Part shown: in pieces, positions 1 to 40,275 of the stretch
Layout: each line of letters opens with the position of its first letter
Position numbering within the stretch: position 1 is the stretch's first letter
Assembly (NCBI GenBank): GCA_016234365.1
Contig: JACRER010000009.1
Span: 1 to 40,275, forward strand
Origin: Elusimicrobiota bacterium
GTDB lineage: Bacteria > Elusimicrobiota > Elusimicrobia > Elusimicrobiales > UBA9959
DNA length: 40,275 nt
Direction: 5' to 3'
The notes under the pieces: model-generated
Database searches by the model: none
Seen by the model: the letters and a program-made list of their open reading frames with translations, nothing else
What the model was told of the DNA's origin: nothing
Program-made: the position numbers and the translations under genes

Positions 1-770
1 CGCACCAAAGAGCCGTTGAGCTCGCGCTCTACGGCTACATCGTAGGTGCCGGAGACCAGCGAACCGGGCACGGTGCCCTTTATCTGCGAGTCCGCCCACA
101 GCGTGAGCGGCGCGGTGGCGCCGCCTATAAGCACACGCGTATAGTTGGCCACGTAGTTGCCAAAGTTGGCGCCCGTAAGCGTGAACCCTACGCCTATGGA
201 ACCCGACGTGGGTATTATGGCGTACAGCTCAGGCGCCACCACCTTAAAGGCCAGGGGCTGGGTAGCCACAGCGCCGCCGTTGAGCTCGCGCTCCACAACC
301 AGTTCATAGTCGCCTGCCGCAAGCGCGCCGGGCACGGTACCCTTTATCTGCGTATCCGTCCACAGCGTAAGCGGGCACGTGGTGCCGCCTATCAGCACCC
401 GGGTGTAGTTAGCCACGTAGTTACCGAAGTTGGCGCCGTTTATGGTGAACGGCACACCTATGGCGCCGGAAGAAGGCAGCACCTCGCCGGCCTGAGCCGC
501 GAGCACCTGGAAGGTGCCTGCATCAGCAAGCGTAGAAGTACCGCGCACCACAGTCACCGCGTGAGCACCGGCTGCCAGCGTGCCCGGCACGGTACCCTTT
601 ATCTGCGTATCGTTCCACAGCGTAAGCGGCGCGGCCACGCCGCCCACCAGCACCTTCGTAGTGGCGGCGGAGTACGTCCCAAAACCAGTACCGGTTATGG
701 TAAACGGCACGCCAATAGGCCCGGAGGACGGGAGTATTTCCGCCGGCGGGACCGCTATGACGGCACCCGC
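1..770 (-). repeat. Tandem TIG/IPT domain repeats, 264-bp period
   Basis: The codons for the motif NFGNYVANYTRVLIGG recur at about 151 and 415, an offset of 264 bases (88 codons). A third, more diverged copy lies near 640-700. The copies are closely similar in DNA, so the 3' part of the giant gene has also grown by tandem duplication, and the series continues past the left edge of the window. Confidence 0.8.
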
Positions 771-3700
771 AATCACCACAATAGCGGTCTTTACAGGGCT
801 CCTATTGTTCTGCACGTCGGCTGCGGCGTAATGCACCGTGTGCGTACCAGCAGCCAGCGTAAACGGAGCGGAATACTGTGTTTCCGAGGACACCAGGTCA
901 GCGTCCACGGAGTAGACCAGCCGCGCCGCGAGACTGTTGCCGCTCAGCATCACGGTGCCGGTGCTGCCTATGGTCACGGTAGCGCCATCCGCCACCACGG
1001 CACCGCCGGCCGAAAGGAACGCCGCCGGAGCCGAAGCGGTGGAAGCGAACACTCCGAAGAGGCAGAGGTGGTCCACCTTCGCATATATGATGTTAGCCTC
1101 CGTGTCCCTGGCGGTAACCGGCAAAGCCGTCCAGACGCCATTCTGCGCGTCGTACCGGTACGGGACGAGCGCCGTTTCCTGCGTGCCATCAGGCAGGGGT
1201 TCGGAGTATTTAAACACCATATCGGCAGCGGGAGAGAACACCGTGCCGTCGGGTCCGGCCTTATAAATATCGCTCACCGGGACCAGTTCCGCATCGCCTG
1301 CCAACGCTATGGCGCCGTCAGTATCATCCGCCGGGGCCTTATCAACGATGACGGTCACCGGGTCGCCGGAAGGAGAGAGGGCCGCTTGTGCCACGAACGT
1401 CAGCACGCCGGCCGCGTCGGAAGCGGTCTGAACCGCGGGATACCCGTCCGGAGTGAACTGCACGGCCAGTTCCGCGGAAGAAGCCGGCGGCATCACACCA
1501 GAATAGTCCGGTGTGAACAAAACGCTTATCTCCGCGGTCGGATGACTTGGCAGCGGCGGCGGAAGCGGAGGCGTCCAACCGTCCGGCACAAATAGTTCTG
1601 CCGAGGTCTGATAACCACCGCCATACCCGCTCGCCACAAGCACGCGTCCGTCGGCCAGCCTTACACCATCGACATTGTCGTGCCCGGACAGCATGTTAAC
1701 AGGGCCGCCAAATACGCCGCCTGCCACGTTGTATATCTCGGCCGTAGAGCTTCCGCCGCCGCCGGCCACCAGCACGTTGCCGCTGTCCAACTTTACCACC
1801 GCACTCTGCAATCTACCTGTGCTCATAGAACCAGTGGCGCTGAACGCGCCGGTAGCCGGATCGTATAACTCAGCCCCGGCGGTGGTACCGCCGACCACCA
1901 GTACCTTACCATTGTTCAGTAACGTGAGCTTTACCCAGTAGCGCGTCTCCGCCATGAAACCAGTTGCGCTGAATACGCCTGTCACCGGGTCGTACAGTTC
2001 AGCGCTGTTGTGGAAAGAACTCATGCTGGCGCTGCCGCCCACTATAAGCGCTTTGCCATTTGGCAGCAGCACGCCGCCGGCCGCCGCCCGGCCGGCCAGC
2101 ATGGACCCGGTAGGACTGAACTGACCACTGGCCGGGTCGTATATCTCGGCGGAAGCCGCTTCAACATTACCGTCCGTGCGCCCGCCGGCCATTAGCACCC
2201 TGCCGTCTGGCAACAGCACCGCGGCAGGACCATACCGCCCCATGCTCATCGAGGCAACGATGGTAAATACGCCGGTCGCCGGGTCATAAACGTTCGCTGA
2301 AGACACATATCCGCTCTCGTTGGCGCCTCCGGCTATCAGCACCTTGCCGTCCGCAAGTTTTACTGCCACATGCCCCTCGCGGCCTTCGCTCATTGAGCCC
2401 GTCTCCGAGAACACCCCGGTGACAGGGTCGTAAAGGTCGGCTCGGGACACGTCGCCCTGCGCGCCGGATTGGCCGCCGGCTATAAGCACCTTGCCATTAT
2501 CAAGCATAGTGGCCGTGTACCCGTAACGCCCCAGCCCTATCGGCCCCGTCGGCACAAATGCCCCGGTCTCAAGGACGGGTGCCGGCACCACCACAGTAAA
2601 CTTACTGGCGGAAGACTGCAATATCCCGCCCGTCACGGCTTTGGCCACGACAAGGTCTTTCTCTCCGGCAGTCAGCCCCGCCGGCACTTTGATCACTATC
2701 TGCGTATCGCTCCAGGAAACGACTTCCGCGGAAACGCTCCCGATGGTCACGGCGCTTACTCCGGCGACCTGTTCACCGAACAAAGTCCCGGTTATGGTGA
2801 CTTGGACACCCGCCTCGCCGCTGGCCGGGGCAATGACATCTACGACCGGCACCGGCAGCGCGGACCCGCCCGGCACGAACAGCTCGGCCGAGGTCTGATA
2901 CCCGCCGCCGTAGCCGCTTGCCACAAGCACGCGCCCGTCAGCCAGCTTTACACCGTCAATATTGTCGTGCGCAGCCAACATGGGAACAGTTTCACCGAAC
3001 ACGCCGCCGGCCACGTTGTATATCTCGGCCGTCGAACTTCCGCCGCCGCCGGCCACCAGCACGTTGCCGCTGTCCAACTTTACCACCGCACTCTGCAATC
3101 TGCCGGTGCTCATACCTCCTGTCCGGCTGAACGTCCCGGTAGCGGGATCGTACAGTTCAGCGCCGGCGGTAGTCCCGCCCAATACCAGAACTTTCCCAGT
3201 ATCCAGAAGCGCCATCTTTACCCAGTAACGCGTCTCCGCCATGAAACCAGTTGCGCTGAATACGCCTGTCACCGGGTCATACAGTTCCGCGCTGTTGTGG
3301 AAAGAATTCATGCTGGCGCTGCCGCCCACTATAAGCGCTTTGCCGTTTGGCAGCAGCACGCCGCCGGCCGCCGCCCGGCCGGCCAGCATGGACCCGGTAT
3401 GGCTGAATTGACCACTGGCCGGGTCGTAGATCTCGGCGGAAGCCGCTTCCACGTTACCGTCCGTGCGCCCGCCTGCAACAAGCACCCTGCCGTCCGGCAG
3501 CAGCACAGCCGCCGCTCCATACCGACCCATACTCATAGAACCAACAACCGTGAACACACTGGTCGCGGGATCGTACACATTGGCCGAAGAGACATAGCCG
3601 CTCTCGTTGGCGCCTCCGGCTATAAGCACCTTGCCGTCCGCAAGTTTTACCGCCACATGCCCCTCGCGGCCTTCGCTCATTGAGCCCGTCTCCGAGAACA

Positions 3701-6700
3701 CTCCAGCGACAGGGTCATAAAGGTCGGCCCGCGCCACGTCACCCTGCGCACCGGACTGCCCACCGGCTATAAGCACCGTGCCGTTATTAAGCATAGTGGC
3801 CGTATACCCGTACCGCCCCAGACCTATCGAACCGGTCGGGATAAAAGAGCCGCCCGTCAACACCGGCGGAGGCTGCACCACCGTGAACAGCACCGGCGCC
3901 GACGACATTGTGCCTGTGCCAGACGCGCTCACTATCAATAACTCCTTAACTCCGGCGGCAAGGCCGGCCGGCACTGTGGCCTTTATTTCAGTATCGCTCC
4001 AGGACACTATCCCGGCTGACACTCCGCCTATGGTCACGGCGCTGACACCACTCACCTGCCCGCCAAAATTACTTCCGCTTATCGTCACCTGCGTGCCGGC
4101 CTCGCCGCTGACCGGATCCACCGCATTCACTACCGGCGCCAGGACCGGGCTGCCGCCAGGCACAAAGAGTTCCGTGCTTGAGTTAAAAGTGGTGCCATAA
4201 CCTCCGGCCACCAGTACGCGCCCGTCGTTCATTCTAACACCGCTTGCCCATTCGCGCCCAAAGAGCATGCTCGGCACAGGCCCGAACTCCCCGGTGGCGG
4301 TATTGTATATCTCCGCCGAAGAATTATTGCCGACACCGCCGGCCACCAGCACATTACCACTGGCCAACTTCACCACAACACCGGTAAGATGCGAAGAGTT
4401 CATGGCGCCAGTCGCGCTGAACGCACCTGTAGCCTGGTCGTATAATTCCGCGCCGGCAGTGGTGCCGCCCACCACCAGCACCTTGCCGCCAGCAAGGAGC
4501 GTCGCTTTAGCCCAATAACGTTCCTCTCCCATCTGACCGGTATAACTGAAGCTGCCGGTCTCCGGGTCGTATATTTCAGCGCTTCTCAGGATAGTGCTGC
4601 CGGCACTCCCACCCATTAACAGCACCTTGCCATCAGGCAGCAGCGCATAGCCAGGAGATGTGCGGGCCTCGTTCATAGACCCTGTAGGGGCGAACAGCCC
4701 CGTAGCCGGATCATAGATCTCGGCCGAAGCCGTATCAATATTTCCGGTAGTGCGCCCTCCCGCCACAAGCACCTTGCCATTTGGCAGCAGCAGCGCGGCA
4801 GGGCCATAGCGCCCTATGCTCATGGACCCGGTCTGGCTGAAAATGCCGGTGGCCGGATCATAAAGCTCTCCATTCTGGTTGTACACCGCCCCACTGGTGA
4901 CGCCTCCCACTATAAGCACCTTGCCGTCAGGTAGCAATACTCCGTTATGACTGTCGCGTGTCTCCAGCATAGACCCGGTGGCCTCGAACGTCCCGGAAGC
5001 CGGGTCGTAGAGTTCCGCGATGTTCACATCGCCGTACAAGGCCCCCGCCTGACCACCGGCTATCAACACCTTGCCGCTGGGCAGCAGTGTGGAACTATAC
5101 GCATACCGCGCCACGGACAAATTGCCCGTCGGCACGAACACGCCTGTCTCCGGCGCGGCCGGTTCCGGCGCGAATACCGCGAACAGCGAATGCACTTCCG
5201 TTATCTGCGCCGTAAGCCTGTGATTTGCGGTATCCAGCGATAAACCTGGCAATTTCGTCCAAACAGCACCGACATGTTCGTATATGGCAAGCTCATTCTC
5301 GGAAATCCCGGCCGGCAGTAAAGCTGGATCGTAAGTGAACGTGATGTTGCTCGGTTGCGGATAAACCATGTTATCCGGCATCACATTGTAAACATGACTT
5401 ATTTTACTCAGGCCCACCGCGTCAGAAAGAGCCGCGGGCACTGCAGCGTCATCCATGTACGTCACGGAAACATTCGCCACAGGCGAATTGACCGACACTT
5501 CCGTGGTGCCGCTATAGGAACCGTAGACCTCGCCCGACACTGAAACGGTCACACTCTTTACCGGCGTCTGATTCCCCGCATTATCGGAAGCGGAGTAATG
5601 AACAGTGTGGGTCCCCACCTCTAGCGTGAACGGCCCGGAATACAACGGATTTTCGCAAGTACCAAGAGGAGCTGTAGAAACAATAGTCTCTATTTCCCCG
5701 CAGGCTTCCGTGGAGGTATCGACAAGGAAGAAAATATTCGCTACTCCGGACGCCTGACCGCCAACCAGCGGGTCATACGCCGTGATGCTTATACTGCCCG
5801 TGGGGGAAGCATAAACAACGTTATACGTAGAGACATTTGTGTCGCCGAGGTATATCCCTGTTTCGGGGGAGGTGACATCAGGCATGTCTTCTAAAATCGC
5901 GAAGTAGGAGTGCAGCTGCGACACTGACGCAGCGTAATAAGCCCCATCCAAACGCTCTAACCGCTCTTTTGGCAATTTTATCAGAGTACTGAGGTCGGAG
6001 TTGAATTCGTAGATATCAAAAGCGCCGATATCCTGCCTATCCGTCTTCAGGTAAAGGGTCCCCGAAGGAGAGAAAGATGCCCCATCGGGACTGATGTAAG
6101 ACAACTCAGACTGCAGCGCCTTGCCTTTTTCTGCGAGACTGGCTTGGAGTTGTGAGTATTCCTGGGTGTCAGGTCCAACACCACGTGCGCTCACCTCAGG
6201 ATTTGCCGACTCAAAAACGAGCTTGTCGGATGACGCTTCATACCTGGCGTCATATGTAGGGGCTGTTACAATGAACGTCCCGAGACTGTCAGAGAATGCC
6301 GTAGCGACGGAGCCATACTTGCTGGTCATCAAATCTTTTGGGCCAAGCGGCTGCGCCCGGTAGAGCATGGCGCTGACGTTCAGTTTTTGATCCTCCGTAA
6401 GGCCTGCAGGGTTATACGGCACCGTCAGCCACGCGGAACCCGTGAAACTCAGCCCCTCGGAAGCCTCCAGCCGCATGGCGCCGGAGCCCAGCAGATTGGT
6501 CCTATAAGAAGGCGTTTGAACGGAAGTCAGGGTCAAACCCAAACACCCCTCGGTAGTGACCCCATCCAGACTAACGGTCAGTCCAGGTTGAAACACATAC
6601 TTGCCATCCAGCCTGCCCTCGGCACAAATATGGTTCCAATAGCCGAGCATTTCGCGGCTGGTGCTGCTTAGTTCGATCGTGGAAGACTCAGGGTTGTTTA

Positions 6701-7664
6701 GAGCCCAAAATTCATAGTTAATATAGTTCCCCGCAGAATCCCAGCCGCGCAGCACATAATCTCCAACCCCGGGAAGATTGAACGGGTATATATACTCGCC
6801 GGGAGTCAAAGCGGCCTCCGACACAAGCTGCGGCGGCTGTTCAGGGTCCACTATTTTATCGAGATAAAGTTTTTTCAACCCAAACGTGGAATTCGTGTAT
6901 GAAGTCAACACCCCGGAAGCTGAAAGGTCAATATGTATGGTAAATATTCCCGATTCAAAAGCCACGAAAGTGGTTTTTCCTCTTTTGTCTTTCGCGGTTA
7001 TCTCATAATGGGCTGGGCTTTCTCTTAAACCTCCGAACACGTATACATATGCCTCTCCGGCCGCCCTGGCCCCGGAATCTTCTTCGTTTATAAACACAGT
7101 GCCGTTCGCATCGGTTTTGGTAATTACAACGCTCTCCAAACCAGACTCAGGGTCCAAAATCGTCAGCGGCAGGATCTCATCTACGGTTTTAATTACAGCC
7201 GGGCTAATACCAGTCCAGCCGGAATAGATACTCCCCAGACTCAACCCGGGCGCCGGATTCCCAATAATAAAATCCACCAAAGTTTCTTTGCTGCGGGGCC
7301 AACTATTCGGATTGTTTGCTGCAATTTGATAAATTATTTTTCCGGTCGCGCCAGAAACCGCATTCGGCAGTGCAGAAAACGATATTCTAAAATCCAGAGT
7401 TCCGCCAGGTTGAACTGCTACAGGGGGCATCGGGGTCACGGTGGGAGAGGTCAAGAGGGTGCCCGGATAATTGGGGAACTGAAGGCTATCAACATTTAAG
7501 GCACTGGAGCTATCAGTGTCATTAGAAACTCTTGCAACTATCGTAACGGACTCCGCACCGACAAACACGGGAGTGTCCTGGGCCGCTACGGTCGAGACAA
7601 CAATATTCTGCGCGGCTGTCGCCGCGCAGAATGAAAGCCAAAATCTAACGGTATTCTTGGTCAT
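1..7664 (-). CDS. Giant secreted Kelch/TIG repeat protein (C-terminus outside window)
   Basis: One uninterrupted reading frame of at least 2,554 codons runs off the left edge; I checked the frame at several points down to base 3. It starts at ATG 7664, overlapping the end of the upstream HEAT gene by 20 bases. Residues 1 to about 32 look like a signal peptide. An N-terminal Ig-like region follows, with ZU5-like segments near residues 527-592 and 760-832 and an OmpL47-type Ig domain near 668-698. Three seven-bladed Kelch propellers (blade motif roughly DGKVLxAGG) lie at about 839-1166, 1270-1597 and 1699-2026; the first two are each followed by a TIG/IPT domain. After a proline-rich linker come another ZU5-like segment (about 2136-2206), an OmpL47-like domain and at least three TIG domains of 88-aa period. 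Such architecture is usual in surface or secreted adhesion and recognition proteins, but the ligand and the secretion route cannot be seen. Confidence 0.9.
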   Translation of the reverse strand, partial: MTKNTVRFWLSFCAATAAQNIVVSTVAAQDTPVFVGAESVTIVARVSNDTDSSSALNVDSLQFPNYPGTLLTSPTVTPMPPVAVQPGGTLDFRISFSALPNAVSGATGKIIYQIAANNPNSWPRSKETLVDFIIGNPAPGLSLGSIYSGWTGISPAVIKTVDEILPLTILDPESGLESVVITKTDANGTVFINEEDSGARAAGEAYVYVFGGLRESPAHYEITAKDKRGKTTFVAFESGIFTIHIDLSASGVLTSYTNSTFGLKKLYLDKIVDPEQPPQLVSEAALTPGEYIYPFNLPGVGDYVLRGWDSAGNYINYEFWALNNPESSTIELSSTSREMLGYWNHICAEGRLDGKYVFQPGLTVSLDGVTTEGCLGLTLTSVQTPSYRTNLLGSGAMRLEASEGLSFTGSAWLTVPYNPAGLTEDQKLNVSAMLYRAQPLGPKDLMTSKYGSVATAFSDSLGTFIVTAPTYDARYEASSDKLVFESANPEVSARGVGPDTQEYSQLQASLAEKGKALQSELSYISPDGASFSPSGTLYLKTDRQDIGAFDIYEFNSDLSTLIKLPKERLERLDGAYYAASVSQLHSYFAILEDMPDVTSPETGIYLGDTNVSTYNVVYASPTGSISITAYDPLVGGQASGVANIFFLVDTSTEACGEIETIVSTAPLGTCENPLYSGPFTLEVGTHTVHYSASDNAGNQTPVKSVTVSVSGEVYGSYSGTTEVSVNSPVANVSVTYMDDAAVPAALSDAVGLSKISHVYNVMPDNMVYPQPSNITFTYDPALLPAGISENELAIYEHVGAVWTKLPGLSLDTANHRLTAQITEVHSLFAVFAPEPAAPETGVFVPTGNLSVARYAYSSTLLPSGKVLIAGGQAGALYGDVNIAELYDPASGTFEATGSMLETRDSHNGVLLPDGKVLIVGGVTSGAVYNQNGELYDPATGIFSQTGSMSIGRYGPAALLLPNGKVLVAGGRTTGNIDTASAEIYDPATGLFAPTGSMNEARTSPGYALLPDGKVLLMGGSAGSTILRSAEIYDPETGSFSYTGQMGEERYWAKATLLAGGKVLVVGGTTAGAELYDQATGAFSATGAMNSSHLTGVVVKLASGNVLVAGGVGNNSSAEIYNTATGEFGPVPSMLFGREWASGVRMNDGRVLVAGGYGTTFNSSTELFVPGGSPVLAPVVNAVDPVSGEAGTQVTISGSNFGGQVSGVSAVTIGGVSAGIVSWSDTEIKATVPAGLAAGVKELLIVSASGTGTMSSAPVLFTVVQPPPVLTGGSFIPTGSIGLGRYGYTATMLNNGTVLIAGGQSGAQGDVARADLYDPVAGVFSETGSMSEGREGHVAVKLADGKVLIAGGANESGYVSSANVYDPATSVFTVVGSMSMGRYGAAAVLLPDGRVLVAGGRTDGNVEAASAEIYDPASGQFSHTGSMLAGRAAAGGVLLPNGKALIVGGSASMNSFHNSAELYDPVTGVFSATGFMAETRYWVKMALLDTGKVLVLGGTTAGAELYDPATGTFSRTGGMSTGRLQSAVVKLDSGNVLVAGGGGSSTAEIYNVAGGVFGETVPMLAAHDNIDGVKLADGRVLVASGYGGGYQTSAELFVPGGSALPVPVVDVIAPASGEAGVQVTITGTLFGEQVAGVSAVTIGSVSAEVVSWSDTQIVIKVPAGLTAGEKDLVVAKAVTGGILQSSASKFTVVVPAPVLETGAFVPTGPIGLGRYGYTATMLDNGKVLIAGGQSGAQGDVSRADLYDPVTGVFSETGSMSEGREGHVAVKLADGKVLIAGGANESGYVSSANVYDPATGVFTIVASMSMGRYGPAAVLLPDGRVLMAGGRTDGNVEAASAEIYDPASGQFSPTGSMLAGRAAAGGVLLPNGKALIVGGSASMSSFHNSAELYDPVTGVFSATGFMAETRYWVKLTLLNNGKVLVVGGTTAGAELYDPATGAFSATGSMSTGRLQSAVVKLDSGNVLVAGGGGSSTAEIYNVAGGVFGGPVNMLSGHDNVDGVRLADGRVLVASGYGGGYQTSAELFVPDGWTPPLPPPLPSHPTAEISVLFTPDYSGVMPPASSAELAVQFTPDGYPAVQTASDAAGVLTFVAQAALSPSGDPVTVIVDKAPADDTDGAIALAGDAELVPVSDIYKAGPDGTVFSPAADMVFKYSEPLPDGTQETALVPYRYDAQNGVWTALPVTARDTEANIIYAKVDHLCLFGVFASTASAPAAFLSAGGAVVADGATVTIGSTGTVMLSGNSLAARLVYSVDADLVSSETQYSAPFTLAAGTHTVHYAAADVQNNRSPVKTAIVVIAGAVIAVPPAEILPSSGPIGVPFTITGTGFGTYSAATTKVLVGGVAAPLTLWNDTQIKGTVPGTLAAGAHAVTVVRGTSTLADAGTFQVLAAQAGEVLPSSGAIGVPFTINGANFGNYVANYTRVLIGGTTCPLTLWTDTQIKGTVPGALAAGDYELVVERELNGGAVATQPLAFKVVAPELYAIIPTSGSIGVGFTLTGANFGNYVANYTRVLIGGATAPLTLWADSQIKGTVPGSLVSGTYDVAVERELNGSLV
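1590..5150 (-). repeat. Three tandem Kelch-propeller modules, 1,287-bp period
   Basis: Equivalent positions recur at exactly 1,287 bases (429 codons): the same codons lie at 1731, 3018 and 4305. Each unit codes for seven Kelch blades plus, in the two upstream units, a TIG domain. The two downstream propellers (about 1590-2570 and 2880-3857) are near-identical in DNA over long stretches, for example 1956-2160 against 3243-3447. The third (4165-5150) matches mainly at protein level. This points to an older duplication and then a recent one, or to gene conversion between the last two units. Confidence 0.9.
7270..7475 (-). repeat. Long inverted repeat, left arm (inside giant gene)
   Basis: This 206-bp stretch of the giant gene (codons 64 to about 132) is present again on the opposite strand at 9978-10183, with 204 of 206 bases matching and no gaps. 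The two differences change Leu to Arg and Glu to Lys. Similarity stops abruptly at both ends. The two arms face each other across 2,502 bp. Confidence 0.95.
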
Positions 7665-8883
7665 CTTTATGTTGCTCCCACCACGCTTTTCGTTGCGCAA
7701 TAACCGAATCTAAATCATCTCGTGCGCTATCCCCCAGCACAACTCCCGTTATTCTTCTAATAGCCACTTCCGCATTTTCGCGCACCTTACGATCTGAATC
7801 TTCTAAATAACCCGTAATTAATTTTATATCCTTCGTCGTTCCAACCTCCCAAAATCCCCGCAACATCGACTGCCTGAGGACGGGATCATCCGAAGAAGCA
7901 TACTTAAGAAGTCGTTCTCGTAGCCCAGAAGGCAGTTCTTTTCTTAAAAGACAAAATTGCAGGGCATCTATCCTATGCAAGGAAAGAATTTTTGCATCCT
8001 CCATAATCTCAAATAAACGCTCTATTATCGCAGGCGTACGTACGAATTCCCTTGTTGCCAGCGACTCTATGGCCGCGCCAACTATTTGAGGGTTTTCATT
8101 ATAAAGAATTTTTATCAACTCGTTAGTTACGTCCGGTCGCTTAACATATCCCAGACCATTAATAGCGATTACCTTATCCGTAATATTAAACTCGGCAGCA
8201 GAAGTAGATCGAACAATTTTCAACAATACTTGGCCGCCTTTAGGATTTCCTAACCGCGCCAGTGCGGTATCCGCCTTAAGAACTTGAAGCGTATTAGTCG
8301 ATGCCAGTGCTTCTTCCAACGTCTTAGCACCGGAGGAATCCTGCACCCATGTCAACTGTTCAGCTGCTTCAAACCTGATATCAACATCCTTGGAGTTCAG
8401 GAGTTGTTTCACACGTGTCTTGGCGCGCTCATCACCAATATTTGCCAGCATCCACCATATAGCCTGCTTGCTCACCTTATGATTTTTAGTGGCAAGTCTA
8501 TCCTCAAACACTTTCCGAATACGCGCAATACGCGCAACCCCCAATTCTTTTTGGATCAAAAACACCCTGAATTCAGTTGGATGGTTCCTATAGTAGTCTC
8601 GCTGCGCAATAGTAAGCCCGGAATCCGTAGAAGAACTCTTGAGCAATATGTCAAACGTATTAGCCATGCTTTTTCCTGCAATAAGATTAGCCAGGGCTCC
8701 AGATTCCAACTGTGGCATACCATCGGCGTTTTGCCTTTCAAGCACGGCAATTGATTCATCGATACGTTGCTTGTCTGTATCGCTAAAGGTTCCATTAACT
8801 GCCCACACCGGAGAGAGCGCCATAGGCAACAAACAGGAAACGTAGAAAGATTTGCATATCAAACGAGAAAAGCTTGTCGTCAT
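7645..8883 (-). CDS. Secreted HEAT-repeat protein
   Basis: This 412-aa protein starts at ATG 8883, one base after the stop of the upstream gene. GGAGG eight bases ahead supports this start over the longer frame from 8922. Residues 1 to about 29 form a signal peptide (basic start, hydrophobic core, cleavage near AVNG). From about residue 130 onward, paired amphipathic helices recur with the pattern of HEAT/PBS-lyase-type repeats (for example ALARLGNPKG, AIESLATREF and AEVAIRRITG). HEAT repeats form curved helical scaffolds for protein binding; no catalytic motif is visible. The gene overlaps the start of the giant Kelch gene by 20 bp and is very probably translated with it, so it may act as a partner or chaperone of that protein (inference). 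Its base composition is more AT-rich than the pilus genes. Confidence 0.88.
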   Translation of the reverse strand: MTTSFSRLICKSFYVSCLLPMALSPVWAVNGTFSDTDKQRIDESIAVLERQNADGMPQLESGALANLIAGKSMANTFDILLKSSSTDSGLTIAQRDYYRNHPTEFRVFLIQKELGVARIARIRKVFEDRLATKNHKVSKQAIWWMLANIGDERAKTRVKQLLNSKDVDIRFEAAEQLTWVQDSSGAKTLEEALASTNTLQVLKADTALARLGNPKGGQVLLKIVRSTSAAEFNITDKVIAINGLGYVKRPDVTNELIKILYNENPQIVGAAIESLATREFVRTPAIIERLFEIMEDAKILSLHRIDALQFCLLRKELPSGLRERLLKYASSDDPVLRQSMLRGFWEVGTTKDIKLITGYLEDSDRKVRENAEVAIRRITGVVLGDSARDDLDSVIAQRKAWWEQHKDDQEYR

Positions 8884-8884
8884 T

Positions 8885-9916
8885 TTAGTTGCCTCCAAAA
8901 TACCATTCAACAGTAACATCAATCTTGTTCGGGTTTGTCAACCAACCGATTCCGCCGTAATTGTTACTCAAATACCAATTTGCACTCACTTTCGTTTTAA
9001 ACCCTGCACTTCTAAGACTAGCGTCAGCCTGAAACTCATTCAAGTGCGTGGTAATAGGCTCATCGAATGTAAAAGATAACGGACTTAGCTGCACAAACTC
9101 TCCTATTTTGTATTTAATCCCAGTCTCACCATTAGTGTTAACATATACACCGCCGATAGTCGCTCCCATGATAATACTTGTCTGGTAAGAAGGAGAGGGT
9201 TTACGTGAAATCCTGGTATTCCAGTAAGCCACAGGAATGGCATCAATCTTTACCTGCTGATTCGATCCCACTACCTCTCCAAGCATATTACAGAAACCCT
9301 GAGAAGTATACTTCGTGGCATCACGAAATGCGTTTAAAGTCTCTTCGGAAATCACTTCGGGGGGAACAGCACTTTCAGCAGCAGTTTTGACCTGGGAGCG
9401 AAAATAATCTCCAATCAGATTATTAGCTGTTTGGGGGAGCACATTTACTTCTGCATCAATTTTATCCTTCATACGCTGAAAAAGACTCCCAAAATATTCC
9501 GTCAGCTTACCTTGACCCTGAATGATCGAATTACCTTCAGTTTTAGCCTCAGAACCATCAGGCAAAAATGCCCTGACCCATATTTCACTTGGAGCAACCG
9601 GCTCGTCACTAGGAGATGTTTTATCAACGATGGTTATGATTCTATCTTGTCCCACGACAGAATCGACTGAGACCTCCATCCTAGTGTCCCCTGGCGAAAG
9701 CTGAAAAACTATTGGCTGGTCTGCCGGGGTCACTCGCACATGAATCTGCTTAGTTTCGCCCGGGTTTATTTCAAATACTGAGGGATCAAGAAATACGACA
9801 TAGACATTGCGTTTGTCCTCAAGGATAAGTTCCAGGGAACTTAAAACCGCGGCTGCTCCCAATATGATAGACAACACTGCGAGAGCCACGACAGGAATCT
9901 TCAAGTATTTATGCAT
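8885..9916 (-). CDS. Membrane-anchored protein of unknown function
   Basis: I do not recognise this 343-aa protein. The start at ATG 9916 has GGGAG six bases upstream. Residues 7-29 form one hydrophobic segment, an N-terminal anchor or an uncleaved signal. Residues 40-125 read as a beta-rich, Ig-like domain (spaced prolines, FEINPGETKQI). A helical middle with several charged stretches spans about 130-215. The C-terminal third is again beta-rich, with alternating polar and aromatic residues and a terminal VTVEWYFGGN that resembles a barrel-type strand. It is the first gene of the three-gene cassette with the HEAT protein and the giant Kelch protein, and shares their lower GC content. A surface or periplasmic role is likely, but nothing more specific can be said. 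Confidence 0.8.
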   Translation of the reverse strand: MHKYLKIPVVALAVLSIILGAAAVLSSLELILEDKRNVYVVFLDPSVFEINPGETKQIHVRVTPADQPIVFQLSPGDTRMEVSVDSVVGQDRIITIVDKTSPSDEPVAPSEIWVRAFLPDGSEAKTEGNSIIQGQGKLTEYFGSLFQRMKDKIDAEVNVLPQTANNLIGDYFRSQVKTAAESAVPPEVISEETLNAFRDATKYTSQGFCNMLGEVVGSNQQVKIDAIPVAYWNTRISRKPSPSYQTSIIMGATIGGVYVNTNGETGIKYKIGEFVQLSPLSFTFDEPITTHLNEFQADASLRSAGFKTKVSANWYLSNNYGGIGWLTNPNKIDVTVEWYFGGN

Positions 9917-9977
9917 TTAGCGCTCCCACTTTAACTAATCCACATGCAAGCAAAATTCAAAACATTGACACTCTTCA

Positions 9978-10183
9978 CCCAATTATCCGGGCACCCTCTT
10001 GACCTCTCCCACCGTGACCCCGATGCCCCCTGTAGCAGTTCAACCTGGCGGAACTCGGGATTTTAGAATATCGTTTTCTGCACTGCCGAATGCGGTTTCT
10101 GGCGCGACCGGAAAAATAATTTATCAAATTGCAGCAAACAATCCGAATAGTTGGCCCCGCAGCAAAAAAACTTTGGTGGATTT
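9978..10183 (+). repeat. Long inverted repeat, right arm
   Basis: This arm matches the reverse strand of 7270-7475 at 204 of 206 positions without gaps. It lies 61 bp upstream of the start of the 343-aa membrane protein gene, so it flanks the cassette on the side opposite the giant gene. Confidence 0.95.
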
Positions 10184-10205
10184 CACTATCGATATTTCGT
10201 TGTAA
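9978..10205 (+). pseudogene. Displaced fragment of the giant Kelch gene's 5' region
   Basis: Read on the plus strand, this stretch keeps the giant protein's reading frame for 69 codons. It then diverges and ends seven codons later (FTIDISL, stop TAA at 10203-10205). A TGA stop lies in frame just upstream and there is no ATG or GTG start, only an unlikely internal TTG at 9999, so as it stands it cannot make the secreted protein. If the segment between the inverted repeats flipped, this fragment would be joined in frame to the giant gene's start and signal peptide, giving a secreted protein of about 138 aa. It could equally be the relic of a paralogous gene. Confidence 0.75.
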
Positions 10206-10317
10206 AAGCATTACCATTCCACGCTAGCCCGCGCAATCAACCCGCAAAAGTATACAACAAGCTTCGAGGTTTGTCAGTAACGCTAGCGTTACTTTCGCGC
10301 TAGCAGGGGAAATGAGC
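10206..10317. other. Intergenic stretch with a 16-bp perfect palindrome and repeated CGCTAGC
   Basis: The sequence GTAACGCTAGCGTTAC at 10277-10292 is a perfect palindrome. The heptamer CGCTAGC occurs three times here, at 10222, 10281 and 10298. The stretch separates the AT-rich cassette from the GC-rich signalling genes. It could be a protein-binding site or the scar of an insertion boundary; no coding potential is seen. Confidence 0.5.
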
Positions 10318-10343
10318 GGCGCCCGCGGGTTTTTGCGGGCGCC
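10318..10343 (-). terminator. Hairpin downstream of the winged-helix regulator
   Basis: A perfect 9-bp GC-rich stem (GGCGCCCGC with GCGGGCGCC) closes an 8-base loop, 27 bases past the regulator's stop codon. There is no T-run after it on the minus strand, so it may be an mRNA-stabilising hairpin rather than an intrinsic terminator. Confidence 0.5.
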
Positions 10344-10370
10344 AGAGGGGCGCAGGTTACAGGAGTGGTG

Positions 10371-11069
10371 CTATTCGGCTGAGTCTTCGGGGCCCTGGTA
10401 GGCCCAGCCGCGGCCGCGGGCGCATTTAATGCGCTCGCCCACCACGGCGCCCAGGTTCTTGCGCAGGCGGTAGGCCAGCATTTTTATGGCGTCGGTCTTG
10501 TCGGTGGCCGGATCTTCGTCAAAAACATAGCTGGTTATGTCCGCCTCCGTAACAAATTCCGGCGCCTTGGTCATAATCAGGGAGAACATCTTGAACTGGT
10601 CCGCGGAAAGCTCCGCTATGGGCTGCGAATCCTTTATGACGCGCAGGCGCACGCCGTCCAGGCGGATGTCGCCGCGTGAAAGGTTGCCCCGCTCCATGTC
10701 CACCCGGAGCAGGAGCAACTCCAGTTGGCCTTTCAGGCGTTCCAGGGGCCACATTTTAAAGTAAAAACCATCCACCTGGCAATGCTGGTACGCTTCAAAC
10801 TCCTTCGACTCGTCGTTGGAAGCCATTATTATGGGGGTTTTGCGCACTTTTACGTCCTTGCGGATGGCAAAGGCGGCTTTGCAACCGTCCATATCAGGCA
10901 GATTGAAGTCCAAAAGCACGCAATCGGGGCAGGCCTCCCGCGCAGCTTTAACACCGGCGGCGCAGGTGTCCGCGAATATGACTTTGTATCCCAATTCCTG
11001 CAGGCACCGGGCAATAACGCCGGACCAGACCCTGTCGTCGTCTATAAGAAGCAGCGTGCGCTGATGCAT
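10371..11069 (-). CDS. Response regulator, receiver plus winged helix (OmpR/PhoB type)
   Basis: This 232-aa protein starts at ATG 11069, seven bases after AAGGGG; a TTG two codons earlier is less likely. The receiver (about 1-120) has the acidic cluster IDDD at 9-12 and the phospho-accepting Asp54 within LLDFNLPDMDG. The conserved lysine is present in FYFKMW, although the usual following proline is replaced. Residues about 135-225 form an OmpR-type winged helix ending in the typical RGRGWAY wing. It would be phosphorylated by a sensor kinase and bind DNA; no kinase gene is directly adjacent, so its partner is unknown. It stands apart from the neighbouring genes, with its own leader of about 120 bp. 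Confidence 0.9.
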   Translation of the reverse strand: MHQRTLLLIDDDRVWSGVIARCLQELGYKVIFADTCAAGVKAAREACPDCVLLDFNLPDMDGCKAAFAIRKDVKVRKTPIIMASNDESKEFEAYQHCQVDGFYFKMWPLERLKGQLELLLLRVDMERGNLSRGDIRLDGVRLRVIKDSQPIAELSADQFKMFSLIMTKAPEFVTEADITSYVFDEDPATDKTDAIKMLAYRLRKNLGAVVGERIKCARGRGWAYQGPEDSAE

Positions 11070-11192
11070 TTCCAAACCCCTTGTGAGAAACTACACCCAA
11101 ATTCTAGCAATTAGACCGCAGGGGCAGGGGACGCTGATGACCAAATGACTAACTTCGGGTCCTTGGCCAGCGCCCTTTCCCTATCTTTATTT

Positions 11193-11966
11193 TCAGAGCT
11201 TGACGGCGCTGACCCGCCAACTTACGCCCTTGTAAGGCGTTATACTGATATCGCGGAACTTGTCGGCCGGCACCCAACGCTCCACCCGCGCCTGTTCCAT
11301 GAACTGCACCTGCGGGGCGTTAAGTTTGTCGAAGACGTTCAGCACGTTGCGCTCGAACGACATCCTCCTGAAATTCTGGAAATACTCGTAGAACGGCAGG
11401 AATTTCAGCGGCAGCAGGTACAGCGTATAGATTGGCGGGTACATCATGGCGCAGACTACGTTGGACAGGCGCAACAGCCCCTTGCGCGATATTCCCGCCA
11501 GGAACGCCTTGCGGACCGGTTCCACGCCGTATTCCACCAGCGCGTTGCCCTCTTTGGAGTAGACCCAGATGATCACTTTTCCGCCAGGTCTGGTATGGCG
11601 CGCCATGTTGGCGACGGTCTTCTCCGGGTCGTCGGTGTGATGTATTACGCCGATAGAGAACACCACGTCGAACTGACGCTTCAGGTCCATGTCCGCGATG
11701 TCGGCCTCAATGAACTCAACGTTCTTAAAATCCTTGTTACGCTCTCTCGCCACTTCAGCGGCGTTCAGGTCCACCGCCGTTATGGAACGGGCGTATGGAG
11801 CTATGAACGCCGTATGCTGGCCGCCACCACACCCGCACTCCAGCACGTCCTTGTTCTTAAAATCGTCCATCGTGTTGGGGAGTATCCAGTCCTTGAACAG
11901 AAAAAGTTCGTTGTCCTGCAACATCTCCCACTGCTCTTTCCATTCGCTCTGTTTCTGTTGTGCCAT
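11193..11966 (-). CDS. SAM-dependent methyltransferase (class I)
   Basis: This 257-aa protein starts at ATG 11966, with GAGG six bases upstream. Residues 41-51 (VLECGCGGGQH) are motif I of class I methyltransferases, which binds S-adenosylmethionine. ITAVDLN is the acidic motif II, and FDVVFSIGVIHH followed by RPGGKVIIWV are the later motifs of the Methyltransf_11/31 type. The C-terminal 100 residues are rich in aromatic and basic residues (LPLKFLPFYEYF) and may hold a substrate-recognition helix set. Its substrate cannot be told from the sequence; similar enzymes act on lipids, quinones or sugars. It follows the FtsH-like gene by 46 bp, so it may be co-transcribed with it, though no functional link is evident. 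Confidence 0.88.
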   Translation of the reverse strand: MAQQKQSEWKEQWEMLQDNELFLFKDWILPNTMDDFKNKDVLECGCGGGQHTAFIAPYARSITAVDLNAAEVARERNKDFKNVEFIEADIADMDLKRQFDVVFSIGVIHHTDDPEKTVANMARHTRPGGKVIIWVYSKEGNALVEYGVEPVRKAFLAGISRKGLLRLSNVVCAMMYPPIYTLYLLPLKFLPFYEYFQNFRRMSFERNVLNVFDKLNAPQVQFMEQARVERWVPADKFRDISITPYKGVSWRVSAVKL

Positions 11967-12012
11967 GTCTATCCTCGCATTAACGTATAAAATTCCGGCG
12001 CCGGCCGGTCCG

Positions 12013-13632
12013 TCAAACTTTTTTCAGCATCCGGGAGGGTTTGCCGAACTCTTCGAAGACGGCGGCTATTTCGTCGTAGTCCAGTTCTTCGCGTTTAACA
12101 AGTTCGGCCGCGAAGCGTTCCACTATCTTCCAGTTCTCGTTCAGCAGTTTTTCCGTCTCGGCCAGCTGCTCGCGCAGCAGTTCCTGCGTTTCGCGCTCCA
12201 GCAGGTCTATCATGGCCGCGGAGCGTTCGGATTCGTGGATGGCGGAATAGTTGCCTATAAAGCCGCTCTTGCCCATGCCCATGCCCCACACCATGCGGTG
12301 CGCGGTATGGGCCGCGTGGGCGAAATCGGAACCCACCCCGGACGAGGTGACGCCGTACTTTATGCGCTCGGCGGCGTAGCCGCCCAGAGAGGCGCGCAGC
12401 CAGCCTATATAGCTGTCGCGGTCCGGCACGTGCAATTCTTCGGTGGGCATATGGTGCACCACGCCCAGGGCGCCGCCGCGGTGCAGGATGGAGGCTTTAA
12501 AGACGTCGTCGGTGGGGTGCGCCAGGTAAATGGTCACCAGGTGGCCGGACTCGTGGAAGGCTATGCGCTCGCGCTCGCGCGGCGTCATGCTGAGCCGGTG
12601 CGCCACGCCCAGTTCTATGCGCTCTATGGCGGCGCTGATATCCTTGTAGGAGATCTGTTCGGCGCCGCTGCGCACGGTTATAAGCGCGGCTTCCTTCACC
12701 ACGTTCTCAATATCCGCCGGGGAATTGCCCACGGCCTTGCGCGCCAGGCGCCCAAGGTCCATGGCCCCGTCGTATTTCACCTTGGAAAGGTAATGCGAGA
12801 ACAGCTTTTCGCGCTCGGCCAGGTTGGGCCGGTCCACAAAGATCTTTCGGTCAAAGCGCCCGGGGCGCAGCAGCGCCTCGTCCAGGATGTCCTCCACGGC
12901 GTTGGTGGCGCCGAAAACTATCACGTTGGAGGCAGAATCCAGCCCGTCCATCTCCACCAGCAGCTGGTTCTGCGTGCTGTTGGTTTCGGAGCCGCCGCCG
13001 AAAGCGTCGTAGAGGATGCGGCGCCGCCCTATCACCTCTATCTCGTCTATAAAAATTATGCACGCGCCGTGGGCCTTGGCGTAGTCGCGCGCCTGGCCGA
13101 ACAATTTGCGCACGCGGCTGGCGCCCACGCCCACAAAAACTTCCACAAATTCGGAGCCCGACACGGAGAGGAACGGCACCCCGGCCTCGGTGGCCACGGC
13201 CTTGGCCATAAGCGTTTTGCCGCAGCCGGGCGGGCCCACCAGCAGCGCGCCCTTGAGGATCTTGCCGCCTATGGCCTTAACCTTGGTGCGGTCCTTTATC
13301 AGCTGCACCACTTCCCAGGCTTCGCGCTTGGCTTCTTCCAGGCCCACAATGTCCGAAAACCGGATATTTACCGAGCCCGCGTCCACGCGCGTTTTTTTGA
13401 GCGCGCTAAAGCCGCCGGCCTGCATCAGGTACAAAAACCCGACGAAGATAATGGTGTTGAGCACCATCCACGGCATGCTGGCCACGTTCATGCTTATGAT
13501 GTAGCGGCGGGTGTTCTCCTCCACGCCGGCCAGGTACCAGATGGGGAACAGCACCGCCACCACGGTAACGGCGCCTATGGACAGCGCCAGCCAGTGGCGC
13601 GCGAGGAACATTTTAAGTTTTAGCCAGAACAT
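12013..13632 (-). CDS. FtsH-like membrane AAA+ zinc protease with minimal periplasmic loop
   Basis: The 539-aa protein has two membrane segments (about 13-34 and 55-71) separated by only some 20 residues, against roughly 70 or more in ordinary FtsH (about 610-650 aa). The AAA+ domain follows: Walker A GPPGCGKT at 133-140, Walker B IIFIDE at 192-197 and arginine fingers in LRPGRFDRK (about 255-263). The M41 protease domain has the zinc motif HESGH at 360-364 and a probable third ligand, Asp436, in a variant SSGVGSDF context. All residues needed for ATP-driven proteolysis appear present. It starts three bases after the TadE-like gene with no clear ribosome site, which suggests translational coupling. 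A dedicated quality-control or processing role for the small pilin set upstream is an attractive but unproven idea. Confidence 0.92.
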   Translation of the reverse strand: MFWLKLKMFLARHWLALSIGAVTVVAVLFPIWYLAGVEENTRRYIISMNVASMPWMVLNTIIFVGFLYLMQAGGFSALKKTRVDAGSVNIRFSDIVGLEEAKREAWEVVQLIKDRTKVKAIGGKILKGALLVGPPGCGKTLMAKAVATEAGVPFLSVSGSEFVEVFVGVGASRVRKLFGQARDYAKAHGACIIFIDEIEVIGRRRILYDAFGGGSETNSTQNQLLVEMDGLDSASNVIVFGATNAVEDILDEALLRPGRFDRKIFVDRPNLAEREKLFSHYLSKVKYDGAMDLGRLARKAVGNSPADIENVVKEAALITVRSGAEQISYKDISAAIERIELGVAHRLSMTPRERERIAFHESGHLVTIYLAHPTDDVFKASILHRGGALGVVHHMPTEELHVPDRDSYIGWLRASLGGYAAERIKYGVTSSGVGSDFAHAAHTAHRMVWGMGMGKSGFIGNYSAIHESERSAAMIDLLERETQELLREQLAETEKLLNENWKIVERFAAELVKREELDYDEIAAVFEEFGKPSRMLKKV

Positions 13633-13635
13633 AAT

Positions 13636-14217
13636 TTATTTGAGGCCGGGCAGCACGAACTGGATGGGCCGGTCGCGGTTGGGCACGTACTTGATGACTT
13701 CCAGCTGTTTGCCGCCGCGGCACAGGTAGTCGTGCCCGTTCATGCAGGCGGCGCCGTACGGGTAGCTGCAGACGGCCTGCTTGGGATACTTGCAGAGCAG
13801 TTTTACGCCGGCGGGGTTGGTGACCACGGTCAGCGTGACCACGTTCCACACTTGCGTGCGCACCACCTCTATCTTGAGGTCCCTGAGGTTAAGGAACTTG
13901 GAAACGGCCGGCGTGTCGAAGCCTATGTAGCCGCGCACGTTCTTCTCTATATCCTTCTTCAGGGTGTTCTCGTCCCAGTCCACGTAGTCGGCGTTAAGGT
14001 GCGATTCCAGCTGCCAGCGGCGCGCGGCGTAATAAGAGGCTATCTCCAGCTTCTGCACCAGCACCAGCAGCGCGAAGATCTTGGCGGTGATAAAGACTAT
14101 GAGCAGGAACAGCGGGAACAGCAGCACCACCTCGGTCATGGCCTGGCCGGGGCGGCCGGCGCGCAGGGCCCGGGCTCCGCGCCCCAGGCGCGCGAGGACG
14201 GTCTTAAAGGCGGTCAC
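13636..14217 (-). CDS. TadE-like minor pilin / pseudopilin
   Basis: This 193-aa protein uses a GTG start at 14217 that overlaps the TGA stop of the upstream gene (GTGA). A basic N-terminus (RLGRGARALRAGRPG) leads into QAMTEVVLLFPLFLLIVFI, the pattern of TadE-family minor pilins: a cleavage glycine, a glutamate at about +5 and a hydrophobic helix near 28-50. The rest is an extracytoplasmic domain with four cysteines between about 142 and 168 (LLCKYP, AVCSYP, AACMNG and YLCRGG) that could form disulfides. It belongs to a compact set with the TadG-like and class III pilin-like genes just upstream and the FtsH-like protease just downstream. Confidence 0.85.
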   Translation of the reverse strand: MTAFKTVLARLGRGARALRAGRPGQAMTEVVLLFPLFLLIVFITAKIFALLVLVQKLEIASYYAARRWQLESHLNADYVDWDENTLKKDIEKNVRGYIGFDTPAVSKFLNLRDLKIEVVRTQVWNVVTLTVVTNPAGVKLLCKYPKQAVCSYPYGAACMNGHDYLCRGGKQLEVIKYVPNRDRPIQFVLPGLK

Positions 14218-15338
14218 GGGTAAAGCCTCGTCTGGTATTTGGGGGTGGGCGCGGGCCACACGCAGTTGTTGCCGTTCTTGAGCTGCGGGCACTGCGAGGT
14301 TATGCGCGCGTGCACGCAGGGGCGGCCGGTCTCCTTGCACTTGCCCAGCACGTTCAGCGGCACGTTGAAATAGTTGTTGGGCGCGTCCCAGCCCTGGTAG
14401 ACTTCCAGCCCCGTGCCCAGCTTATCCAGCACGGAATCGCTTACGCTGGCCAGCTGGAACAGGCCGTTGGGGTTCATGCTGGTCATGTCTATGGGAGCCG
14501 GCGGCTTGCCCAGGTAGTAAGGCATCATGCCGCCGGTATAGACCTTGCCGTAGAACATCAGCTTCAGGACGTAGTGCATGAAGAAGTTGCTGCCCTTGCG
14601 CAGCTTGTTGCTGATGAAGCCGCCGCTGCTGTTGAGCCCGTCGTTGCCGCAGGTCTGCGGGTTATCCACGCACTCCTGCGTGTTGGCGTTGAGGTAATAG
14701 GACTTGCGGAAGAAGTTGAAATTATCGGTTAGCCGCTCAAAGACGGTCCACTGCGATTCCTCCACGGAGCCCAGCAGCGTATAGACCTGGGAGTAGAACT
14801 TGTAATAGCCTATGGCCTGGCCCCACTCGATGTAGATATAGTTGCCCTGGTCCCAGGTGATAAGGTCGAAGACCGGCTTGGAAACGGACGAGGTAGGGTT
14901 GTTGGCGAACTCGGGGCGGGCCGGCCCGAACTCTATCTCCCACTTGGGCTCCGGGTCCAGCATTTTGGGTTCGGCACCCTTCACGTCGTTCTTGTATTTA
15001 GGGAAGGCGCCGGCCTCGTAGAGCATGTCGTACGGGCATATCTCCACTTCGGTATTGGTCTTCTTCATCGGCTTCTCGGGAGGGCACTCGTAGGCCTCCT
15101 TGAAGATGCGGTACGGGAAGGCGCCGTTTACGTAGGCGGTGCGGTTAAGCAGGTTGGTGTAGTCGCCCATCTGGATGAAGGCGGCCGAGTCCACCGCGAA
15201 CTGCTGGCGGATCTTTTCGCGCGACACCTTGGTGGTCTCGAACAGCAGGTAGACGAACAACAGCAGCGACGGGACCACGAGCAGCGACGGGAGCAGCAAT
15301 TGCCCCGGGCGCCAGTTCTTTTTCCCGTTAATGGTCAT
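14214..15338 (-). CDS. TadE/TadG-like pilus-associated protein
   Basis: This 374-aa protein has an N-terminal membrane segment (about 13-35) preceded by a basic stretch containing RPGQLLLPSLLVV. That fits the TadG-type N-terminus in which a GQ motif leads into the hydrophobic helix. The long extracytoplasmic part (36-374) has no family I can name. It is rich in Tyr, Asn and Pro and contains eight or more cysteines, clustered near the middle and the end, suggesting a disulfide-bonded exported domain. It lies between the class III pilin-like gene (8 bp gap) and the TadE-like gene (4-bp overlap), so all three are probably one translational unit. A minor pilin or tip subunit is the best guess. 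Confidence 0.75.
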   Translation of the reverse strand: MTINGKKNWRPGQLLLPSLLVVPSLLLFVYLLFETTKVSREKIRQQFAVDSAAFIQMGDYTNLLNRTAYVNGAFPYRIFKEAYECPPEKPMKKTNTEVEICPYDMLYEAGAFPKYKNDVKGAEPKMLDPEPKWEIEFGPARPEFANNPTSSVSKPVFDLITWDQGNYIYIEWGQAIGYYKFYSQVYTLLGSVEESQWTVFERLTDNFNFFRKSYYLNANTQECVDNPQTCGNDGLNSSGGFISNKLRKGSNFFMHYVLKLMFYGKVYTGGMMPYYLGKPPAPIDMTSMNPNGLFQLASVSDSVLDKLGTGLEVYQGWDAPNNYFNVPLNVLGKCKETGRPCVHARITSQCPQLKNGNNCVWPAPTPKYQTRLYP

Positions 15339-15346
15339 ATGCCAGG

Positions 15347-15607
15347 CTATTTAGGCGTCCCAGCGCCTATGATCATGCCGACCAGCGTGAACAGGCCGCC
15401 CAGAATGCGTTTATGGAAGAGCCCCGCCATCATGGCGGCCATGCCGGCCACCACGGCCAGCATCAGCAGGAATTCCACCGTGTTCTGCCCCTTGCGGCGC
15501 CTGAGCGCCAGGCCGGGGGCCGGGAGTGAGTAAAAAAAAGCCTCGCCGCGCAGGCAGAGCCCGCGCAGCAGCGCCTTTACACCCTTAGTCCCGGAGTTGG
15601 TTCCCAT
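15347..15607 (-). CDS. Class III signal-peptide pilin-like protein
   Basis: This 86-aa protein carries the motif RRRKGQNTVEFLLMLAVVAG at about 37-56, nearly identical to the main pilin encoded at 33504-33695. This is the class III signal pattern: cleavage after a basic/glycine stretch before QxTVE, then a hydrophobic helix that packs in the pilus core. The leader of about 40 residues is much longer than in the other pilin, so a later start cannot be excluded, although no better ATG is available. The mature part after the helix is short (HKRILGGLFTLVGMIIGAG). It opens the second pilin set. No prepilin peptidase gene is in the window. Confidence 0.82.
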   Translation of the reverse strand: MGTNSGTKGVKALLRGLCLRGEAFFYSLPAPGLALRRRKGQNTVEFLLMLAVVAGMAAMMAGLFHKRILGGLFTLVGMIIGAGTPK

Positions 15608-15672
15608 GCTTTACCGCCACCCAATGTTATACCAGCAAAAACGGTAGTTTTCAATAGTATATCTTCGCGAAT

Positions 15673-15713
15673 TAAAAAGGCGGCCAGTCCCCGCGAGGGG
15701 GGCCGGCCGCCTT
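15673..15713 (-). terminator. Intrinsic terminator after the NarL-type regulator
   Basis: On the minus strand a 9-bp GC-rich stem (AAGGCGGCC with GGCCGCCTT), with a nested CCCC/GGGG pair in its loop, is followed directly by TTTTT. It lies 17 bp after the stop of the NarL-type regulator gene and ahead of the small pilin set, so it separates the two units. Confidence 0.8.
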
Positions 15714-15729
15714 CCATGGCCGGAGGGCT

Positions 15730-16404
15730 TCAGCGACCGTCTTCCGGGGAGATGAGGCCTTTTTCTATGGCCTTCACCACGGCTTCGGTGCGGTTGTTCA
15801 CGCCCAGCTTCTGGAAGATGCTGTTAAGGTGGTTCTTCACCGTCTTAACGGAGCAGTCCAGCGTGGCGGCGATCTCTTTGTTGCTCTGGCCCTTGCCGAG
15901 CAGCGCCATCACCTTTATTTCGGTGGCGGTCAGGGAGTCCGGCGCGCTGTCGTAGCCGGAGGAGCCCATCTGGCGCAGGCCCTGGATGAGCTTGCCCATG
16001 ATGGGCTGCGGTATCATCACGCCTTCGGCGGTGAAGGTTTTGAGCGCGTGCACCAGTTCGCTGGCGGGCAGCATCTTGGACAGGTAGCCGTTGGCGCCGG
16101 CCTGGATGGCCTCGGTCACGTGGGCTTCGTCCTCGTAGGAGGAGAGGATGAGCACGTTGGTGGCGGGGCATTCCTTGCGGATAATGCGCGTGGCGGAGAC
16201 GCCGTCCATCTGGGGGAGCTTTATGTCCATCAGGATAACGTCGGGCTTTATCTTCTTGGCCATGGCCACGGCCTCGGGGCCGTTGGAGGCCTCGCCTACC
16301 ACGGTTATGCCTTTTTCGTCCTCGAGAAGGTCTTTAATGCCTTCGCGGAACAGGGTCTGGTCGTCGGCGATGAGAACGGTAACGTTTTTCTTGGGAACGG
16401 CCAT
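15730..16404 (-). CDS. NarL/FixJ-family response regulator
   Basis: This 224-aa protein has AAGGAG six bases before ATG 16404. The receiver domain (about 7-125) has Asp14 and Asp15 as the acidic pair, the phospho-acceptor Asp60 in LMDIKLPQMDG, a conserved serine in LSSYED and the lysine in YLSKMLP. The output domain (about 155-215) is a LuxR-type helix-turn-helix: LTATEIKVMALLGKGQSNKE followed by IAATLDCSVKTVKNHL. It lies 39 bp downstream of the receiver-kinase gene and is probably co-transcribed with it. The kinase at 16444-17613, or the membrane kinase further upstream, is the likely phosphate donor. A terminator follows it. Confidence 0.95.
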   Translation of the reverse strand: MAVPKKNVTVLIADDQTLFREGIKDLLEDEKGITVVGEASNGPEAVAMAKKIKPDVILMDIKLPQMDGVSATRIIRKECPATNVLILSSYEDEAHVTEAIQAGANGYLSKMLPASELVHALKTFTAEGVMIPQPIMGKLIQGLRQMGSSGYDSAPDSLTATEIKVMALLGKGQSNKEIAATLDCSVKTVKNHLNSIFQKLGVNNRTEAVVKAIEKGLISPEDGR

Positions 16405-16443
16405 GGTGAACTCCTTATGTCTGCTGTTAAGTTTTTCTGCCCC

Positions 16444-17613
16444 TTAATGCTTTTCCCCGCCCTGCTGCGCGTCCTTCGCCTGCTCCGGGGGCGGGGGTTC
16501 CTTGGCGAAGGGTATGACGAACTTGAAGGCCGAGCCCTTGCCCACGCCTTCGCTCTCCACGATGATCTTACCGTCGTGGCTCTGCACTATTTCCTTGGAA
16601 ATGGAAAGGCCCAGGCCCAAACGCCCGTGCGGGGACTTGCCGCCGGCCGGCTGGTAGAAGCTCTGGCCCAGCTTGGGCAGCACTTCGGGATCTATGCCCT
16701 CGCCGTTGTCCTTAACGGACACGCACACATTCTCTTCCATGGGGCCCACAAAAACGGTTATCTTGCCGCCGCGCTGGGTATGACGGATGGCGTTCTCCAG
16801 CAGGTTCAAGAGCACCTGGCCTATGCGGCGGCGGTCCGCGCAGACCATCTTAAGGCCGGGCAGCACCTCCACGGCCACCTCTATGTTCTTCTGCATCGCG
16901 CGGGCTTTGGGGCCCACCGACATTTCCTCCACCATCTTGTCCATCTCGAAGTAATTCTTCTCCAGGCGGAACTTGCCCTGCTCTATGGAGGCCCAGTCCA
17001 CCAGGTCGCCTATCAGACGCGAGATCTGCGTAATGCTCGCCGTGATGAAATCCATCTTCTTCTTCTGGTCGTCGTTGGGGTTTATGGTGGCGGCCAGCAT
17101 CTCAAAGCTGATCTGCAGCGTCATGAGCGAATTGGACAGGTCGTGCGACGCCATGGACATGAACTTGCTCTTCATGCCGTTCAGGCGGTCCAGCTCCTCG
17201 TTGTTGTGCTTCAACATGTCGATGAGGCGCTTGTTCTCCTGCTCGAGGTACAACTTTTCCTCGGCCTTCTTGATGGCGCGGCGCAGGTAGTTGAAATCTA
17301 CGGGCTTGATGAGGAAATCGTAGACGGATTCCTGTATGGCCTTCACCGCCGTGTCCAGGGACGCGTGCGCGGTCATCATCAGGATCTGGCTGTCGGTGTT
17401 GAGCTTGCGGATGTCCTTGATGACCTCTATGCCGGTCTTGTCGGTGAGGTTGAAGTCCATCAGGATGACGTGGTAAAAATCGGAGACCACCATCTTCATG
17501 GCGGCGGCGCCGGACTCGGCCTCGGAGACTTTGTAGCCTTCCATCTCCAGCAGGTCGCGCAGGGTCTCGCGCAGGTGCGCGTCGTCGTCCACAATGAGGA
17601 TCTTGCTTTCCAT
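16444..17613 (-). CDS. Receiver-histidine kinase (soluble hybrid)
   Basis: This 389-aa protein has no membrane segment. Residues 1-120 form a receiver with Asp9-11, phospho-acceptor Asp53 (LMDFNLTDKTG), Thr81 and Lys103. A coiled-coil linker of about 25 residues leads to a HisKA domain with the phospho-accepting His157 in MASHDLSNSL. The HATPase domain spans about 255-370: N box LLENAIRH, G1 box DNGEGID and G2 box RLGLGLSIS. A Pro/Glu-rich tail ends the protein. The receiver-first order means it can take phosphate from an upstream kinase and relay a signal to a partner regulator, plausibly the NarL-type one just downstream. It lies on the far side of the transposase element from the membrane kinase at 18826-20724, with which it may once have been adjacent. 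Confidence 0.92.
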   Translation of the reverse strand: MESKILIVDDDAHLRETLRDLLEMEGYKVSEAESGAAAMKMVVSDFYHVILMDFNLTDKTGIEVIKDIRKLNTDSQILMMTAHASLDTAVKAIQESVYDFLIKPVDFNYLRRAIKKAEEKLYLEQENKRLIDMLKHNNEELDRLNGMKSKFMSMASHDLSNSLMTLQISFEMLAATINPNDDQKKKMDFITASITQISRLIGDLVDWASIEQGKFRLEKNYFEMDKMVEEMSVGPKARAMQKNIEVAVEVLPGLKMVCADRRRIGQVLLNLLENAIRHTQRGGKITVFVGPMEENVCVSVKDNGEGIDPEVLPKLGQSFYQPAGGKSPHGRLGLGLSISKEIVQSHDGKIIVESEGVGKGSAFKFVIPFAKEPPPPEQAKDAQQGGEKH

Positions 17614-17680
17614 AAATGGCCGCTCACGCGGGCATGCCCCGCGCTCTCTTATTTATACTTTATTTATATGTTGCAAACAA

Positions 17681-17708
17681 GGGGACGCTCTTAACTATTG
17701 GACTATTT
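17681..17708 (+). repeat. Left inverted end of RAYT element
   Basis: This copy matches the reverse complement of 18812-18839 at 27 of 28 bases and contains the stop codon (TAG on the minus strand, 17695-17697) of the transposase gene. Confidence 0.85.
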
Positions 17709-18675
17709 GCAGTTCCCTGGCTAACACCCGGCCTTTCAGCGCCAGTTTCGAGACGGCGCTTTGCGTCAACCCCAACTCCGATGCCAGTTCGACCACGGAG
17801 CAGCCAGCCATTTCTTTGGAAAGGTGGCAATAAAGAGCTCGGGCGCTCGCGGGACCGCGTTCACGGGTTCGCCTCAATATGTCCCGCCTGTCGATCCCTG
17901 TGGTATTTTCGACTTTGGCAAGCACTTCCGCGCGACTTTCCCTCTCCCTGTTCATGGCGGCATCGGCCGATCTCAGAACGCACTCCACAAAACCGCTCTT
18001 CTCCGGCACGCACTGAACGGGAAAAACCTCCAACCCGGCCCTGAACGCAGGCAGTGCAGCCCCCCCACCTTCGCAGCCGAGCCGCCCACAACCGCCGGCC
18101 AGGTCATTTCTTCCGATTTCCGCGGCTTTTTCCTCCATTTTCTTTTTATATCCCGCCATACCGGCACGTTCATCGCCGCCAAAATGCACCAACAAGGCGC
18201 GCCTATCCAGCAAACCGTCGGCGGCGCCGGTCACAATGGAACGATGCCCGCACCACTTATACCCGGCAAGGCCTTCCAGATCCGGCACCAGGCCGGCCCG
18301 CAACGGGTTCAGGTGAATATACGGCGCCGCCTCGAGAAGGTAGTTTTCCAGACCGCAGAGTATGGCTTTATATCTGTTTTGGAACAGATGCCCGACGCGG
18401 CTGTATTTCAGGTTAAAATTAACCGCATAGCCGGTAAGGGCCCGATGCATGAGCTCGGACAGGGTCCGTTCGCCCCTGAGTATGAGGAAATGAAAGTGAT
18501 TAGGCATGAGGCACCACGCCAGGCATCTGGCGCCCGTCTTGCCGGACCCCTCGGAAATACGCGCCAGAAAATCGCGGTAGTCCCCATCGTCGAGAAATAT
18601 CTCGCGCCGCTCTATGCCGCGCGACATCACATGGTAAACCTGCCCCGGAACATCCATCCTCGCCTGTCTCGGCAT
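17695..18675 (-). CDS. REP-associated tyrosine transposase (Y1/HUH family)
   Basis: This 326-aa protein starts at ATG 18675 (MPRQARMD), preceded by a G-rich run. MPRxAR near the N-terminus and the HUH motif His60-Phe-His62 in LMPNHFHFLI define the Y1 transposase fold of the RAYT group. Tyr119 in the motif YIHLNPLRAG is the likely catalytic tyrosine that cuts single-stranded DNA. Beyond the roughly 150-aa catalytic domain is a C-terminal extension ending in a helix-turn-helix of DnaA-C-terminal style (VVELASELGLTQSAVSKLAL). All key residues are present, so the enzyme could be active. The reading frame ends within the left inverted end. Confidence 0.92.
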   Translation of the reverse strand: MPRQARMDVPGQVYHVMSRGIERREIFLDDGDYRDFLARISEGSGKTGARCLAWCLMPNHFHFLILRGERTLSELMHRALTGYAVNFNLKYSRVGHLFQNRYKAILCGLENYLLEAAPYIHLNPLRAGLVPDLEGLAGYKWCGHRSIVTGAADGLLDRRALLVHFGGDERAGMAGYKKKMEEKAAEIGRNDLAGGCGRLGCEGGGAALPAFRAGLEVFPVQCVPEKSGFVECVLRSADAAMNRERESRAEVLAKVENTTGIDRRDILRRTRERGPASARALYCHLSKEMAGCSVVELASELGLTQSAVSKLALKGRVLARELQIVQ

Positions 18676-18780
18676 ATGCCCCCCTTTACCCACAGGGATA
18701 GCATAGCAGGCGAACCCGACACCGTATTGTCGCGTTGATATTAGTGTTTTGACCTGTTGTGGAAGAACGTCTGAAAAGCA

Positions 18781-18804
18781 AAAAGCCGGCGTTCGCCGGC
18801 TTTT
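18781..18804. repeat. REP-like palindrome near the right end of the RAYT element
   Basis: An 11-bp perfect stem (AAAAGCCGGCG with CGCCGGCTTTT) has a two-base loop and lies 7 bp inside the right inverted end. Such hairpins are the recognition structures of RAYT enzymes. Because it ends in TTTT on both strands, it could also terminate the kinase transcript. Confidence 0.7.
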
Positions 18805-18811
18805 CACCCCA

Positions 18812-18839
18812 AAATAGTCCAATAGTTAAGAACGTCCCC
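18812..18839 (-). repeat. Right inverted end of RAYT element
   Basis: This is the partner of 17681-17708, matching at 27 of 28 bases. It contains the last codons and the TAA stop (18826-18828) of the upstream histidine kinase gene. Confidence 0.85.
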
Positions 18840-20724
18840 CTGGCGCGGGGGGCGGGTTCTGCAGGATAGGGATGAAGAGCTTGAAGCAGGTGCCTTTTCC
18901 CACCACGCTGGTCACTTCCACGCGGCCCTTGTGGCGGTCCGCCACCTTCTTCACCACGGCCAGGCCCAGGCCGGTGCCGCGGGCCTTGGTGGTAAAGAAC
19001 GGCGCGAAGATCTTTTCGGCGGTTTCCTTGGGCATGCCGCAGCCCGTGTCCTCCACGTCTATGCGCACCATGTTCCCCTCCGCCACCTCGCTGCGCACGT
19101 AGAGCTTGCCGTGTTCGGGCATTACTTCTATGCCGTTCTTTATGAGGTTGCGCACGGCCTGCGCCATTTCGTCGGGGTCTATGCTCACCGCCGGGTTCTC
19201 CGGCGCGAAATTCTTTATCATTTCCACGTGCGCGGGCACCGGGAAGCTCATGGTAAGGTCTTCCAGGTACGCGTTGATGTGCATGACCTTGGGGTTAAGC
19301 TCGCGCGTGCGGGCGTACCCCAGGATCTCGTCTATGATGCCGTTGGCCTGCCGGATCTCGGACTCGATGATGGAGATATGCTTAAGCACCTTCGGCTCCG
19401 GGTTGGGCTGCGCGTTGGTCTTGGTCTTGATGAAATAGATGGAGTTATTGATGACGGCCAGGGGGTTGCGGATCTCGTGGCCTACTACGGAGGACATCTG
19501 CCCGATGGCGGCCAGCCGCTCTTTCTTGATCAGCTCGTCCTGCGCGCTCTTAAGTTCGCGGGTGCGGGCTTCCACGCGGTTCTCGAGGCTGCGGTTCAGG
19601 CGTTCCAGTTCGGTCTTGGCCGACATGATCTCGACGGTCTTGACCTTCAGGGATTCGCTCATCTGCATGAACGTGTGCGCCAGCTCGCCTATTTCGTCGT
19701 TGGGCATGCTGAGGTCGGGCAGGTAGTCGAAGTCGCCCTCGCCCAGCTTTATGGCCGCCTCGCGCAGCGCCTGGATGGGCTGAGTGATGACCAGCGATAC
19801 CGCGTAACCCAGGAACAGCACGAAAACCGTCACTATCATCATCATGCGCCAGGTGCGCTTGAGCATGTCGTCGGAGGCCTGGTAGGCCACGGAGACCGAG
19901 CGCTGGATGTACACCACCCAGCCCAGCTCCGTCACTTCGGCGAAGGCCGAGAGCACGCGCTCCCCGGTGGATTCCAGGATCATCTCGCCGCTGCCGGTCT
20001 TGGCGTCGTTCTGCAGCAGGATCTTCAGCACGTCGTCGGGCAGTTTGGCGTCGGGCTTGTAAATTTCCTTGGAATTGGAGTGCGCTATCAAAAAACCGCT
20101 GGAATCTATCACCGCGGCCTGCGTGTGCGTGGTCTCCGGGAAGCCGGTCTTGAGCAGGCTCGACAGGGCGGTCAGGCTCATCTTGGCCAGCACCGCGCCC
20201 ACGGGCTGGTTGGTGACGGGGTTGACTATCTGCACGCCCATGGTGACGGCCGGGTAGGAGCCCATGTACTTCTCCAGCCCGCCGATAAATTCGCCGGCCC
20301 GCATAACCTTCATGAACAGCGCGTCGTTGGCCATGTCGCGCATCCTGGTCTCATGCACAAAACGGCCCAGGCGCACCGTTTCCTGGCCGTCGGCGTTAAT
20401 GACCGAGATCTCCAGGAAGGCCGCGTGCAACTGCATGATGTGGCTGACCAGCCCCTGCTGCTTGGGCGTGTTCATGGAGGCGAAGTCCTCCAAGTGCGCG
20501 GCGTCGAACAGCACGTTGCGGAAATTGATGATGTAGCTGGAGACGGTGTCGGCGAAGCCTACGGCCAGCGCCTCCTGGTCGCGGGAAATGGCGCGGTTAA
20601 GGGTGATCTGGCTGAGGTTGACGAGGTAGTAGCCTACTATGCCCAGGGGCACCAGCGAAACGATGAGGAATATGAGCAGGAATTTGTAGAACAGCCTGCC
20701 GCGTTTCTTGGGAGCTTCTGTCAT
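18826..20724 (-). CDS. Membrane sensor histidine kinase (Cache-HAMP-HisKA-HATPase)
   Basis: This 632-aa protein has membrane segments at about 12-35 and 292-314 enclosing a periplasmic domain of about 255 residues that reads as a dCache-type sensor (for example AAFLEISVINADGQE and QAAVIDSSGFLIAHS). A HAMP domain (about 315-370) and a coiled coil (370-405) follow. HisKA has the phospho-accepting His416 in VGHEIRNPLA. The HATPase domain has N box NLIKNGIEV, G1 box DTGCGMP and G2 box GTGLGLAVV. The final residues GGRS and the stop codon come from the end of the RAYT element, so the native C-terminus has been altered, but only past the catalytic domain. No strong ribosome site is seen at ATG 20724. 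The likely partner regulators are the CheY-like, hybrid and NarL-type proteins nearby. Confidence 0.93.
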   Translation of the reverse strand: MTEAPKKRGRLFYKFLLIFLIVSLVPLGIVGYYLVNLSQITLNRAISRDQEALAVGFADTVSSYIINFRNVLFDAAHLEDFASMNTPKQQGLVSHIMQLHAAFLEISVINADGQETVRLGRFVHETRMRDMANDALFMKVMRAGEFIGGLEKYMGSYPAVTMGVQIVNPVTNQPVGAVLAKMSLTALSSLLKTGFPETTHTQAAVIDSSGFLIAHSNSKEIYKPDAKLPDDVLKILLQNDAKTGSGEMILESTGERVLSAFAEVTELGWVVYIQRSVSVAYQASDDMLKRTWRMMMIVTVFVLFLGYAVSLVITQPIQALREAAIKLGEGDFDYLPDLSMPNDEIGELAHTFMQMSESLKVKTVEIMSAKTELERLNRSLENRVEARTRELKSAQDELIKKERLAAIGQMSSVVGHEIRNPLAVINNSIYFIKTKTNAQPNPEPKVLKHISIIESEIRQANGIIDEILGYARTRELNPKVMHINAYLEDLTMSFPVPAHVEMIKNFAPENPAVSIDPDEMAQAVRNLIKNGIEVMPEHGKLYVRSEVAEGNMVRIDVEDTGCGMPKETAEKIFAPFFTTKARGTGLGLAVVKKVADRHKGRVEVTSVVGKGTCFKLFIPILQNPPPAPGGRS

Positions 20725-20810
20725 AGTATAAGCCGGCCTTTCATAAGGATACTGATATTATCCCAGACGGCTGTTACAGAAATGTTGCCGCAACTTAAAA
20801 CACAAACGGA

Positions 20811-20852
20811 CGCCGGGAGGCTGGTCCGGGCGAGCGGACCAGCCTCCCGGCG
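20811..20852 (-). terminator. Strong hairpin after the thioredoxin-fold protein gene
   Basis: An 18-bp perfect GC-rich stem (20811-20828 with 20835-20852) has a 6-base loop and starts 10 bp after the stop of the gene at 20862-22289. A moderately T-rich stretch (TTTGTGTTTT) follows on the minus strand. It probably ends the regulator/thioredoxin-fold unit. Confidence 0.75.
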
Positions 20853-20861
20853 GACGTCAGC

Positions 20862-22289
20862 CTACTTGGCGCAGCCCGCGGAAGCCTGGCCGGGCGGCGG
20901 CACCTTCTCGAAACCGGGCGTCTTTATCAGTTCGCCCAGGCCCACCATGAATTTCTGGCCGTCCAGTATCAAGGACGGCGAGGTGCTTATCCCCAGCGCG
21001 GTCGTGGCGGCGAAGTCCTCTATCAGCATCTTCTTCGCCTCTTCAAAGTTCTTCTCCACTTTGCCGGCGTCCACGCCGGCGGCCGTGGCGGCCTTCTGCC
21101 AGTCCGGTGACTGGTATTCCTTGTTGCGCTCCGCCAGGTAGGCGCGGAACTTGTCCGGGAATTTAGCGGCGATGTAGAGCTGCCTGGCGTCCTCTTCCCA
21201 CTCGGCCTGGCCGTGCAGGCTGGAGAACTCCGTCTCGCCCTTGTCGTTCTTTTTAGAGTCGCCGATGTAGCGGATCTTCAGCTTGGAGCCGGGCGGCAGC
21301 AGGCCGTTCTTCTCGGCGTCCATCAGCGAATTCTCGGCCAGCACGCCAAAGGGGCACTGGCTCATCACGAACAGTTCCACCGTGCCCTTGTCCTCGGCGC
21401 GGCCGGCGTAAAGGCCGCGGCGCTGCCGGTCCTCGTAAACCAGGTAGCCGCCGTTTTCCTTGAACAGGCCGGCGCTTATCTCGTTCTGAAGCCTGCTCTT
21501 CGCCTCGGGCGTAGCCTCCAGCAGGTAAGCCGGCACGAACTCGAGCGTTTTGAACTTGGCGGCGCGTTCGGGGGAACCGTAGTCCAGCACCTGCGGCTTG
21601 ATGTCCTCGAAATACCTGTCGAACACGCTTATCAGCGAATCGTTCTTCTGGAACTCCGGAGAAACTATGACCCAGAGGCCGGGCGGGGGCGCTTTGGGCT
21701 TGGGCTTGTAACCGGCCGGCGGGGCCGCGCGGCGCGCGGCGGGCAGCGCGGCGTTGACCGCGTCGTAAAGGGCGAGCAGGCGCTGGGCGCCGGCGTAGCG
21801 CTTGCCGTCAAGGAACAGGGCCGTGGCGCCAACTCCGGCGGCCTGCGCGGCCTTCCAGGATCTTTCCAGCACGTCTTTCCTGCCGGCGCGCTTCTCCAGT
21901 TCGTCCGGGTTCACCCCGGCGAACAGCGCCGCGTCGCGCCAGCCTTCCATAGAGGGGCTCAGCGACCGCGCGTTGAGATACATCAGCATCTTGGCCGGCC
22001 AGTCGGAGGCCAGCACCGCGAGCCTGGCGGATTCCGCCAGTTCGGCTTCGCCGCGGCGGGCGGCAAAAGAACCGTCCTCGCCCTTGGTGACCAGCGGGTA
22101 CACCCTCAGCTCGGCCCCGTCGAGGCGGCGCCTGACGGCGTCGGCCATAAAGAGCCACTGCCAACTCTGGCCGTCCATGGCCTCAAGGTACAATTCCATC
22201 TTGCCGCCCGTTTTCACGGGGGCGGCCTGCTGCGCGAAGGCGGGGCAGGCCAGCCAGGCGGCGGCTAACAACGTTATGGCTTTCTTCAT
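20862..22289 (-). CDS. Periplasmic thioredoxin-fold (DsbA/GILT-like) protein with a single-Cys motif
   Basis: This 475-aa protein has a signal peptide (1-19, ending AFAQ). Its start overlaps the stop of the CheY-like gene (ATGA). The C-terminal half is thioredoxin-like: VELFVMSQCPFG around Cys312 matches the active-site strand and loop of DsbA/GILT-type proteins. The second cysteine of the usual CxxC is replaced by Gly315, which rules out classical dithiol oxidase chemistry at this site. A helical insert and a cis-Pro loop (GISTSPSLILDG) complete the fold. The N-terminal half (30-190) seems to be a diverged copy of the same fold, joined by a Pro/Lys-rich linker near 187-204. It might bind or isomerise thiols, or act as a non-catalytic chaperone. 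The link with the adjacent receiver is unexplained. Confidence 0.8.
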   Translation of the reverse strand: MKKAITLLAAAWLACPAFAQQAAPVKTGGKMELYLEAMDGQSWQWLFMADAVRRRLDGAELRVYPLVTKGEDGSFAARRGEAELAESARLAVLASDWPAKMLMYLNARSLSPSMEGWRDAALFAGVNPDELEKRAGRKDVLERSWKAAQAAGVGATALFLDGKRYAGAQRLLALYDAVNAALPAARRAAPPAGYKPKPKAPPPGLWVIVSPEFQKNDSLISVFDRYFEDIKPQVLDYGSPERAAKFKTLEFVPAYLLEATPEAKSRLQNEISAGLFKENGGYLVYEDRQRRGLYAGRAEDKGTVELFVMSQCPFGVLAENSLMDAEKNGLLPPGSKLKIRYIGDSKKNDKGETEFSSLHGQAEWEEDARQLYIAAKFPDKFRAYLAERNKEYQSPDWQKAATAAGVDAGKVEKNFEEAKKMLIEDFAATTALGISTSPSLILDGQKFMVGLGELIKTPGFEKVPPPGQASAGCAK

Positions 22290-22660
22290 TTTCCCTTCCT
22301 CGTCAGCAGCTGGCGGATACGTATGGAGAGCTCCTGCAGGTCGAACGGCTTGGTAAGGTACTCGTCCGCGCCCAGGCTCAGGCCCTGCGTCTTCTCCTCG
22401 GCGGAGAGGAAGCGGCCGGTCATCATGATCAGGATGAAGTCCTTGGAGAACTTGCGCAGTTCCTGGCAGATCTGGAAGCCGGAAGAGTCCGGCAGCTGGA
22501 TGTCCATGATCACCACGTCGGGCATGTTCTTCTTGGCGGAGGCTATGCCGGTCTTGGCGTTGCCGGCTTCAAGGCAGTCGAACCCCTCGAGCCCCAGCAC
22601 CTCGGCCAGGCTTTCGCGCAGGTGGTTGTCGTCGTCGATTATCAGGATCTTGTTTGCCAT
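22286..22660 (-). CDS. Single-domain response regulator (CheY-like receiver)
   Basis: This 124-aa protein has AAGGA eight bases before ATG 22660. It is a complete receiver: Asp9-11, phospho-acceptor Asp53 in VIMDIQLPD, Thr81 (MMTG) and Lys104 (LTKPF). There is no output domain, so it acts by protein contact or in a phosphorelay. It lies 21 bp downstream of the PhoB-like regulator, whose receiver lacks these residues, and overlaps the thioredoxin-fold gene downstream by 4 bp. Confidence 0.93.
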   Translation of the reverse strand: MANKILIIDDDNHLRESLAEVLGLEGFDCLEAGNAKTGIASAKKNMPDVVIMDIQLPDSSGFQICQELRKFSKDFILIMMTGRFLSAEEKTQGLSLGADEYLTKPFDLQELSIRIRQLLTRKGK

Positions 22661-22681
22661 AGTTTCAGTCCTTTGTCCCGG

Positions 22682-23440
22682 CTATTTACCCGGCACCAGT
22701 TTATATCCCACGCACGGCACCGTGTGCACATAGCGGGCGGCCTTGCCCATCTTGGAGCGCAGGCGGCGGACGTGGACGTCCACCGTGCGCGGCGACCCGA
22801 AGTAATTGTAGCCCCAGACGCGCTCTATCAGGTAAGGCCTGGAGAGCACCCGGTTGGGCGAGCTCAGGAAGACGTAAAGCAGGTCGAATTCCTTGGCGGT
22901 GACGGTGATCTCCTTCTTGGCGATATGCACCGTGTAGCTGGACATGTTCAGCTCGATCTCGTTGAGTTTGAGCACTTCGTCGGGCTGCACGCTCACGGTC
23001 CGGCGGACCACGGCCCGGATGCGGGCCACGGCCTCGTGCAGGTCCTGGCTATAGCCCAGCACCTCGTCGGCGCCCAGCTGGAAGAAGGCCAGCTTATAGG
23101 ATATTTTCGGCGTCTCGCGGCCGCCGTGGCCGTGCGGGGTCAGCGTCTCGGCGGTGAGGCCCGAAGGCATATGGTCCAGGTAAGTATCCGGGGACTCCAG
23201 CGCGGCGATGACCGGGATATTCTTGTTCTTGGCGCGGAGGTTCTTCAGGAAGGTCAGCCCTTCCTCGTCGGCCAGGTTCTGGCCCACCATAACCAGGTCG
23301 AAGGATTTTTCGGCGAGCATGCCCATTACCTCGCGGGCCCGGTGCGCCGTCGCCACCGAGTAGCCCTGGCGGGAAAGCATCTCCAGCATCAGGGATGCCC
23401 TCGACAGGTCCTTTGAGGCGAAAATGATGTTGATTTTCAC
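22682..23440 (-). CDS. PhoB-like regulator with degenerate receiver
   Basis: This 252-aa protein uses GTG 23440 with AGGAGA four bases upstream; the longer frame from 23518 runs through a hairpin and lacks a ribosome site. Residues 1-145 fold like a receiver but have lost the phosphorylation site. Aligned with the neighbouring CheY-like protein, the acidic pair is Ala8-Ser9, the phospho-acceptor is Gly53 (LVMVGQN) and the conserved Lys is Tyr. An extra stretch of about 25 residues (around 84-112, containing HGHGG) is inserted before the last strand. Residues 155-252 are an intact OmpR-type winged helix (VTAKEFDLLYVFLSSPNRVL, then RTVDVHVRRLRSKMG). It therefore probably binds DNA constitutively or responds to something other than phosphorylation, perhaps protein contact. 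Confidence 0.88.
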   Translation of the reverse strand: MKINIIFASKDLSRASLMLEMLSRQGYSVATAHRAREVMGMLAEKSFDLVMVGQNLADEEGLTFLKNLRAKNKNIPVIAALESPDTYLDHMPSGLTAETLTPHGHGGRETPKISYKLAFFQLGADEVLGYSQDLHEAVARIRAVVRRTVSVQPDEVLKLNEIELNMSSYTVHIAKKEITVTAKEFDLLYVFLSSPNRVLSRPYLIERVWGYNYFGSPRTVDVHVRRLRSKMGKAARYVHTVPCVGYKLVPGK

Positions 23441-23463
23441 GTGGTCTCCTATGCGCGGCGGCT

Positions 23464-23499
23464 CGCCCCCGCGGCCGGCCCGAGCCGGCCGCGGGGGCG
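23464..23499 (-). terminator. GC-rich hairpin ahead of the degenerate regulator
   Basis: A perfect 16-bp stem (23464-23479 with 23484-23499) has a 4-base loop, between the 98-aa membrane protein gene and the PhoB-like gene. There is no T-run, so it may be a partial terminator or an mRNA-stability element. Confidence 0.6.
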
Positions 23500-23514
23500 C
23501 CCCGTCCGGGGTTA

Positions 23515-23811
23515 TCAATCGTGGTGCAGTTCTTCTATATCGAGCGTCACGCCGCGCAGGCCCATGACGCCGGTAAGGATGTTATAGACGAAGGCGGCCA
23601 GGACCAGCACCGCGGTGGTGATGACCACGTAGAGCAGCGCGTACAGGCCGACGCTGAGCGTCTTCTGCGCGAAGGTCATAGGGACCAGCTGCACGTTATC
23701 AACCACAAAGAACGTCACGCCGCCGCCCAGCAGGGCCAGCACAAAGACCACGAGCGGCACGGAAGACGTGACCAGCGAGGATACGCTTACATTGCGGACT
23801 TCGAGTTTCAT
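23515..23811 (-). CDS. Small two-TM membrane protein (DUF3566-like)
   Basis: This 98-aa protein starts at ATG 23811, four bases after GGAGG. Two hydrophobic segments (about 20-42 and 56-80) are separated by a short loop. The N-terminus MKLEVRNVSVSSL and the acidic C-terminus ending IEELHHD flank them. The arrangement resembles small DUF3566-type membrane proteins of unknown function. It lies between the kinase-less sensor and the degenerate regulator, so a role in their signalling is possible but unproven. Confidence 0.8.
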   Translation of the reverse strand: MKLEVRNVSVSSLVTSSVPLVVFVLALLGGGVTFFVVDNVQLVPMTFAQKTLSVGLYALLYVVITTAVLVLAAFVYNILTGVMGLRGVTLDIEELHHD

Positions 23812-23896
23812 TTTTCCTCCATAACAAAGCAACGCCGGGGCGCGGCCTCGCGCCCGTCCTGTAATAATACATTATTTTTAACTGATTATAGCGCCG

Positions 23897-25012
23897 CTAC
23901 ATGCTGATGCCCGGCTTGGGGTAGAACAGGATCAGCGTGCGGTTGGTTTCGGCGGTGGCGCCGACGTGCAGCACCTTGACGTTCAGGTTCTGGTTCTTGA
24001 AGGTGGTCTCGCCCTCCACCGGCTGGTCGGGCGCCTCGAAAGCCTGCCCCACCAGGCGCAGCAGCGTCTGCTGCTGGCTGTCCACCACGTCCAGCAGGTG
24101 GATATTCTTGGCGTCCATGCCGCCGGCAAGTTCGAAATTGGCGTACAGGATGCTGTTATTCTCGTCCACGACTATCACGTAATTAGTGGCCGGGACGATG
24201 ATGCTGAGCAGGGAGCGCCACCAGCGCTGCTCCGCTTCCTTGTAGGTCTTGTCGCGGTTGGAGATGAGGTCTATCTCCCCCTTCATCCTGCCCATCAGCC
24301 GGACTATGGCGCCAGCCATGTCCCCTATCTCGTCGGGCCGGGCCGTGAAGCGCAGGTCGAAATTCTTAAGCGACACCCCTTCCACGCTCTCGCGCAGCGT
24401 CTCCAGCGGCGAAATTACGTAGTGGTGGAAGAAGAAATAAAGCGGCAACCCCAGCAGGAACAGCACGCCGACAGCGCCAAAAACGTATTTGCGCATGGCG
24501 GAACCTATCAGCACCTCCGCGCCCGCGCGGGAAACCAGCAGGTCCATGATGCCGATAATTTCCCCGCGCACCGAGAACGGTATGGCTATCTCGTAAAACG
24601 GCTCGCCCTTCACCTGCCGCACCTTGGGCAGTTTGGACATGTAGGCCTGGCTGATGGAATCCGTGGGGGGCGGCACCTGCGCCTTAAAATCGTCCCATGC
24701 CATGCCGATAAAGCGGGCTTCCTTGTGCCAGCGCACCTTGCCCTGGCGGCTGAGGTAGAGCATGGAGGTGATGCGTTCGTCCTTGCCCAGGGACGTCATG
24801 ATGTCGTATTCCTCGAAAGAGATGGCGGCGGGGCTGTTGAGCAGGCCGTTGCGCATGGTGGGCGCGTAAACCTTGACGGTCTCTATGACGTCCTGCTTGA
24901 GCTTCTCGTCGAAGGTCCACTTGAAAAGGTTGTAGTAAAAAACGCCGCCGAGGAACATGACATAGATGCCTATGCCTATGAACCACATCAGCCATTTCAT
25001 CGTCAGCCGCAT
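23897..25012 (-). CDS. HAMP-domain membrane sensor without kinase
   Basis: This 371-aa protein has membrane segments at about 6-28 and 177-199 around a periplasmic domain of about 150 residues, single-Cache-like in its pattern (SMLYLSRQGKVRWH, YEIAIPFSVRGEIIGIMDLL). A HAMP domain (about 198-250) is followed by a PAS-like domain (about 270-365: YVIVVDENNSILYANFELAG). The protein then ends; there is no HisKA, HATPase, GGDEF or methyl-accepting domain. It must signal through a partner, perhaps the degenerate regulator encoded two genes downstream. An alternative start four codons later (ATG 25000) cannot be excluded. Confidence 0.87.
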   Translation of the reverse strand: MRLTMKWLMWFIGIGIYVMFLGGVFYYNLFKWTFDEKLKQDVIETVKVYAPTMRNGLLNSPAAISFEEYDIMTSLGKDERITSMLYLSRQGKVRWHKEARFIGMAWDDFKAQVPPPTDSISQAYMSKLPKVRQVKGEPFYEIAIPFSVRGEIIGIMDLLVSRAGAEVLIGSAMRKYVFGAVGVLFLLGLPLYFFFHHYVISPLETLRESVEGVSLKNFDLRFTARPDEIGDMAGAIVRLMGRMKGEIDLISNRDKTYKEAEQRWWRSLLSIIVPATNYVIVVDENNSILYANFELAGGMDAKNIHLLDVVDSQQQTLLRLVGQAFEAPDQPVEGETTFKNQNLNVKVLHVGATAETNRTLILFYPKPGISM

Positions 25013-25095
25013 AATTCCGCCTTTAAAATCGTCTTTACCGCTGTATAAATTCTACCAGAAGGGTATTTCCAAATTGTTAAGTTTTGAATAACATT

Positions 25096-25262
25096 CAGGC
25101 CCGCCAGGACGGCAGGCCTGCAAGTGCGCGGGGCCTGTCGAGGGTTTACCTCGTCAGGCACGCTATCGGCCACACCGTGGCCGCGCTGCCGCTCGGCCCT
25201 CGCGCTTACGCAAGCTCGGGCCTGCGCGAGCGCCTGCCTCGGCCAAACCCTCGCCACCCGCT
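25096..25262. other. GC-rich multi-stem intergenic element
   Basis: The 286-bp gap after the TPR gene has no convincing reading frame but dense pairing. An outer stem joins CGAGGGTTT (25139-25147) to AAACCCTCG (25245-25253). Inside it lie two hairpins: GGCCAC with GTGGCC (25168-25182), and GGCCC with GGGCC (25195-25222) enclosing GCTT/AAGC. Beside it a bulged hairpin, CAGGCC with GGCCTG (25096-25120), could end the pilus transcript. The layout resembles a three-way junction and could be a structured RNA or a folded, MITE-like repeat. Confidence 0.5.
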
Positions 25263-25298
25263 CCAATTATTCAGCCTGCCGGGGAAGGCCGGCGACCA

Positions 25299-26609
25299 TT
25301 ATTGGCCGCCGGAGAGGATCTGCTCTATGCGCTTAAGGCCGGCCGCCGTGTCCGCGTTGGCCGGATCCAGCTGCTTGGCAATGGTCCACTCGTCGCGGGC
25401 CTTCTCGTAGTTGGAGTTCTGGAAATATTTCAGGCCTTCGAGGTAGTGCTGCTGGGACGCCAGCCTGTTCTCCTCGCTTATGCCGGCGGGCTTCTTGATC
25501 TCCTCCACCGTCGTGCCTTTGCGCTTCGCCTCTTCCTCGTCCTTCTTGCGCTGGGCCTCTTCCTTCAGGCGCGCATCCTCTTCGGCCTTGGCGCGGCGTT
25601 CCGCCTCGGCGGCGCGGCGCTTTTTCTCGTCGGACTCGGACTTCATCTGCTCGCGGGCGCGGGAAATGAGCTTGTTGATGTAGGACATGTTGGCCGTGTA
25701 AGGCTTGGCTTTGTCCCACTCGCCTATGGCGTCCGTATACCGGCGGGCGCCGTAAAACTTTTTACCGGAGGCCAGGTAGCCGTTCTCTATCTCCAGCTTC
25801 ACCTCGCCCATCAGCTTGCCGGCCTTCGGATCGCCGGGCTGGATCTCCAGGGCGCGCTGCAGGCCCTCGTAGGCGTCCTTAAGGCGGCCCTGCGCGTAGA
25901 ACTCCAGGGCCTCCTTGAGCTTGTCGTTGGCCCGCTGCTGGCGCAGTTCGTCCTCCACGCGGGTTATCCACTCCACCGTGGGGGAATCCTTGGGCCTTAT
26001 CAGCAGCGCGTTATAGAAATTATCCAGCGCTTCCTTGAGGTCCCTGTCCTTGTAGGCGTCCTTGCCCTTCTGCGTGTAGTAATCCTTCAGGTCGTCCTTC
26101 ATCTTGGCCAGCCAGTACTTGGCCTTGATATTATTCGGGGAAAGCTTCACCACCTCGTCCATCTTCTTATGGGCCTCCACAATGCGGCCCTCGTTATAAT
26201 AGGAAAGGGCCGTTTTGAAGCGGTCCTCTATCATGATCTTCTCGCTCATGTTGGGGCGCAGGCTGCCGCGCAGCTGGTTGGAGGCCTCCAGCAGCATCTG
26301 GGCGTCCTGGTAACCCGGGTCTATCGCGAGGATCTTGGTGGCCAGGTCCTTGGCGTCCTCGTAGTTGCCCTGGCGGTAATACTCGAAGGCGTTCTCGTAG
26401 ACGTTGTCGAGCATCTTCCCCTGGATCTTCTGCTTCTCCAGCTTCACGGTCTCCAGGAACTTCTTCTTTTCCTCGAACTCGGTCAGGGACCCGAGGCCCG
26501 TTTTCTGCAGGTCGAGGAAGAGCGACTCTTCGCTCTTTACGCCCGCGCGCTGCTGCGCCGGGCAGGGCAGCGCCTGCGCCAGAACAAGGAGGAAGATAAA
26601 GTTTCTCAT
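25299..26609 (-). CDS. Secreted TPR-repeat protein of the pilus locus (TadD-like position)
   Basis: This 436-aa protein has AGAGG five bases before ATG 26609. A signal peptide (1-18, ending CPAQ) is followed by several tetratricopeptide repeats (for example AFEYYRQGNYEDAKDLATKI, ALSYYNEGRIVEAHKKMDEV and ALEFYAQGRLKDAYEGLQRA). A strongly charged Lys/Glu/Ala coiled-coil segment near 315-370 comes next, and then a final TPR (YFQNSNYEKARDEWTIAKQL). TPR proteins such as TadD in Tad loci help place or stabilise the outer-membrane secretin; this one lies last in the pilus gene row, 10 bp after tadC. Because the secretin here is unusually short, this protein may take over part of its periplasmic scaffolding (inference). 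Confidence 0.88.
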   Translation of the reverse strand: MRNFIFLLVLAQALPCPAQQRAGVKSEESLFLDLQKTGLGSLTEFEEKKKFLETVKLEKQKIQGKMLDNVYENAFEYYRQGNYEDAKDLATKILAIDPGYQDAQMLLEASNQLRGSLRPNMSEKIMIEDRFKTALSYYNEGRIVEAHKKMDEVVKLSPNNIKAKYWLAKMKDDLKDYYTQKGKDAYKDRDLKEALDNFYNALLIRPKDSPTVEWITRVEDELRQQRANDKLKEALEFYAQGRLKDAYEGLQRALEIQPGDPKAGKLMGEVKLEIENGYLASGKKFYGARRYTDAIGEWDKAKPYTANMSYINKLISRAREQMKSESDEKKRRAAEAERRAKAEEDARLKEEAQRKKDEEEAKRKGTTVEEIKKPAGISEENRLASQQHYLEGLKYFQNSNYEKARDEWTIAKQLDPANADTAAGLKRIEQILSGGQ

Positions 26610-26619
26610 AAAAGCCTCT

Positions 26620-27522
26620 TTAGAACGGCATCGCGCCGCCGGTCACCAGGTCCATGATCATGGGGGCCAGCATCAGTATGAACACCGTCGGGAAAATGAA
26701 TATGAAAAGCGGGATGAGCATCTTGGTGGAGGCCTGCGCGGCCAGCTTCTCGGCGCGGTTCAGGCGCCTAAAGCGCATGTCGGCGGAATAGTTGCGCAAC
26801 AGGTCCACGAGGCTGGTGCCCAGTTCGTCGGACTGGATAATAAGCCCCACGAAGGAGCGCACTTCCTGCAGGCCGGTGCGCTGGGAGAGGTGGCGCAGCG
26901 CGTCGCGCCGCGAGTAGCCCATCTGCACCTCGTTGATGGTGCGCTCTATCTCCAGTTCCAGACCGGTCTTCACGGGGGCTATCTTCACTATACGGTCGAA
27001 AGCGGTCATGTAGTCCAGGCCGGACTCTATCATCAGCGCGCCCAGGTCCACGAACGTCGGGAAATTGCGGATTATGTCCTCCTGCCGGTTGCGGATCCGG
27101 CCGGAATACATCAGGCCGTCCGGCAGCATAAAGCCGATGGGCGCGAAGACCAGCGTGAACGGGGACTGGGTCAGCGCGTAGGCGGCCACGGGGATGCCCG
27201 CGCCGAAGATGAGCTTCAAATGCAGCATCTTCAGCGGGTCGGTGCTGGCGGGGCGCCCGAGCAGCATGTAAGTCTCTTCCAGTTTCTTCTCCATGCCCAG
27301 CTGCTTGGCGAAGAAGAGGTCCAGCTTGTCCCAGAAGCTCTTGCTGCCTTCGAGTTTGGCGAAGACGGAGGTTTCCTTTCCCTCCATGTCGCTGATGTCG
27401 CTGATCGGGGAACGCTCCTCCGAGGGCGGCGCGAAGAAGCGCTGGACGAACGTGAAACAGGCGAACGAGCCCGCCACGGACAGGACCAGCAACAGTATGC
27501 CGCGTATAGTTTCCGGGTTCAT
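26620..27522 (-). CDS. tadC: TadC-like inner-membrane pilus assembly protein
   Basis: This 300-aa protein starts at ATG 27522, overlapping the tadB stop by 4 bp (ATGA), as is usual for the tadB-tadC pair. A membrane segment lies at about 7-25, a pair near 110-145, and a final one at about 270-292. The cytoplasmic T2SSF domain (about 150-265) contains FPTFVDLGALMIESGLDYMTAF and the typical LRNYSADMRFRRLNRAEKLA stretch. TadB and TadC form the inner-membrane platform that the TadA ATPase drives to extrude Flp pilins. Confidence 0.92.
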   Translation of the reverse strand: MNPETIRGILLLVLSVAGSFACFTFVQRFFAPPSEERSPISDISDMEGKETSVFAKLEGSKSFWDKLDLFFAKQLGMEKKLEETYMLLGRPASTDPLKMLHLKLIFGAGIPVAAYALTQSPFTLVFAPIGFMLPDGLMYSGRIRNRQEDIIRNFPTFVDLGALMIESGLDYMTAFDRIVKIAPVKTGLELEIERTINEVQMGYSRRDALRHLSQRTGLQEVRSFVGLIIQSDELGTSLVDLLRNYSADMRFRRLNRAEKLAAQASTKMLIPLFIFIFPTVFILMLAPMIMDLVTGGAMPF

Positions 27523-29078
27523 ACGCGTATCTTCCCCAGGCTGGAGACCACTTTCATACCTATGGCCACCCAGACGATACAGAACGTGGCGGTCGCCATT
27601 CCTATCGGAGTACTGTAAAACTTGATCATCGTTTCGGGCTGGAACATGAACATCACGCCCACCATCACCCACGGCATGATGCCCACCACGATGGACTGGA
27701 TCTTCTGCTGGGCCGTCATGGCCTTGGTCTTCTCCTCGAGTTTGGATTCCTCGCGGATGTCCACCACGATGCGCTCGAAGACCCTGGTAAGGTTACCGCC
27801 CATCTGGCGCTGCAGCACGATGGCGCGGATCATGTAGGAGAGCATCTTGGATTCCACGCGCTCTTCCATCACGCCCAGCGCCTTCTCGAAGTTCATGCCC
27901 AGCTGGTAGTTCTTGATGACCAGGGCGAACTCGTCGGAAATAGGGGGCATCAGGTCCTTGGAGACCATCTCGAAACCCTGCACCACGTCCAGGCCCGAGC
28001 GCAGACAGTTGGAGAGCAGGATCAGGCCGTCCATCAGCTGGCCGTCTATCTTGCGGCCGCGCGCCTGCTTCATGGTGTTCAGCACGAAGGCCGGCATGCG
28101 CATGCCGATGAAAAAACCGAAACCGGTGAGGGCAAAAAACAGCGGGATGCTCATCGTCAACAAACCGAGAAAAGCCAGGGCCGCCACCGGGCCCAGCACC
28201 AGGTATTTGACGTTGATATTTATGAACTGGCGGGAGAAGGCCTCCGTGAAGACCTCCACTTTCTTGGAGTAATTCCCCATCACCACGTTGGTCTTCTCGT
28301 CGTTGCCAAGGAAGAAGGCCCGCACCGCGAGGAACATCAGGATCACGCCAAAGATGCCCAGCGCGCGCAGGAACATGCGCTTGCCGGCCGATTCCTGCGG
28401 CGGCGGCGCGTATTTGCGCGGCGAGTTGAACAGCACGCGGAAAGCTTCCTGGCTGATGACCGCGGAGGCGGTTACGGATTCGGCGTAGCGGCGGGAATTG
28501 GTGCTGGAGATGGCGTCGGCGATGGATTCCATCTCCTTAAGGATGATATTGAACGACGACATTATGGTGCGGCCGCGGCCGTTCATGGAGTCGCCCATGG
28601 TCACCTCGCGGGTGCGGGCGCGGTAAAGCCGGTCCAGGGACATCTGGAAGCGGATGCGGATATCGGCGTATTCTTTGACCAGCAGGCCGGGCTGGATATT
28701 GGCGCCGCCGGCTTCCGGGGGGAAGGTCTTGCGCGTCAGCTCGAGATATTCGTAAAGGATGGAGACCGGGGTCTGCCAGAGGGCGGCCTCGGAGATCTCC
28801 CCCTCCTCGGGGTCGCGCCAGACCTTGCGGCCCAGCATCTCGGGCACCGCCGTATCCACCCACTTGGGCATCTTATAGGTCAGCTTGGCGCCCCGGCAGG
28901 TCATGGTGTAATCCAGGATCTTGGCGTCCTTCTCGGGGGCCAGGTAGTAGTAGAAAAGCTGCATCTTCAGCGCCGCGCAGGAGATCTCGTCCATCTCCGC
29001 CTGCGTAAAAACGCCGGCCGCGGCCGGGCGCCCGCCCAGGGCGGCCAGCAGCATTACAAGGAAGGTCAGCTTTTTCAT
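27519..29078 (-). CDS. tadB: TadB-like platform protein with extra N-terminal exported domain
   Basis: This 519-aa protein is far longer than ordinary TadB (about 300 aa). Residues 1-21 are a signal peptide (LAALGGRPAAAG). Residues 22-230 form an additional domain that should lie outside the cytoplasmic membrane; it has two cysteines (34 and 61) and many charged helices, and I do not recognise it. A membrane segment at 236-257 starts the TadB part, followed by two near 292-330, the cytoplasmic T2SSF domain at about 343-470 (LSNCLRSGLDVVQGFEMVS, IVLQRQMGGNL) and two C-terminal membrane segments. The added domain could contact pilins, the secretin or the TPR protein in the periplasm. Confidence 0.9.
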   Translation of the reverse strand: MKKLTFLVMLLAALGGRPAAAGVFTQAEMDEISCAALKMQLFYYYLAPEKDAKILDYTMTCRGAKLTYKMPKWVDTAVPEMLGRKVWRDPEEGEISEAALWQTPVSILYEYLELTRKTFPPEAGGANIQPGLLVKEYADIRIRFQMSLDRLYRARTREVTMGDSMNGRGRTIMSSFNIILKEMESIADAISSTNSRRYAESVTASAVISQEAFRVLFNSPRKYAPPPQESAGKRMFLRALGIFGVILMFLAVRAFFLGNDEKTNVVMGNYSKKVEVFTEAFSRQFININVKYLVLGPVAALAFLGLLTMSIPLFFALTGFGFFIGMRMPAFVLNTMKQARGRKIDGQLMDGLILLSNCLRSGLDVVQGFEMVSKDLMPPISDEFALVIKNYQLGMNFEKALGVMEERVESKMLSYMIRAIVLQRQMGGNLTRVFERIVVDIREESKLEEKTKAMTAQQKIQSIVVGIMPWVMVGVMFMFQPETMIKFYSTPIGMATATFCIVWVAIGMKVVSSLGKIRV

Positions 29079-29106
29079 ATCCGGGGCCTGGCGCCCGCCC
29101 GGCGGC

Positions 29107-31323
29107 TCAGCCGCCGGCGCGCTGGCGCCGCTGCTCCTCCGTCCAGAACATTTCTATCGGGACCGATATGCCGTGCGTCTCGAAGTCCTTTAAGAACTTA
29201 GGCGGGTCGCCGGTGGCGGTAAAGTAGCCCACCACTTTGCCGTTCTCGTCCATGCCGGTCTGGTGGTACTTGAAAATATCGTGGATGGTGATCTGGTTCT
29301 CCTCGCGGCCGGTGATCTCCGTAATGGCGGTGATCTTACGTGTACCGTCCGAAAAGCGCGTCAGCTGCACCACCATATGCACGGCGGACGCTATCATTTC
29401 GCGCAGGGCCCACACGGGCAGGTCGGCGCCGGCCATCAGGCACATGGTCTCCAGGCGGGTCAGCGCGTCGCGCGGGGTGTTGGCGTGGATGGTGGCCAGG
29501 GACCCTTCGTGACCCGTGTTCATGGCCTGTAACATGTCCAGCGCTTCTGCGGAGCGGACTTCGCCGACTATGATCCGGTCGGGGCGCATACGAAGGCAGT
29601 TCTTCACCAGCTCGCGGATGCCGACTTCGCCCTTGCCTTCGATATTGGCCGGCTTGCTTTCCAGCCGCACCCAGTGCTCCTGCTGCAGCCGGAGTTCGGC
29701 GGTGTCCTCTACGGTCACTATGCGCTCGTCCTCCGGAATATAATTGGACAACATGTTGAGGAAGGTGGTCTTACCGGTACCGGTACCGCCGGAGATAATG
29801 ATGTCCTTGCGCAGCTTCACGCAGGCCTTCAGAAAATCCACGCCCGTCTGCGAGATGGACCCTTTCTTTATCAGTTCGCCGTCGGTGAACGGTTTGGCCG
29901 AGAAGCGGCGGATGGTAAGCGTGGGCCCGGAGACCGCCAGCGGCGGTATGATGCCGTTGACGCGCGAACCGTCCTTAAGGCGGGCGTCCACCAGCGGCAC
30001 GGATTCGTCGATGCGGCGGCCCAGCGGCGCCACGATGCGCTTCATCACCTGCATGATCTGCTCGTCGTTACGGAATTTGTATTTGGTCAGCGTCAGCTTG
30101 CCGGCCTTTTCTATGTAGACCTTGTCGAAAGAGTTCACCATGATTTCGGTGACGGACGGATCGCGCATCAGCTCTTCCAGCGGGCCCAGGCCCATGATCT
30201 CGTCGAGCAGTTCGTTGATGAACTTCACGCGCTGTTCGCGGGTGAGCGGCGTGGCGGTCTCTTTCTGCAGGAGGCCGTTAATGATGCCGTCCACCTTTTT
30301 ACGGACCTCCCCGTTCTGCGTGGGATCGTCGGAAATCTTGACCCGGTCCGTTTCCAGCGCCGCCACGACGTTGCGGTGCACTTTCATTTTCAGCTCTTCC
30401 CAGAACGGCGGCACGTCCACGCGGCCGGCGTTGGGCTGCTGGGCGGCCGGCGCCCCGGCGGGAGCCTGCGGCGCGGCCTCGCGCTCGGTCTGGCGCCAGA
30501 GCATGTCCGAACCGTGGGAAAATTCGGGAGTGGAGACGTTGGAAACCCACTGCTTCTCGGTAGGCTTCAACTCGGCCAGCCGGCCCAGCAGCACCCGCAG
30601 GATGCGGATCCACTGGGTGTTTGGCTGCTCGGTTATCAGGATCTTGTTCTGGTTGGCGTAGGCCGGCAGGGAGTCTTCCCACGGCATGAACGCCAGGATG
30701 TCCTTGCCCATCTGTTTGTAAAACTTCTCCACTTCCTTGGGGCCCACGGCGCCGGGCATGTCGTAGAGGTTGGCCACCACCTCGAACTTGTTCATGGGGA
30801 AATGCAGTTCGTTGATCTCGCGGAAGATGCCCGCCGTGGCGTTGAGCGAGGAGACGTTGGAATTGGTGACCCAAAAGACCAGGTCGGAAATATCGAAAGC
30901 GAAGACCTGCATGGGGAAATAGGGGTCCACGTCGATGAAGATGTCGAAGTTCTGCGACAGCTTGGACAGCATCGGCAGGATGATGTCGGGAGACATCTTG
31001 GCGATGTCCGAGCGGCGCTTGGCCAGCGGCAGCACGCCAACGCCCCACTGCGAAATCGGGATCTTGCCTTTAAGGAGGGCCCCCAGGGCGCTCACGGATT
31101 CGCGGCCCACCGTCTTTATGATCTCGGCCATCGACGGAGGGTTCAACCCAAGCAGTTGCGCGTGCTCGGCGCGGCACATGGGGTCCAGCGGGATGATGAG
31201 CACGTTGCGCTTCTGGTAGTTGGCCCAGGCCAGCGCCAGGTTCATAACTATGGACGTCTTGCCCACGCCCTCTTTGGGGCCCGAGAAGGCTATGACTCTG
31301 GGGGCTACGTTCTGTTGGTCCAT
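29107..31323 (-). CDS. TadZ-TadA fusion: ParA/MinD-like ATPase joined to the pilus assembly ATPase
   Basis: This 738-aa protein joins two normally separate Tad proteins. Residues 1 to about 260 are a ParA/MinD-like domain as in TadZ/CpaE, with a deviant Walker A ([10 protein letters not shown], about 15-24) and a later [10 protein letters not shown] segment; TadZ marks the site of pilus assembly. After an Ala/Pro/Gln-rich linker (about 278-300), residues about 300-738 are a CpaF/TadA ATPase: [20 protein letters not shown], Walker A GGTGTGKT at 512-519, Walker B DRIIVGEV and the His-box [12 protein letters not shown]. TadA powers pilin extrusion. The reading frame is continuous through a linker of low-complexity type, so this is a real fusion rather than a missed stop. 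The gene precedes tadB by 28 bp. Confidence 0.93.
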
Positions 31324-31349
31324 AAGGTCTACCGCCGTTGCGCCGTGCC

Positions 31350-32069
31350 TTACTTTATGATGTCGAAAGTCACGAACAGGAACAGAGAACTCTGCTCCTC
31401 CACCACGTCGGTGGAGCCGAACAGCGCGCCTATCAGAGGCAGGCTGCCCAGTATGGGCACGCGGTTCTTGGAAACGTTGCGGTTGCTGCGCTTCAGGCCG
31501 CCTATCACCAGCGTCTCGCCGCTCTTCAGCTCCACTTCGGTCTGGATCTGGCGGGTGATCATGGACGGGATGGTGGTGCCGGAGGCTATGACCGGCTTGG
31601 AATAGTCCGGGTTGGAGACCTCCAGCTGGATCTGCACGTCCACGGTGTCCTTCTTTTCGGCCAGGATGACCGGCAGGACGTTGAGGATGACGCCGAACTT
31701 CTTAAACTCGGCGCCCACGCCCTGGTTATTGGAGTACGGCACCGGGATCTCGCCGCCCACGGTGAAGTTGGCCTGCGTGCCGCTCTTGGTGATGACCTTG
31801 GGGTTGCTGAGCAGCTGGGCCTTGCCTTCCGTTTCGAGCAGCTTCAGGGAAGCCGCCAGCTGCGTCTTGCGCTCAAAGTCGCCCAGCGTGATGATGCCGG
31901 GGACGGTCTTCTCCGAGAAATCGAAGAACTGGTTCCAGGAGAACCCGCGCGTTTTCTGGATGGAGCCGCTTATCTCCACGATGTCGGCGCTGACCGCCAC
32001 CATCTTGGCGTCCTCGGCGAAGGCCGCGGCAGGCAGCAGCATCGTCAGGGCGAGGAATATCTTTTTCAT
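31350..32069 (-). CDS. Short secretin (RcpA/CpaC-like, secretin domain only)
   Basis: This 239-aa protein has AGGAT six bases before ATG 32069 and a signal peptide (1-18, ending AAAFAE). Nearly all the remainder is a secretin C-domain: AQLLSNPKVITKSGTQANF, VGGEIPVPYS, GVILNVLPVI, LKSGETLVIGGL and the final VPILGSLPLIGALFGS signature. CpaC/RcpA secretins are usually above 400 residues, with N0/N1 or BON domains ahead of the pore. Here those periplasmic domains are reduced to some 60 residues. Because the start is well defined and the CpaB gene ends 10 bp upstream, truncation by frameshift is unlikely. It should form the outer-membrane pore for the pilus. Confidence 0.92.
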   Translation of the reverse strand: MKKIFLALTMLLPAAAFAEDAKMVAVSADIVEISGSIQKTRGFSWNQFFDFSEKTVPGIITLGDFERKTQLAASLKLLETEGKAQLLSNPKVITKSGTQANFTVGGEIPVPYSNNQGVGAEFKKFGVILNVLPVILAEKKDTVDVQIQLEVSNPDYSKPVIASGTTIPSMITRQIQTEVELKSGETLVIGGLKRSNRNVSKNRVPILGSLPLIGALFGSTDVVEEQSSLFLFVTFDIIK

Positions 32070-32079
32070 AGTAGTATCC

Positions 32080-32835
32080 TTATTTTATAAGCCTCTTGAA
32101 CGAGGCTATCTCCATCGGGTGGAGTTCCACGTCGCCAAGGCCGCGGACTATGACGTCCACCGAACCCTGCTTGACCGACAGCGACAGGTACTGCGCCTCG
32201 TTGGGGTTCAGCGCGAGCGAGAGCGCCGCCTTCTCGGAGAAAGCCTGGTCGGCGGCGGCCGCGGCGTCCTTGGCCTTGGCCTGGGCGCCGGACAGCCCCT
32301 GGCCCAGGTTGCCGCCCACGCCCAGCACCAGCACGTTCTGCAAAATGGTCGCGGTAACTTTTTCTTTGCGGTTGTCGCCCATTACGGCGTCGAAGCTGAC
32401 CAGGATGTCCACCCTGTCGCCAGGCTTTATCAGGCGCAGCAGGTCGTTCTCGAGAGGCAGCACGCAGCCGCGGTAGCCGGGAGGCACCTTGACGCTGAGG
32501 CCGGCCTCAGGGGAGAGCGACACCAGCGCGCTCTGCGTTATCTGGTTGCCCTTGGGCACGCGCACGGCGGTGACCAGGTTGGAGACCAGTTTTATATCGG
32601 ATTGGCTCTTAACCTCGTAGGCGTCCTGTTCTATGAACGTCTTCGGGATCACGCGCGTCTCCACCAGGTCCACGTTCATGATGGTGCGCGCGGGCAGGTC
32701 GTATTTGGCTACCAGCACGGTAGCGGGCTCGTTGGCCGCGGCCAGGTCGCGCTCTTTGGAGGTCAGCACCCACCAGTAGATGGCTGCCGCCGCTAGGGCC
32801 AGCACCATCGGCACGAGCATCCCTTTCTTTTCCAT
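32080..32835 (-). CDS. cpaB: Flp pilus assembly protein CpaB/RcpC (SAF domain)
   Basis: This 251-aa protein has GGGAG seven bases before ATG 32835. A membrane anchor (about 7-24) is followed by the SAF-like domain typical of CpaB: VLVAKYDLPARTIMNVDLVE, then VTAVRVPKGNQITQSALVS. The RcpC/CpaB C-terminal region (about 118-251: NDLLRLIKPGDRVDILVSF, VTATILQNVLVLGVG, LSLALNPNEAQYLSLSV) comes next, with an Ala-rich helix inserted near 180-200. CpaB sits in the periplasm and works with the secretin encoded just downstream. Confidence 0.92.
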   Translation of the reverse strand: MEKKGMLVPMVLALAAAAIYWWVLTSKERDLAAANEPATVLVAKYDLPARTIMNVDLVETRVIPKTFIEQDAYEVKSQSDIKLVSNLVTAVRVPKGNQITQSALVSLSPEAGLSVKVPPGYRGCVLPLENDLLRLIKPGDRVDILVSFDAVMGDNRKEKVTATILQNVLVLGVGGNLGQGLSGAQAKAKDAAAAADQAFSEKAALSLALNPNEAQYLSLSVKQGSVDVIVRGLGDVELHPMEIASFKRLIK

Positions 32836-32882
32836 AATATCTCTCCCGTTGATCCGTCAGCTTGCGTTACGGCTAAATCTGT

Positions 32883-33380
32883 TCATCTGAAGTACGGCTT
32901 TTCCACCGGCATCCGCACCTTTACTATGATCTTCTTCTTCTTGCTCGCTTTCGGCTGGTCCGAAAGCACGTAACTGGAACCGGGGAAGATCAGCCTGGCT
33001 TCATACGTCAGCGTCACCAGCAGGTCCTCGCCCATCTGCCCGGACTGCTTGTCCTTGAGCGTGCCCACCAGGTCGCCTTCCACCCGGACCCCCGGGTTGG
33101 CCGGGAACATCTGGCTCAGCACGCTCTTCATCTTCTGTACGGCCAGCCCCTTACCGCCGCCGGAGCCGGCCCCGTTCGGGCCCGCCACGAGCGAGCCTAT
33201 GCGGGCCAGTTCGTAGGCGCAGTGATGGGCCAGGATGGTCTGGAACCCCATGTTCCCCATCTCCATTATAAAGAACAGCAGCAGCATGAAGACCGGGAGC
33301 ACGAGCAGCAGCTCCACGGTGACCTGCCCCGCCCTCTTGGCGCGCCTGAGCGCGCCGGCCAATAAGCTCTTCATGCCCAT
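32883..33380 (-). CDS. TadE-like minor pilin
   Basis: In this 165-aa protein a basic leader (residues 1-17) leads into GQVTVELLLVLPVFMLLLFF, the TadE-type pseudopilin pattern with the conserved Glu of the mature N-terminus and one hydrophobic helix to about residue 45. The exported part holds a Gly-rich loop (GPNGAGSGGGKG) and beta-rich strands, and the C-terminus is basic (KASKKKKIIVKVRMP). It lies between the main pilin gene, from which a hairpin separates it, and cpaB. It probably caps or primes the pilus. Confidence 0.87.
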   Translation of the reverse strand: MGMKSLLAGALRRAKRAGQVTVELLLVLPVFMLLLFFIMEMGNMGFQTILAHHCAYELARIGSLVAGPNGAGSGGGKGLAVQKMKSVLSQMFPANPGVRVEGDLVGTLKDKQSGQMGEDLLVTLTYEARLIFPGSSYVLSDQPKASKKKKIIVKVRMPVEKPYFR

Positions 33381-33437
33381 AAGCAGGTTCCCTGCCCGGC
33401 TCGCGCCGCGGCGGGTACCGCCTCCGAAACTTCTGCC

Positions 33438-33466
33438 GGACCGCGGCGGTTATAACGCCGCGGTCC
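33438..33466 (-). terminator. Hairpin between the main pilin and the TadE-like gene
   Basis: A perfect 11-bp stem (GGACCGCGGCG with CGCCGCGGTCC) with a 7-base AT-rich loop begins 38 bp past the pilin stop. It lacks a T-run. In pilus operons such a hairpin often lets pilin message accumulate above that of the downstream assembly genes. Confidence 0.6.
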
Positions 33467-33503
33467 GCGCCCGCGTCAGCCGCGGGCCTTCAGAACCGTA
33501 TGG

Positions 33504-33695
33504 TTACTGGTTGCCGCCGGAAGCGCCCAGCGTGCTGGCCGCGCCGTTGATCATGCTCTGAATGCTGCCGAACAGCTGGGGCATATACTTCTTCAGCGCC
33601 ACACCCGCGATGAGCACCACGCCCACCACGACCGCGAGCATCAGCAGGTATTCCACGGTGTTCTGGCCTTTGCGGTTCTTAAACAACTTGTTCAT
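33504..33695 (-). CDS. Flp-type major pilin candidate
   Basis: This 63-aa protein has GGAGG eight bases before ATG 33695, the strongest ribosome site in the pilus row. A short basic leader (MNKLFKNRKG) precedes QNTVEYLLMLAVVVGVVLIA, the class III pilin signal and core helix. The mature tail (KKYMPQLFGSIQSMINGAAS) is short, as in Flp pilins. Size, ribosome site and the hairpin downstream suggest this is the abundant pilus subunit. Confidence 0.9.
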   Translation of the reverse strand: MNKLFKNRKGQNTVEYLLMLAVVVGVVLIAGVALKKYMPQLFGSIQSMINGAASTLGASGGNQ

Positions 33696-33724
33696 TTTCA
33701 GTTCCTCCGTAAACAATTTTAAAA

Positions 33725-33928
33725 CTACCACGGATCTTCCTTGTACATCTTTATTATCACCAGGCTGCCGCGCTTGAACTGGTTGGCCAGCGCGTATTGC
33801 AGGGCCTTGTGCATCAGCACGAAAACAAAGAGCAGCGAAACCGTCACCAGCAGGTACTCCACCGCCGTCTGCCCCCGGCGCGCCCGCGGGACCTTGCCCG
33901 GGACCATAAAAAGTTCAGCGTCCGCCAT
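33725..33928 (-). CDS. Small pilin-like protein with class III signal
   Basis: This 67-aa protein starts at ATG 33928. A leader of about 18 residues ends RARRG, followed by QTAVEYLLVTVSLLFVFVLM: the pilin cleavage context, the conserved Glu and a hydrophobic helix. The remaining 28 residues are basic and aromatic (FKRGSLVIIKMYKEDPW). It precedes the main pilin gene by 29 bp and is probably a minor pilin. Confidence 0.82.
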   Translation of the reverse strand: MADAELFMVPGKVPRARRGQTAVEYLLVTVSLLFVFVLMHKALQYALANQFKRGSLVIIKMYKEDPW

Positions 33929-33941
33929 CCTGCCCCGTCCG

Positions 33942-34916
33942 TCAGAACTGGAACTTCAGCGCCAGCTGGCTGGCCTTACCCAGCGCGCCGTACGGGACAA
34001 AAGTGTAATCCAGGCCCATGCCGTACCCCAGCGCCTGCGCGCTATAGATGCCGAAACCGAACGACCAGCCGGACGTGTCGGTCATCCCGAGCGAATCCAG
34101 CGTTTTATCGTCCAGGTTCTTGCCGACGTTATCGGACGGCGTATAGCCGGTCCGCAGCGATACGCGGCCCACCTGCAGGAATTCCTCCGGCAGGTTCAGT
34201 TCCACGCCGCCGCCCAGCCTGGCCTTGCGGTCGGAGTAACTCTTCTGCTCCAGCGCCACCGTCAGGAACGGGTTGAAAGCGAACGCCGCCCCCAGGCGTC
34301 CGGTCCTTACCACCTGGTGCTTCTTGCCGGACAGGTTCTGCGCGGCCCAGCCCAGCGAAAGTTTGCGGCCGAGGCGCAGGGCGGCGCCCACGTCGAAAAC
34401 GAGGTTGCGGTATTCCTTGGAGTAGTTATCTTCCAGCACTTCCTTGGCGGAGGCGCCCACCAGCAGCTTCTCCAGGAAAAAGCCCTTGGCGAGCGTGAAG
34501 GACACGTAGCCGTTGCGCACTTTCACGTCGGCGCCGTACTGCGGCACGCCGTTCTGGTCGCGCACGTCGAAGTTCTTAATGCCGTAATAGGCCAGGTTCA
34601 CGCCCACCACGGACTGGCCGATGGGGTGCACGTAGGACATGTACTGCCCGGAATAGTCCTGGATCCAGCTCAGGTAGGAGAACGAGAATTCTCGCATCTG
34701 CGCGGAGGCCATCCCGGCCGGGTTTATCCCCATCGCCTCGCCGCCTTCTACCAGCGAGACGCCGCAGTTGCCCAGGGCCTGCGCCCTGGGGCTGCCGGTC
34801 GGGATCTTCAGGAAGACGGCCCCGTCAGACCCCACCTTTGTATCTGCGGCTTGGGCCGCTGTGCAAAGCGCCAGCGCGGCGCCGGCGGCCAGACATAATT
34901 TTTTCATAGTTCCCAT
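33942..34916 (-). CDS. PorV/PorQ-family outer-membrane barrel protein
   Basis: This 324-aa protein has a signal peptide (about 1-23, ending AQAAD). The N-terminal stretch FLKIPTGSPRAQALGNCGVS, followed by NPAGMAS, is the hallmark of the PorV/PorQ (UPF0164) family. Alternating-residue beta strands run to a terminal LALKFQF, the aromatic end typical of outer-membrane barrels. PorV-type proteins in type IX systems help attach exported proteins to the cell surface. No other T9SS component is in the window, so here it may serve the FlgD-Ig protein encoded just upstream. ATG 34907 is an alternative start. Confidence 0.85.
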   Translation of the reverse strand: MGTMKKLCLAAGAALALCTAAQAADTKVGSDGAVFLKIPTGSPRAQALGNCGVSLVEGGEAMGINPAGMASAQMREFSFSYLSWIQDYSGQYMSYVHPIGQSVVGVNLAYYGIKNFDVRDQNGVPQYGADVKVRNGYVSFTLAKGFFLEKLLVGASAKEVLEDNYSKEYRNLVFDVGAALRLGRKLSLGWAAQNLSGKKHQVVRTGRLGAAFAFNPFLTVALEQKSYSDRKARLGGGVELNLPEEFLQVGRVSLRTGYTPSDNVGKNLDDKTLDSLGMTDTSGWSFGFGIYSAQALGYGMGLDYTFVPYGALGKASQLALKFQF

Positions 34917-34940
34917 AAGTTCACCGCCTGTAAAAACCCG

Positions 34941-37900
34941 CTACGGGACCAGGATCTTCTTGACCACCTGGCAAACGCTCTTCGTGCCCTCGCTGGCCTC
35001 GAAGCGGATCACGGCGAAGTATACGCCGGGAGCCACGGACCTGCCGCTGGAATTCACGCGCGGCCAGCAGGCCCTGTCGGTGTGGGCGGTCAGGCACTTG
35101 CCGGCTCCGTCGATATTATCGCCGGCGCCGAGGATGCCGTAATCCTTTTTGTAGATCAGGTCGCCGGCCAGATTGTAGAGGCGCAGCGTAACGGCGCCGT
35201 TCTGCACTATCGGGATCCGGAACCAGCCGGAGTCCCCGGTGTACGGGTTGGGCGCGAAGAAAGTGTCCTTGGAGAAATCGGCGCAGGAGACGGCCCCGCC
35301 GCCGGTGGTCACCGGGATGTTGGACTCGGGGATATCGTCCGCCACCAGCGTCCCGGCGGCGAGCGTGCCGTCCAGCGTGCTGACCGAGTCGGTCATGGTG
35401 GATCCGAAGATCTTGAAGACGTAGTTGCCGTCCGGCACCTTGGAAAGCGTCAGGTCCGTGCCGTCCCAGTATTCCTCGATCTTGGTGCGGGCCGGCCGCA
35501 CGCCCACGAAACGCTTGACCAGCCTGGTACCGCAGCCGTCCACCATCAGGGACGGGCAGCTGGAGAGGTTGGTGTTGGGTTTATAGACCTTGGTCACCAC
35601 CTTCATGGGCTCCGAGATCTGGTAGGAAACTATGGCCGGGTTCTCCAGCGTCAGCGGCGTTATGGAAACGTCGTAGATGCGCAACGGGAACACGTCTATG
35701 GTCATCTGCACCGTGGCCTGCGCGGCCAGCTGCGAGGCGATGTCGCGGGCGGTAACGCGCACGTTATAGGCGCCGCCGGGCACAAAGTCGCCGCCGTCGT
35801 TCTTGCCGTCCCAGAAATCCCTGTAGACCATGTCGCCGTCGCGGATCTGGCCGTTAATAACGTTGGCCACCACCGCGGGCGGCATATCGAGGGACAGGAT
35901 CTGCACCGTCACCGAGGACTGCCTGGTGACCGAGTAGTCGATCTCGTAAGGAGGCAGTTTCACGACGTCCGAAGAATTGTACATCGTGGGGATGCTGGGG
36001 ATGACGTCGAAGTTGGTGAAGATGATCTGCCCGCGGGCCACGTCCACGTAGCCGTAGGCTTCGTCGGAGGCGTACATGGTCTGGGCCGTAACCACGGAGG
36101 ACGTGGTATGGGCTATCAGCACGAAGGGATAGCGGCCGTCGGGCACCAGCAGGCCCGACGAGTCCCGGCCGTCCCAGTACTCGGTGATCTTATAGCGGCC
36201 CGGGCGCATGCCGCGGACGTAGAACACCGGGTCGGCAGGCAGGCCGGCCAGGGTGGGGTTGGAACCGTTGGTGGGCCAGATCTGCGACGGGTTGACCGTC
36301 ACGGTGGTCTTGTAGATGTTCAGCTCCATATACATCGGCTGCGACATCTCGAAGGAGACGGTGGCCACGTCGGAGGTGCCGCCCAGCAGGGGCGTGGACT
36401 TGATGTCGACCAGCCGGAACATATGGACCGGGAGGAGCACCGTCATGGTGGAAGTCTTCATCTCCGAACACTGGAAAGGGTCCTCGGTGACCAGCTCGGC
36501 CATATAGGTGCCGCTGGAGACGTACGTGCCGTCGTCTTTTTTGCCGTCCCACATTTCCCTGTTGGAGAAGTTGGCGAAGCGCACCTCGCGGGTGGTGACA
36601 TGCCGCACGATATTATTGGACATGTCGCGGATATTGAGCGACACGAACGCGTCCCTGCTGGGGGTGTAGCGGAAATAGAACGGGTCCAGGCCGGCCACCG
36701 ACGGCGAAGAGCCGATAACGGTGGAGGAAGGCCCCATGAGGGCTATTACGCTGCCGCGGGCCACCGGCACCACGCCCACCTTGGTGAGCCTGGTATAGAC
36801 CGTGCCGCCGGGGGCGAATACGGACTCGGAAGGGGTGATGGCGTCTATGGTGTAGACATAGTCGCCGTCGCAGACCGGCTTGCCGGAACTGTCGCGGCCG
36901 TCCCAGTAGGTGGAAACGGAGACGCGCCTGTCTTTCTGCTCGATAAAACTGCGGATGGCCGGCTTGGAAGCCGTGCCGTTGACGTAGTCTATCTGCGTGC
37001 CAGGCGGGTAGATATCCAGGTAGACGGTGGCCGCTTCGGTGAGCAGGTAGCTGATATTGGCCAGTTCGGTGGAAGAGGCCCCCAGCGGTTTCACTGCCAC
37101 GTCGGTGATCTGCAGCGGGTCCAGCGCCATCTGGATGGTGGTGGGGTAAGCCAGGTCGGTGGGCGGCTGCCACATATCGTTGGAGCCCGCCTCTATGCGC
37201 ACCAGGTAGCTGCCGCCGGCCACCAGGTTGCCGGTATTGTCGCGGCCGTCCCAGAAGTCGCCGTTGGTAAGCGTGCCGTCGGGAATGCCCTCGCCCACGC
37301 GGGGCGCGGCTATTATGATATTGCGCACCAGCGGCAGCTGGCCGGCGGTGTTGGCGTCGTAGACGTTTATGGAAACGGTGGCGTCCTTGGAAAGCCGGTA
37401 GAGGATGTTATAGGGCTGCGCGGCCACGCCGGTTATGCGGCCCACCACGGTGGGGCTGGAGCGCACGGTATGGATATTGGTGACGTTTATCTGGATGGGG
37501 ATCTGGTTCTGGCCGGGAAAGGCGGAGGTCTGTTCTATGGCTATATTGCCGGCCGTTGCGCTGACCTGGTTGGTCTTTACGCGGGCGCGGAAACCGAACT
37601 GGCCGTTGGTCTTGCCGAAAATGCCATTAAGGTTATATGAACCGTCCCAAGCCGTGCAGAAATAATAGCCGGCGCCGCCGATTACGTATGGGTTGTTACC
37701 GGAGCTCTGGCAGGTGCCGATATTGTACATGTTGATGGTCTTTATCGGCGGGGTGGAGGCGGGGTCCAGCGGGTTGGAGCCGCTGCCGAATTTAAAGACC
37801 TCGAAAGTGAGTTCGTCGATGCCGAAGTAACCGTTGGTGCTGACGCAGACCAACTGGGCGCAAAGGGCAAGACAGCCGCCCGGGTAGTTGACGCGGGGGC

Positions 37901-38120
37901 GTTCGAACTCTATCAGGGAGGAATTCTGCCAGGGATTGCCGCCGGTGGTATCATAGGACCTGTCGGGGTCGGTGCCCACCACGTCGTTGCAGTAGCCGGT
38001 CCCCGGATCCTTGAATTTCACGTCTATGTCGTTGACGTAGAGCTGCTGGGCCGCGGCCGAAGCGGCCAGGCCGGCGACGAGGGCGAAAGCCCCGAACGCC
38101 GAAGATAATTTTTTTAGCAT
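34941..38120 (-). CDS. Large secreted FlgD-Ig repeat protein
   Basis: This 1,059-aa protein starts at ATG 38120, with AGAGGA five bases upstream. It has a signal peptide (about 1-19, ending ASAAAQ). After an N-terminal domain of about 200 residues with several cysteines, at least six FlgD-type Ig repeats follow, each with the signature (F/Y/M)WDG-(R/K)-x-(D/N)-x-x-G and a closing (G/D)G-x-Y (for example FWDGRDNTG and YWDGRDSSG). A final domain (NPYTGDSGWF ... APGVYFAVIRF) resembles the FlgD-like C-terminal modules used as surface-sorting tails. The last residues are VVKKILVP. It follows the coiled-coil gene after a 136-bp AT-rich gap that probably holds a promoter. A surface or pilus-associated structural role is likely. 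Confidence 0.88.
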   Translation of the reverse strand: MLKKLSSAFGAFALVAGLAASAAAQQLYVNDIDVKFKDPGTGYCNDVVGTDPDRSYDTTGGNPWQNSSLIEFERPRVNYPGGCLALCAQLVCVSTNGYFGIDELTFEVFKFGSGSNPLDPASTPPIKTINMYNIGTCQSSGNNPYVIGGAGYYFCTAWDGSYNLNGIFGKTNGQFGFRARVKTNQVSATAGNIAIEQTSAFPGQNQIPIQINVTNIHTVRSSPTVVGRITGVAAQPYNILYRLSKDATVSINVYDANTAGQLPLVRNIIIAAPRVGEGIPDGTLTNGDFWDGRDNTGNLVAGGSYLVRIEAGSNDMWQPPTDLAYPTTIQMALDPLQITDVAVKPLGASSTELANISYLLTEAATVYLDIYPPGTQIDYVNGTASKPAIRSFIEQKDRRVSVSTYWDGRDSSGKPVCDGDYVYTIDAITPSESVFAPGGTVYTRLTKVGVVPVARGSVIALMGPSSTVIGSSPSVAGLDPFYFRYTPSRDAFVSLNIRDMSNNIVRHVTTREVRFANFSNREMWDGKKDDGTYVSSGTYMAELVTEDPFQCSEMKTSTMTVLLPVHMFRLVDIKSTPLLGGTSDVATVSFEMSQPMYMELNIYKTTVTVNPSQIWPTNGSNPTLAGLPADPVFYVRGMRPGRYKITEYWDGRDSSGLLVPDGRYPFVLIAHTTSSVVTAQTMYASDEAYGYVDVARGQIIFTNFDVIPSIPTMYNSSDVVKLPPYEIDYSVTRQSSVTVQILSLDMPPAVVANVINGQIRDGDMVYRDFWDGKNDGGDFVPGGAYNVRVTARDIASQLAAQATVQMTIDVFPLRIYDVSITPLTLENPAIVSYQISEPMKVVTKVYKPNTNLSSCPSLMVDGCGTRLVKRFVGVRPARTKIEEYWDGTDLTLSKVPDGNYVFKIFGSTMTDSVSTLDGTLAAGTLVADDIPESNIPVTTGGGAVSCADFSKDTFFAPNPYTGDSGWFRIPIVQNGAVTLRLYNLAGDLIYKKDYGILGAGDNIDGAGKCLTAHTDRACWPRVNSSGRSVAPGVYFAVIRFEASEGTKSVCQVVKKILVP

Positions 38121-38256
38121 AGTCTTCCTCTGTAAATAACAAAACGGAACCCGGGCTGCGGTCCTGCCGCGTCCCGACACAAAATCATGTTCCAATTCTG
38201 CCATTTTCGCCATAATAAATCAATATTATTAATAAGCGCCTTTAAAAGGTTCCCTC

Positions 38257-39996
38257 CTACCTGTATAGTTTCAGGGAGTAGCGCTTAAGTTCATATCCTC
38301 CCGCCAGCGCGCCGGCCTTTTCCACGGTCCAGAGGTTCCCGCCTTCCACCCAGAAGGCCGCGGCCTGCGCTTTGCCGAAATCCTGGGCAGCGATGAGCGA
38401 GAAAGACCCGTCCTTCAGCTCATAGCGGCGCAGCACGTTCTTTGCGTCCAGGGTCCAGAGCTGGCCGCCGTACCACTGCATGCAGGCCAGGCTCTTCAGC
38501 CCGTCCAACTGGTAGGTGGCCGCGGCGCCGGCCTTGGGATCGAGGCCGTATTTGTAGAGCAGCCCGCTCGAGGCGTCGAAAGCCCAGAGGTTGTAGCCGT
38601 CCCAGGCCGAGCCCTGGGGGGCCGGGCCGGGGGTTTTGGCGCTGTCCAGCACCCGGCCGTCTTTGAGGTCCTGGCGGGCGTAGCGCAGCTGCGCCATATC
38701 CAGCGTCCAAAGGCCGTCGTCGGAGGCGCTCAGCGCGCCGGGACGCAGCGGCGCGCCGGCGGGAGCGGGCAGCAGCCGCAGCAGGGCCAGGTCTTTGGCG
38801 TCGCGCAGGGCGAGGCCGCGGTTCCAGTCGGCCAGCCAGATGCCGTCCTTGGTGACCGCGAGGCCGGCCGGGTTGGGCAGGTCCAGCGGGGCGGTGAACA
38901 TAAGTTTATAGTGGGCTTTGGCGCGCCACGCGTAGATCTGCCACGCGGCGACCGACATCAGTATAAGGCCGGCGAGGGCCAGAGCGAAAGCGCGGGAAAC
39001 GCCGCGGCGGGCCTGGACGAAAGCTTTGTCGGGGCCGGCGGAAACGAAGACGCTGGGCAGTTCCACGCCCTTGAGCGCGTAAAGCTTGAGCACCTGCGTG
39101 ACCTTCTCGGACCACTGGCTGGATTCCTTGAGCACCTTGGCGAGCCCTGCGGCGTTCTCCACGCCCATGGACTCCTGCTCGCGCATCTTAAGGGTCCAGG
39201 CCTCGCGCTCGGCGCGCAGGCGTTCTTCCCACACGGCGAATTCCTGGCGGTGCGTCTCCCAGACGGAGCGCTCGCGGTCCCACATTTCGCGCCACTGCAC
39301 GCGCTCGGCGTCCCAGTTGGCTTTGGCGCTTTCCAGGCGGCCGCCCAGTTCTTTCAGGCGGGCCTCCAGGTCCTTGATCTTTTCCTGGTCGTCGCGGCGG
39401 TTCTTGCGCTCGCTGAGCAGTTCGGCCAGCGTTTTCTCCACGGCTTCCTTGGAATCGCCCAGCTTGGCTTCCAGGCCTGCTTTGGCGTCGGCCAGGTCGG
39501 CTTTCTCCACGGCCAGGGCGTCGCCGCGGCGGCGGGCCTCGTCGCGCTCCGTGCGCAGGGCGTCTATGCGCTGCTGCAGGCTTACCAGTTCCACGCGGGT
39601 GCGCTCCAGCATTTCCTTGAGCAGGGCCAGTTCGCGCGCGTGGTTCTTTTTCTGCGTGTCTATAAGCTTGTGCGACTCTTCGAGCCCCAGGGCGGCGGTC
39701 ATCTCTTCGTTGAGCATCTTCTCGCGGGCTTCCTGGTAGTGCTGCTTGATCTCGCTTAAATGGGCGCGGGTCTCCTCCAGCTGGGCGGTCAGGTCGCGCA
39801 GCTGGACGTCCTTGGCGGCCACAAGGGACCGCCAGTCGTTCTCGGCTTTGGAAAAATTCTCACGCAAAAAGCGCATAGTCTCCATGTTGGACTGCCGCAC
39901 GTCGGGCGGCAGCGGGGAGGCGTTGGGCACGTATTCCCCCCCGGAAACTTTTTTCCAGAGGTCGTTGATATGCCGGTCTATATCTTTGCTTTCCAT
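38257..39996 (-). CDS. Coiled-coil / single-TM / propeller-like protein
   Basis: This 579-aa protein has AGGA six bases before ATG 39996. Residues about 40-290 are an almost continuous coiled coil rich in Glu, Lys, Arg and Ala. A single hydrophobic segment (about 332-352) follows, and then 220 residues of repeats with the pattern GLWTLDM, NLWAFDASSGLLYKYGLD, QLWTLDAKNVLRRYEL and NLWTVEKAG, which suggests a beta-propeller. With no signal peptide, the coiled coil is expected in the cytoplasm and the propeller in the periplasm. I do not recognise the family. As first gene of the row it could link the pilus apparatus to a cytoplasmic partner. Confidence 0.85.
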   Translation of the reverse strand: MESKDIDRHINDLWKKVSGGEYVPNASPLPPDVRQSNMETMRFLRENFSKAENDWRSLVAAKDVQLRDLTAQLEETRAHLSEIKQHYQEAREKMLNEEMTAALGLEESHKLIDTQKKNHARELALLKEMLERTRVELVSLQQRIDALRTERDEARRRGDALAVEKADLADAKAGLEAKLGDSKEAVEKTLAELLSERKNRRDDQEKIKDLEARLKELGGRLESAKANWDAERVQWREMWDRERSVWETHRQEFAVWEERLRAEREAWTLKMREQESMGVENAAGLAKVLKESSQWSEKVTQVLKLYALKGVELPSVFVSAGPDKAFVQARRGVSRAFALALAGLILMSVAAWQIYAWRAKAHYKLMFTAPLDLPNPAGLAVTKDGIWLADWNRGLALRDAKDLALLRLLPAPAGAPLRPGALSASDDGLWTLDMAQLRYARQDLKDGRVLDSAKTPGPAPQGSAWDGYNLWAFDASSGLLYKYGLDPKAGAAATYQLDGLKSLACMQWYGGQLWTLDAKNVLRRYELKDGSFSLIAAQDFGKAQAAAFWVEGGNLWTVEKAGALAGGYELKRYSLKLYR

Positions 39997-40275
39997 AGTT
40001 TTTCCTGGTCCAAATGCGGGAGGGCGGGCTTTAGGGCCCGTCCGTCCGTTATCTATATAGAGAGTTTAACAGGGGGGTATTAACCGCTAGTGAAGAAAGT
40101 GTTAACAAATTGTTACAAGCGGGTCGCCGGCCTGTTCCCTTCCCTCGCTGAGCGGGCGCGGCAGAAGAGGGTCTGCGTGCCTCCGCCGGCGGCGAACTCG
40201 CCTCGCACACAGTGCTCGGCTCAGACAGCGCCGCCGCGGCCATAATGATAGGCCGTCCGCTCCGGCACTTGGCCC
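39997..40275. other. Right-edge intergenic region, no gene seen
   Basis: An AT-richer block (about 40055-40120) probably holds the promoter of the coiled-coil gene, but no well-spaced -35/-10 pair stands out. The outer 150 bases are GC-rich with short self-complementary pieces (such as CTGAGC with GCTCAG) and no convincing coding frame; they may belong to a feature beyond the edge. Confidence 0.35.

Follow-up and report, generated by a model that had tools for sequence, protein, structure and literature searches.

The locus considered here raises the question of whether a long inverted repeat, one arm of which lies within the coding sequence of a giant surface-type gene, constitutes an invertible switch or the trace of a past duplication. 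The initial annotation of the window—by which we mean the whole stretch of 40,275 nt that was analysed—had proposed an on/off or swap switch for a surface protein, while also naming a simple duplication. We favour the latter: with a probability of roughly 0.58, the repeat is the scar of a recent inverted duplication in the leader of an operon whose promoter lies outside the arms, with rare inversion being possible; whereas an evolved phase-variation switch, in which the arms would recombine (RecA-dependently or not), flipping the segment and turning the surface operon on or off, appears to us rather unlikely. The features on which the argument depends are the following.

3–7664, minus strand: giant Kelch/TIG surface-type gene, with its ATG at 7664 and its 3' end lost at the contig end
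7270–7475, minus strand: left arm, codons 64–132 of the giant gene, a 204/206 inverted match
7476–9977, no strand: segment between the arms, of 44.5% GC versus about 60% around it
7645–8883, minus strand: HEAT-repeat protein, its 3' end overlapping the start of the giant gene
8885–9916, minus strand: 343-aa protein of no known family, with a signal- or anchor-like N-terminus
9978–10183, plus strand: right arm, inverted copy of the left arm, placed after the putative promoter and ahead of the operon's first gene
10249–10277, minus strand: putative leftward promoter of the operon, CTGACA-17-TATACT, the sole such site in the window
10276–10293, no strand: perfect 18-bp palindrome AGTAACGCTAGCGTTACT, a probable operator, adjoining the sigma-70-type promoter
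10371–11090, minus strand: OmpR-type response regulator upstream of the operon (Pfam Response_reg and Trans_reg_C), with an ATG or TTG start near 11075–11090

The inverted repeat is real. We reproduced both the coordinates and the identity that had been claimed for it: the arms, of 206 nt each, are identical at 204 of 206 positions in opposite orientation and have sharp ends, and if those ends are set more loosely the inverted match extends to 212 nt at 98%. The mismatches, at positions 7286 and 7396, leave exact tracts of 16, 109, and 79 bp. Since base-shuffled windows gave longest perfect inverted words of only 14–20 bp, the repeat is not a product of chance. Its sequence is present in only two copies in the 2.72-Mb genome; no inverted repeat longer than 33 bp was found in 282 kb sampled from the same genome, which sample serves as our baseline for it, nor was any further one of at least 50 bp (at a spacing of up to 15 kb) found in 595 kb consisting mostly of congener loci.

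An artefact of assembly or amplification might be suspected, the genome being a draft of 100 contigs and amplification chimeras often being short-range inversions. That origin is nevertheless very unlikely in view of the two internal positions at which the copies disagree; and against it stand also the longest exact tract, which at 109 bp could be spanned by ordinary read pairs, and the quality of the genome, of 96.5% completeness and 0.46% contamination.

The two arms are not equivalent. One copy is located inside an intact long frame, while the other is a fragment without a gene of its own, which asymmetry supports a duplication. As the initial annotation had recognized in assigning both arms the same codon phase, the right arm is free of stops in the frame of the giant gene; it then terminates as ...KKTLVDFTIDISL-stop, the stop codon being at 10203–10205, so that only 19 nt separate the arm from that stop and no gene exists on that side in that frame. 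Both differences between the arms change an amino acid (L to R and E to K), as would be expected of an unconstrained copy and hence in favour of duplication, two differences being too few for a test of constraint. Beyond the arm ends there is weak similarity on the outer side (10/21, empirical p 0.02) and none on the inner side. The stretch just past the right arm, at 10184–10206, reads VDFTIDISL-stop and resembles the VDFAIDTT found at a domain end in the giant protein of one congener (G005).

The position of the promoter decides what an inversion could accomplish. On the minus strand the order is response regulator, right arm, 343-aa protein, HEAT protein, and giant Kelch gene; and the operon promoter is most probably the site at 10249–10293, to the right of the right arm and outside the segment that would invert. 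We place it outside the repeats because its geometry is common to loci with a homologous response-regulator gene. For that comparison we took all the homologues of the regulator from 32 genomes of the genus, selected by homology of the regulator and not by promoter: 20 of the 23 loci combined a -35 of TTGAC type with a TATACT-like -10 at a 17-bp spacing and with an operator, palindromic to a greater or lesser degree, whose centre lies 6–10 bp before the -35, and at 19 of these 20 the site attained p ≤ 0.05 against shuffles in which base composition only was preserved. The site in the window scored 11/12 for the promoter and 8/8 for the palindrome, and none of 200 shuffles equalled it. The composite of operator and promoter is found at a single place in the window and at two places in the 282-kb sample of the genome (the C59 locus and one weak match), and the palindrome core recurs together with the promoter at G000:C59:73391 and at G003:C119, in both instances directly behind a response-regulator gene and ahead of genes for secreted or giant proteins. 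The window contains the response-regulator gene, an operator 6–10 bp before the -35, the 17-bp spacer, and an operon on the same strand.

With the promoter at 10249–10293, the right arm would therefore lie in the 5' leader of the operon, and a transcript of the assembled form would begin near 10242 and cross that arm before entering the three genes. Between the -10 and the first ORF there are 332 nt, more than at any other of the 18 loci compared (the others ranging from 8 to 283), or 126 nt when the arm is discounted, which difference we count in favour of a duplication into the leader.

The same layout—an OmpR-type regulator, a palindromic or quasi-palindromic operator, a sigma-70-type promoter with a 17-bp spacing, and an operon—recurs in the genus (10249–10293 with 10371–11090 here; elsewhere L098, L187, and L212–L230). 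The operons behind it often hold secreted or giant proteins, those of L215, L216, and L218 being chemotaxis-like in a by-eye reading, and the operator half-sites differ among loci (TAACG, TCACG, ACACC). Such recurrence opens the regulation of these surface proteins to testing.

If the segment were to flip, the promoter would read antisense through it and all three genes would be cut from their promoter, the whole operon being silenced because the likely promoter is outside the repeats. The initial annotation had placed the promoter-proximal genes, start codon, and signal peptide of the giant gene between the arms: the genes, the start, and a signal-like N-terminus are indeed located there, but the likely promoter (10249–10293) is not. 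The prediction that inversion would detach the giant gene from its start is borne out to the extent that, with both the start and the signal-like N-terminus inside the segment, a flip would split the gene; after that event the giant body would reopen only at a TTG, GTG, or ATG inside the arm, without a signal peptide. Our computation of the inverted molecule likewise agrees with the in-frame fusion of 138 aa carrying the giant's own N-terminus. A secreted product of that length had been anticipated; the ORF would exist, but after the flip it would have no recognized promoter. A swap, for its part, is unsupported because the right side offers 19 nt before a stop and no alternative gene body, and we rejected a swap switch for lack of a partner gene body on that side. 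The outcome of an inversion would accordingly be an off state, with three genes off the promoter and the giant deprived of its start and signal peptide.

In the course of events that we propose, 206 bp from the interior of the giant gene would recently have been copied, inverted, into the 5' leader of the operon to which the gene belongs, probably through a template switch during replication or repair. The operon of the 343-aa protein, the HEAT protein, and the giant would be transcribed leftward from the response-regulator-linked promoter at 10249–10293, so that the assembled orientation, in which operon and promoter are joined, would be the "on" state; and the length and proximity of the repeats would permit an occasional inversion by homologous or recombinase-independent recombination. 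What the data show is the repeat with its reading frame, the fact that it is unique in the genome, and a promoter geometry common to these loci; we infer that the promoter drives the operon, that the repeat arose by duplication, and that inversions are infrequent and not under selection. It counts against a scar that the arms are so placed that a flip would amount to on/off, and that inversion switches are frequent among surface-type proteins, to which the giant belongs.

The arms are long, close, and 99% identical, and these properties would suit an evolved switch, for which several known systems offer precedents. At the sap locus of Campylobacter fetus, long homologous arms lie at the 5' ends of surface-protein genes, as they do here, and the promoter between those arms flips between genes. 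By contrast, the likely promoter in the present locus is outside the arms, and there is no alternative gene. (The sap surface-layer inversions are mentioned in PMC5634654 and PMC11852207.) The pneumococcal spnIII locus, whose hsdS repeats of 85 and 333 bp are inverted and within coding sequence as in the present instance, inverts at frequencies of several per cent and above, independently of RecA and of any known site-specific recombinase, repeats of 85–333 bp thus providing a precedent (PMC6620402); there, though, silent partial genes supply alternative sequence, whereas here the partner ends after 19 nt (PMC6620402). In the Ureaplasma UU172/mba loci one repeat occupies the 5' part of the surface gene and the other the neighbouring spacer (PMC3047005), which placement is that found here; but in Ureaplasma the short repeats measure tens of nt, the inversion alternates between two genes, and each of the two forms has been observed (PMC3047005), whereas our locus has no second gene and is known from one assembled orientation. 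The invertons of gut bacteria detected with PhaseFinder resemble it in having inverted repeats near surface-related genes, and differ in that here no recombinase is present on the contig and the arms are a long gene fragment (PMC11892184).

Of what characterizes long-repeat inversion of surface-protein genes (of the sap, spnIII, and UU172 type), the locus possesses the long, near-identical arms in the 5' part of the gene (206 bp, 204 identical), but not an alternative gene body. As regards site-specific invertons, the start of the giant gene is inside the segment with the likely promoter outside (10249–10293), and an adjacent recombinase is missing: the initial annotation had reported none beside the repeat, and we extend that statement to the whole contig (C87), where no match to the resolvase or integrase families was found, each family having three matches elsewhere in the genome. 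Against an evolved switch we count, in addition to the missing partner gene and recombinase, the single orientation in the assembly, the two differences that have escaped homogenization between the arms, and the absence of the arrangement from every congener examined. A simple inverted duplication is thus the more economical reading. In the literature searched we found no comparable switch in the Elusimicrobiota; if the segment does invert, it would represent an on/off switch that controls a giant surface protein of that phylum without a recombinase, and even as a scar a partial, inverted gene copy in the gene's own leader shows where such switches could start.

Comparison with related genomes, which had been suggested for this locus, favoured the scar in one respect, in that the repeat was absent from 20 syntenic congener loci and from all the other loci with a homologous regulator that we examined; it could not, in the other respect, provide the empty site, which is not visible in those 20 loci because synteny with the congeners stops at the gene for the M41 protease (whose closest match among named species genomes, at 52% identity, is from Candidatus Endomicrobium, in line with a probable Elusimicrobiota lineage). 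Searches of 294 other genomes of the phylum yielded no relative of either the 343-aa or the HEAT protein, and the 343-aa protein has no match in the species-genome or viral collections either. Because those proteins lack relatives and congener synteny ends at the M41 gene, the ancestral arrangement cannot be reconstructed.

The solitary character of these genes and the low GC of the block (44.5% versus about 60% around it) might suggest that the AT-rich genes arrived on a mobile element or as a cargo block, of which the 206-bp arms would be the terminal inverted repeats. We consider that origin extremely improbable: between the arms there is no transposase, but only the genes for the 343-aa and HEAT proteins together with the start of the giant; the flanks, ...CCCAATAATA on the left and CACTATCGAT... 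on the right, contain no target-site duplication; a second copy is absent from the genome; and the left arm sits within a single continuous frame, with weak homology to other giants beginning within that arm, around residue 120. We found no plasmid matches to the DNA segment. Transposon terminal inverted repeats were accordingly rejected, for want of a transposase, a target duplication, or further copies.

The location of the right arm between the putative promoter and the first gene would have a further consequence, in that the transcript would carry both arms. The right arm could then act as an antisense leader pairing with codons 64–132 of the giant within the same mRNA, thereby lowering the translation or stability of the giant while the upstream genes were still made. 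The predicted duplex attains -423 kcal/mol versus -58 and -46 when each arm folds by itself, but that capacity is a property of any inverted copy at such a place; the pairing would have to occur at a distance of 2.5 kb and across translated genes, and a search against Rfam gave no match, so that control at the RNA level is very improbable. Somewhat less so, though still quite unlikely, is a combined form, a self-targeting leader, in which the inverted piece of the operon's own last gene would serve both as a 206-nt antisense within the mRNA and as a recombinase-free arm flipping the operon off the response-regulator promoter.

Other parts of the window yielded observations of their own. Within the giant gene, blocks of 300 nt lying 1.3 kb apart at 1560–3146 are 83% identical, with stretches of 100% identity, which suggests that Kelch units were recently duplicated within the gene or underwent gene conversion. 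A 31-bp inverted repeat of 94% identity (17678–17708 and 18812–18842) flanks a gene for a Y1 (IS200-like) transposase at 17695–18822 with a DnaA-type C-terminal domain, and this is the arrangement expected of a REP-associated transposase. Finally, a Tad/Flp pilus cluster (TadE, RcpC, a secretin, and two T2SSF) occupies 25299–33380, and its T2SSE ATPase gene, at 29107–31323, is fused to a CbiA/ParA-type ATPase domain.
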